A stretch of 64,000 nt of DNA, from assembly GCA_015039465.1 (NCBI GenBank), contig MU130626.1, positions 146,142 to 210,141 of the forward strand, in the 5' to 3' direction. Positions 1 to 64,000 of the stretch are shown piece after piece. How positions within the stretch are numbered: the stretch's first letter is position 1; the number at the start of each line of letters is the position of its first letter. Both the position numbers and the translations under genes were made by a program. Origin of the DNA: Phlegmacium glaucopus (Eukaryota > Basidiomycota > Agaricomycetes > Agaricales > Cortinariaceae). The notes under the pieces are model-generated. The model had not been told where the DNA came from. It saw only the letters and a program-made list of their open reading frames with translations, and did no database searches.

Positions 1-1622
<1,622 letters not shown>

Positions 1623-2074
1623 ATCGTTTCATTTTTGTTTTATGAATTGAACTTGTATGTGTATTTTTGGTGGAGCGCCTTGCAATTGGCACTGTATGAT
1701 AAATGATATCTGTTGTTTGGAGTCAAACTGTTAGTTGTGATTTTAGAAGAGGTATATCACGCAAGGACGAACACTCAAGAAGATGGTGATGCATTGAGCA
1801 ATCGAAGCTGCTGTTTTTGTGGATTGATGGGTAGAACCCGCGTCTTTCCCGACAAGGGAGACACAGACCTTTGAAAGACCTGGTCAAAGATTTTCTGGCA
1901 GGTCGTTTACGAGGAAATATCTCCTCAGGAAAGAATTGGATTAAGACAAGGTTTGACTAGGTGGTGTGGTTGAATGGAAGCAAGAGAAGGGATATCACAG
2001 CCGCAGGCCAATGGGCAATAATTTCGTCTATTCTATCCGAGATAATTAGTGACATTCGATCCTAGTTTTGGTCT
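1623..2074. other. intergenic, convergent 3' ends
   Basis: Lies between the stop of the beta-glucosidase and the stop of the next gene on the other strand. No coding sequence, RNA gene or repeat recognised. Confidence 0.6.
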
Positions 2075-2780
2075 TCATGACATTCGCGATTCCTTCGTCG
2101 TTCCCCTCTTTATTTGTTCCTCTTGGAGTCTCCGAATATTTTTCATCGCATCGACGTCCCGTGTGATCTTGCCAACCCGGGCATTCTGCCGGCGTTTATT
2201 GAGATGTTGGAAGTCCATACCGACTCCAACTTCCTTCCCTACTACTTCTTTCACTGGTTTGGGTCGCGGTGGAGGGGGAACGTCGTTGGGATCAATCACC
2301 TTCCAGACGAATTCGACACCAGGATCTCTCCCTTTCTTCACTTTTATTGTGGGATCCACTGGAGTTAGGCGGGGTTGTCTAATCATTTTGATTTCAGAAG
2401 ATTTCTCCAGAGCAGGGAGAACCTCGAGCTTTAAGAACCTATTCGGGGACAACCACGGTCAACGACAACAGCGAACAGCTGGAGAAAGGCACGCACCTAA
2501 TTGATCGGATGGGATGCTCGGGGTGTGAAGGTGCCCATGGAATAACAGGTTTAACTTTCGCGAACCGGTTTTTATTTGGTTTTACCACAGGCGTCAGACC
2601 AGTATGGTGGTAGGCTGGAAAGTCTGGTGGAGGAGGACGTTGAACGGCGGCTTGAAAGAGTTGTGAGGAGGTGAATCCATTAGGAAAAGCATTTGACTTG
2701 AGAATATCCCTGACAATTTTTATTCCTTCTGACAGTGCTCTGGCTTTTTGGTTAATAATAAACTGGTGAATGGCCGACAT
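2075..2780 (-). CDS. conserved small fungal protein, possibly mitoribosomal
   Basis: Two exons on the minus strand: 2780-2497 and 2438-2075, with a 58-nt GTGCGT..TAG intron. They join in frame to a 215-residue protein. The start is the methionine of MSAIHQFIINQKARALSEG. An in-frame ATG at 2813 would add 11 residues. The protein is basic and proline-rich. It contains a FPNGFTSSQLFQAAVQ segment, HPIRSIRFLKLEVLPALE across the splice junction, and a charged C-terminal helix ending HLNKRRQNARVGKITRDVDA. The general layout recalls small fungal mitochondrial ribosomal or assembly proteins. That is an impression only; I do not recognise the family with certainty. Confidence 0.7.
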
Positions 2781-3092
2781 CTTGGGATGACTGTAAAAGC
2801 AGAAACGTTGCAAATGTTTTGGCTTGTATTATGTAAGGATTCGTGTTTGTACTCGCTTGGTGGCAAAAACACTTCTCTCTAAATTTACAGGATTGCACAC
2901 TAAATCCATGTATTATTTATATGTTCATAGTAAGATATAATGCTCGCAAGAAACGAGTTTTTGAATGAGAGTTTTCGAAAGAAATTGAGTGTACTGTACA
3001 ATCAAGAGCAAATCGGCAAACTCCGCAGCATTGTAAGAGGAGTTCCAACAAGTTACAACGTGCCTCTCCTCTAACGAACCATCCAGTCACTT
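2781..3092. promoter_or_regulatory. divergent promoter region of the small protein gene and DCP1
   Basis: A 312-bp head-to-head intergenic space, AT-rich, with no clear TATA box. It must hold both promoters unless an uncharacterised upstream exon exists. Confidence 0.5.
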
Positions 3093-5946
3093 ATGGGTCC
3101 TCCCCGCAGAAATCCCCCTCAATCAACTTCAATGTCACAAATGGACTCACAATATCCTCTTCCTCGCACCCCCCAACGAACACCAGCTCAAGAACAATAC
3201 CCTTCGGGTTCACAATCTTCGCCAAGCATGGGCATGTCACCGGCGTCAAGATATGAGTATAACCTCAAAGTTCTTCGAAGGCGGGATCCATCTATTATTT
3301 CAATATTTGACCAGTTCAGTCATGTCTGTATCTACCACCATGACGGTCAACATTGGTCAAAGCACGGCTATGAAGGCAGCATGTTCTTATTTGAACGGTG
3401 AGCCCAGCATGTATTCAATCGGAAATCCTTTTACATAGTCTCACATTCATCTATCTAGCAATACATACCCTCCTTACGGCTTTTACATCCTCAATCGTGT
3501 AGGCATGGATGACTACATTTCAGGAGTCTACCCAGAGGACGAAATCTTTGTCTCAAACAATATCCTAATCCTTCGATCCTATCCTGACTTTCTGGCCCGT
3601 AGACTCGCCAAAATTGAGGCTTCCACATCTGGGCAGACGCCAGACAAATTTTCTGAAATCTATGCTATCCCTAATATTGAAGACCTAGGTCCCAATGACA
3701 AGGGCCGATCTTTTAACATTGGACTATGGATGCAACCGACAGACTCACGGGAGTCGATGCTCAATGTAATGAAACGGTATGCCATCTGATCTTTTAGGTT
3801 CGGACCGTGATCAAATCTTTTTTCAGACTTCATTCATATATTAAACAAAACATGCCATACCCTCAAGAGTTCCGATTCGGTCCCGGAAAACCCCCTCCTC
3901 CCCATAGGCTGCGTGCTGTTCCCCGAAGTGAAGGTCCGGTGCTGTCCAGGCAATCTAATATATTCTCAAATCACATTGCTCAAAGTCTTTCCCTACTTTA
4001 GCCAAAGATCCCGATCTATCTGATTCTCAATCGCATCAGTCATACACCCCGCAATCCGATAGTGAGAACGATCAAGGTCATGAATCTACGCATTCCACAT
4101 CAAGTGGTGATCTCTCCGACGTTGACAAGCTATTTGCCAAACTTGGTTCTTATCCTCAGCCATCAGCTCCTGCAGCGACGGTGAATATTGACACCTTGTT
4201 TGCATCCGCAATAGACAAAAAATCTGTAGAAGAATCCGCCCCTACTTCTCCATCCACGGCTACTGGAACAGGCATTTCATTATTAGACTCAATTTTTGCT
4301 TCCGCCGGTCCTCATCGGAATGCCACTTCCAACGGGTCTACTTCGCAATCCTCCCCGGTATCGTCCTCCCTCAAGCCTCAGGGTAGCCTTTCTACCATAT
4401 ATTCTCCACAACCCTCCTCTTCCGCCACCCCTCCCCGAGTACTCGACCGAGATGTAATTTCTGGTCTACTACTTGGGTACCCTCCGACACGCACGACATC
4501 GGCTGCGTCTACCACTTATAGCCTTGGGGCTGTTTCCCATCCAAGTTCTAGAGAAGGCGATAACGAGGACGATAGTGGAAGCGATGTATCTCCCAGAGAG
4601 AGCAGTCAGAGCCGTCATTTGGATAACGGGTTGTCCGAAGCCGGCATTGTATTTGACGTGGACTTAGCAAGCAGCGCAGATCACCAGCGACCCAGTGGAT
4701 CTGCGGCAGCACGTATTGCTGGCGCGGACCTATTGAGCACCCTCGGCTTTTCCACTTCAGGAAGACAAGATTCTCGAGGAAGAATTAACGGAGACGTTAC
4801 CCCTCGTGCCCCTTTAACCCGACCTGGTGGCTCCCACCGACTGCAACCGACGGCGATTGAAGCCACATCGTCAGTTTCTACCGTCCGAGGTAATTCTGAG
4901 CCCTTTGTTGCTCCATCATCGGTTTCGTCTACAGTTTCTGCACCTCCTGAAGCAGTTCGGAAACCCAGGCCAAATAGAACTCTCGTGCCATTCGCACCAG
5001 ACTCGGAGCTCTGGCCCTACACGCGAGGTCCTGTACAAGAAAACTCCCATTCCGATCCAGATAGCGATGGGGACGATGGAGATATTGTTGAACTGAATTT
5101 CGAGGAGACAAGCGTATTGAGTGATCCAGAGGCATTCAAAAAGGCCCTGCAACGAAAAAAGAGTGGTCTCAAGGGAGTAGAGCTGTCTGTGAATAATCAT
5201 AGATATGTGAACGGCACCAGCAGCAATTCCTTTCCGGAAAAGGAGAAAGGGAAGAAGACCAAGAAGAGTAAAAAAGAGAGAGATGCGATAGCTAGACGGG
5301 AGATTGAGGAGAGTTGGGATATCCCTCCGCCTTCGCCCGCCGATTCCTTTGCCTCGAGACCGTTCAATATGGTACCGGTGGGCCCTCCTGCGTCACCATC
5401 TCCTTGCGCTTCACCGGAGTTGGCCAATACGTCGTTGGGTGTGGCATCAACATCAAGTCATGAAATGATGAGGACTCCAACGATGACAGCGAAAGCCACT
5501 CTTGGTAACGCTGGCAAATACCTCAACGGCACTTCCGCCGCTGATGATCCTCCAGAGGTGGTGGCCAAATTCATTCCCCCAGGTAACAAAGGTAGTGTCA
5601 GCGTTCCGGTCACTCCAGCTGTTACCGCTCCGGCGCCTTCGGCGCAAGCATATACCCAAGCAAAAGCCAAAGGAGCGTCGAATGGCGTCTCACCTATGAA
5701 GAGGACACAGAATGGCTACGTGGATGCGGAATGTGTCAGAGAGAGTATCATTACTGCGATTGAAGCGCAGCCAAAGCCCGTGGGAAGGATGGAAAAGAGC
5801 GAATTTGTCCGCGAGGTGTTGGCCCTTATTCACGTGAGTTGTTTGTGACTAGTGGATCCCTTTGATCTGACGTTCCGTTTCTTTTTTAGACTGACAAGGC
5901 ATTCGTTGAGAGGCTTTGGCAACAGTATACGGCGCGTCTGGCGTGA
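3093..5946 (+). CDS. DCP1: mRNA-decapping cofactor Dcp1
   Basis: Dcp1 activates the Dcp2 decapping enzyme in cytoplasmic P-bodies. Five exons (3093-3397, 3459-3776, 3827-3933, 4002-5833, 5890-5946) join in frame to 872 residues. The N-terminal EVH1-like fold is clear: NLKVLRRRDPSIISIFDQF, VCIYHHDGQHWSKHGYEGS, then YPPYGFYILNRVGMDDYI after intron 1. A long disordered Ser/Pro-rich region follows. It has repeated short helical leucine motifs (DVDKLFAKL, NIDTLFASA, LLDSIFASA, DLLSTLGF) of the kind that bind Edc3 or related partners, and a Lys-rich stretch. The C-terminus, LALIHTDKAFVERLWQQYTARLA, spans the last intron and looks like the trimerisation helix. The protein is much longer than yeast Dcp1 because of the middle region. 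Near 5,541-5,600 that region contains a short NLR-derived-looking segment (separate entry). Confidence 0.93.
5541..5597 (+). other. NLR-like segment inside DCP1
   Basis: This stretch encodes DDPPEVVAKFIPPGNKG. The NLR-type gene at 49,201-52,400 encodes DNPPSEVVAKFIPPGNRG just after its Walker B motif. By eye the two DNA segments agree at 49 of 54 aligned bases, plus one 3-base gap. The match ends abruptly on both sides. In NLRs the segment is part of the conserved nucleotide-binding core. In DCP1 it sits in disordered sequence with no NB-ARC context. Confidence 0.8.
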
Positions 5947-8235
5947 ACAATGTCGTCGTAACTCCCACCGTTCTTTCATTCCGTCCGAACGTCTTACACA
6001 CAACGCACCCACGAACTTTTCGGCCAAAGGAGCTCACTCGTACCTATTTATCTCTCCTTTGTCTATGGTTACCACGACCTATAACCTCCTATAACCTCAC
6101 CGTGACAACGACACCTCACAACCACCATCCATCGTATCCTTGTATTCCCATTAACCATCTCCTCCCTCCTGTTTTTTCTTGCGTATCGCCGTCACCGTCA
6201 TCGACCAACATCATTACTGTCATCTTGGTTGACAAACATATTGTCTATACATCCCAGGATTCCAAACCGAGTGACCTTTTCAAAAACTTATTCTCCATCA
6301 TCTTTCAGTTCAATTTAGTTAGCAAGCCATTATTAGTAGCGCCAGTCTTTAACGTTGTTCAATGCCGACGACGACGACAGTACAATAACGCATAGTGTAT
6401 CCCTAGTCATTACTACATTCTCGTTTTCTCATCCCAATCTTCTTTCGGTCTTTCTTTTTCATTCCATCTCTTTTTTCTATTCTCCTGGATTGTCCATCGG
6501 CTCTCTAGTAATTTCCCATTATACACAATCGAGGCCCACGCCAATTTATTCTTTCCCTTTTTCCCTTCTTTCCGAAAACCCTTTTTCCCTTTATTTGTAT
6601 AGGTTCCACCTTCACGAACGTACGGTCTCTTTCCGCCCTCTTTTAAACTCTTCCTCTCTCTTTCCCGTCTTTCTGCAGACTCCGGCTTTTGTTATCTTGT
6701 CGTGATGATTGTTTTCTGTAGCTACATACAAACCCCCTGAATTACGCTATAACCCGCTCATGACCCCCTCTCTATCCGTTATTTTATCCTAGCTTTCTCA
6801 TGATCATCAGCGATCGTCACTTCCTAGTACGCTATTATTATCAACACACCTGTCTCTACACGTACCGCGTAATAGTACCACACCCTTTGAAAAAACTAGA
6901 ACCTCCTTCTGAGGGCACCCATGATTTCCGTTTGGTGCCAGGGCAATGCCAGGGACTTGTTGCTCGAATCAGGTGAACAATTTTGGGCACAGAAGGGGTA
7001 TATGTAACAGATTCTACTAAATCTACGAAGACTTCCAAGCTGTATTATTGACGCCACAATCTTCTCAACGGTTCCAGAATTTCGAGAGTTCTGCTGCATC
7101 CTACGTCCCTGGCTCGCCCCACAACCACCTCCGCCCCGGCATCGCTAAGTGAGATGGGCCGGTAATCCAGTTGTTGCCCGTCCCCTGTTGCGTCACATTG
7201 TCAGAGGTTGTACAGTATGCACATGCATAATTCTGGCTCCTAAGAACCCGAGAATTACAAAACATTACTGCTATCAGCACCATTTTCACCATAAAAGAAT
7301 TCAGCTTCTGACCAGCTTCTGACCAGCCCTGACCCTATGTCTCGTTCAAGATACCTACTATAGCTTCGACTCTTCTGCCTTGAAGGCGTCCTCGTCGAGA
7401 CTTGGAGGCACTTCCATTGTTCCAATACTGTATAGAGTATTGTGCACATTCCGCACCAACAAAGAACGTTTATGTCTCGCTGGTCATTACCTCCCCGAGA
7501 GCAAAAACTCTTTGGTGATTGCGTTGCCAGACCCGGGCTGGTTGCGCCTGTAGCCGAAGCTCCAATACGGGTATATGACGCCTATTCCCGGTGTTTGCCC
7601 ATGCCGTAAAAGTTGGCAGTGTCAAACAATCATCCCACGTTCTCGTGAACCTATTCTCTTGCAGGCCATACTACTTCCACCTCTCACGGTCAATGATAGC
7701 GCAATCTCTGGACGAAACTCAGGAGTTCAGTGATGCAACCTCTGGATTATACCTGCTCTGAATGTTGAAACGTTGGCGTTCATCAGCGTTCATCAGGGCC
7801 TTTTGATCTTTTCGATTGTGTGATATGTGTCTTCCTTCATTTGCATTCTGGATGTCAGTGGTTAACAGATGGAACACATCCGGCTTTAATCCTCTCCGGT
7901 GAAAATGGATCTGCAATTATTTTTTTGGTATTGCTTATTGCTATACAAGGATTTCTATGTCTGGCGCTTGCCAGTAGAGTTCCGGCGTCAATCTAGTGCC
8001 GGCAGATTTTCTGACGTTGAAGTAATATCGGAGTACGAATCACAAAGGCGGTGAAGTATGAACTCCTGATGTCTGTCATGGAGTCGGGTTCAGATTCTGA
8101 TTCGGTTATCTGAACTGTCATCGCAGTTTAATTATTGACAAGCTCCTTGGACGCGCATACGTCGCAGAGTGGTAAATTGGGGTTCGATCCTGTGCAGCTA
8201 CTGAAAGTTGTGAAACAAATCCCGAATCGAATCAC
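5947..8235. other. intergenic; pyrimidine-rich DCP1 downstream region then featureless DNA
   Basis: About 5,950-6,720 is strongly C/T-rich on this strand and probably includes the DCP1 3' UTR. From 6,720 to 8,235 I see only short ORFs without recognisable domains. Two overlapping minus-strand ORFs at 7,101-7,449 show no coding signature I trust. A short tandem CTGACCAG(C) repeat lies at about 7,307-7,330. Confidence 0.5.
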
Positions 8236-8243
8236 TATATAAA
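8236..8243 (+). promoter_or_regulatory. TATA box of the terpene synthase gene
   Basis: TATATAAA, 66 bp before the ATG at 8309, followed by a pyrimidine-containing leader. The distance is what is expected for a short 5' UTR in a fungus. Confidence 0.6.
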
Positions 8244-8308
8244 TGACTGGCTCAAGGAAGTTCTGGATAACCAACCAGCCTCAGCTTCCAGATATCTCCA
8301 GCTAAAAC

Positions 8309-9593
8309 ATGTCTACTCAATACATCATTCCCGACTTGCTAGTCACTTGGCCATGGAAACGCATGGTAAATCCCAGGCTGGCCGACGTCAAAGTCGAAGC
8401 TAGTGCTTGGGTGAAGGACCTGGCCTTGTTCGATTCAGCTCAGCTGCAAAAGTTCAACGCTTGCGATTTTAGTAATTAATATTCACTTGATGCTCTTGTC
8501 CAGTCCATGTATGCTGACCGTTAATTTCTTAGATCTTTTGGGGGCGCTAGTTGGGCCACTACAAAACAAAGGTTAGTGGTTCTGGACTTCTTCGCATCTC
8601 TTATAGCTGTCATTAATCCACGTTTTAAAAATTAGATCATCTCCGAATCACCTGCGATTTGATGAACTTTTATTTCGCCTTTGATGAATACACGGACCTT
8701 GCAAACAAATCCGAGGCCACCAAGATTTCTAATGATGTAATGGAGGCCTTCAGACGTAGAGAGGCCAACAGTCAGCCATCCCACGGTAAAATAACAGCAA
8801 TGGCGCAACAGTGAGTCATAAACGTTTAGGAAAAGCTGATGTATTAATTGTGAATTATCTAGATTTTTTGAACGGACTGTCAGTGTCGTCGGAGAGGACC
8901 CCCCTGCCATGGAGAGGTTTATTGCCGACTTTGACGCCTATACGAAGTCCATCATCGTGGAAGCGGAAGACAGAGTGGCTGGTCATCTCAGAACAGTCGA
9001 AGACTATTTAATTCTCAGGCGAGATACCTGCGGAGGGAAACCAACATTCTCCTTCTTTGGACTTGGGTTGAATATCCCAGACGAAGTCTTTCAGCATCCC
9101 CTCATGATATCTCTCATTGAGAATGCCACTGACCTCATCGCAATCACGAATGTAAGTCATCTGATTAATATCTCTCATGGAGGTTGACACGACACTCATT
9201 TGAAATTTGAAGGATATGCACTCATATAGACTCGAGCGTGCACGTGGGCTCGATGGACATAATATTATAACCGCCATCATGGAGGAATACCATCTAGATC
9301 TGCAGCAAGCATTATACTGGCTTTCTGGATACGGATCCAAAACGATTTCCAATTTCTTGAGTAACAGCCGTGCCCTGCCATCTTGGGGAGAGAAGATAGA
9401 TCGAGCGGTTATGGTGTACATTGATCGAGTTGCTCGGTGTGTTCGTGGCTACGATGCGTGGAGTTATGAGACCAACAGATACTATGGCGAGGATGGATTA
9501 AAGGTTCAGCAATGTCGGATGATTACCCTCCTTCCCCCCGACTCAGGATATATTACCAGAGAACAGCTCGAAATTGAAGTGGTAGTAGCGTAA
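8309..9593 (+). CDS. class I terpene synthase (sesquiterpene-synthase-like)
   Basis: Ionises and cyclises a prenyl diphosphate, probably farnesyl diphosphate. Five exons (8309-8471, 8533-8571, 8636-8810, 8863-9151, 9213-9593) join in frame to 348 residues. Start context: IPDLLVTWPWKRMVNPRL, the usual N-terminus of basidiomycete enzymes. The Mg-binding aspartate motif is FAFDEYTDLAN (DEYTD). RRDTCGGKP is the diphosphate-sensing arginine region. The NSE triad NDMHSYRLE is created across the last intron. The C-terminal RY pair lies in WSYETNRYYG. All catalytic metal ligands are present, so the enzyme should be active. No P450, prenyltransferase or transporter gene is adjacent, so this looks like a lone synthase. 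Product specificity cannot be read from sequence. Confidence 0.95.
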
Positions 9594-10094
9594 ATATATA
9601 GATTTCGCATACTTGGTAGTACATTTACCGACTAATAGACGTCGTAATAAAGACATGATCAGAACGGAAAACGATACAGGGGCGAGCCGAGGATGAGCCT
9701 TTACATCGGAATAAGAAAAATATGGACAGAGCTACAATGGTGTAAACCTGGCTTATTAAGTACTTCGTACAGAATGGCATTGAATTTTGCACCAGAAAAG
9801 TCGACAGGAGTAAAAAAACTCGTGTTTTGATCATAATTGCATAGATGTAGGGAAGGAGAAGGTCTCTTTTGGATTTGATTGCCACAATTCTACCTTGAGA
9901 AAAGGATAGGTATGGAGTCGATTGTACAGCCTTTTTTTCTTCAAGTGCTTTTGCGAGGATTTTACAATTTAAAATGATCTTTTTACTTTATTTTACCAGA
10001 GTCGTCCTTATTATGACCCGAGTGTGACAACTAGTATAAACACTGGTCCCCTTTACTTTCCCCGATTTCTCTCCCTCAGTTACAAGAAATGAGA
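9594..10094. other. intergenic, convergent 3' ends
   Basis: About 500 bp between the terpene synthase stop and the stop of the F-box gene. Nothing recognisable seen. Confidence 0.6.
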
Positions 10095-11452
10095 TTATGT
10101 CTCTGAACGAGCAGGATGCCGAAAGCGGGTACAAATATTTGGGTGGTCCGAAAGCGATAATATCCTCTCCGTGATGCGCTTGTACAGTTCGTCTTTTCCG
10201 GGGAGTGGGTATATAATTTTAAGTATAGGCGAACGCACCGACGTTTTTAAATTCAAGTTGAGAGGTTTCCCTGCAGAAATCCGTACGACTTCGTTGCATA
10301 ATCCAACCCAATCTTCCTTGAGACACTCGCCAAAAGGGTACTCACCGCCGCAGATGGTAAAATCAAATGAGAGGTTTCTGATTTTATTAGATGTTGGTAT
10401 CGTACTGAGGACGAGGTTGATATCGCGGACAACTGCGGACTCTGGGACATCACACTTGATGATGGCGTAGAGCGCAAAGACGTGCAGGTATGAAAGATCC
10501 CTGAGATCCACGAGGCCACTGAGAGAGAGTTGTTCGACTTGTTGAGAAACCCTTCAAATTCGATTCATGTCGATAAAAAAGAACCACACCTACCGTCCAC
10601 TCGTTGATTAGTGAGGTACAATTCCTCTAGTGTGTTGCAAGCGATATCGAGGATAGGTTGCAAACAGGCCAATTCTTCCTTCTCCTGCGGACATAGCTTC
10701 AGAACGCGTAGTTTTGACCAAATGACCACTGCTGTATTGAATCCGGGCGGTGGGGTGATCATCTGGTTGACAAGGCCCTCCGAATTGCGGTAGTCCAGAT
10801 ATTCAAGTGCTGGCAACTCTCGGCCTGAACACTGCTTGTCGGGGTATTTATCGTAGTTCTTAATCACTGTCACCTCGTCCAGAAGTATTTCTCTCAGTTT
10901 GGGGCAGATGAGGAAAAGAGTTAATGGAACGTCCTTGCATTGGGTGAGGTGGAGGACAGTCAGAGTTTGGGAAAAGAATGATTGCGTGAGCCATTCTACG
11001 ACGAGTATGGGGTCCTGAATTATAAATGACTGCTCAATTCCGGAAAGGTGGAGTTTATGTGGCGGCGTGAAGGAGTTGGCGAGAAGTTGGACGATGCTGA
11101 TGAAGGTAAGATCGTTGAAAAGCCACACATTTAGTTTGTCTGAAATGGTGAGCTTAACCATGCGTACTCGGTTGGCGAATGATGGTTCGTCGTTCAAGAT
11201 CTTGTTCATCGTTTCTAGCTTGCAGGATATGACGTTCCTGATTCCTGACCCGTAGCCCAAGTGGAGGTCCTTGAAGATGTACGCTTGACAGAACCGAGTG
11301 AATGCCCTATCAGCAAGGGATAAATTATAGAGATATCTATTCGAAAATGGAAGCTTTGCTAGGTGGTCGACGATGTAACCGAACAGATCGTCTGAGAGGA
11401 GAGAGAGAGGCGGGTTTAACATGACAGGGAAGAGAAAGATAATCAATGGCAA
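10095..11452 (-). CDS. F-box/LRR-type protein
   Basis: Two exons, 11452-10594 and 10537-10095. Using the AACAAG acceptor they join in frame to 433 residues, restoring VEQLSLSGLVDLRDLSYLHV. The N-terminus has an F-box-like pattern (LLSDDLFGYIVDHLAKLPF, then LSLADRAFTRFCQAYIFKDL). Irregular leucine-rich repeats follow (LTVLHLTQCKDVPL, LRVLKLCPQEKEEL, TLEELYLTNQRVD). Such proteins act as substrate adaptors of SCF ubiquitin ligases and are greatly expanded in agaricomycetes. The target is unknown. A second in-frame ATG at 11422 is an alternative start. The nearer acceptor at the GAAG site would give a frame ending at 10253 with a less protein-like tail. Confidence 0.8.
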
Positions 11453-11531
11453 GTTGATGTACTGAATTTAATAAATATCACTGTGCAGTGTAATATTTGT
11501 CATTGTTATCGTTCAAACGATCACCTTTGCA

Positions 11532-12728
11532 ATGTGCTCCGAGTCAAAAACCACTGGCGAACGACAAGCCAGTCATTCTCCGGAAAAGGATGTGCGTGTA
11601 GCAAAGCGTGTTACAACACTCTCATCCGCATCTTCCAGCGCAATCGATCCTGCCTTGCTTTTGCTCTCTGATCGTACGCGCACTCGACCACCAAAATGGG
11701 ATGAGTTTCGACATATTCTTGTATTGTGCGTCTCGTCCTCCGTTAATGTTACTCCCAAAACTTCCTTTGAGATAATGAGAACTCTTTTTTTTTTTTAGCG
11801 GTGGTTCGTACTGCTCAGAGACAAAGACCAACTGGGTCCTGCCGCACCTTTTATTTCCTGACCTACCCCTCACGTCTCGTATAGATAGGTCATCTTCAAA
11901 AACGCATTCACTCCACAGAAGGGCCACCATGCGTCCACGGTTTTGCAAAAGCAGGCGATACGGTCGAGGACGATCTCAGCTCCCAAATGAGACACTTATA
12001 TAGCAAGTTTCCTAGTGCTAAATCCCTCGAAAATAGCGACAAAGCCCTATTTAGTGAGCTATTGTATATATCTCTAGCACATTTATGAACTCAAATGATG
12101 TGATGACCTTCTAGTTTTCTGGATGGGTATTAATGACTGTGGGTATGTCCGCTCAAGCTGTCTCCTCTCGACAACAGCTCACTAGTTATATTTAACTTTA
12201 CTCAGTCGCACAGACGCTGATGAATTAGAACCCATTGTAGAACAAATCTTTGATGCTATGCATGATCTTTGCATCAAATGGAAGGCCAGATACTTTCTGT
12301 TAATTGATTTGCCGCCTATGCAGCGATCTCCTGGAGGTACGATTACATATCTTCGATGATTCTCCTACTCATAACTACACTGAAATGCAGGTATCTTTAT
12401 GAACATAGATGCAGAACGATACAATACCTGGAATACGCAGCTCCTCGAGCAAGCTACGTCATTTGCAAATTCGGCATCAAAGGCTTCAGTGTTTGTAGTG
12501 TCCGCGCACCACATTATCTCGGATATGCTTAACCATCCAGAAGAATTCGGATTGTCGAATTCCTCTGGAAGTGGAGGGTCACAGCAGTCGTTGGGCGGCG
12601 ACAACATCAACGATGATGATGATAACGACGATGAAGCTCAAGAGATTTGGGAGGATGACATTCATCTTTCAAGCGCTGCTCATCGAGTCTTTGCAGATCG
12701 GTTATTGAAAATATTCGATTGTAGATAG
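11532..12728 (+). CDS. GDSL-type esterase (CE16-like) with altered block I
   Basis: SGNH/GDSL hydrolase, probably deacetylating carbohydrates or cleaving small esters. Six exons (11532-11725, 11799-11878, 11919-12053, 12115-12142, 12206-12336, 12391-12728) join in frame to 301 residues. Block I reads ILVFGGSYCSETKTNW: the usual GDS is GGS, keeping the Ser nucleophile but losing the Asp. FAKAGDTVEDDL is the Gly-containing block II and FWMGINDCG the block III GxND. The C-terminus, WEDDIHLSSAAHRVFADRL, supplies the catalytic Asp and His. No signal peptide is visible; the N-terminus is charged, so it may be intracellular or mis-started. An acidic NDDDDNDDE loop precedes the last motif. Confidence 0.85.
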
Positions 12729-13533
12729 CATCGGACAACTACTTGTGATCCCGTCAACTGATAGGGATCGCGACCCTTCCAGAGAACGAGGGGACTCGGA
12801 ATGTGATTGAACGTGGGCTTGTTGTCGTATTTTATCGATTGCCTGAGTGTTTGAGGGGAAAGATGTGACCGTCGTCATTGCCATAGACCAAGCAACTGAA
12901 TTCGAGGAGTTGTGGTTTAAACGTTCACGTTTGGTGTGGTGAAGAGTAGGATTTTTTTCGGGTAGTAGTCTACGACAATGTACCCTTTTTTTCTAACCCA
13001 GACGAAAAATAGATCCAATGATTCATGAATCGTCATAGACCGGAACGAGCTTCCCAATGTAGAGACTTTGATTGGAGGCAACTGAAACTCTCCACCGCAG
13101 CATAAGGGATGTATCATTGACGTTCTGTTGACAGGCAGCAAGATATGCATCGTGAATCACTAGCAAGACTAGCACTTTCCTTCACTCTCAAACATAATAG
13201 CTATTAACCCAGATTGTGCTAAAAACTTAATAGTGAAAGGATGCCAGAGCGTTAGTGGCTTCACTCAGAGTTTGAATAAGTGTTCTCGTCGATTGTTGTG
13301 AAATTGTGTATGACCTAGGAGATCCGCTCATCATCAACTGATTATCGATAGTTTACGAACGGGAGACTATGTCCCCTGCAGTTAGTAGTCTTATTTATGA
13401 TTTACCGTGAGGAAATGCCATTGTGCACAAAGTGTAGGACCTGTCAGATCTTCGTCGGTGCCGGCTTGTTATTCAGTACTATAGTATATGGCGTACTGCA
13501 GATAGGCGTGACAATGGTCTCATAGAAGATGTT
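12729..13533. other. intergenic, convergent 3' ends
   Basis: No recognisable gene. A 77-residue minus-strand ORF at 12,917-13,150 has no family signature and is not called. Confidence 0.5.
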
Positions 13534-14844
13534 TTATCGCAGCGAAGCAAGTACATTGATAAGTCTTTCTTTCCGTAAAGGAATCCAGAGTATTTCCCCT
13601 CCACTGGACGGCGTTGAAAGGAAGAGACCATGATCCTTGAACTCGACTTGTAATGATCGAAATGCAGATTCGTTTGTCGCAAGAAAGTTATCTCTAGCCA
13701 AACTGAAAAGGAGGTTGTACGCCACCCCGAATTGTTGCAAATCATTGGACGCCCCATCGTCCCCGTTTTCCATCGCCTCCAATTGCTTATTTCCCAAAAG
13801 AGCGAACAGCTTTTTGGACTTGATGTTGACTGATGCTAAGATATGGAATGCCGCGGTCTCGCTCATGGCGGTGGAGAGCTGGGCGGCTAATGTATCCGTT
13901 TTGCGACGGGCACCACCGACATGGGCACCAGAGAGTGAGGATCGATCAGCAAATGCCAATTCGAAGTCATAAGCCACCAAGGTTGTAAGGTCATGCCATA
14001 GCCACGAGAAACCACGCGAAGGAACAGTGTCGGATTCAGGTTGGTCTGGTTTCCGAGAAAATATCTCAGAGGACGACCATAATAGTGGAGAATTGAGGTG
14101 ATCGATTGATGCGATGATATGGATCCGAGGATTATGTGCAACTAGAGCCAAAATCGATTTTGATCTTGCAGTGCGCAAAGGAGCGGCATCGATGTTGTGA
14201 ATGACAATGTATAAGTGAGACTTTTGTGAAGGTTGAGCAAAGAAGTCATAGATTCTTCGTCCCTGTTTCTCGACTGCGGTGGAAGGCCAGTCAAGCTCCT
14301 TAATCGCAGGAATGCTTTCAACAGAATTTAATAGGTCTTTCATATTGAAATCTGGTTGGAAGCCGTTGCCGATAACGACATGTCCTTGCTTGGAACAGTG
14401 GGTTGTTGCGAACTGGTTTAGGATACGTCTTTTGGAGCCTAATCCATAGCAAAGGATGTTGAATCCTTCATTTAATTCGCACATGTACCTCGAGAAGAGG
14501 TTCTGGCAATGCTCCCCATTCAAGAGCGCTGGTTGGATTGGCTGGAGTCCTTTTGAGATTGAACCGATAGCATCCGAGTATTCTTCGGCACTGAGTGGGA
14601 GAACGAGCTGAGAGTAAACATTGGATGAGGTCTGCACGCGACCAGGTTTGTTGTATGTAAAATACGCGTCAAAGGCTGTTTCGACGATTATATTGTTCTC
14701 GGTCTCCTTTGCCTTTGCCTTTCCGTTATGACGCGAACTTGGCAGGTCCTCCTGCGAGGCAGGTTCCGATTCGTCAGAAGGCTCTTCAATTTCTTCCCCA
14801 CTCGACGATCCTGATCCTGATATAAATGCTTTTGCTGCAGGCAT
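13534..14844 (-). CDS. ORC2: origin recognition complex subunit 2
   Basis: Subunit of the complex that marks replication origins and loads MCM helicase in the nucleus. A single uninterrupted reading frame of 436 residues. The ATG at 14844 is chosen because it sits in an ideal GCCACCATGCC context. The frame stays open upstream to 14934 but only with a GTG there. A Ser/Glu-rich N-terminal tail is followed by the Orc2 AAA-like core: FDAYFTYNKPGRVQTSSNVY, LNEGFNILCYGLGSKRRILN (degenerate Walker A region), LYIVIHNIDAAPLRTARS (Walker-B-like) and IHIIASIDHLNSPLLW. The winged-helix C-terminus ends FLSTPSSGGEILWIPLRKE. The length is shorter than many Orc2 proteins, so an extra N-terminal exon is possible. 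Confidence 0.93.
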   Translation of the reverse strand: MPAAKAFISGSGSSSGEEIEEPSDESEPASQEDLPSSRHNGKAKAKETENNIIVETAFDAYFTYNKPGRVQTSSNVYSQLVLPLSAEEYSDAIGSISKGLQPIQPALLNGEHCQNLFSRYMCELNEGFNILCYGLGSKRRILNQFATTHCSKQGHVVIGNGFQPDFNMKDLLNSVESIPAIKELDWPSTAVEKQGRRIYDFFAQPSQKSHLYIVIHNIDAAPLRTARSKSILALVAHNPRIHIIASIDHLNSPLLWSSSEIFSRKPDQPESDTVPSRGFSWLWHDLTTLVAYDFELAFADRSSLSGAHVGGARRKTDTLAAQLSTAMSETAAFHILASVNIKSKKLFALLGNKQLEAMENGDDGASNDLQQFGVAYNLLFSLARDNFLATNESAFRSLQVEFKDHGLFLSTPSSGGEILWIPLRKERLINVLASLR

Positions 14845-15064
14845 GGTGGCTTGAGCCCGGATCGCGTCTAGGTTCGTTCCATGCTGCCGTTCTTCTGCCG
14901 GTGAATGTTTGGTGGTTTTGAAGCTCCGCTGCACCTTTGAAGAAGGGGCTTGTTCAAGAGGTATCAGGCATGGGTGTCATATCCAGATTCCATTAATAAG
15001 TACCTTGTGATAGCCCTAAATGATTGATCAAAAATGGCCACTAATTCCTTATGTTATATAAATG

Positions 15065-15225
15065 TCATCTTTGTACATCACCCTTCCCTCCCCCACCTTT
15101 GTACTTCACCCTTTCTTTATACATCATCCCCACATTTGTTCACCCTCTCTTTTATACATCATCCTCCCCTTGCCAATTTGTACTTCACCCTCTTTTTATA
15201 CATGATACATCATCCTTCCCTTCCC
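15065..15225 (+). repeat. C/T-rich tandem repeats
   Basis: Repeated units of the type TTTGTACTTCACCCT and TTTATACATCATCC, roughly 35-45 bp each and imperfect. They give spurious His/Pro/Leu ORFs. Confidence 0.7.
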
Positions 15226-15500
15226 TAAACCCTAAACCTTAAAAGTACTTCAACAAATTATATGATACCTCCCTAACCTTCTAAACTAAATCCTAACATA
15301 GACCCTAACACAGACCCTAAATGAACCCTAACTGAACCCTAACCTAACCCTTACCACACAGAGAGGCCATAAAATGACCTCCAAAATGAACTAAAATACA
15401 AAAGGAGCCATAACTATTGCCCCAACTGAACCCTAACCTAACCCTTATCACACAGAGAGGCCATAAAAATAACCTCAGAAATGATCTGAAGTACAAATAA
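15226..15500 (+). repeat. degenerate telomere-like CCCTAA repeats and a ~95-bp direct repeat
   Basis: At least ten CCCTAA or CCTAAC variants are spread through 15,226-15,450. A unit beginning CTGAACCCTAACCTAACCCT, followed by a CACACAGAGAGGCCATAAAA block, occurs twice (about 15,327 and 15,425). The repeats are interstitial, not terminal. Confidence 0.75.
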
Positions 15501-15981
15501 TTAAGTTTTATAGAACAAATCAAAATTTATAGAACCAGCATTTAATAAACAAATCAAGCAAGTATTGTTGTATGATGTATAAATTATATAACACAAGGAA
15601 TTAGTGGCCATTTTTGATCAATCATTTGAGGCAATTACAAGGTTTTTATTAATCAACATGCCAAACTGTGGTGGAGGTATGCAAGCACAAACTGAGCTAC
15701 ATGATTTCTATTCTAAGCGAACACAAGGTGTGACGCTAGAATTTCGTCTACGCGACGATTTGGGTTGTGGTGTGACAGTTTCCTTTCTTCACTGTCACCA
15801 CCACAACTTCAAACTCAATTTTCCATGCTCGACATTTGAGCAGCTCCATCTTTCTTTTGTCCTTAAGAGACAGGTTTATTTAAATATAAGACAAACTTAG
15901 TGTTGTTGAGGCTGGCTTGAGCAATTTTAGTATTTTGCAAATAACATGACACCATGTACTCTGATTGCTTAGTGTTGGGAG

Positions 15982-17925
15982 GTGACCCCCTGGCTTATGG
16001 GGTCCTTTATATGTGTAAATATTTATATAATTTTATGGTATTTATTAGAATTGATATTTCCATCAAGCCAGAAATACCCACATCTTCCCCAGAGTCTGCA
16101 AACTGGCTTCGACCTTCACCTACCTGCCATCACACGCATGCAGGCCCCTCCCAACAAATCCACAATCCTTGAGCTTTCAGATCAGTTCGCCAAGATCATC
16201 AATCTGGAAATTGACAAAGGCTGTTATATGCACCTGCTCACCCAACATGACATGGAATCCCTTATCGGCCCATTCCAATCTTCACCCTTTTCCATTATCC
16301 CCAAACCAGGTCGTCCAAATCACTTTTGCGTGCTCCAAAACTACTTGTTTCCCCATAATACCTCTATCCTTTTTCCTAACCCTTCCATCAATTCATTCAT
16401 CAACTCTGACAACTTCCATACTACCCGGGGCACCTTCTCTGTCATTTCCCTGCTCATCCACCAACTACCCCCAGGCTCCCAGGTTGCCACATGTGATGTT
16501 GCAGAGGCATATCAAACCATTCCACTACATTGTTTGCAATGGCTGGCTGTGGTGGCACAAGTTGGAGACAATGTGTTCTGCCTTGACATGTACACATGTT
16601 TCAGTGTATCTCCCTCCTCCGGAGTATATGGTGTGGTCGCTGATGCAGGCACAGACCTTGTCAGACACCAAGGCATTGGCCCATTGGGAAAATAGGTGGA
16701 TGATCACATATTCTTCCAAATTAGGCTTGAGTATTTATCAGAATATAATTGACAACACAGGGCCCACCACACTCGGCTCTCTTCCCAAGGTTAGAGGCAA
16801 GACAGGGGCCATTTGTGGTATGGCGGTACAGTCTTTCCTGATGGGACACTTGATGAGCATGTCGAGGACTTTCAGTTCCCTTGCCTTGATCTCTCTGCTT
16901 GTACCCCCGATCAGCAGAAGATATGCAAGTTTCTTACAACTTTGATGATATTGACCAGATCTCTGATGTTCCTTGGAATTCCTTGGGAGTGGTCCAAAGA
17001 TTCACCCTTTGCCTTCTCCACGACACACATCAGTCTCACTTGGGACCTCTGCACTCTCACTGTGTCGCTCAGCCCTGAGAAGAGGGCCAAGTATGTCAAT
17101 AATATTAAAGAGTGGTTACAAAGGACATCTCATGTTCTACATGACATACAGGAGTTATATGGTAAGTTATTGCATGCTTGCCTCGTTGTCACAGCCAGCC
17201 ATGCTTACCTCACTAGCCTTGAAGCTATGCTTGAGTTATGTAATCATCAACCATTTCTCCCACATTTCCTCATCAAAGGCATCATTGACAACCTTTTTTG
17301 GTGGTCATCAAGGCTCACTCAGGTTTCCATCTCCAGGCCCATCCCAGCACCTTGCCAGCTCATCAATCTCAAAGCCTTTTCAGATGCGAGCTCCAGAATT
17401 GGAGTTGCTATTGTTATTGGCAGAAAATGGAGAGCTTGGAGGCTCATCCCAGGCTGGCAGACGGGGTATTTACTATCCCCCACAAGATCTGATCAGATCT
17501 GAGCACATTTTGGGGGCATTCTGAGCAGAATAGAAACTATATGCCTCTGAAATCTTAATAAAAACCATAACCAAACCTTAACCAAACCTTAACAGAGGTA
17601 TCTATTTTCTCAGATCCACTTGGATCCACTCAGATTCTGATCTGATCTGATCAGATCTGGTGGGGGACAGAAAAGTACTGTGGCAGACCCTCAACGGCTC
17701 TTGAGACATTGGATGGGCAGAAGTGGTTGGTTTCAAGCTCTTGGTCAGAGCTGTCACCTGGTCTGTCGGTGCTGGCAGACACTTTAAGCTCTTTGGGGAC
17801 AACATGGGAGTGGTTGAGGGATGGCGGAATGGTAGGAGCAGGAGCAAGCCAATCAATGGCATATCCACTCCTTCTTTGAGGGCCTGGGTGACTCCATATC
17901 CATACACACAGAATATGTCCCTGTT
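15982..17925 (+). pseudogene. DIRS-like reverse transcriptase-RNase H, decayed
   Basis: Reverse transcriptase of the type seen in fungal DIRS/Ngaro-like elements. Motifs: GPFQSSPFSIIPKPGRPNHF, PPGSQVATCDVAEAYQTIPL (RT motif A), VSPSSGVYGVVADAGTDL (motif B region), VDDHIFFQIRL (catalytic DD). An in-frame TAG at 16,693 replaces the Trp normally before VDDH, and further stops follow near 16,750-16,800. RNase H-like sequence follows (LKAFSDASSRIGVAIVIG, WRAWRLIPGWQ, and after an insertion FKLFGDNMGVVEGW). The gene is interrupted by a small MITE at about 17,474-17,675 and then by the Gypsy element at about 17,922. Sequence after 25,762 may be its continuation. No tyrosine recombinase was found, so the DIRS assignment rests on the RT type. 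Confidence 0.75.
17474..17675. mobile_element. ~200-bp MITE inserted in the RNase H region
   Basis: Near-palindromic ends: CCCCCACAAGATCTGATCAG on the left and the inverse with CCAGATCTGATCAGATC on the right. It contains AACCTTAAC-type short repeats and many GATC sites. It splits the RNase H-like reading frame, which resumes after it with WAE..GFKLLVRAV. TACT flanks both sides as a weak candidate duplication. Confidence 0.7.
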
Positions 17926-17933
17926 AGGGCAAC

Positions 17934-18346
17934 TGTTAGGGGACACCCGACTTTAACCCAAACCTCAACTTTAGAATCATACACCCCGCCTTTCCGACGA
18001 CCTCCGACCTTCCGTCCAACTCCGCTTCTGTCACCAGTTGACTCTGGAACCCTGTAGTTCCGCTCCGACTCCGATCCTCCGATTCACTCCATCTTTTATT
18101 TCTATTTTTCATATCGCACCACTTCTTATTTAATTAATTAATTATTATCGTATCATTCCTTTATTTATTTTATATCTCCGTTATGTCCATATTAGTACTT
18201 AAACACCCCCAGCCTAGCAGGGATCCCCATCCTTTCCTCTTTGGATCCCCTGCTAGGTAAGTCACTTGTAGATATCTTTTCTGAAATATTATTAACTTTG
18301 GATCCCCTGCTAGCTTGACTAAGTCAGCGTCGCAGTTGCCCTAACA
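17934..18346 (+). repeat. 5' LTR (413 bp)
   Basis: Begins TGTTAGGGGACACCCG and ends GTTGCCCTAACA. The first ~370 bp are nearly identical to the 3' LTR. It contains a TTAATTAATTAATTATTAT stretch and two GGATCCCCTGCTAG motifs. Confidence 0.9.
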
Positions 18347-18475
18347 TTAGGAAAGGATCTCCCTTTAGCGGACCGAGTCCGGTCCGCACAGTGGAACAAT
18401 AGTCCGATTTACAGCCCCCGATTTGGGCCAATCAGACTCCGTACACTCCCAGACCGCGGCTCCTTCCTATCAGCC

Positions 18476-19460
18476 ATGGACGATGAACGCACCACCCAGC
18501 TTGAAAGAGAAGTCGTCCTATTGTGAGCTTGGGACATCGAATACCAAAACAGATTTGACCAAATCATGGAGACAATCCATCGACTTGTTCTGAATGTACA
18601 ATCACCTGTACCACAACAAGAGGTTCCCCCTCAAACCGAAAACATACCCCGGACGCGCTCTGCAAGGCCGGCATTCCCAATGGAGTTTGATGGAGAATGA
18701 TCCAAAGGAACAGCGTTCCTTCACTCCTGCCAAACGTACATCCGGCTCTGTTCCGACGAATTCTCGGACGAGCAAACAAAAATCATCTGGGCCATGTCCT
18801 ACATGAAATCCGGAAGAGCATCAAAGTGGGCAGCCAGAGTTTTCCGATGGGAAACGGAAAACCCTGAGTCAACCCGGTTCCTGGATTGGTCTGATTTCCG
18901 AGACGACTTCAAAAAAGAGTTCTGTCCCGCAAATGCGGACTCGGTTGCCATCAACCGACTAGAGTCAACTGGATATTTCCAGAAAACATGGTCTTTGGAA
19001 GAATATGTGGATGAATTCCAAGACCTAATCACGGATTCTGGATACACTGATCCAAAAACTATTGTAGTAAAATTCCGAAGAGGCCTGAATGCCCAGATTC
19101 AGAACTCCATTGCTACAATGGCTTCCGGAAGACCGTCCGATACAGATCCGACGGGATGGTACAGAATGGCATGGACAATAGACGAAAACCGAGCTACTAA
19201 CGAGGCCTTCCAGTCAGCTTACAAAAGTCCGGCAGCAACCACTTCTCGACCAATCATGGTACTACCACACTCCGATTCAGTCCGTCAAATCCGCCACAGA
19301 GGAACGCACACCTTGTGCCAACTCCGGGAAACCCTGTACCCATGGATATCGACGTGGCCCGAAAAGCAGGCTCTGTACCACTGTCATGCTTCCGGTGCGG
19401 AGGCGTCGGACACATTGGGAGACATTGCGAAAAATGTTTTGACTAGTCCGAACAATGTCC
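18476..19460 (+). pseudogene. Gypsy gag, first part
   Basis: The ATG at 18476 opens a frame shared with the long capsid ORF at 18,794. It is interrupted by TGA at 18,524 and 18,698, both readable as CGA to TGA. Capsid-type sequence: FLDWSDFRDDFKKEFCPANA, LEEYVDEFQDLITDSGYTD, VVKFRRGLNAQIQNSIATM. The frame decays near 19,260. The zinc knuckle is intact only in the duplicate copy after 20,597. Confidence 0.88.
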
Positions 19461-19498
19461 AATGACGAACTCCATACCCTCTTGGAGTTCCGGCTCGG
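19198..19498 (+). repeat. gag segment, direct copy 1
   Basis: From AACGAGGCCTTCCAGTCAGC to CTTGGAGTTCCGGCT. The same ~295 bp recurs at 20,597-20,886 with a few substitutions and small indels. The two copies flank repeat X copy 1. Copy 1 has the diverged knuckle reading frame. Confidence 0.85.
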
Positions 19499-20596
19499 CC
19501 GTGTTTGATCGTAGTGGTCCATGATTTCAGGAACGGCAACCGTTCATGGACGCATCACTGCATCTGCAAATATCCTCAAAGGCTTTGTCGGATGTTTTGT
19601 GGCTATGGACCCACAGTGTTCTCCTGCAGGTATCTATCTTGTCGCTCCTGGATCTCACTCGGTCCCCTATCTTCACTGTTCTACCTCTGTAGCTTAGCAT
19701 TCACTGCCAAAGACGATGGTTCACGTCATTGAAGCTTGTTCCCACCCTCATTAACATTTTACGAAGTCTCCGAGTGTTCCACGCCTACGCACCGGAATTG
19801 CAGATGAATCAGCGGTACAGAGCCTGCTTATTCTGGCCGCATCAGTGTCCATTGTTATCAGGGTTTCCTGCGAGTTGGGACGAGGTGTGCGTTCCTCTGT
19901 GGTGGTTTTGTCGGACTGAATCGGAGTGTGGTGGTACCGATTGGTCGAGAAGTGGTTGACTGCCGGACTTTTGTCATTTTTGACTTGACCACATGCCTCT
20001 TTAGTTGCTCTGTTTTTGTCTATTGTCCGACTATGTACACTGCCTTCTTTTCTTTTCTCTTGCACTTTGACACTTTACAGATTTTTTTATTGTTCCTTCT
20101 TCTTTTCCATGTTCTTTTCTTCTTGCAGCTGTCCTCTCTTTATCTTTCTTCCTTTGACAGCACGTACTTTGTTTCTTTTTATTTGTTTTACATAGCCTCA
20201 TCCTTAGGGTATAAATACTGCTCTTTTGTACCAGGATAGGTAGTTCAGTTCAATTCATTCTTACCCCCCACTTTCATCATCTCAGTGGAATTCCAGTGAA
20301 TTCCTCCCTTAAGTTCGCTTTTCTTGCCCCTTACTGTCAATCTATCCCCTATCCCTCAACCGCTATAGTCTTACTGAAGACTCTCTCTTGCTCATCCTCA
20401 TCCTCGTCTTATACCTCATTCATCTTCCAAGACCTTCATCCTCCTCCTTCTCTTCTCTATTCTTTCCCCTTACCTCTGTGTGTTATAAGTCAAGGTTATA
20501 CCTTCCCTAAATGAACAACAGGGAGTCTCTTGACCTAAGGTCTGGTCCACTGCTCTCTGGTTGGTGTTTATATACAACAACAACAACGATTTATAA
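19499..20596 (+). repeat. interspersed repeat X, copy 1 (inside gag)
   Basis: Reverse-complement orientation relative to copies 2 (27,538) and 3 (33,612). Shared landmarks are GGCTATGGACCCACA near 19,602, the run CTTTATCTTTCTTCCTTTGACAG near 20,135, and the end TATATACAACAACAACAACG near 20,573. It is unusual in carrying, at about 19,751-19,995, an inverted gag-like stretch where copies 2 and 3 have other sequence. Confidence 0.85.
19751..19995 (-). pseudogene. inverted gag fragment within repeat X copy 1
   Basis: The minus strand reads IDKNRATKEA, SPAVNHFSTNRYHHTPIQSD and ITMDTDAARIS. These correspond to gag IDENRATNEA, SPAATTSRPIG... and VPMDIDAARKA. It is diverged more than the two direct copies. 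Confidence 0.75.
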
Positions 20597-20995
20597 CGAG
20601 GCCTTCCAGTCAGCTTACAAAAGTCTGGCAGCAACCACTTCTCGACCAATCGGTACTACCACACTCCGATTCAGTCCGTCAAATCCGCCACAGAGGAACG
20701 CACACCTCGTGCCAACTCCGGGAAACCCTGTACCCATGGATATTGACGCGGCCCGAAAAGCAGGCTCTGTACCGCTGTCATGCTTCCGGTGTGGAGGCGT
20801 CGGACACATCGGGAGACATTGCGAAAAACGTTTTGACATCCGAACAATGTCCAATGACGAACTCCATACCCTCTTGGAGTTCCGGCTGGCCGAATATGAC
20901 AAAGTGCCTGATCTGGAACCGACGGAACCTTCGGAGAACACTGAACACGAAAGTCCGACCGAGGATTTAAAGGATTTTTGCCAAAACAGCGAGTG
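20597..20995 (+). pseudogene. Gypsy gag, second part with zinc knuckle
   Basis: Repeats the gag segment and continues through CFRCGGVGHIGRHC (CX2CX4HX4C, RNA-binding knuckle) and an acidic tail to TGA near 20,993. It leads directly into the protease/polymerase frame, which overlaps by a few bases in another frame. Confidence 0.85.
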
Positions 20996-23900
20996 AACTG
21001 CACGCCCTCGCTGTCAACGACCAACCGGTTCTCTGTTTTACATGTAGATAGCATTGATGAAATAGACGAGACGGTTGAAAACATTCAAGTCGTACAAACA
21101 TCAGAAATTCCAAAAAAAATCCGAGTGTTCCGACCCCGATGGGAAAGAACCCTCCCAAAAAAGTTCACTATTCGCTCCCTCGATGCTGACTCAAAATCAC
21201 TGGAACTCAAAGTCAGCATTGAAACGACCGACACCGGAGAAGTAAACTCCTTTCTGTCCTTAATAGACTCCGGAGCCGACAGAAGGTTTATTGACAGAGA
21301 CTATGTCAAAACTAACAGGCTCACAACAAAATCCCTGTCAAACCCGATTCTGGTATTTAACGTTGACGGTACCCCAAATGAAGCCGGATCGATCACGGAA
21401 GTGGTTGATCTGATACTCAGGTATAAAGGACACTCCGAGAGATCCTTGTTCGCGGTTACTGGACTGGGAAAACAAACCTTGATTCTCGGACATTCCTGGC
21501 TTAAGATGCACAACCTGGAGATTGACTGGGCAACAGGAGAAGTCAAAATGTCCCGCTGTCCACCCCGTTGTTGTTCGGAATGCATGAATGAAATCCGAGA
21601 AGAACAAAAAATTCAAAAGGCGGAAATACACCGAATTGAAAAATGTTCGACCGGCCCACTTCCGGCTCATGTAGAAGATTGTGATGAGGATGATGAGGAG
21701 GAAAGTAGCCCAAACCCTGAATTTGAGGACGGCGACAGAATATTTGCCACCGGCCTACTACCACCGCAGGCAGATATCCGAGCCACCTCCACCATCTCCC
21801 AACGTCTTGCAGAAGCTTTCCAGTGCAATACACAATTGGAAACAAAGGAAGGAGTTCCGGATTATCTCCGAGAGTTTGATAGGGTTTTTGCCAAAGAATC
21901 TTTTGATATCCTACCTGATCCGAAACCTTGGGACCACACAGTAAAACTTATTCCAGGAGAAAAACCATCAGGTTGCAAGGTCTATCCTCTAGCTCCAATG
22001 GAACAAAAGGAACTTGATGCGTTCCTCCAGGAGAATTTAAACTCTGGACGCATCCGACCTTCCAAATCTCTGATGGCATCTCCGGTTTTCTTTATCAAAA
22101 AGAAAGATGGAAGTCTTCGGCTTGTTCAGGACTATTGAGCTCTCAACACGATCACCATCAAAAACAAGTACCCACTTCCCCTCATTTCGGAACTGATTAC
22201 CCAACTCCGGGGCGCTAAATACTTCACTAAGTTGGATGTCTGATGGGGTTTTAACAACGTCCAAATAAAGGAAGGGGACGAGTGGAAAGCGGCTTTCCGA
22301 ACCAACCGGGGATTATTCGAGCCCCTGGTTATGTTTTTCGGCCTCACCAACAGTCCAGCTACTTTCCAAACAATGATGAATGACATCTTCCGCGAACTTA
22401 TAATGGAAGGGGTTGTAGTGGTCTACCTTGATGATATCCTGATATTCACGGAGACACTAGAGGAACACCGGTCCGTAACTCAGAGAGTACTGGAACTTTT
22501 ACGAAAGCATAAACTCTTCCTAAAACCGGACAAGTGTGAATTCGAACAAACCAAGGTGGAATACCTCAGAGTCATAATATCCCATAACTCCGTCGAGATG
22601 GACCCCGTAAAAGTTGCTGGAGTAGCGGAATGGCCAATTCCAATGAACAAAAAGGAAGTCCAGTCATTTCTAGGCTTCACCAACTTTTACTGAAGGTTCA
22701 TCCAAGACTTTTCTCATCACGCCCGTCCCTTGTTTGATCTCACTAAAAGTGATGTTAAATGGAAATGGAATACGGAAGAGCAGTTGGCGTTCGATTCTCT
22801 CAAAAACCTGATCACTTCAACCCCGATTCTAGCCTCTCCGGACAACTCCAGACCGTTCCACATCGAAGCAGACAGTTCCGACTTTGCAACTGGAGCTGTA
22901 CTCTCCCAACAATCCCTCGATGATGAGAAATGGCACCCAGTCGCGTTCCTGTCTAAATCCTTGTCTCCAGTCGAATGGAACTACGAGATCCACGACAAAG
23001 AGATGCTAGCGATCATCCGAGCCCTAGAAGAGTGGAGACACTTCTTTGAAGGAGCGGAACACAAGTGTGAGATCTGGACTGATCACAAGAACTTGGAATA
23101 CTTCATGACAGCCAAAAAGCTCAATCGGAGACAAGCCTGTTGGTCATTGTTCCTAGCCCGGTTTGATTTCCTCATGCACCACAGACCAGGCAAAAGCATG
23201 GGAAACCGGACGCCTTGTCCAGACGAGCGGATCACGGAACCGGAACTGGTGACAATGACAACATCACACTCCTAAAACCCCAGGCTTTTTCGTGATTTGG
23301 GCCTTAGAAGGACTGGAAGTCATAGGAGAAGAACAAGATGTCTTGAAAGACATCCAGAAGGGCACCCGAGAAGGTGTAAAAGAAGAGGCCATAGCTTAAG
23401 TGGTAAAGGAGTTGAAAACCACTCACACACGATCCGTCTGATCGGTGGAATGGTCTCATGACAACGACATCCTCTCCTTCCGAGGAAAAATCTACGTTCT
23501 GGACATGTTTCACTTGCGAAGACGGATTGTATCCCTCTGCCATGACACCCTAATTGCTGGGCATCCGGGAAGATGGAAGACCCTTGAAACTTGTATCCTG
23601 AAACTATTGGTGGCCACAGATGTCCAGATATATCGGAAAATATGCCTCAACCTGTGACCTGTGTCTTCGGACTAAGGCTCAAAGACGCCATCCAGTCGGT
23701 GAACTCCATCCCCTCCCAATTCCGAAAGCTCCATGGGACACAATCAGTGTGGACTTCATAGTGGAACTTCCAGAGTCTTCAGGATACGACTCGGTAATGG
23801 TAGTAGTTGATTCGGTCACCAAACGAGCTCATTTTGCACCAACCCTTACTACCACCTCCACATCCGGAACCGCACGCCTTTATATCCAACATGTCTGGAA

Positions 23901-24933
23901 ACATCATGGACTACCCCGGAGAGTGGTATCAGACAGAGGACCACAGTTCGTAGCGGAATTCACGCATGAGCTCTACCGGATCCTCAGAATTAAGTTAGCA
24001 GCCACAACCGCCTATCATCCGCAAGGAGACGGCCAGACGGAACGAGTAAATCAGGAATTGGAACAGTATCTCCAACTCTTTACAAACCAGCGACAAACCA
24101 ATTGGGCCGAACTCCTTCCCCTTGCGGAATTCCAGTACAATAATCATGTCCACTCCGCCACACAGCACCCACCTTTCCTCCTAGACTCCGGACGAATCCC
24201 CCAAATGGGTTTTGAACCAAACCAACCGGAATCCTGAATGGAGTCCGTTAATGAATTCACGGAACGAATGCGGAACACCCTAGATGAAGCGAAAGCAGCA
24301 CTGGTCAAGTCTAAAGACGACATGGCAAGATATTATAATCAGAAAAGGACTTCGGCACTGGAATACAAACCGGGAGACAAAGTATACCTGGATGCCAGCG
24401 ACATACAAACAACGAGACCATCCAGGAAATTGTCCCATCGGCACCTAGGCCCCTTTCCGATCGAAGAACGAGTCAGCAACAACGCTTACCGACTCCAACT
24501 TCCCTTGTCCATGAAACGACTCCATCTGGTCTTCAACGTAGTCAAACTAACTCCAGCCCCGATAGACCCGATCCCTGGAAGACACATTCCGACTCCCCCA
24601 CTTCCGGAAATCATTGATGGAGAAGAGGAGTGGGTCGTCGAGGAAATCCTCGACAGCAGAGTTATAAACAGGAGATTCCAATACCTCATGAAGTGGCAAG
24701 ACTTCGGAATCGAACATAACACCTGGGAGCCTCGGGAAAACATACATGCCCCCAAATTAGTTGCGGAATTCCACAAGAAGTACCCCGGAGCTCCTAAGCA
24801 CATCAGGATGGCCAAATTTGAACAGTTTCCTTTCGTGCCGGGACGTCACCTACCGAAGGGGGGGATGGATGTTAGGGGACACCCGACTTTAACCCAAACC
24901 TCAACCTTAGAATCATACACCCCGCCTTTCTAA
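20978..24933 (+). pseudogene. Gypsy pol: protease, RT, RNase H, integrase, chromodomain
   Basis: Aspartic protease active site LSLIDSGADRRFIDRDY (about 21,256). RT: ASPVFFIKKKDGSLRLVQDY, then MFFGLTNSPATFQTMMNDIF and VVVYLDDILIF. RNase H: FHIEADSSDFATGAVLSQ. Integrase: zinc finger HDTLIAGHP...CDLCLRTKAQ, core VDFIVELPESSGYDSVMVVV and VVSDRGPQFVAEF. A C-terminal chromodomain (WVVEEILDSRVINRRFQYLM, WEPRENI) marks a chromovirus. In-frame stops: TGA at 22,136, 22,241, 22,691 and 24,235, all at positions where related proteins have Arg. Frame changes occur near 23,270 and 23,600, with a TAA near 23,398. The last codons run into the 3' LTR. Confidence 0.92.
24855..24869 (+). other. polypurine tract
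   Basis: GAAGGGGGGGATGGA directly before the 3' LTR, the usual plus-strand primer of LTR elements. Confidence 0.8.
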
Positions 24934-25761
24934 CAACCTCCGACCTTCCGTCCAACTCCGCTTCCATCACCGGTTGACTCCGGAACCCCGTAGTTCTGCT
25001 CCGACTCCGATCCTCCGATTCACTCCATCTTTTATTTCTATTTTTCATATCGCACCACTTCTTATTTAATTAATTAATTATTATCATATCATTTATTTTA
25101 TATCTCCGTTATGTCCATATTAGTACTTAAACACCCCCAGCCTAGCAGGGATCCCCATCCTTTCCTCTTTGGATCCCCTGCTAGGTAAGTCACTTGTAGA
25201 TATCTTTTCTGAAATATTATTAACTTTGGATCCCCTGCTAGCTTGACAAAAAGTAGTTCTCAAGTGAAATAATACTAACAAGAGACATCACGTGCTACTC
25301 ATGTGTTTCCAAAACATAAATCTCATGGTTGCTTAAAGATCAACCTTACAGATAAGAGCAGGGAAACACCTATTCCACTCAGGGATTGAGTAAAATAGTG
25401 TTTCCATAAAGACTAGGTGAAAGTAGAAATACCTTTAAAAAAACATAGAGATCTATCTTCAGGAAACACATGAGAAACACCTCATGTAATTTTAGAACTG
25501 ACTAATACTAGAAATACTTTAGGTGGTTTCATGACAAAAAATATTGCAAACAAGTATATAAACAAGTCTAAAATAAAGATTTTCTAAGGGAAACACCAAA
25601 CAGTGAAAGCAGTACATACCGCAGGGTTATCCCCTAACAGTCCCAAGCAAATCGAATCCACGCTAGACAAGGCACTTGTATCCGACAACTTTTCTGAAAC
25701 ATCATTCAACGATAGATCTACCTCCCAGCTGGACTAAGTCAGCGTCCCAGTTGCCCTAACA
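24870..25761 (+). repeat. 3' LTR with 487-bp insertion
   Basis: Matches the 5' LTR from TGTTAGGGGACACC to GCTTGAC (25,247), then has 487 extra bases, then resumes at TAAGTCAGCG to the CCCTAACA end. The extra segment ends with ~120 bp that look like a diverged copy of the neighbouring LTR sequence, so recombination with a related LTR is possible. Confidence 0.85.
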
Positions 25762-27537
25762 CCTACACCAATACACCTCCGCTGAGATCAGGCTATTATG
25801 AAAAGGTTCCATGACTCCCAAAGACCTGATTTGACAATGCACAATGTCACGGAGTGGTTCATTGCTGAGGCAAGTTAGCTAGCAACCATAAATTGTCTGG
25901 GACTCTTGTAAGCTATAAACACCAAGTCCAGGACAGAGGTTGGACAGAGGGTAAGAAAGATCTTACATCAGTAAACTCAAGAAACTCCCATAGTGTATCA
26001 CATCATGTATAGAGAAGGATAGTAGCCTATAAACATGTAACACAAAGAAGTAGGGCATATAGTATCCTACAGGCAGATCCGATGAACAAGAGGAATTGCC
26101 CTGAAAGGTGAATCTGGAGGATCTACAGGAATCCAGAATTCTGGTAAATGAGAAAAATCCTCATGCATAAGCATGGATTCGTTGCAATCTGGGATCCTAT
26201 CAATTCCAGCATGGAAATAGTTAATTTTGGAATCCTGAGCATCCTGGAATAACTGAGTTTGTAATTAACAGGACTGATCCAATAAACTTGAAGGGAATCA
26301 GATGGACTTGTTGGATCCACCAGACAACTGCAGATTAGACCTAAGTACGGTGTGAATTCAAATGCATAATAGTTGGGGAATAAGTGTAAGGTCAATAGAC
26401 TATCACCTGTTACACTACAGGAATGTACATGTGACATGGTATTAAGAACCTACAGATAAAGGACATGGGACATATCAAAATTATAGACTTGGCACAGGAA
26501 AAGTAATAAATAATACATTATTGGGTTAGCAAATGTCATGGGGTGTGATTGTGGAGCAACAGAATATTATTAATAAATATTCAGGGGAAGGTTGGTGCCC
26601 TAGCAACAGTGGAAGCAGAATAACCAAGATAGTGGAACCATGTGATTGTGTGGGAATCATGATGATTAAGGATAGGGGGAGTGCTGAACAATCATAAAGA
26701 TTGTTTCCAGGCACAATAGGCACAGTTCCCACCAAGAGGGGTGGAAACTACCTAAAATTAGTAACATGGGGCTAAAAATAGACAACCCCTATATTTTCAG
26801 GAACAATGAGTGCACATGGTGCCAGAACCAAAGTAAGGGTACCAGGAACCAGTATATCTATTTTTGGACATTATCTATTTTTAAATATCTCAAATGTATA
26901 AAATACCTCCCAGGGTTTGTAAATAGTCAGAAAATTTGATTCTTTCTTTCCCCCCCCCCTCTTTTACAACCTAGTACAGCTCACTGTCTCAGACATTGAG
27001 CAAGAACACTTGTCTTTGAGATTTGGGTATTGAATATAGATCAGTTTCTTGGGGTGTTGGACTTGTTATAACAATTGTTGAATTGTTGTAAAAGTTGTGA
27101 TTGTGTTGAAGTCATAGCAGAAGTTTGAGTCTTCTTGTGTATGCAATTTTGTTGAAGTCATAGCAGAAGCAAGGAGTCTTCTAGTGTATGCAATTGTGTT
27201 GAAGTTGTAACAAAGTCTTGGACTTTAGTGTACACAAGTTTAAATCAATCAGTAAAGTCTTAGGAATTCTTTGACTGATTGTTGGTGCAAGCCATAAATT
27301 GCAAAACTGCTTAAAAGTTTGATCATCCTTGAATTGATCCAAGTTATTATTGTTATTGTGTGTACTAGTTGAAGTGAAATTCAAAATCTTGGAAAGGTTA
27401 TACTTTCTAGAAAACCCAAATTGCATTATAAGATTGTATAAAGTATTGATTGAGTTGTTGTTTTGAGTAGAGATTTTATAATCTTGAAAATACACCTTTT
27501 CTCAACAAACTCTGTGCAGTTACATCAACGGGGATGA
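25762..27537. other. AT-rich decayed retroelement DNA
   Basis: The first ~60 bp may continue the DIRS-like RT (a TNTPPLRSGYYEKVP frame). The rest has no intact ORF. A TATAAAATACCTCCCAGG stretch near 26,897 and a C9 run near 26,951 resemble an LTR promoter/leader, but no partner LTR was found. Confidence 0.5.
27100..27240 (+). repeat. three imperfect ~60-bp tandem repeats
   Basis: The unit GTTGAAGTCATAGCAGAAG..AGTCTTCT..GTGTATGCAATT is repeated about 2.5-3 times. Confidence 0.75.
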
Positions 27538-28558
27538 GGATGATCACGGAAAGAGTCTTCAGTAAGACTATAGCAGATAGCAGTAGACAATAGGTTGACA
27601 GTAAGGGACTGTAAAAGTGAACTTAGAGAGATTAAGGAGGAGGATGAGGATGAATAATGGAGAGTCTTCAGCAAGACTATAGCAATTGACAGTGGGGGAC
27701 AGTAACAGATAAAAGGCTGAAAAAGCGAACTTGAGGGAGGAATTCACTGGAACTCCACTGAGAAGATGACTGTTGGGGACTAAGAATGAATTGGGAGAAA
27801 CTACCTATCCTGGTACAAAAGAGCAGTATTTATACCCTAAGGATGAGGCTATGTAGAACAATAAAAAAGAAAGAAGTACGTGCTGTCAATGGAAGAAAGA
27901 TGAAGAGAGGACAGCTGCAAGAAGAAAAGAATAATGGAAAGGAAGAAGGAACAATAAAAAAAATCTGTAAAGTGTCAAAGTGCAAGAGAAAAGAAGAGAA
28001 GGCAGTGTACACAGTCCAATAGCAAAAATATATCAACTCCATAGCCATGTGGTCATGTCAAAATATGAAAGGTCCTGAGTCAACACTTGAAAGGCACAGC
28101 CTTGTTCCTGAGAAAATACTACTTGCCCATGATCCCATGTCGTGCAGCCTTGATAACACTTGACACACTGCGAGAATAATCCTCTGCTGCTGATTCATCT
28201 GCAACTCCTGCTTAGTTGTGATCCTCCTGGACTTCCTAAAGTGTCATAAAGAGGGTGGGAAGGTCTCAGGTACCGCATGAATGTTGGTTTTGGCAGTGAA
28301 TGATAAGATAAGAGGTAGATAATTGAGGATAGGGGACTGAGTGTGATCCAGGAGCAAGGTATGGCAAGGTAGATAGCTGAGGGGAAGACTTGTGGGTCCA
28401 TAGCCACAACAACAATGACAAAGCCTTTTACATAATGGGAGATGTAGCTGATGCGTCCATAAATGGGCTGTTCTTGAAATGATGGGCCAAAGATATGATC
28501 AAACGCAAGCCGATGACTGATGCAAATAGTGGATTGATCGCTTTGTTGTATCGCTAGC
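27538..28558 (-). repeat. interspersed repeat X, copy 2
   Basis: Collinear with copy 3 at 33,612-34,967 but truncated at both ends, with a small internal tandem duplication of the AGAGTCTTCAG.AAGACTATAGCA region. The minus strand carries a tail reading AMDPQVFPSAIYLAIPCSW... that is shared with copy 3. The right end abuts the SINE-like element. Confidence 0.85.
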
Positions 28559-28559
28559 C

Positions 28560-28965
28560 CAATACTTTATGGTCCCCCACCCTTTCCAATTGGAATTCCT
28601 TGGAAACATTTGGAATCCTTGGAATCCTTGGAAGTCCTTGGAATTCCAAATAATTCCAATTGTTTCCAAGATGTTTCCAAGGAATTCCAAATGTTTCCAA
28701 GTAATTCCAAGATTATTTCCAATTTCATTCCAACTGTTTCCAAGGAATTCCAAATGTTTCCAAGGAATTTCAAATGTTCTAAGTGTTTCCAAGAATTCCA
28801 ATTGCCAACTTCCTAATCAAGTAATTAATCACCTGACTTGTAGCATATGACAAATAAAAGAATACCAGTAAGGAGGATTGAACCAAAGACCTTGAGAAAG
28901 GTCATGTGACATAATTCCCACACTGCATCAGTGATCTACCATTGTAGTACCAACTGCACCATCAT
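28560..28965 (-). mobile_element. tRNA-headed SINE-like element with TTCCAA-rich body (A)
   Basis: Read on the minus strand: pol III box A TGGTGCAGTTGGTA (28,961-28,948), box B GGTTCAATCC (28,884-28,875), a short unique linker, then ~230 bp of GGAATTCC/TTCCAAGG simple-repeat-like body, ending in a conserved tail GGGTGGGGGACCATAAAG. The same architecture occurs at 39,547-40,009 in the other orientation. Confidence 0.65.
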
Positions 28966-29659
28966 TGCTTGTATATATATAAAAACTAATGGTTATATAT
29001 ACCCCTCCCACCTGACTAAATAATATATTCTGGCACTTGCTGAAGGGCTACTACCATGTATTATATACCAAAATGTTCAGGAAAATGAGGGGAATCCATT
29101 GGTAATAAAATCGCGATGTGATACGCACTTTGATATGCAGTTATACGCGAAATACTGCAGAATATATAATAAAATAATGCGCTCTATGCTTATAAATGAG
29201 CCGAACATGACGTACATTATACCGATATAATCGTGCTAATAACAGCTTTCAGAATATATATAAATCACGTGCATGCGCCATGTCTGGTGCGTGTTTTTAC
29301 ACATTTTATATGTTTTAATATTGAAAAAGGGCTTATATTCCCACGCTCATAGTATGGTTAGATTCCCTAGCAGTGTAGCGTTCTATCGGTATAAGGTGCG
29401 TCATGTTTGGCTCATTTATAAGCATAGAGCGCATTATTTTACTATATATTCTGCAGTATTTCGCGTATAACTGCATATCAAAGTGCGTATCACATCGCGA
29501 TTTTATTACCAATGGATTCCCCTCATTTTCCTGAACATTTTGGTATATAATACATGGTAGTAGCCCTTCAGCAAGTGCCAGAATATATTATTTAGTCAGG
29601 TGGGAGGGGTATATATAACCATTAGTTTTTATATATATACAAGCAATGATGGTGCAGTT
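28952..29659. repeat. 708-bp palindrome (279-bp arms, ~150-bp loop)
   Basis: The left arm 28,952-29,230 and right arm 29,381-29,659 are reverse complements with only a few mismatches and no indels: positions p and 58,611-p pair throughout. The outer end of the left arm lies in the box A of the SINE-like element. The loop has no ORF. Confidence 0.93.
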
Positions 29660-30005
29660 CAATACTTTACGGTCCCCCACCCTTTCCAATTGGAATTCCT
29701 TGGAATCCTTTGGAAACATTTGGAAACATTTGGAATGTTTCCAAGATGTTTCCAGATGTTTCCAAGGAATTCCAAGGAATTCCAATCATTTCCAAGATGT
29801 TTCCAAATGTTTCCAAAGGATTCCAAGGAATTCCAAGGAATTCCAATCATTTCCAAGATGTTTCCAAATGTTTCCAAAGGATTCCAAGGAATTCCACATG
29901 TTTCCAAGATGTTTCCAAATAATTCCAAGGAATTCCAGAAATCTCCAAGGAATTCTGGAGACTTCCAGAGACTTCCAAGGAATTCCTTGGAATTCCTGGG
30001 ACTTT
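29660..30005 (-). mobile_element. SINE-like element, body and tail only (B)
   Basis: Starts at the exact outer edge of the palindrome's right arm with the conserved tail (minus strand GGGTGGGGGACCGTAAAG), followed by a TTCCAA-rich body to about 30,003. No box A or B at the far end, so it is 5'-truncated. Confidence 0.65.
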
Positions 30006-30095
30006 CAATGCTATTAATCTTAGTATTTCTCTAACTCATGATATTTTTATATGTCCAATTTCCTATAGCTAACAATACATGTTTGTATTTACTCT

Positions 30096-32700
30096 TTAAT
30101 TGTCAATTTCACTATCACACCCATCATCACTACTTATTCCACTACTAGCCTCATCCTCATCATCCTGGCTTTTGTCCATATTTTGTTTTTTTAGAACATA
30201 CTGTGTGTGAAGAAATAACAGAGAGTGCAAAAACCAATTAAAGTTTCCAGGGGTCATTCGTTTGAGGGCAGACTCAAAACCACCAAGCCATGCATTTAAT
30301 TGTTCACATGCCTTTGACACTAGATTAGTAAATAATTAAATTAACTCACAAAAACATACCTGTATATTGAAAGCTCTTTTATAGTAAAGCCTCCAGTCTT
30401 ATCTCTTGCTACAACAACAAATTAGGTGCACTTCCATCTGTAGGTGCAGGATTACACCATTTTCAACAGAGGATGTCAGAAGCCTGATGATTGGTGTAGT
30501 GGTAAGAGTCAACAATAAACCGAGTACTTTGCTGCCAAGAATCCCAACTACCATTGCTATTGGCTGTCCGAAGGAGCATGCAAGCCTTGTCAATGCAAAC
30601 ATATTGAGGTCGTGAGTCTTGAGTGGGATATACTGAACCCAAGAAGTTTAGAATATTAGTTGGTGATTCAGACTTGTCAAATTTGGTCCAAGCAATGACA
30701 ACACCACAAGGAGCACAAATTGTTTCAACACAATAATATCGAGCTGGGCTGAAGTAGTGAGGCCTTTGTGGATTCTCTGGTGCCTCTTGATCATGTGGTC
30801 CAGCATCATGGTGATCCTGGATCTGCCATGCCATGTTTTCCATAGGTTGCCTAAGCATGCGTCATACACCAGATAAGTGTTGCTGGCTATGCTTTTCTGA
30901 ATGCTTCTTCCATATAGGTTGATGTTCATCACAAGCCTCAGTAGGATTGATTCTTTGATTTTGACAGTCAAATACACGGCATCGTGATCCAAGCATAGTG
31001 TCATGGTGAGCACATAATGCACCACCACGTGCATTTGAAAGTTCATTGACACAGTCATCATATGCACAGTGCTATTTTTGAATAATGTTAGTAAATAATA
31101 AATTATATAAATTAACTTACTGTAGGGCCCATAACAATTCCATCTAAGACAACCATTTTAACAGGAGAAGCATTTGAATCAACATTCATATTGCTGGAGT
31201 GTTCAGAAGATGCATCATCAATAACATCAGATGCAATGTGATATGGTTGAGTACATTCAGAACATGAATGTTGGTGTGCTGCTTGAATGTGCCCTTGGTT
31301 TCCCAAAATTTCAAAGGCATCATGAGTGACTTCCTCAATGTTGAGAGCATCATTAAGCTCTAACTCCATATCAGATGCATCTGCAACTATTCGGAGGGAC
31401 TCCTGTACAAAGGCATGCCAAACTTGACGATGAGTAATATTGGTTGACTGAGATGAAGTTACCAAGCCATAGGTGTTATTCCAATATTCAGCAAATGCAG
31501 AAACTGAAGCATGAAAACTATAAATGCTATTAAGTATAGATTTGGAGAAGGTACGGTCCACCTATATACTTTGGCCAATTTTGAGATGTTTTGCAGAATT
31601 TATATAGACTCTGCTCCATGTGGTTTCATTAGTCTGAAACCGTTCATGGTCAGCAGAATATGTTGTTTTGCATGTGGGGCACTATCCAGTCAAAACCTGA
31701 ACATTGTGGAATACATCATTCCCCTTGATAAATGTAACTTGTGGTATATCATGGTCTTTTGTTGACTGCAGGAGAGATCGTGGATTGGACATGGCTGTTT
31801 GGCAGGAAAAAACTTGAGGACAAATGACAGTGATTGGCTGAATCTTATCCAGAGATATTGTATTTGTTTTTCCTGTAAACCTTCCTGATTTTGTGTAAGG
31901 CAAGAGGCCTAAGATATTGGCAAGTTTATTGAGTTTAAGGGCAACTGGCTGAATATATTCCTTCTTCTGAGGCTCTGATACAAGATCTGATGCTAGAAGG
32001 AGCTCAGAAAGACTATCTCCAAGTTTGTCAGAAATTGCTGTTGTTAAAGCTTTAATCCATCCTATAACTTTGGTGGCTCATTCTGAATCATGCAAAGCAT
32101 GCTGTTGCCAAGAATGGAGGTTGAGTAAATCAGAATTTTCAGTCAGGGTAAATAAAACCAGAAGAACAGTTGATAATGAGACATGGTGTTAGGGGACACT
32201 CATTGTGTCTGCCCCTAGTTACGCTTAGCTACTCATACTTTCACTTTCACTCTACGATCATATCACTTGCCGCATTCCCCATCCTACCCTTTATGGACTC
32301 CCTCTTATTGTTGTAGTAGTTGACACTTCACCGATGACATCGTGAGATGTCAGTTTCTATTCTCGTACTTATCACACGCACCCTACCTTCTATTACATCC
32401 TAGCTGTATATAGTCGTATTGGCTTACACGCCTGTAGTATATAGGTGTAAGGTGGTTATCAAAGATAACCACCTTAGAATTCAACTTGGTTCCCGGGTCC
32501 TTACGTTCCCTAACACATGGGGGTCAAAGTTGGCAGTAATGAAGGTATTAAATGTTTGGAAGGTAATATCAGGGAATTGTTGACTAGTTGGTGATCCAGA
32601 GACCATGGGAATAAAGGCAGCTAGAATAAAAATCCAGGAAAATATTGACAGTTGACTGAAGGACAGCAGGAAGGTGGCATAAAACAGGAGACTATATTAC
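30096..32700 (-). pseudogene. CxC5/CxC6-type KDZ-associated protein, broken
   Basis: Cysteine-cluster protein of the kind that accompanies KDZ transposons in basidiomycetes. Minus-strand blocks in order: FDPHVSLSTVLLVLFTLTEN, DKLGDSLSELLLASDL, ICPQVFSCQTAMSNPRSLLQ, DRTFSKSILNSIYSFHASVS, VVLDGIVMGPT, the Cys/His cluster HCAYDDCVNELSNARGG..CAHH..CRVFDCQN, FSPARYYCVETICAPCGVVI, and ACEQLNAWLGGFESALKRM. Several introns are likely. TGA at 32,078-32,080 and 30,862-30,864 (read on the minus strand) both fit CGA to TGA. A solo LTR (32,188-32,515) splits the N-terminal part; removing it and one target copy restores the frame. A D/E-rich tail ends at 30,096. Confidence 0.75.
32188..32515 (+). mobile_element. 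solo LTR with 5-bp target duplication
   Basis: Begins TGTTAGGGGACACTC and ends TTCCCTAACA (328 bp). It is flanked by CATGG on both sides (32,183-32,187 and 32,516-32,520). A different family from the Gypsy LTR nearby, although the first 13 bases agree. Confidence 0.93.
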
Positions 32701-32738
32701 ATTGAATTTCAAAATGAGGCAGGAATATCTACTAAAAC

Positions 32739-33603
32739 TTACTTCTGAATGGAACTGCCTTTTTTGTGTGATTTCTTATTAGAACCACTTCCACCTTCAC
32801 CTCTATCCTTATTGCCCACATCAACATCTATCATCCTCTGCTTCCCCTTTTGCAATGATCTGGTCACAGACTTATGAGGAGGAGAAGGAGTGACTTCGTT
32901 TGAAACTAATGTCCCACTATTACTCAGCCAGAGAGTAAGATCTGAGTGAAGATAATGACCCTTATCCACTCCCCAGACCTCTAAATCACTAGGATCTTTA
33001 TCATCTGTATCCCTTTCCAACCAGTCTACCATCTGAGGATAACAACCAACCTTTTTGAAGTTAGGTTGGACAGGCTTATACCAAGATGATTTGCTAATCA
33101 AGATCTCAGCAATCTCAGTGGTTTGTGGGGTCTTCCCAGGCCACTTGACTTTTGTATGTTTCATAAGAGCAATGTTTATAGCCTTGTATTGTTTCCAGCT
33201 CATTCGCAAGGAATTGTCTGATTTTTTGGCAAGATCAAGGTCAATTTTTAAGATATTCACCATCGCAAGTTGGTGGGTAGTGAGAAAAGAGCCGCCAGAG
33301 GGGTCAGGAGTTTCAGAACGTGAAGCGGGAACTGAAGTAGGAACTGAAGGAATGGAAGGAGCAAGAAGAGATCCAGGAACAGAATTGGAAGGAGCAAGAG
33401 ATTCTGGAACATAGGATTGAAGAGAGTTTCCAAAAGAACTCTATGCTAATATTCAACAGTGAAATTAATATAGAAGGGAATTGGCTTACAATTAACAGTC
33501 GGCTTATCTTTTGACCATTCTCAATCATCCAGTCAAGACTTTCATTTTGTTTTACTGCTTGTTCATAACAGCCTTTCACCCCATACATCTTGGACTCTAA
33601 CAA
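32739..33603 (-). CDS. uncharacterised protein, TE-associated type
   Basis: The main exon 33,263-32,739 encodes 174 residues with SWKQYKAINIALMKHTKVKW, YKPVQPNFKKVGCYPQMVDW and a Lys/Ser-rich tail. Upstream minus-strand sequence (KMYGVKGCYEQAVKQNESLD, about 33,600-33,500) is probably an earlier exon, but the splice joining them was not resolved. Proteins with this W-rich pattern are common near transposons in agaricomycetes; no function is known to me. Confidence 0.5.
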
Positions 33604-33611
33604 ACACCTGG

Positions 33612-34967
33612 TATAAATTGTTGTGTGTGTTAATATATAACAACAACCAGAGGGAACTGGACCAGACTTTAGGTCAGAATATCCCCCTGTGTTCGTTTAG
33701 GGAAGGTATAACCAGAGACTGGTAAGCACACTTGGTTAGAAGAGCATAGAGGAGGATGAGGATGAAGATCTTGGAAGATGAATGAGGTAGAGGATGAGGA
33801 TGAGGATGGGTAAGAAAGAGTCGTAAGAAAGAGTCTTCAGTAAGACTATAGCGGTTGACAGTAGAGGACAGTGACAGTAAGGGACTGAAAAAGCGAACTT
33901 AGAGGGAGGAATTCACTGGAATTCCACTGAGAGGATGACTGTTGGGGAGTAAGAATGAATTGAGGTGAACTACCTATCCTGGTACAAAAGAGCAGTATTT
34001 ATACCCTAAGGATGAGGCTATGTAGAACAATAAAAAGAAAGAAGTATGCGCTGTCAAAGGAAGAAAGATAAAGAGAGGACAGCTGCAAGAAGAAAAGAAC
34101 AATGGAAAAGAAGAAGGAACAATAAAAAAATCTGTAAAGTGTCAAAGTGCGAGAGAAAAGAAAAGAAGGCAGTGTACATAGTCCAATAGCAAAAATATAT
34201 CAACTCCATAGGCGTGGTCATGTCAAAAATGTGAAAGGTCCTGAGTCAACACTTGAAAGGTGCAGCCTTGTTCCTGAGAAAACACTACTTGCACATGATC
34301 CCATGTCACGCAGCCTTGATAACACTTGACACACTGCGAGAATAATCCTCTGCTGCTGATTCATCTGCAACTCCTGCTTAGTTGTGATCCTCCTGGACTT
34401 CCTAAGTTGTCATAAAGAGGGTGGGAAGGCTTCATGTACCACATGAATGATGGTTTTGGCAGTGAATGATAAGATAAGAGGTAGATAATCGAGGATAGGG
34501 GACTGAGTGAGATCCAGGAGCGAGGGATGGCAAGATAGATGGCTGAGGGGAAGACTTGTGGGTCCATAGCCACAACAACAATGACAAAGCCTTTTACATA
34601 ATGGGAGATGTAATTGATGTGTCCATAAAGGGGCCGTTCTTGAAATGATGGACCAAAGATACGATCAAACGCGAGCCGATGACCGATGCAAATAGTGGAT
34701 TGATCGCTTTGTTGGATCACTAACCAAGGAACAAATAGATGGTAGATGCTTAGGAGCATGTCAATAGTGAAAATGATGGAGAGCATAGTGTGAGACATTG
34801 AGAGTATGATGAGCGATGAGGGTGATAACGTTGAACGAATGATTTGTCGACCAGGAACGCGATTCAGGGCTGCTTCCAAAATAGGTAAGTGAATTCAAAG
34901 TCCGCTTATTTTCATGATGGCAACTTTTAAGCTTTCTTCTCACGCTACCAATCAGTATTGGTGCTTT
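33612..34967 (-). repeat. interspersed repeat X, copy 3 (longest normal copy)
   Basis: About 1,355 bp from ATAAATTGTTGTGTGTG to CAATCAGTATTGGTGC. The minus strand has a 172-residue ORF at 34,879-34,361 (FGPSFQERPLYGHINYISHY, AMDPQVFPSAIYLAIPRSW) with no domain I recognise. The same tail recurs in copies 1 and 2. It ends exactly where the complemented block begins. Confidence 0.85.
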
Positions 34968-34971
34968 TCTT

Positions 34972-36238
34972 CTTCCTTTTTATTTTTTAAGAGATTTCAC
35001 AGTTTCACGTTCTCTTTTCTTCTCTTCCGTCACATGTGTCAGGTTATCGTTTTTATATAGCTGAGGTATCCGCACACCAGTACAGTTTTATACTTTCCAG
35101 GACTCAGTTGTGAACTTTCCGCGTCGGAACAAGGGCTCTTTTTGTGATGAACGGGTACCAGGGTACAGCGCGTCGGAACTATTGTGAACTGTGTGACGCT
35201 CTTATTAGGAGACGACGACTAAGTAGACGTTAAGGACGAATCAGCACTAGGAGGACCTGAAGGATTTAACAGTATTTCTCCCACCCTTCCGAAGTCCATG
35301 GCGCACTTACTACCAAAACCGTCACTTACTATTCTATTCTCCATCTACTCACTCCTATCCCCTGACTCACGCTAGGTCCTCGCTCCATACCGTTCTATCT
35401 ATCGACTCCTCTTCTGAACACCCAGGTATCGGTGTTGTTGTTACTGTTTCGGAAACTGTATTACCCTCTACATCGACTACGCAGGTATTTGCCCGGCAAG
35501 AACTTTACTACCTGGTTTCTATGCTAGTTTGCGCTCGGCTACTGGCTACGCTTATCATCTAACTAGCGAAACAACTAGTGATCGGTTCCCTGTTTACCTA
35601 CCATCTACAATTCCTCGTACAGCTATCACATTTACTATCTGTTGTATCACCTTCTGTAACTCCTATACTACTCGCTACTCCTACAATAGCAACTTGCTTA
35701 CCAAAACAACTGGTCCTTGCGCTAAGTCCCGGCGAAGGTTTTATCCATTCGTTTAAGTTTCAGGCGAATAAAAGTACTACCGCTGAAAATTCGAAAGAAG
35801 AGTGCGATGGTTAGTCATAACCACGCGCTGTTGCGTTCGTTATTGTTGTTGTTACGTACGTTGTCGTTGTTACGTACGTTGTCGTTGTTGTTGCGTACGT
35901 TATGTGGCTGTTGCTGTTACGTACGTTATAACTGTTGCGTGTGTTGTTGTTGTTGTCACTTACGTCACCACTGTGACGATCATCGGAGAGAATGTTTCCA
36001 TACACCCCGACTCCGGGACCATCATAATAGGTGGATGAAATTCACATATAAAAGTACATTATAATCTTCAAAATTACCTACTGGGTTAATGTGGTGGAGC
36101 AGGGATACCTAGGAGAGCATGGTGTCCTCCTGAAAAAGCACCTTTACGGATACCTTTACGGGGTTCAGTACGACTGAAACTCCTACAGTTGTATCTAATG
36201 GAACCGGGACAATTCGGTCGTCAGGAAGTCCGGTTCCA
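34972..36238. repeat. direct repeat 1 within the complemented block
   Basis: About 1.25 kb, nearly identical to 37,985-39,237. It covers the 3' two-thirds of repeat X plus a CAA-rich leader (read as complement) and the first codons of the complement-read gene. Confidence 0.88.
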
Positions 36239-36960
36239 AATGGAGATACAAAGAGGTGAATTAGGTCGACTACAACTGAACCGATATTGATTCGGATACA
36301 GTTGACATTGTCAGTTTCGACTCTTCTCGAACCCCGGACAAGAACTCCTTTATAGGTGTTTCACCAGAGGATAATTTGCATTCAATTTGGGAGATTAATA
36401 ATAATAGTAGTAATAATTTTATAAGTATCCTCTGGCCATAGCGTAAAAAAAAAAAAAAAAAAAAAAAAAGGTTATGGTCTTTTGCACCGCTGTCACCGGG
36501 TTGGCAAGGGTTGTTCTTTGGGTTCTACCTGCTGCTACCCTTGCTCAGTCTCCTTCTCGGCCGTCGTCCATTTTGTGCGTGATTCCCGTTTCCTGCCGCA
36601 GTTTTCTGGTCCATTCACGACGAGTGACAGACAAGTTTTGTATGATTGTACCGAAACATAAGCTTATCCTTTTGGAGTCGGGTTTTCCGACGGTTTCTAC
36701 GTCGTCGTAGTTGTCGTGCTTGTTGCGAAGGGTCCACTCATTTTGGGTGTTTTTTATATAATCATCGATTGTTACATGATGTCCTGGTTTGTATACGAAC
36801 TCTCGTCACCGTAACGGCAACGGGGAGGAACAGCGAGATAAAGGTGACCCCCACGTGTGCCTGGTGGGGAAAGATAGGTGTCTGGGGAAAGACGGGTCTT
36901 TGGTGGGGGAAGGTGGGTCGGTTGTTGAACAGCAGCTCGTTCGTTGACTCTCCAACGAAC
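36075..36960. other. spliced gene visible only in complement-unreversed reading
   Basis: Read left to right as base complements: MDDPITPPRPYGSSRTTGG, then DVNIDYLGPVKPAVLQAKVY and STVTVKAEKSLGPVLEE, then (after a T/A homopolymer at 36,447-36,469) GDSGPTVPNKKPKMDDDGNE, followed by introns at 36,612-36,668 and about 36,735-36,783. An Asn-rich repeat tract follows to about 37,480. No function recognised. The same GDSGPTVPNKKPKMDDDGNE peptide is encoded normally on the minus strand at about 39,270-39,335. Confidence 0.75.
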
Positions 36961-37984
36961 ACTATCATTGTTACTGAGATGGTTGTTGTTGTTGGTGTTG
37001 TTATCACCATTGCTTTTGCTGTTGTTATCATATTTGTTGGCGTCATTACTACCACTTGTGTCGTCATTGCTGTCGTTGTTGATGTCATTGTTGATGTCAT
37101 TGTTGATGTTGTTGCTGTCGTTTGTATTGTTCGTGTCGTTGTTATTGTGTTTGTCGATGCTGCTCCTACCGTCGTTGTCGTTTACGTCGTCATTGTTCTT
37201 GGGTGTGTTGTTACTGGTACTGTATGGGTTGTTGGTGTTGTATGGGTTGTTGTTGGTGCTGTGTGGGTTGTTGTTGGTGCTGCATGCGTTGTCGTGGTTG
37301 TTGTGTGGGTTGTTGCTGCGTGCGTTGTCGTTGTGTACGTTGTTACTGTTGCTGCGTGCGTTATTGTTGCTCCGTGTGTTATCGTTGTTGTGTGGGTTGT
37401 TGTTGTTGTTGTGTACGTTATTGTTGTTGTTACGTTCGTTATTGTTGTTGTTGTGTGCGTTATTGTTGTTGTGCGATATTTAGCAACAACAACAACATAT
37501 ATTTGTGGTTGGTCTCTCGTCACCTGGTCTGGAATCCAGTTCTCTGAGGGACAGCAAGCAAATCCCTTCCATATTGGAACTGAAAATTGTGTGTCTCCAA
37601 TCTCCTTTCTTATCTCTTCTCTTCCTCCTCCTACTTCCAGAACCTTCTACTTACTCCATATTCTGCTCCTACTCCTACTCGTTCTCTCTCAGAAGTCATT
37701 CTGATATCGCCAACTCCCTATCCCCTATCTAACTGTCATTCCCCGTTCTTTTCGCTTGAATTCCCTCCTTAAGTGACCTTAAGGTGACTCTACTACTTTC
37801 ACCCCCCATTCTTACTTAACTTGACTTGATGGATAGGACCATGTTTTCTCGTCATAAATATGGGATTCCTACTCCGATACATTTTGTTATTTTTCTTTGT
37901 TTCATGCGCGACAGTTTCCTTCTTTCTATTTCTCTCCTGTCGACGCTCTTCTTTTCTTGTTACCTTTTCTTTTTCCTTGTTATT

Positions 37985-39237
37985 TTTTTAGACATTTCAC
38001 AGTTTCACGCTCTCTTTTCTTTTCTTCCGTCACATGTATCAGGTTATCGTTTTTATATAGCTGAGGTATCCGCACACCAGTACAGTTTTTACACTTTCCA
38101 GGACTCAGTTGTGAACTTTCCGCGTCGGAACAAGGGCCCTTTTGTGATGAACGGGTACCAGGGTACAGCGCGTCGGAACTATTGTGAACTGTGTGACGCT
38201 CTTATTAGGAGACGACGACTAAGTAGACGTTAAGGACGAATCAACACTAGGAGGACCTGAAGGATTTAACAGTATTTCTCCCACCCTTCCAGAGTCCATG
38301 GCGCACTTACTACCAAAACCGTCACTCACTATTCTATTCTCCATCTACTCACTCCTATCCCCTGACTCACGTTAGGTCCTCGCTCCATACCGTTCCATCT
38401 ATCGACTCCCCTTCTGAACACCCAGGTATCGGTGTTGTTGTTACTGTTTCGGAAACTGTATTACCCTCTACATCGACTACGCAGGTATTTGCCCGGCAAG
38501 AACTTTACTACCCGGTTTCTATGCTAGTTTGTACTCGGCTACTGGCTACGCTTATCATCTAACTAACGAAACAACATAGTGATCGGTTCCCTGTTTGCCT
38601 ACCATCTACAATTCCTCGTACAGCTATCACATTTACTATCTGTTGTATCACCTCCTGTAACCCCTATACTACTCGCTACTCCTACAATAGCAACTTGCTT
38701 ACCAAAACAACTGGTCCTTGCGCTAAGTCCCGGCGAAGGTTTTATCCATTCGTTTAAGTTTCAGGCGAATAAAAGTACTACCGCTGAAAATTCGAAAGAA
38801 GAGTGCGATGGTTAGTCATAACCACGCGCTGTTGCGTTCGTTATTGTTGTTGTTACGTACGTTGTCGTTGTTACGTACGTTGTCGTTGTTGTTGCGTACG
38901 TTATTGCTGTTGCTGTTACGTACGTTATAACTGTTACGTGTGTTGTTGTTGTTGTCACTTACGTCACCACTGTGACGATCATCGGAGAGAATGTTTCCAT
39001 ACACCCCGACTCCGGGACCATCATAATAGGTGGATGAAATTCACATATAAAAGTACATTATAATCTTCAAAATTACCTACTGGGTTAATGTGGTGGAGCA
39101 GGGATACCTAGGAGAGCATGGTGTCCTCCTGAAAAAACACCTTTACGGATACCTTTACGGGGTTCAGTACGACTGAAACTCCTACAGTTGTATCTAATGG
39201 AACCGGGACAATTCGGTCGTCAGGAAGTCCGGTTCCA
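37985..39237. repeat. direct repeat 2 within the complemented block
   Basis: Second copy of the ~1.25-kb unit. A fuller complement copy of repeat X (37,486-38,830) leads into it. It ends abruptly at 39,237, where normal-polarity DNA resumes. Confidence 0.88.
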
Positions 39238-39418
39238 AGTCTTGAGGGTGGTTTGTCATGGATTCCTCTGACTCGTTCCCATCATCGTCCATCTTGGGTT
39301 TCTTGTTGGGAACGGTTGGGCCACTGTCGCCACATTTTCTGGTATTGGGTCTTGAGGGTGGTTTGTCATGGATGAAGCCGCTGCGGTTGCTTGAACTTTG
39401 GGTACAAGTGTTGGGCAT
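39238..39418 (-). pseudogene. normal-polarity fragment of the gene mirrored in the block
   Basis: From the ATG at 39,418: MPNTCTQSSSNRSGFIHDKP, then GDSGPTVPNKKPKMDDDGNE, matching the complement-read gene. A CATGGATT/CTTGAGGGTGGTTTGTCATGGA segment is repeated at each end. Translation past 39,237 enters the anomalous block and is meaningless. Confidence 0.7.
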
Positions 39419-39546
39419 GGTGGTTGTGGTAGAATGTGGTAGAATGTGGTGAGGGCAGAGGGTTAGATGAATGCGTGCTCAAGTTGAGATGCTGAGATGC
39501 CAAGCACAGCCACAAATATTACATATTATACTGACTATTATATCTA

Positions 39547-40009
39547 CGGTAAATAAAGCCTTTGTGGTGTAACGGTTCTGCACAGAATTCTTATGTAAGC
39601 TATGTCTGTAAGGCTCTGTGTTTGATTCCGGGGGACTGAATTTTTGTTGAGCCTTCTGGTCAACATTTCAATTATTCCAATCAGAATTATTGGACTTTTC
39701 CATGGATTCCAAATTGTTGGAATTCACGGAAAGTCCAATAATTCCAATTGAAATGATTGGAATGCTCTGGAATTCCAGGAATCCAATTGGAATAATTGGA
39801 CTCCTTGGAATTCCAATTGGAAACTGGATTTCTACTGGAAAGCTTGGAATTTGTTGGAATGGGATTGGAATGGGATTGGAAAGAAATTCCAAGAATACAT
39901 GACTTTACAGTGAGACACAGTACTAAATTCTTCCAATTGGAATTCTGAGGAATTCCGAGGAATCCAAGAAATTCCAAGGAATTCCAATTGGAAAGGGTGG
40001 GGGACCGTA
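39547..40009 (+). mobile_element. tRNA-headed SINE-like element with TTCCAA-rich body (C)
   Basis: Box A TGGTGTAACGG (39,565-39,575) and box B GTTTGATTCC (39,620-39,629) at tRNA-like spacing. A linker and ~300 bp of GGAATTCC/CCAATTGGAAT-rich body follow, then the tail GGGTGGGGGACCGTAAAG. The head differs from element A, but body type and tail agree. Confidence 0.7.
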
Positions 40010-40169
40010 AAGACTTCCCTCAAATGCAAAAAATATAAAAATATAGTCTTGGCAGGCACACAGTATTTATATTTAGCTATCATCCAAGAAAGGCAACTCT
40101 AAATGATACAACTCAAATTTGGACTTAAGTTTGTTTAATGGGTGACTTTCCATAAGGCTAACTTGAATT

Positions 40170-41270
40170 TCTAACTCTAAACTATTGACAGGTAGGGTCC
40201 TTTGCCAAAGTGCCACATGGATGCCGTCCCGATCTGGTATCAGATCTGTCAGGTGGCATTTTTCAAGTGCTTTCTAAACCTTAAATTTGGAGAGAGGGTA
40301 TCAACCCCTCTTCCAGATTCTAAAAGCCTTCCAATGCCCAAATAAGGCTCTTCAGGTCTCATCCCATTGCTGTTTTTGGACAACGGTACTTTCTTCCCTC
40401 CCACATTGATAAGGGCACCTCTCCACCATCGCCCAGCCCAACTGGCCATCACTGTATGCCCTCCCTGAAGGCTTGCTAGGCAGCCTTCAGGCCTGTACCT
40501 TTTGCAATCCAGGTCAACAGCACCACAACTGCCAGCAACGCAACATAAAAACGGTTAAACGGACTGTTACTGCTGTCGTTCGAGGTCCCTCTTTTTCACT
40601 AGTGAGTGGAGACTATGCATTTTTACCCTGAGTCTCACATTCACCAATATAAAGCCCTTAGTGCTGGCCACTGCAGGCCCCTTAAATTTAACCAATTTTT
40701 GAATGGTTTCTTGTTTTTTTTTCACACCAGTGAGCTCCATCTATTCAATGGCAAAATTATATCCTGATCAGCATTTATATTATCAAGAATTTGGCTAACA
40801 AAATTTTTGTTGCTCTCAAGGGTCATCTGCGACAATTATTCAAAAAAGGATGTAGGAGAGGCAACAAGACGATGATAGAAGCCGCATGAAAACTCCAGGT
40901 AAGTCCCAAATTCCCCATCTTCCTTATTTTCAGTTACTCACATCTCTGTCCCATTCCAATTATGCTACAGCAATCTCCAACACAATAAAAGCTCTCGTCG
41001 CTCACTTCAGAACAGAATTGTCCTCAATGCCAACCTCTTGTCCCTCTGAGTCCTCATGGGTTTCAAGTAACTCCATGGAGGATTGATAACTATACCAAGG
41101 TATTTGTTATGCCCTTTTTTTCTATTTTCAATACTGAGATGAGAAGGCTCCAACTGCTAGCTCACTACCACCCCTCAAATCTCACATGCCCCATGGCTCT
41201 AATTTTCATTCGTTTTATCCTGTGCATTTTCAAGCTTAATATACATAAATGACAACTAATAATCCATCTA
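40170..41270. other. Harbinger subterminal DNA, no clear gene
   Basis: Noncoding-looking sequence between the left terminal repeat and the first recognisable exon. A short ORF near 40,886-41,086 could be an early exon of the Myb-like gene but cannot be joined with confidence. Confidence 0.4.
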
Positions 41271-41275
41271 TTTCT

Positions 41276-43350
41276 AGCTTTCTGGACCTGGACATCCCCA
41301 AGGCGACCACATACCCTATGCACGAACACTCCCTCGTCCCCTCATCCACAACCAAAATCCCCACCATATACCTCTGCCTACTCCGTCTGATAACAACCTC
41401 ACCCATGGAGCTGTCATCACTGAGGCCATTAGCCGCTCTCCAGTGGTTAAGGTGGCAGAGTATCACCACCCAAAGTCTTGCAAAACATTGGTCCAGCCTT
41501 CCAATAGCCAGGGCAAGGCAAAATGCAAGCAGGTAGAGATTTCTGGCAACAGCTCCAGCACCAACACAGAGGACAGTGATAGCCCACCCAAGAAGCAGAG
41601 CACACATGGTGGTCGTCGCACCGGTGCTGGAAACTACCAGGAGCAGGAAATTCAGGCATTGTTGAAGTACACGCAGAAGCTACTTCCCATAGGCCAGTGG
41701 GGTTGGAAGAAGGTCCATGAGAAGTAGTGTTTAAAAGTCCAGTCCGGTCCGGTCTTTTGACCCTCAGGGCCTTTAACCGAGACCATAACCGGTTCTAGGA
41801 CCTCAAAAGACCGGACTGGACCACTTAGGACCGGTTTACATCGGTTTTTTTAGGTCCTAGGACTGGTCCTGGTCCTAACTGGTCTTAACCAGTCTGCAAC
41901 CGGTCTTCTGCTGACAAATATATATTTTTGTATCAAAAACAGTTGTTCAATTAAATAATAGCTTCCGAAAAAGCCTAAGAACATTAAATTCCGTTAAGAT
42001 TTGGATTTTTTACAGTAATATTAGTAAAATGTCTTATTTTAGCGAATATTTTAGACTATTTTACAGATCTATTTATTTCTCAGCCAGTTTTTATTAAATT
42101 TTTATGATCTTAGGCTCGTTGGAAAGGGGTAAATTAGGGCTACCCATTTGCCGGTTCAGACCGGTTAATCAAGACCAGTCTTTTTCCGGTCTTTGATTCT
42201 CAAAAATCAAAAGACCAGACCACTGGTCCGGTCTTTTTCCGGTCCAGTCCGGTCTGGTTACAGTCTTTTTCCGGTCTCGTAACCGGACCTTCAAACACTA
42301 ATGAGAAGTATGTGAGTTGGGCACATGCAAATGGCCGACCTGTCTGTGAGTTGAAGAACTTGGAGAATAAGTTCAAAAATGTATGTCACCTATAGCTTAT
42401 TATTTCACTTTTTTTAACCTCTTCAATAGCTCATTAAGACTAAGAAGCCAACAGAAGATGAAAAACACCCCCAAAGTGTCACACATGCAAAGGCAATTGA
42501 CAAAATGATCAATGAAAGGGCAGGCACCTGGAATGTCAATGATTCTGAGTTTGAGGATGATGAAGCCAGGCGAGGGGTTTTATCTAGTGTAGAAGAGACT
42601 CACAAAAGTAAACCTAAAATCCACACAGCTATTGCCTCATATGATCGCTCTGAAGCACCTCAAGCACATCGTCCCTGTGGATCACAAACCACAGAGCTCA
42701 TTGGCAAGATTATGCAGGCCCTGGACCCGGAGGCACAGCGTGCCCATGATGAAGAATGTGCTAACCGCTTCTTCCAAACCACCCAGGCGTTTACACTTTC
42801 AACTAATCTCCGCAATGCACATGCCAGGATCAAGACACTCCATTCCAAACTCAATTCCACCCGTGACCGATTGCACAAAGTTGAACACATCCATGATCGT
42901 CTCAATATGGAGCTTAATTTTGAGTGCTGCATATCAGCGATGTCTGGACTTAAATGAGAGGCCCTTCATTCACCAACCTCTCAAAAAAACCACAAATATC
43001 TCCCTGATCTCATTCGTGTTTGTGGAAAGGTTCGCCATGACAAATACTTCCCAGAAGGAGGCCAACGCACAACCTGGATTACTGATGGGTCAAGTGCCTC
43101 TGACTGGGATGATGGTCGCAAGGAAAACTTTAACCCATCAACAAAGAATTATCATCACTTCAGCTCTGAGTCGACAACTCCTTCTGACTACCATCACTTC
43201 AGCTCCAAGCCAACAACTCCTTCCATCAAACCTCAGCACCGAAATCCCTCCCAATCCGAGTCAACAACTCCTTCTGTCAAACCTCAGTGCCAAAAGTATA
43301 TGTCAACATCTTTCATGTCCCCTGTTCCTGCCTTTCCTATCCTTGGCTGA
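41276..43350 (+). pseudogene. Myb/SANT-like Harbinger accessory protein, split by a MITE
   Basis: Partner protein that helps Harbinger transposase enter the nucleus and bind ends in better-studied systems. Frame: PYARTLPRPLIHNQNPHHIP, GGRRTGAGNYQEQEIQALLK (start of the trihelix), KKVHEK, then after the MITE YVSWAHANGRPVCELKNLEN, a short intron near 42,380-42,430, and INERAGTWNVNDSEFEDDEA. A coiled-coil segment (RNAHARIKTLHSKLNSTRDR) leads to SAMSGLK-TGA at about 42,955. Further coding-like sequence in another frame (VRHDKYFPEGGQRTTWITDG, SSASDWDDGRKENFNPSTKN) ends at TGA 43,348-43,350, so a frameshift or intron separates the tail. Confidence 0.8.
41725..42300. mobile_element. hAT-type MITE with 8-bp target duplication
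   Basis: Ends TAGTGTTTAAAAGTCC and the inverse ..CTTCAAACACTA, flanked by ATGAGAAG at 41,717-41,724 and 42,301-42,308. An 8-bp duplication and TAGTG-type ends fit hAT. The interior is rich in CCGGTC/GGTCC palindromic units. Removing it with one duplication restores the reading frame HEKYVSWAH. Confidence 0.93.
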
Positions 43351-43681
43351 GAGGAAAAGCCAAAAGATATGACACCTGAACTTTGAAGTGGGTCATCATT
43401 CTGCGTATTCCTCTCCTCTAAAACTCTTTTAATCTATATAAGTTCACCACCTCTAACATCCCACTGTCATTACATGGTATACCCTTCAGTTATCTAATGT
43501 TTCTTCATTCACCCACTCTTAAGTTGTTATACCCACCCTTGTTTACTTGGTCTCCTGTTTATTTTACAGTAAAACTCGTCTTTCAGTTATAATCTATAAC
43601 TACTACACATTCATTATACTTAATATAATATTAGTTCCTATATTCAGGGTGAATATGAAACCTTGAAACTCAATCTTTCCT

Positions 43682-44994
43682 TCATTGGTCCCCAAACACT
43701 ATGCTTTCAAAGCTCATCCAAACCTCCTCATCATCTAGTGTTTTCCTCCACTCTGACATATACACCCTTCTGAATCTCATTGTACCCAACTCGTCGTGTG
43801 CGTAGATTGTGTAAACGGAAACAAATCTCAAGGAGGTCAGCTTAACCTTCTTTGTCATTGATTTGTAATGGTAAGCACAGGCGTCCAAATGAACCCTGGA
43901 TAGACTGCATGCCCCACTCAGCTGTTTGACGATAAGAAAGGAGCTCACGATCATATGCAAATCTCTCCTCAATCTCAGCAATTGTGCCTTGGAGGCGTTG
44001 GCCAGTCTTGATGGGAGCCATGATGCACCCTTCAATATCAACAGTACCACAGGGGAATGCACTATCAGCCACCAAATAAAAGCCATCAGGTGTTTCATTG
44101 TGTAGCTTCTCATAGATTGGTTGTGCAACATGGGAGTCATGCCAACTACCTGGGGCATTGAAGTTGGCAGCAATGATAACACCTTGTAGAGTATGAATGA
44201 CTAAAATCATGAAGTTACTTTTGATATGTACCACATGGTGAGAATACAATTACTGAGCTAATGTAATGCTCTGAGAGCCATCTGTTGTATGTTGCATTCT
44301 CAATGTCAGGATCATCAGATGTTTGCGTTGGGAGGTTAAGTCCATCAATGCTTGCGAAAGCACCTTCAAGCTGGGGATGGTGTGCAACAATGAGTTTGCT
44401 ATCATCCTGAAATTCTTGGTCTTCATATGGCCAGTGTATGGCTGCATCAGGCATTTCATGCAAGGTTTCTAGAAGAATTCACAGGCCAAATGTGATGTAG
44501 CATGATGTAGTGGCAGGAATGAGTGCAAAGACCCGCTGGAGTGTAATTCCAAGCATGGTAGAATTTAAGTAATGTAGAATGAGCCCAAGGGCACCCCATT
44601 CATCCAAGGATCTGGCACCTGGATGAGGTTCACCATGACTACTTGAATTGGTATGTGGAATGGGTTGTGTGTACCAATGCTCCCCGAAACCTGATTGGAC
44701 AATCAGTTCAAAGGTCTCTACATTAAAACCCATTGTTGTAATATATGCACAGTCATTTTGGCTGTTAAATAACACTTGCCATGCAGTGTCTGTTTGAGGG
44801 TTTGGCTGGAGCTGGGGATGGCAGAGGTAATTTCATGTTAGATTTCGCCATTCATTGCGCAGAAGCCGGCCAATATCTGCTCCTGCGAGAAGAACTGCTG
44901 CAGCTAGGTGAACATTAAATTCTTGGTCAGCAGCATCAGCTTCACACTCCTCGGTCTCTTGCATGAACAGAAAAGCAGCGGTTTCTTCATCCAT
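43682..44994 (-). pseudogene. Harbinger DDE transposase
   Basis: DDE_Tnp_4-type nuclease. Start MDEETAAFLFMQETEECEAD at 44,994. Then CAYITTMGFNVETFELIVQS, GARSLDEWGALGLILHYLNS, the first catalytic Asp in ASIDGLNLPTQT, a ~50-nt intron near 44,176-44,232 joining VIVFSPCG to VIIAANFNAPGSWHDS, the second Asp in FYLVADSAFPCGTVD, and Glu in YRQTAEWGMQSIQGSFGRL. Stops on the minus strand: TGA at 44,833-44,835 and 44,479-44,481 (both CGA to TGA in type) and TAA at 43,842-43,844, plus a frameshift before the C-terminal DDEEVWMSFESIVFGDQ. All three catalytic residues remain. Confidence 0.88.
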
Positions 44995-45197
44995 GGTACT
45001 AGAACAGTGTAGATAACCAAATTTGGATTCAAGTTAGATAATTATTTGTTATGTCAAGTCGTTGTGGTTTAGAAAACCGCTAAATATTGGTTGCCAGGTA
45101 CACTTTTGAACTCCGAAATTAAGGTTTAGATTTGAAGAAATCAAGTTAGCCTTATGGAAAGTCACCCAATATAACCCTTTGTTTAATATAGCCCTTT

Positions 45198-45600
45198 CTC
45201 AATAAGGAAAGAAGCTATTAATATATTTTAAATAGATTTAGGTCCTAAGAAGATCCTCTATCATCCTATACAATATTTCCTCTTTGGGAAAAATTTCCCA
45301 TAGGCCAAATCTCATTTAGCACTGTTTAAAAATGTATTTTGCATTTTTCTCAATAAGGAAAGAAGCTATTAACAGAATTTTAACAGATTCAGGGTCCTAA
45401 AAGGATGCTCCATCCTTTTAAACACTATTTCCTTTTTGGGAAAATTCCTCATAAGCCAAATCTCATTTAGAACTGTGTTTAAAAATGTATTTTGCATTTT
45501 TCCCAATAAAAAAAGGAGCTATTATTAGAATTTCAACAGATTCAGGGTCCTAAAAGGATGATCTATCATTCTTACAATTTTTCCTTTTTTGGAAATATAT
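45198..45600 (+). repeat. ~150-bp tandem repeats, three copies
   Basis: Units beginning (T)CTCAATAAGGAAAGAAGCT at about 45,198 and 45,350, and a diverged CCCAATAAAAAAAGGAGCT at about 45,503. Each contains AGATTCAGGGTCCTAAAAGG and a TTTCCT..TTTGGGAAA motif. Confidence 0.8.
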
Positions 45601-45889
45601 GTATCTTGGGCAACTTGCCTGACAGGCAGATTGCCCCCTGGATATATGCCTTCTCATGGGCAACTGCCTATTTTGATACATGGTCCTAGCTGCTAAAGGT
45701 GTGGGTACCTGGAGGTGCTAGCGCAACCTCTAGAATGAGATAGGATGGTATAAGAACCATAGTTTGTGGGGAAGAGAGCAGGAGCCAGATTTTAGAATAG
45801 GAGAGTGGCTGCTTGTACCTGAGCTCCCAAATGCAGAGCCCACACAAGTCATGGCACACAGTAGGTACACTCGACATGTAGATGGTAGG

Positions 45890-48145
45890 TCAACATAGAG
45901 ATTGACACATCAAGATGCAGAATGTAGTCAACACACTCAGTGTGCGGAGATAGGGGACATCAGGTGTCCCTGTAACACATAAGATGCAAATACCCAAAAT
46001 CACATGAGCGACAAGAAGAAGGCAACCCCCCATACAAAACACAAAGGGGTGCGTAAAAGGAGGAGAGAAGGGTGGGAAAAATAAATATGGGTGAAACTCA
46101 CAATTTTGGCTACTTTGGATGCTGTATCGAATCTTGTAGGGAATTGGTCTTTGCAGATGTAGGAATTGACTGATGCATGTGCTTTGGTGCCTTTCAACAA
46201 GTGATGGCATATCCTGATTTTGCTGGGAGTACCTGGGTCTTGGGGCTGGATAGAGACAATAAAAGGGGAGGAGTAGAAAGGCCCATGCATGATGAACTTG
46301 GTCTCTTCACAAGAGAAGGGGCCAGAGATCCTATGAGCCAGCAGTTCTTTATGCAAGTATTTGCAGACTTCATCCACATAAGGTATGATGGAAGGGTTAT
46401 TAGGTATGATAACGGTGTGCTGAAGTGGGTGGCATCCATCCCAAAGGGAATCCAGATCTCAAGTTATTAGGGAGGAGGGGATAGAAGGAGAGAAGGCCAT
46501 GTTTGTGCAGCATGGGTTCAAATGCATGGGGAGCGTAAGGGTGAATAATTCTATTAAATATGAGTGAGTGCTCAGGATGTTCAAAGGTAGGAATGGGACG
46601 GTCAATGATGGTAGAGGAGAAATCTGAATAAGAAAGAAGTGGGGAACGTGCAGCGACAAGGAAGGCATCAATTTTCTGGCACTCAGCAGGTCCAGGAGAA
46701 GGTGTTGTGACCCTTTTGTCCACAGAATGAGCAGAGGTGGAGACACTCATCTTTGCTGTGTGCACAGACAGCATTACTTCCTCTGATGTTCCAGTTAATG
46801 CAAATGACATGATTGTCAGGGGTGATGAGAGCCTGATTAACATATTTTGCCCATGTGGGCTTGCTGTCCTTGAACTTGACTGGGATGGTGCTGTCATTAT
46901 GGACCCAGGAGTTGTGACCTCTCTCTGAATATATGAGGCAGTGGAGGATGAAGGCCTGCAGCTGCTGGATGGAAAGGAGGAGAAAGATGAGCGATCGGAG
47001 TTACAAGGGTGAGGTGGATACTTGTTAGACTTGGTGGCTTGATAGCCTCCATTGTCTTGACTAAATGTAGTCTTATTGGTTGTAGCCATCAGCTCCTGAA
47101 TTTCAGCCATCATTTTGTTCTGTTTTTCTGAGAGAGCGAAGGCCTGTTTGTAGCAGTATCCCTCAAAAGCACCATAGTTGGCCCAGTGTTCCTGACAGAA
47201 CTTCAATTTGTCAGATTTCCAGGTGTCATATAATTTGACTTTGTATTGTTGTGCTTGGTAGAAATTGAAATGGTTGTTATACCAGTCACTATGAGCATCT
47301 CCGCTGTCAACTGCATCCTGCTCCTTTTGGAAAAGGTACATGTTACCTGTGGCTTTGGTCCATTGGCTGCATGTCAAAGATAGCTCCTTACCAAAATGTG
47401 AAGTGAGTTTGTTGACATCAAGTATAGAGATTCCCTTAGTCTCTCCAGGATTTGGGTTTTTTTTGACAGTTGGAAGTGTAGTGGCTTTGGCATTAAGGAT
47501 CTGTAAGTTTTCATTCAGAAAGAAAGGTAGTGGGACAGCAACACAGCCTTCAGTGTCAAATAGGCTCTGTGGGAACCTGGCCTGCTACAGCACTCCCACA
47601 ATCCAAGGCAGCAGGTTCTTGCCATTCATGCATCGTCATTTGGCAATTCAAGCTTCTTCCACAGTTAATTTTGGCTCATCAGTAGTCTTTCGTTTCAACT
47701 TAATGTCTTCTTTTTCTTTAACATCTTCATCCACTATCCATTTCACCAAACTGCAATAAATATATTCATGAAAGAATGAGGTGAATGTAGGAACTTGAAA
47801 ATGATCTCAATCTTCGGGGTCAAGGGTGATGAGAGAGGTGGCATCCAAACCAGGGTCTGGAAATGCAACACTGTTGAGCATGTGATTGAGGGTCTGCAGG
47901 GCCCTTTCATCATTTTTTACCTCAATCTCCTTATTCTTTTTAAGGATGGAGATCAGGGGGAGAGATTTTAGGACTTGAATGACAGTGGGGTTAATATGGG
48001 TACAGGGTATGTGAGGGAGAGGGAGAATGTTATTTTGTGCCTCCTCAGCAGCATTACTGATGACAATAAGATTTTCTTGGACCATTCTGTCGGGGAAAAA
48101 AGGGGAAAGAAGGAAGTGTTGCATGGAAAGATGGATGGAATACAT
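45890..48145 (-). pseudogene. second DIRS-like element: gag-like ORF and RT N-terminus
   Basis: Order on the minus strand: LPLISILKKNKEIEVKND region, CVAVPLPFFLNENLQILN, ISILDVNKLTSHFGKELSLT, AVDSGDAHSDWYNNHFNFYQ, then a Ser-rich stretch. In another frame comes a Cys/His block, ICINWNIRGSNAVCAHSKDE and LCSFCGQKGHNTFSWTC. The RT N-terminus follows: FEHPEHSLIFNRIIHPYAPH, SGFPLGWMPPTSAHRYHT, GPFYSSPFIVSIQPQDPGTP and NSYICKDQFPTRFDTASKVA. The catalytic RT core is missing and sequence diverges after about 46,105. Same family type as the copy at 15,982 but opposite strand. Confidence 0.7.
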
Positions 48146-48205
48146 TTTAGATGTCTATAGCTTGAAAAACTCAGTAGAGACTGAGTTGACCCTTTTTTTT
48201 CCATG

Positions 48206-49200
48206 TCAGAATCAGATCCTGAGATAAAAGAAAATTCCTCATTGTGACGCAGATTATTATTTCATGTTTGTACTTGTAATGTACAAACCGAGTTGGTCTG
48301 ATTCTGACACTTTACATTATCTTATCCAATAATGAGCATGTGCTCGTTCCTTGCACTTGCTCATTGCAGAAGTTGTTATCCCACAAGGGGCCACAACTAA
48401 GGCTGAGGGCAGGATGTTCTGAGCAAGCTAGTAGATTAAGGAAGGTATAGCTATGGGTATGGCTCTTATATAGTATGAGTATGAGTCATGGTAATATCAA
48501 CCGCAGTCCATAGTCCATGGTCTGTGCTAGGTAGTGAGTCATTGGGAGTTGTAGGGCTAAGGGTAAACTAAGTTATAGCACTGTTATGACTTCAAAAGGT
48601 TCAGAGGATTGACAGTTGTGTAGAGAATGGTTGGTTTGATTTAAGATGAGCTCAGAAGAGTGCCAAGAAGTTGTCTCTTGGTATTGTCTTAAGAGTTTGA
48701 GAGAGATCAAGTAGAAATCTGGTAAGATTCTCAAGAACTAGCTAGAGAATATACAGTGAAGTAAATACGGTATTTAAATGTAAAGAAGTGCCACATGTAA
48801 AAGGTATGTAGAATGCATGTATGAAAAAGGTAAGGTAAACATGTGTTAGTGAAACATATATGAAACAATGAAAAGTGAAAGGTGAATGCATGTTGTCAGA
48901 GATGAAAGGAGTGTGTATTGTGCATGTATCGGTGGAGTTTAGAAAAAAAAAAGATAGTCCATGACAAGTACATTGGTCAAGTGAAGGGGTTAGGAGCAAA
49001 GCAAAGGGAAAGGGAAAGGGGAACAATAAGGGCAAAGGGGAATGATGAAGGTGAAAATGAATAGGGGGGGGGGTCCAATGAGCATACCAGACATTCATAA
49101 CAGCCACCTCAGTCTCTTCCCATTCTCTTCTGTATATTCATGAGTTAAAGCACTAGCTGCTCTGCCTCACTCTGCTTTCCCTGACCAAGGTATGATCTTA
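48206..49200. other. intergenic/TE remnant
   Basis: No gene seen. Contains a G10 run near 49,063 and purine-rich GGGAAAGGGAAAGGGG tracts. Confidence 0.5.
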
Positions 49201-52200
49201 CTAGTTAATTATACTGTTAAGGGTATTTGGATGTTCTCCACCAAGCAGCTTCTTGCTCATTTCCATAACTTGAACCTCCAGCTGCTCTGCCTCATTCCAC
49301 CTTCCCTGATTCCTATATATGCTTGCTAGATTTGACATACTGTTGAGGGTGTTTGAATGTTCTGCACCAAGCAGCTTCTTGCTCATGACCATAACTTGAA
49401 CTCCAGCTGCTCTGCCTCATTCCACCTTCCCTGATCCCTATATGTGCTTGCTAGATTTGCCATACTGATGAGGGTGTGTGGATGTTCTGCACCAAGCAGC
49501 TTCTTCCTCATGTCCATAACTTGAACCTCCAGCTGCTCTGCCTCATTCCACCTTCCTTGATCACTATATGTGTGTGCTAGATTTCCCATACTGTTGAGGG
49601 TGTCTGGATGTTCTGCACCAAGTAACCTCTTCCTCATATCCATAACTTGAACCTGCAGCTGCTCTGCCTCATTCCACCTTCCCTGATTCCTATATGTGAT
49701 TGCTAGATTTCCCATACTCCTGAAGGTGTCTGGATGTTCTGCACCAAGCAGCTTCTTCATCATGTCCATAACTTGAACCTGCAGCTCTCCTGCCTCATTC
49801 CATTTTCCCTGGGCACCATATGTTTTTGCTAGATTTGCCAGACTGTTGAGGGTGCCTGGATATTCTGCACCAAGCAGTTTCTGACTTGTAATCATAACTT
49901 GAACCTCCAGCTGCTCTGCCTCATTCCACCTTCCCTGATCCCTATATGTGCTTGCTAGATTTCCCATACTGATGAGGGTGTGTGGATGTTCTGCACCAAG
50001 CAGCTTCTTCATCATGTCCATAACTTGAAGCTCCAGCTGCTCTGCCTCATTCCACCTTCCCTGGTTCCTATATGTGTTTGCTAGATTTCCCATACTAATG
50101 AGGGTGTCTGGATGTTCTGCACCAAGTAGCATCTTCCTCATGTCCATAACTTGAACCTCCAGCTGCTCTGCCTCATTCCACCTTCCTTGATCCCTATATG
50201 TGTTTGCTAGATTTCCCATACTAATCAGAGTGTTTAGATGTTGTGCACCAAGCAGCTTCTTCCTCATGTCCATAACTTGAACCCTCAGCTGCTCTGCATT
50301 GTCCCAATCTCCATTCTCCCACATTACTAGTCCAAATTTGGACCATTTATCATCATAGTACTGCTTGATAAGTCCTATCTGCTTCCCATATAATTCATTT
50401 GCCTTAATATGTGGGAAAATCAACCGTCGCAGTGCATAATCCTGACTTCCAAATCTCCATGGAATTGCAGAGGACAAAATAATGCTTCCCATCTCACACA
50501 TTCTTTGCTGCTCAGATTTTGACATTCTCTCCCGGCTCCAGTAGTGTACCAGAGGATGAACAGACAATATTTTAGATGATTGTCCTCTTTTCATCAAGGA
50601 GAAAGATAAAAGGACACTAATCCCTTGTCCAAAGATGAACTCATCCCAGTGACCATCATTGTCCAAGCCAAGCAGAGTATGATCCAGTACAGTGACTGCC
50701 TGAGGTAACTTTTCAGCTATGCCACTATCAACAACAAGTTGCATGGCCCCTTCAGCAGCAGATTGGAATACATCTTTAGAAATATTACTATGATGATAGA
50801 AAGCACATATTTGAAGAATTAGGATTGCAGCCTGGGCTGCTTGTGCATCTCCAGCAGTGGAATGTCCACTAGCTCTCTTTTCTATTTCTTTGAAAGAAAG
50901 ATCCCAAGTCCCATAAACTGTTTTATTATACTTTGATGCTCCTGTGAATGTACCATCTGACATAAGAGTCTGATGATGTAGAGAGAATTGCCTCAGATAT
51001 TGATCAATATCACATCTCCCAGCTTCAATATAAGCACCAGCATGATCAATAGCAAGAGGAATGCAGCCAAGTTCATTCACAATCTTTTTGGCAGCTTGTC
51101 CATGCTCAGGCAATGGATCCAAACAGCTAGCCTTAAGAAGTAGAGTTATAGCATCTGCCTCCTCCATCTCATGGATCTCAATTTTGTTCTCAGATGATAC
51201 AATCCTTCCCATGGATTGTTTCCTACTAGTAACCAGAATGTTACCTCTGTTCCCTGGAGGAATGAACTTGGCCACCACCTCTGAAGGAGGATTATCAGCA
51301 TTATCAAACACAATCAACCATTCTTCTTGGAGAGAAGATATCCACTGGAGGACAGACTCAACTGAGCCATCCACACCAGATTTTTTTGCAGCAGGAAGGC
51401 TAGATATGCCCTTGAGAGACATTTCCATGCTCTCCTGAGAGGAGGCATCAACCCAGAAGATATGTGAAAAACTATCAAGAAATGAGTGGTGTTGTGAATG
51501 GCAGAGTAAGAACTCTTACTTGTCAGACATTTCTTCTACGAACTTGAGACAAATCTGGGTCTTTCCGATCCCTCCCAATCCCCAGAGAAGACAAGTGCGC
51601 CTTGACATCAGTCTACTAGTAACACGATGAACAAAAATCTTCCCGAGTTTATCGAGTACATCCTGCTGTCCAGTAAAGATTGGACTAGAGTTGGGTTGTT
51701 GATTTACAGGGATGATTATCTGCTCTTTGCTAGTATTAGCAGGGAGCATATTGACATTGTTCTGTATGTACGATTAGTGCTGGATCATGTGCGCAACTTA
51801 CGAGGAAGACTTACAAAAGTGCCGCCAGTGATGAGGATATTCTGGGCATTCGCAAAGAGACCCAAGACAGATTGTTGAGGGGCCTGCTGATCATCAGCGA
51901 AAGCCGAGAACACATGGCGTAAGCAACTCACCGAAGGATTTTGTTCCGATCCCGTGGATCCCAAGTTCGAAGCGGAGACTTGCAGTTCATGGGTGGTCTT
52001 ATCGACGACGGTGATTGAGTAAATATGGATGTGAGGGCTAAGTTGAACACTCACATTAACGCCAGTATATGGAACGCTTACAGGATTGGTCGCCAGAGCG
52101 GAAATCGAAGTAGAGACTCGGAGGTCATGGGCAGTCTGATGGATGGCGATGTTAAAATACTTAAGGATGCGATGGGTGAAGCTGAATGCTCACGGTAGCG

Positions 52201-52400
52201 CCGGCGACTTGAATAACCTGTGCGCTTGCAGTCACAGCACTAGCGGGAATGGATGACATGGGATCGGCGGTGCTTGTTTTGATTGTCGATGTGAGTGTCG
52301 AAGTCGCTGGTTCAGAGCTTGGATCTAGACCATCGTTGATGGTCACAGATGAATATTTTTGTTTCTCGGGCTTGAGAATTTTCTTAAAAATGCGCTTCAT
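49201..52400 (-). CDS. NLR-like protein: N-terminal domain, NB-ARC ATPase, TPR array (frameshifted)
   Basis: Fungal NOD-like receptor thought to act in non-self recognition or cell-death signalling. Ser/Thr-rich N-terminus from MKRIFKKILKPEKQ (52,400) over several small exons, then FANAQNILITGGTF..NVNMLPANTSKEQ. Walker A LLWGLGGIGKTQICLKF (51,600-51,550). A 48-nt intron (51,519-51,472) joins MSDN to FSHIFWVDASSQES. Walker B LIVFDNADNPPSEV, CIPLAIDHAGAYIE (GLPLA-like), LSVHPLVHYW (MHD position). Then eight complete 42-residue TPR units of the QVMDMRKKLLGAEHPDTLIS type and a partial one. In unit 8 one G is missing at about 49,404, relative to the other units, so translation stops at 49,383; the downstream frame continues to 49,201. 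Exact splicing of the first exons is uncertain. Confidence 0.88.
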
Positions 52401-52433
52401 ATCGTTGAACAGTGAGTTGTGGTGAGTGATCAA

Positions 52434-53437
52434 GGTGATGAGAGTCGAGAAGAAAGATGCAGTCGATTACAAAGCAGTGATCCCAACTTTGGTTGTTCGT
52501 CACAACTTAAAACAACTCAAGGAAGCTCTCATGGTATGGCATTTCTCATACCGATCGTTATTTCCTCGTATAACTTTTTTTTGGGGTTGTCAGGTTGAGA
52601 GAAAAATATTGCCATTGTTGTGAGAAACTCGAATGTTCCTCTCCTGAGCATTATCAAAAGCATCTTACGAAGGGACTCTGACTAAACTTGCTAATACCGA
52701 CTTCGAAATCTTTTAACGAGCAATTGAGCTTGGCTAGCTTGACTTCCTAATATTCTCAAAATTTCCTCGGATACGTCGATGTCGGTTGCCAAGGCTCCGT
52801 TGGGCTGCTGAACTCAGTGATTCAGAATTTACTTCTTGTAGACCTTTTCGTTGACTCCGCGGATTTCTTCTCTTCAAGGTTACGCGCGTTGCACCCCTCA
52901 GTGAGGTCTTGTGCGTGAAACTACCATGTTTTTCCTCCCTTCAACCAATAATCATTCCTTGCAGGCGAATTGACATTTGGACTGATAACCGTTTTCTAGT
53001 ACTTGTCTGTCGTCAACTTCTGGTCTCTCAAAAGTGGACCAACCCTTCTTAAATATTCAATTAGCCTACTTACCAGAATTTTTAAAAAAGTTCTGCTTCT
53101 CGAATGTGTTGGGCTTTCAGGTGGTCTTCCTTTTTTCACTTGATTAGTTTCTTTCGGAATGGAACAAGGTTTGAATTCTTGTGTTTTTATACAAGGTTAT
53201 ATCCCTCTTGGTGTAAATTGAGAGCTCCCATGACCATACATATCCAGAATCTGGACCTCAAGCAAGGTTCGAAATGAACGATTACCCTTGCAATGTACGT
53301 GTATCTTTTATTTAAACAATATAGTAGTATAACCGCATTTATGCACATGACGCCATGATTCAGAAGTTTGCATCCGCTGAAACTCTTTATCCTCTCTCTG
53401 AGTCTCTCTACGACGATCGACTACAGGAAGTTGGACG
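52434..53437. promoter_or_regulatory. divergent intergenic region, NLR and HAM1-like genes
   Basis: About 1 kb between start codons. No TATA box stands out and no repeat is recognised. Confidence 0.45.
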
Positions 53438-56400
53438 ATGGACTACTGTCTCTCTTGCTTCAGGAAATCCGACCAAATTGACGAACAAGAACCTCTCTTG
53501 TCCAAGCACCCTCAGAGACTCGAACGCGGCTCACCAGCTGTGGAGCGAGGAACTATAGACAAAATAATCGACATTCTAGCAGCCTTCAATGCCGGCAAAC
53601 TTCCCTCTCAAACCCAGCTCTCTAAATTCCTACGAAATCTACTGAAATCCGAATTATTGAAACAAGATGGGCGCAAGATTATTTCCAGTGCTGGTCCTAT
53701 GAGCAAAGAGGGCCGAAAAGTCTTGGGTGACGTCAGAAATCTTGTCCAGGCTATTTTGCAATTTGGTTTGGAAAAAAATGGTACGAAATGATGGATCACA
53801 AGTCAGGTAACTTGCTTATGAACAATACGTATATAGACGATGATAAACTCCAGCAAATTTATTTCCAAATATTGCAGATCAACGCCTCGCAAGCCGGTGA
53901 AACAACATTAGATACCGTCAAAGAACGTGCTGCGAAGCTTAACGACCAAGGTGAGTCAACCTCGTATGTTGCTGTTGCCATATACTAACCTTTCAAATCG
54001 ACTCATAGTTCCTAGTCAAGACGAACTAGCCTTCGACACCACCACTTTCCTCTCTGCATTGCGCGCGCTTGTTGAGACAACCTTGACTTCTTCGGTTTTT
54101 CGTCTCATTCTTGCTGACCTCTTCGCCATCGCACAAGACCTCGTAGCGCACGGTGCTGCAGACGTTGGGCAGGCTGTGCAGCAAGCGGCCGAGGCTGTCG
54201 AGAAGAAAGCACGAGAAGATGACGACGAACTCATCATGCCCGAGGTTGATGTACATGCAAGTATCGACGCGGTCAAAGACCAAGGACATCAAGCCATGGA
54301 AGGGATCGAGGATGCTGCTCGAGCCATGAAGGACGAATGGAAAGGCGTGGGCGATGACGCTGCGGATAAGACTAAACAGAAAATACTGGAGAGAATAAAA
54401 GAGGTATGCTGTTTTGTTGTCCTACTTGACGACAAACGAAAAATACTCATTGGGGAGTTTTACAATTGAATGTTAGGTGATCTCATGCGCCCAGAAAGAT
54501 GTTGGATCTCGAGCTGCGATGCGCGCTATTCTCGTACTGGCACGAAAGTATGCGGACAGGATCGCCTCTTTTGCTGATGTAGCCGCTTCTACTGTCGATG
54601 ATGTTGCGGAACAGGTTTCAGAGTCATTCTCTAAGAATCACTCGAGTACATCGACCGAGTACCCTCCCAGTGTCGACCCACAAATTGTCACCTTGCTCCA
54701 AGATATAAAAGAAATGTTGGAAAGGCTAGGAAAAGGCCATTCTTTGGACAGACTCTTGGCGGCGTTGAAAAAGGTGGTACGCGAGCTAAACAAAGTTCCC
54801 ATCGTGCTTGTGGACGAGATAAACAAGGAAATCGAGGATAAGGCCGGGTACGCTGAAATGCAACGAGCCAAAGCCAAAGGAAAAAACAAGAAGAGAGGAC
54901 GTAAAAAGGGAGCTTCATCGAACAAGCAGAAGTCGTCGGAAGACGACTACCCTCTTTCTCCTGCAGGATCTGAAGATCCAATGATGCCTTCAATGCAGAC
55001 CGCAAAGAGCCCCCTACGCGCGTATTTCGCACGAATTGGCGCCTATCTGGATAGAGGCTTGGACGATCCAGGGTGGGTCATGTCGAAAGAGGGTGCCGAA
55101 ATCCTCGAAGGCTTGTTTGATAATGGGGTTGAGTTGCTGGGTGTAGTGGGCGAATCTATCATAGAAGTTGGAGAGGAGATCATCAATCCAGACGTAGATC
55201 AAACTGCACAAATCGATCAAGAAACTCGAGTACGGTTCAAGAAAGATTTCGAGGGCTTCATGAAGGAAGCGGAAGCCTACGTATCCGCCGTAGGAAACGA
55301 TAAGACAACAATGCAAATCTTCCAAGCTCTTGATGCTCTCGAGGGCGATCTTTCCGGACTTTTGAAACAAGGAGTCAAGAAAGGGCGTCGTGGTTTCGCT
55401 GGGTTGGGAGATTGGATTCACTGGATTGGCTGGGCGGTTCCAAGGCTCACGCAGATGCTTCCACGTGGTGCTATCGTTATCCCCTCGGTGGAAATAAAGA
55501 CAAATAACATAGAAGGTGGATTATATGCGCTTTTTGTGCAGGGTCTTGCAGGAGGACGAGGGGAAAGAGAGGGTGGGATTGGGACTCAGTTGATTCCAGA
55601 TGAAATTGTGTTGAAAGAATGGACGGAAATGAGGATCGACATGGCTGAACGCGAACGACCTTTTGCGGCTCCTCTCTCAAAACCTGGCTTGCAGACGACC
55701 TCGCGCGTTCATATGCATATGGACGGAATTCGAGCCAAAGTCGAAGGAATGGGTTACTATTTCAAATACTTGGGTGGACTCATTGACTATGAGGACGCAG
55801 GATTGCTGAGTGTAGACGTTGGTATGAGTTCCTTGCATAACGGTCTGGGAGTGGATATCGAAGTGGAGATGGAGAAAAACAATGTTGAGTTTGATTCTTG
55901 TGTCGATCCTGTTATCCCCGAGATCATCATCGAACGTGAAGAAGTCATCGAGCACTCTGGGAATCGGGATATTCAAGAGGCAGTTGCCAACGGTGGATCC
56001 ACCACGAGGGCAGAAAGGGAGATAATCACCATCGTGGACACCCCTCCCGAACCCCTTTTCAACGTCGTCCAGGTTAAAGTCGGGTTAGCTGGGCTCAGAT
56101 TCAAGATTGACAAAAGTCGGCATTGGATCCTGAACAAGCTCTTCTTGCAACCCCTCGCAGGGCCAGTAATAGCTCATGTGGTCCGTCAAGCTTTGGAAGA
56201 CAAAATAAAGATAGGATTGCATGATTTGGCGCTCAGTCTTGGTGCTTTGGCAGAAGACGCGAAACGGAAGGGTGTGATCAGGAGGGCGAGGGAGAAATCG
56301 AAGCATAAGCAGGAAACCCGTATAGATGAAATAGATTTTGTGGAGGTGGACGTGGAAGAAGGTCTTAGGGAATTCCTGACTGATTGGTGGAATGCCATTC

Positions 56401-56843
56401 TACAAACAGGTCCCAAGGTATTGGGATACGACAAGGTTGAGGATGGCCAAGGGGAATTAGCGAAAACGGAAACGAGGACCGATGTCACGATGAAGGGGAT
56501 GATGTATAGTTCAACTACGACAGAACAACCTGGGGGGACTCCCGCAATGGTGTATAACAAAGCCAGTGGGTCGATGGAAATGGTCAGTCCAACGTTGGAC
56601 GAGATGGAAGGAACATCTCAACCGCACGATGAGACAGTGGTTGCTATTGGAGGCGGTGCACAATTGTTCCCTGGTAAGGATCGTGGGGATCAACACAGTC
56701 AGTTTGAGGGTGACCGTGGTAGCAATGCTGACGAAGGCCTGAACAAAGCAGGAGAAGGTATTCAGGACCGATGGGGAAAAAGGAAAAAAGCAGAAAAGCG
56801 TTCAACGGAGACGTGGAAAAGTGACGCTTTTGATTTTGCGTGA
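53438..56843 (+). CDS. HAM1-like protein (HAM1_N / HAM1_C domains)
   Basis: Large fungal protein of the hyphal-anastomosis HAM1 type, whose C-terminal part resembles BPI/TULIP-like lipid-binding folds. Four exons (53438-53780, 53837-53950, 54009-54403, 54477-56843) join in frame to 1,072 residues. The N-terminal helical domain runs from AFNAGKLPSQTQLSKFLRNL through LFAIAQDLVAHGAADVGQAV and the alanine-rich IDAVKDQGHQAMEGIEDAAR. A Lys/Arg-rich linker (KAKGKNKKRGRKKG) may be nuclear-targeting or membrane-binding. The C-terminal half has amphipathic beta-type sequence (LQTTSRVHMHMDGIRAKVEG, YYFKYLGGLIDYEDAGLLSV, VKVGLAGLRFKIDKS) and an acidic tail. The start was chosen because MDYCLSCFRKSDQ opens the longest frame; a Cys-rich N-terminus could be lipidated. 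No transmembrane segment seen. Confidence 0.85.
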
Positions 56844-56977
56844 TACAGTTGTGACAAAAGCGTCGGACAAGTATTACTTATGAGAATTGGACACGTTTCT
56901 CTTAACAGGCAGCAGGAATAAAATTAGCATAGTCAGGTTAAAAAAGGGAGTATCGAAAAGGTAATGGATCATGAAAA

Positions 56978-59443
56978 CTAGTAAAATTCCTCCTCTTCTG
57001 GTTTCCAGTTCTTGGCAATGTCCCAGTAACCTTTCAACCTCTCACCAAGGAATTCCTTAGCATCACGATCAGTCGGGCAGCTCTTTGCTTTGAAACTGCT
57101 ATATTCGCGATCCCGAAGAGTCCCTTCCCATACCAGGTAGCATTTGTTATCTTCCAAAGATGCCGCAGTGCTGCCTTCACCATCAGCTTTCCCTTTCCCC
57201 TTCGCAACAGCAGCAGAACTTGTCCCAGCCTCGCCCTCAACATCAGAGTCAGGGTCCTCCAGCTCAACATCTTCCCCACCCCTAGGACGTGCAGCTTCCG
57301 TCCAAGCGATACGATGCATCATGAGTCGTTTATAGTTTTTCATAAACTTGGCAGCACCCTCGACATACACCAGATTAAATTGAGAATTGAAGATGCATAC
57401 CCCGGTGAGGTTGAGTTGCTCAGCGTTTTTGCGCACTTTGAATTGGTGTGCCGGGTCGGTAAGTACTTTAATCCTTGATAAGAAAGGCATCAGCTTCAAT
57501 CAATACCAACAAGCGAAACAGAGAAGAACGAACTTGAACACAGCACCAAAAATACCCTTCTTCTCCTCTTCTGTCTTCTTCGTTTCAACTTTCTCCCTTC
57601 TTTGTTCGTCGGTAAGCTTGCGCTCCGCGTTCATCTTTTCATGGGTATGTTTTCGCATAGCCACCTCTCGTCTGACACGAGCTTCTACTCTAGTTGGGTC
57701 TTGAACAGCGTCCGAGGTCAAGACCTTCATCAGATTCGCCAAGCGAACTAAACGGGTGGAGATTTAGCTTGAGAAGATGCAGCTCCGAGAACAATAAATC
57801 CTACCTTTAGGTGGGTCTGGCGGAAGCAAGCCCATTCGGATCCTATCTCTCTTATCCTGTAATTCCTGTTTCCGTCTGAGTTTCCTCATCTTCTTTTGTT
57901 CCTATAGCAAAAATAAGTTAGAGCCGGGCTTTTAAGACGACGTCCAGACAAACCTTCTTGGTCAACATCATTGGCTTTAGCGCAACCTGATTTTTCTCAC
58001 TAGGAGCAGGGATAGGGATGGGATGTTGGATGTAGATTGTAATGGGAGAATCTGGCGTTTTGATATTCAAATTCTCCAGTCCGAATGTTTGAATATCGGC
58101 ATATTTCTTGGTGGGCAGAAGGGCCGCATCCCACCACTCCGATTCAGGGGGCGGTGCACGCTTTGAGGATAAAAGGTAAAAAAAACAAAATTCATCAAAT
58201 CAACTCAAAATCAAGACCTCACCTTAATAGCTCTCTCAATACCCATATCTCCGTCGAGACCAGCCTTCCTCGCACTTTCCGCAATACGTTGTTTGAGCGC
58301 TTCTAATTGTATTTCTTGCCTCATCGCATTGCCGAGAGCGACATACTTTCCCTTCGGGTTGAAGTGGAATTTTCGGCCCGCTCTTTCCCTAGGTGCTCCT
58401 TCAAAACCGCCTCCCAAACTTTCCTTGCTCGCTGCACTATACGGATTGATCGAGGGACTGGGCGTTACAACAGGCACAGGCGTGGGTACTGGTGTCGGCA
58501 GATTACGAGTATTGGCCTTGATAGAGGCAAACTTAGGTTGCATTGGTTTATATCTATCCTTTTTGGATTGAGGCACACTAGGGGTCGAGTCAAGGAGGAG
58601 AGGATGGGCTGCCATCTTCAAGCCAGCACCTTGTTGAGTTTGTTCTACGGGCGTACCCTTCTTCTTGCCAGTTTGAGGCATGGTCTGTACAAAGATCAGA
58701 GAGTTGCTCTATTTTGGGGACACCTAAGATAGGAAAATAACGCACCATGTACGGATTGTCTTTGATCGCAAGTTTGCTTTGGGCGTCTGCTACGCGCCGC
58801 TTGGCTTCAGCTACACGGCGTTCTAAATCATCTGTGATGCCCCCAGCAGGAGTTCCCGGCCCAGAAGTTGACGTAGCAGGGGTTGGACCACTAGAGACAC
58901 TCGGCGATGGCGTGGCAGTGTAAACAACCTTTGACGATAAGGATGCAGGCAAAATAGGTACTTTCGGAACAGGCGCAGCAACACCTATGAGTCCTCTTGA
59001 GGCTCCACCGCCAGAGAAAAGGGCACTATTTTTCATGGCAGCATGTTTTGCTGCTATCTCAGCACGTTTTTGTGCAATGAGTTCAGCTCCTGAAAGCTAA
59101 TCAAGGAAAGTTATTTTTTTTGAGTTCGTATTGATTTCGGAGGCAGAGAGAAAGTCACATACACCACTAGACGAAGTTGCGACATTATTGGTACTGGGCG
59201 CATTCTGGGTGTGAAAAGAGGTTGGAGACACAAGTCAGGAGCAGTTTGGGGAATGAAATTCACCTTTTGATAGGGTGGACGAGCAAATAAGTACTCACAT
59301 CGCTACAGAAAAAAAATGCAATTTAGCTATAGGGCTACGAGAATTGTCATGAAAGACTCATCGAAGGAAGCTGACCTTTTGAGTTTCTTGTTGCTGGTGT
59401 TATCAGCAGCGGTGCCTTCAAATGCACGTTTCTTGTCGCTCAT
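56978..59443 (-). CDS. PRP3: U4/U6 snRNP splicing factor Prp3
   Basis: Core protein of the U4/U6.U5 tri-snRNP that contacts the U4/U6 duplex during pre-mRNA splicing. At least eight exons. Start MSDKKRAFEGTAADNTSNKK at 59,443; then AELIAQKRAEIAAKHAAM, LERRVAEAKRRVADAQSKLA, the Pro-rich LPTPVPTPVPVVTPSPSINP, FHFNPKGKYVALGNAMRQEI and IPIPAPSEKNQVALKPMMLT. The Prp3 domain follows (LRRKQELQDKRDRIRMGLLP, VRLANLMKVLTSDAVQDPTR, VEARVRREVAMRKHTHEKMN), then the C-terminal ferredoxin-like domain (NLTGVCIFNSQFNLVYVEGA, NYKRLMMHRIAWTEA, CYLVWEGTLRDREYSSF). The stop is just past KPEEEEFY. Length and domain order look normal. Confidence 0.94.
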
Positions 59444-59582
59444 TGTAGGGCCTTTTAAAATGGTATCAAAGAAAAGAGAGAAAGAGCAGAACTATCGACC
59501 GTCGTCGTCGTCGTCGTCAGTGGTGAGGGCTGCAACCCGTGACCCTTAGTTCGTCTGTGACAGTGTATCTTACGTAATCGCA
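59444..59582. promoter_or_regulatory. 139-bp divergent promoter, PRP3 / uL16m
   Basis: Very short head-to-head spacer holding a (GTC)n microsatellite at about 59,499-59,518. Both promoters and 5' UTRs must overlap here. Confidence 0.6.
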
Positions 59583-60426
59583 ATGTTTTCTCTCTCATCC
59601 CTGTCCCGGCGAGTGCTGGGCGGAGGTTTGGGTCTGGCTCGTTGCCAGCCACTACCATCGACGCAACATCATGTACCTACGGCACTCTTACCATTAAGTC
59701 TTTTTACCCGTGGACGCGGTCAGCTTGCACCAAAACAAGTAAAGCATGCAAAACGTCATAAAGGTCGTGTTCCAATACCTATCGGGGGGTCTACGAAAGG
59801 AACAACACTTGCATACGGCGAATGGGGTATCCGGATTAAAGGTAACGGCGCTAGGCTTAGTGCTAAACAGCTCTCGACTGCACAAGAGGTTATCATCAAA
59901 AAATTGAAGGTCTTGAAAGGCAGCAAAGTATATCTTAGGGTGTTCCCCGATATCCCGGTGTGCATAAAGGTCAGTCTACTGCTCGAAGTTGTCCGTGTAA
60001 TTTTCACAATTTTTTTTATTCTTCTGTTGTAGGGTAACGAAACCCGTATGGGAAAAGGAAAAGGAACGTTCGAGTTTTGGGCAACTCGGTGAATCCACTC
60101 TCAAGTAGCGTGGTGTCTTCATGTTTATTGTCTTATAGTGTGCCTACCGGACGTGTCATCTTTGAGATTGGCGGCGTCCCTATTCGTGAGGAACTTGCTC
60201 GTGATAGTGCGTAATGTCAATCTATATTGTGTTGTATCGTGTGCTGACACCCTATTCAGTTCTTCGACAAGCTGCTTCCAAACTTCCTACGAAAATGGAG
60301 TTTATCAATCGAACGACTCCACCACGATTAGGAAATCTAGTCTTGCACCCACCGAAGCCCGTGCTTATGGACCCGATAGCCATTCCAGAGAGTAATACGC
60401 CAGACTCGATTACTCTCCCTCTGTAA
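59583..60426 (+). CDS. MRPL16: mitochondrial ribosomal protein uL16m
   Basis: Large-subunit mitoribosomal protein near the peptidyl-transferase centre and tRNA sites. Four exons (59583-59969, 60033-60088, 60139-60206, 60260-60426) join to 225 residues. The Arg/Ser-rich N-terminus MFSLSSLSRRVLGGGLGLAR is a mitochondrial presequence. The L16 fold shows as [80 protein letters not shown] and FEIGGVPIREELARD. All key conserved blocks are present. Confidence 0.95.
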
Positions 60427-60774
60427 TTTATGTCGCCGTGATAATAATTCTCCCTGATTTGTGCATAACTGCATAACAAATGTTTGAATTTGAAAGGTAT
60501 CAGAATTTTGTAATGACCAAAAAGTACAGGAAAAACTATGTTCCTTGATCATTCTATTCCTTGGTACAGCGACCGCGGATTCGCTCCTGTTGTCATAAAT
60601 TAAACCGTTTTGAGGTTTATGAACAGCAGGTAATGCCGATAGGAAGCCTACCAAGAAGAGGTCGTGGAACTCATTCCTGCTAATCTCAATAAGGTTTCTT
60701 ACACACATTGCTACATACCGTAGTAAAGATATACATCCCATTTTAATAAATACAACTCTTAATACAACGTGGAT
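60427..60774. other. intergenic, convergent 3' ends
   Basis: About 350 bp between the uL16m and MIS12 stops. A minus-strand ORF through it has no features and is not called. Confidence 0.55.
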
Positions 60775-61774
60775 TCATTCTTCCATACGGCTGTCATCGT
60801 CCTGCTCGTCGAGATCTCCTGCATGTTGCCGACTGACTAGCGTGTCAAGTCTATCCTTGGCTACACCAACAGCATGCAGCGCACTCCTCAAATCCTCCCC
60901 ACTTCCAATTTCCAGAGCTGATTTCTCAACTTTATCCACCGCACGCTCTCCTGCGTCACCTTTCTGAAGCAGTCGACTCACTGCCCAGTTCATATAACCT
61001 GATTTGCTGGTCTCCCATTGTCGTTTGCCAGGTTCGGTGAGATCTACTGAGGCAAACGAGGGCTCTATGGGTGGGAGCGAAGAGAGAGTTTCGTACATGG
61101 CGAGATATTTGGATGGTAATGTATCATCTAGAATGCATGCATCTGGACCTGAGAGTGCTGCAAGACCGGATAAACGCGTTTCAGCGCGTTTAAGCTGCCG
61201 AGTTGCGGTGTGTACGGATCGTGATAGCAGACGATTTCGTCTCCGTTGCTAAAAGAACACTGGTTAGACGCGTGAAAATCTAGTATGAAATAAGGGGAGT
61301 CAAAAAAAATGAAATAGAACGAACGCTATCCAGCTGTTTTCTAAGCTGTTCAACTTCATCCATAAGTTCTTGTTCCTTTTCCACTGTCGACGTAAGGTCC
61401 AATCCTTCTTGGTGGGGAAGTATAACTGGCAGGTCCGACGGAATCATAAATATATTCCGCAAACACCATGCCTCGAAGAAATCGAACGCAATATCCGTGT
61501 GGTATTCCAAAAGCGTCTGAAAAGCAACTAAACCCTGTTCAACTTCGTGCATCGTAGCATCTTTTCCAAGCGATGACGGTGTTCTAGCAAGCCTTTCGTC
61601 AGCCCATTTCTGTAGAAATTCTTCCATGCCGTTTACTCCATCTTGAACTGCGTTATTCGCGGTGTTGATGATGTCGTCAAGAAGTAGTTGTGGCGAGAAT
61701 CCCAGCGCTTCACATATTAGCAGTGGGTGCGTCGTTTGTGTCACCGTCGCATTGTCAGGTAAATTGGGCGGCAT
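60775..61774 (-). CDS. MIS12: kinetochore protein Mis12/Mtw1
   Basis: Subunit of the MIND complex linking inner and outer kinetochore. Two exons (61774-61325 and 61248-60775, phase 0, 76-nt intron) give 307 residues. The start MPPNLPDNATVTQTTHPLLI is preferred because family proteins begin shortly before the helix LICEALGFSPQLLLDDIINT; upstream in-frame ATGs (61,834, 61,894) are possible. Then AVQDGVNGMEEFLQKWADER and DIAFDFFEAWCLRNIFMIPS. A coiled coil crosses the intron (VEKEQELMDEVEQLRKQLDS, RRNRLLSRSVHTATRQLKRA), followed by a C-terminal segment YMNWAVSRLLQKGDAGERAV. Confidence 0.88.
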
Positions 61775-62534
61775 AGTAAGGCATTCAAAATTCCCACGAT
61801 TTCGAATCCACTCTTGCATCGGAGTTTTAAACATAGCCATCAAAATCTTGGACGCTGGTTTACACAGGAAAAAACCACTCACTTTTCTCCTCAAATAATT
61901 TCCTTATAAATAAACTATTTCAATGTAGCTCTAGGTAAAACGTGTTTGGAAGTGACAAAATGTTATAGAAATAAGTAACTCAGTCTCAGAATATAATACT
62001 GGATATACTGTACCATTTCGATCAATTCGGCCGGAGACACACAGTGGACGGAATTTTATTTCCGGCCACCAGGGGGATCGGGGACAATTACTGAAAAGTC
62101 AGCCAGGGTCAAATTCGGCCAGGGTCATATTCGGCCAGTCGGAAATAATACAAACCGTACGCCGTTCCGATATTTCAAATTTCTCCATTCTTTGCGTTCA
62201 TTATTTCCTTATATTCTTTTGTCTTTCACAATTAACTATTTTCGTTATATCACATGAAGCCGTTACTCTCGGGTACTCGCCCATACCCTCGAGTATATAT
62301 TTCTTTCGCCTTTCATTGGTGGTGGGCAATGCCTGTTACGGATTTGGCAGCGTTACGTCACGTCACACTTCCAAATGCGTGACAAAGTGTGAAACACTTG
62401 AAACATAGCTTACTCACTGAGTTCTGCTCTGTTTTGGGTGATCTTTTTTGTATTATAAATGTATTATAGCATCATATGAACATGTAGTGAATTGTATTTA
62501 TCATAAAAAATGGTAATTATATGGTAAAATTAGC
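61775..62534. other. intergenic
   Basis: Holds the MIS12 5' region. At 62,097-62,143 there is a short GCCAGGGTCAAATTCGGCCAGGGTCATATTCGGCC-type tandem motif (given loosely; two to three 15-17 bp units). No gene recognised. Confidence 0.5.
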
Positions 62535-64000
62535 TCAATTGTCTGATTCATCATCTTCTGACTCCCAAGCAAAGTCTTCCCCAGTATCATCTTCTATCTC
62601 CATTGTAGGAGCCCACTCCCCTTGCCTGTATAATTGAATTGAATCCATCAGGGCTTTTCTAATGTCATCCACCTTGGTACTTGTATTTATTTTCTTCAGA
62701 TTTGGTGCTCCAGCAAGCTTGAATATTTTCAATTGCTTCTTCAGAGCTAGGCCTTTCAAATCTGCAAAAGTGATTCTTTTGAGGTTGATTTTGACTTCAG
62801 CTGCCCATTCTTCATCCTTCTGCCTTCTCTCTTTAGTTTTGACCCTGGTGGCTGCTTGTTGTTTAGCATGGGCTTCATTATGATCCACATACTCCAGCTT
62901 CTTTTCCCTTTCATCTCCTTTGATTTCACATGCCTCACTGCGCAAGAATGAATGGTCTTCCTTTTCTGTGAATTTTGCCTTCATAAATGCTTCTGTATCA
63001 TTCCAGAAGAACATAGATAAAGCATTATAACCTTGCTGAGTCAGTTGAGGTTGGCGGCGGAGTAGAACACAGAATGATCCAAGAGCACCTTCATTGACAT
63101 CATTTGTAGCTGGCATCCATGCAAGTTCTCTCTCTTCCACAGTTGCCTCATCAATTAAACCACCAGGTGCAAATTCAGAAGTAAACCGTTTCCAAGTTTC
63201 AGATGCTCCTTTAAAAAATGAAACCAATAGAGGCTCCAGGTAGGGAAGTTCTGGTGACATTTTTTGAATGGCATTGACAATTTCTGGAGAATTCCAGTCC
63301 ATTCCATCCAAGGAGCCCATTTCATAAGATGCATTTGGTCCAAGAAGAAATTTAGGATCACCAATGATGCGTTGCATATGATTTTGAACCCTTTGATGAA
63401 ATGGACCAAGATTGAGCATATTTTCTTGTTTTTCTCCAGTTGCACGTACAACCTTCATATAAGGATGTGTAACCGCCTGAGCATATAAAGCTAAAACTGC
63501 CATTTCAGTCTTAGTTGCTGTACAATGGAGGGCATTCCATAGATTCTGTTCCATATGGTTAAATTTTCCACTCTGCTTGACATCACAGATGTATTTCAAG
63601 AATTCAATAAACTGTGGAAGATGAAGCAATAAAGCAGCAGCTGCATTGCAATGTGACTGGAACCTGGTATTTGATGTATCAGGAAATGTAAATTGAGAAC
63701 CAACATTCTTTTCCCACCACCATCGGAATACATTATGATGGCCAACTTTGTCATTTTTATGATTAAAAATTGCTCCAGCTAGCTGTGTGGCTTTAATACC
63801 CCCTCTGTCAGTCATTTCAAATGCACACTCTTGAGCAGAAGTGACTACATCATCTCCAGGCCCCACCTCCTTGAGAACAGCTGGATTGTCTCTATTAGCC
63901 AAGAGGATAGGTGGATCAATGTCATTCTCTTCCCACCATTTCTTCATAGTACCATATCCTCCTCGAACAGTGTTTAGATCCTTGTGGCATCCACAACCAT
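62535..64000 (-). CDS. multicopy-type agaricomycete protein, unknown function (5' end outside window)
   Basis: An open frame of at least 487 residues running off the right edge; the codons before the ATG at 63,947 are open and read GCGCHKDLNTVRGGYGT, so translation probably starts further right. Blocks: GGIKATQLAGAIFNHKND, WNALHCTATKTEMAVLALYA, ASYEMGSLDGMDWNSPEIVN, GGLIDEATVEERELAWMPAT and NDVNEGALGSFCVLLRRQPQ. A Lys/Arg-rich helix (RVKTKERRQKDEEWAAEVKI) and an acidic C-terminus ending EDFAWESEDDESDN follow. I know this pattern from many lineage-expanded agaricomycete proteins, possibly transposon-derived, but have no function for it. Confidence 0.75.
   Translation of the reverse strand, partial: GCGCHKDLNTVRGGYGTMKKWWEENDIDPPILLANRDNPAVLKEVGPGDDVVTSAQECAFEMTDRGGIKATQLAGAIFNHKNDKVGHHNVFRWWWEKNVGSQFTFPDTSNTRFQSHCNAAAALLLHLPQFIEFLKYICDVKQSGKFNHMEQNLWNALHCTATKTEMAVLALYAQAVTHPYMKVVRATGEKQENMLNLGPFHQRVQNHMQRIIGDPKFLLGPNASYEMGSLDGMDWNSPEIVNAIQKMSPELPYLEPLLVSFFKGASETWKRFTSEFAPGGLIDEATVEERELAWMPATNDVNEGALGSFCVLLRRQPQLTQQGYNALSMFFWNDTEAFMKAKFTEKEDHSFLRSEACEIKGDEREKKLEYVDHNEAHAKQQAATRVKTKERRQKDEEWAAEVKINLKRITFADLKGLALKKQLKIFKLAGAPNLKKINTSTKVDDIRKALMDSIQLYRQGEWAPTMEIEDDTGEDFAWESEDDESDN

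Follow-up and report, generated by a model that had tools for sequence, protein, structure and literature searches.

In an ordinary scaffold misorientation a piece stands in the wrong orientation within its scaffold, and the inverted contig is then a reverse complement which keeps the normal polarity. The block described here, which lies in a window of 64,000 nucleotides of the Phlegmacium glaucopus genome (contig C226, 146142-210141; 60.5 Mb in 259 contigs), shares the wrong orientation within a scaffold but is related to other DNA by complement alone or by reversal alone. Cortinarius glaucopus is, as we take it, the older name of this species. In a paper on mycorrhizal genomes that includes C. 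glaucopus, Illumina assemblies were made by ALLPATHS-LG and the hybrid ones were patched with PacBio reads by PBJelly; the passages available from it do not state whether the C. glaucopus assembly was a hybrid one (PMC7550596). A second paper that covers the species attributes the assembly of its own genomes to Velvet, AllPathsLG and Falcon, and PBJelly is absent from the available portion of its main text (PMC8480192). According to the excerpts of the PBJelly literature at hand, a gap is a run of 25 or more N's (English et al., 2012; PMC3504050), overfilled gaps are those where extensions of both contigs do not overlap and exceed the predicted gap (PMC3504050), and short gaps are inflated to exactly 25 bp (PMC6733440). 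The locus resembles such an overfilled gap in its two putative contig-end extensions without recognised overlap and in its minimum gap of 25. It differs in the wrong polarity of the extensions, a case absent from these excerpts, and in a placeholder composed of A's instead of N's, a conversion which they do not explain. Our literature search returned no description of such a polarity fault, although papers without the term "genome assembly" could be missed by it, and the phrase "reversed but not complemented" did not occur among the papers listed; a search of the PBJelly literature gave no title on a gap polarity fault, and no paper naming Phlegmacium glaucopus was retrieved.

An earlier note on this DNA had proposed that 34967-39237 has an impossible polarity, being complemented without being reversed. 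The wrong polarity was directly observed, and the limits were corrected to those listed in Table 1. The 17 of 17 letters of 38027-38043 which the note had matched to the unreversed complement of 34168-34184 are identical and belong to an exact complement-only match of 88 bases (37973-38060 versus 34114-34201). The collinear continuation beyond 1.3 kb was recovered, using the complemented window in BLAST, as 1384 columns at 89% (37462-38826 versus 33598-34964). The same comparison gave complement-only matches of 37663-38586 to 27637-28559 (927 columns, 91%) and of 34964-35825 to 34105-34964 (864 columns, 93%); by reversal alone, 37473-38540 matched 20598-19495 (85%). These matches involve repeat X, for which the note had named three copies in normal form; all three were found, with the correction that the copy at 19.5 kb lies on the other strand. 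Identity is 92.8% between 33830-34725 and 27661-28559, and 78% between 33612-34679 and the opposite strand of 20595-19495. The longest exact words shared by the block and the remainder of the window comprised 88 bases as complement only and 285 as reversal only, versus 13 as given and 14 as reverse complement; in 13 control blocks of the window (4275 bp each) the longest complement and reverse words were 12-16 bases. The complement-only similarity of the block is real and far beyond chance. Splice signals, which had been cited in its support, turned out to be uninformative: GTAAGT occurs twice in the complement reading and never in the reversed reading, compared with six times in the ordinary reverse complement, and the only TACTAAC stands in the complement reading.

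Read as given, 36240-37462 produced 14 matches from 13 candidates, namely its own place and weak ones of 66-84% identity, which lie mostly at the TTG-rich end and resemble simple repeats (best 144 bits at 70%). The translated frame 36646-37704 had no protein hit at E <= 1e-10 among 7998 scored candidates, an Rfam scan of the 64-kb window gave no matches, and one gene of the window, compared with plasmids, gave no match either.

For a measure in which no homology is used, a 4-mer polarity score, symmetric under reverse complement, was trained on the window minus the block. In eight-fold cross-validation the score was positive in 95.8% of 118 chunks of 500 bp outside the block. Among 42 window chunks of 1500 bp only three were negative, all of them overlapping the block, and the strongest wrong-polarity segment of the whole window was 34975-39235.

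Table 1. Coordinates of the features of the locus within the window.
Feature	Position	Strand	Remarks
Repeat X copy, normal polarity	19495-20598	-	BLAST
Repeat X copy, normal polarity	27637-28559	+	BLAST
Left flank, normal polarity, up to X insertion site	32641-33612	+	matches C247 1-983 (97.05%, 983 columns)
Repeat X copy, normal polarity, at end of putative left original contig	33613-34963	+	dispersed repeat of about 1.36 kb
Wrong-polarity block	34964-39238		two pieces separated by the A25 run at 36445-36469
First wrong-polarity piece, 1481 bp	34964-36444	.	probable string-reversed right-hand extension of left contig
Putative A25 gap placeholder	36445-36469	+	exactly 25 A's between the pieces
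Second wrong-polarity piece, 2769 bp, with second X copy	36470-39238	.	probable string-reversed left-hand extension of right contig
Putative right original contig, start, normal polarity	39239-39982	+	39263-39982 matches C247 2538-3301 (88.6%)

The same locus is present in normal polarity and without both X copies on contig C247 (region L020, 3.3 kb compared; its coordinates refer to the reverse complement). String reversal of the block, the check that the earlier note had suggested against the same genome, aligned both pieces in order and in plus direction with C247 and thereby restored collinearity with this intact copy, on which both normal flanks are found as well. C247 979-1590 corresponds to positions 8-618 of string-reversed 34967-36444 (95.9%, 615 columns). 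In string-reversed 36470-39237, positions 1-410 correspond to C247 1178-1590 (93.8%) and positions 1766-2768 to C247 1607-2623 (92.5%), with an X copy between the two matching stretches. The mean polarity score of the C247 locus is +20 and its flanks match the normal flanks; over its own TTG-rich repeat, four 250-bp bins are negative (-2 to -48). At the X insertion site, the left flank has CTGGT (33608-33612) ahead of X, the reversed left piece has CCGGT behind it, and C247, without X, has CCGGT once (979-983). The two words flank X as a target-site duplication would.

Reversal also rendered both junctions continuous with the adjoining contigs. On the left, TATTGGTG is followed by TGCGATACCGGT across the junction, so that the contig's CAGTATTGGTG runs directly into TGCGATACCGGT and the 3' end of X, of which the left contig falls a few bases short, continues past 34963. 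Normal X 3' ends read GGTGYGYGATA in six of the ten printed and differ by one base in the other four. Position 34963 was the best of 45 cuts for this junction with a score of 255, three units ahead of the runner-up (252). On the right, GGTATTGG is followed by GTCTTGAGGG, which is the wording of 39341-39358; the reversed piece ends with TCTGGTATTGG and is continued by GTCTTGAGGGTGG at 39239, and the same wording recurs at 39338-39361. Furthermore, positions 207-1478 of the reversed left piece overlap positions 1-1271 of the reversed right piece as a dovetail of 1274 columns at 97.6%, with 26 mismatches and five gap letters keeping the two extension copies from full identity. With an overlap of this quality the gap could have been closed. 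The single flipped contig that the note had held to be the likeliest cause was therefore right in its flipped polarity and wrong in its number, since two pieces with a run of 25 A's between them were found. A further candidate, the left piece as an untrimmed complement overlap of 860 bp with the left contig, was dropped because the reversed string is collinear with C247; no plus-strand match at E <= 1e-20 was found between the terminal 200 bases of the left contig and the reversed left piece.

Exact runs of 25 A's occur 157 times on the plus strand and once on the minus strand of the whole genome, and exact runs of 24 A's, used as a control, zero times and once, respectively. The exact 25-base minimum gap of PBJelly is recovered in these counts, with A's standing at the placeholder where PBJelly writes N's. 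Natural poly(A) tracts would be expected on either scaffold strand alike, and the A25 runs therefore appear to be placeholders inserted by software. True N runs exist as well (window 887-986 and regions L029 and L030). The earlier note had overlooked the two pieces, the placeholder and the recurrence of the fault elsewhere in the assembly.

This recurrence was observed directly in the first 30 of the 158 exact A25 sites, which were compared with 28 controls (19 window pieces and nine loci with normal X). A wrong-polarity segment of at least 20 nats was present at 11 of the 30 A25 loci and in none of the controls (0/19 and 0/9), and in eight of the 11 positive loci it extended to 60 bases or less from the A25 run; the other 19 sampled loci had no segment reaching 20 nats. 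With a laxer limit of 15 nats the counts were 16 of 30 against three of 28 (two window pieces, one normal-X locus), and the mean score of a 1.5-kb flank was negative at 13 of the 30 loci. Flipping at A25 sites is common and not universal, as would be expected if only one consensus strand were mishandled. Contig C237 provides a second case, in which positions 1-2426 match the complement of 3432-5861 (2430 columns, 99.2%), and an A25 run at 2427-2451 marks the border between normal and flipped sequence. A third case is C118, which ends in a flipped tail: as given, the match of region L007 to each of four normal loci stops at base 1063 after 238-248 columns, and reversal of the tail after this base, which was the best of 45 cuts, yielded a continuous match of 1366-1383 columns to the four loci, so that the end of C118 joins its contig as both window junctions do. 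Region L059 contains, directly before an A25 run, part of a TPR-coding array (window 49139-50297) in flipped form. Four regions at flipped X hits (L029-L032) carry X copies that match normal X loci only as complement, with the exception of L031 1-320, a part of X in normal polarity. L029 (C144) and L030 (C220), which both hold N runs, have mean polarity scores of -12.2 and -17.5 millinats per base, and the long A run of L032 has 27 letters, with roughly 0.7 kb between it and the flipped X. The fault thus recurs at other gap sites and is not tied to one repeat family.

Judged from these sequence comparisons, the block is almost certainly a gap-filling or assembly error and not a biological feature, and the note's suggestion of a complemented, unreversed sequence was right in kind, as the collinearity with C247 and the continuous junctions after reversal testify. 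An assembly gap would have existed between a left contig ending at 34963 inside repeat X and a right contig starting at 39239, and both contig ends would have been extended into it by long-read consensus. Each extension would have been entered with a wrong letter order, the sequence of the opposite strand being complemented and left unreversed, which at the level of the string equals a reversal of the correct strand. Both extensions would then have been kept with a 25-base placeholder, as A's, put between them, either because the overlap of the flipped pieces was unrecognisable or because an overlap was never tested.

That some process copied or joined strands in reversed polarity, leaving a complement-only repeat family in real DNA, is extremely improbable, though the polarity is truly flipped and flipped X seems widespread: a query of flipped X plus 0.4 kb of adjoining sequence obtained 82 first-look candidates on many contigs (49 matches from 40 scored, the window's own places included) against 878 for normal X (46 matches from 40 scored), numbers which are not verified copies. 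To our knowledge there is no enzymology that makes DNA of reversed polarity. Such a repeat family was rejected because the flipped pieces reach beyond X (36470-37472 in comparison with C247, C237 1-2426 and the TPR-coding array in L059) and border placeholders; in the cases examined their neighbours are A25 runs, N runs or the end of a contig, and once string-reversed they connect to their contigs. TTG-rich simple repeats are present in the block and might let chance or low complexity mimic a complement match, a negligible prospect in view of the exact matches of 88 and 285 bases, the short words of the control blocks and the length of the main alignment. Within the assembly error, the agent can be discussed. 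Long reads may have been the source of the pieces and PBJelly, or a script around it, may have written them, with a conversion of N to A on the way. It is conceivable, if the less likely variant, that a different program or a custom step downstream produced the same kind of artefact: the accessible PBJelly literature describes no such fault, and A's in place of N's point to a later conversion. PBJelly is favoured over this variant by its 25-base rule, by its overfilled-gap class and by its use, according to the passages available, on the hybrid assemblies in the study covering the species.

With the attribution to a gap-filling or assembly error, an apparently extraordinary claim is removed. 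We consider it rather probable that a systematic and apparently undescribed software fault wrote many long-read gap extensions in impossible polarity and that other assemblies from the same pipeline may share it. If this is true, the marks of the fault would be an overrepresentation of exact A25 runs on the plus strand together with negative k-mer polarity scores, which offers two simple screens for other assemblies, the strand bias of exact 25-base homopolymers and a k-mer polarity score symmetric under reverse complement. In the present assembly, segments of wrong polarity could make false genes and hide real ones, and they could confuse repeat annotation and defeat read mapping.

Sequence in the wrong polarity is also found on other contigs of the same assembly. 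In region L031, at the start of contig C237, the unreversed complement of positions 1-2426 is repeated at 3432-5861 with 99.2% identity, and ahead of this complement copy lies an exact run of 25 A (2427-2451), which serves as a gap placeholder. Region L007 (C118:53331-55954) carries a flipped tail at the contig end, and string reversal of this tail restores a continuous repeat X. Within region L059 (C41:711822-711848 and flanks), a TPR-coding array stretch (1019-1532) is flipped immediately ahead of a 25-A run, and positions 49139-50297 of the window match it only as the complement. The ordinary gap of the window (see table) demonstrates that true N gaps are present alongside the 25-A placeholders.

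At the right junction of the flipped block, in the interval 39239-39373, reversal yields two copies of a unit roughly 111 bp long: one closes the reversed right piece and the other lies at 39263-39348. In C247, the contig with the normal-polarity copy of the locus, the last 86 bases of this unit are present once. Either the haplotypes differ here or an overlap was left untrimmed.

Repeat X is about 1.36 kb long. At the window site (33613-34963) it shows a 5-base duplication-like signature, and genome-wide 878 first-look candidates were counted, which are not verified copies. All nine normal loci that were compared start with ATAAAT; the end is mostly GCGATA or a close variant of this sequence. 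The copy at 19495-20598 apparently interrupts the retrotransposon-like frames.

Further features of the window
Feature	Position	Strand	Remark
Ordinary gap, 100 N	887-986		
Retrotransposon-like reading frames	18794-24933	+	broken
RNase H domain of reverse transcriptase	22730-23275		within retrotransposon-like frames
Open frame, 352 aa	36646-37704	+	read from flipped TTG repeat
Open frame, 179 aa	36944-37483	+	read from flipped TTG repeat
Tandem array, 126-bp	49211-50297		overlapped by 681-aa frame
TPR-repeat-rich frame, 681 aa	49383-51428	-	overlaps tandem array

Both open frames in the flipped TTG repeat are rich in valine and leucine. When the 352-aa frame was used in a protein search, none of the 7998 candidates that were scored reached E <= 1e-10. 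A gene finder could mistake these two frames for genes.
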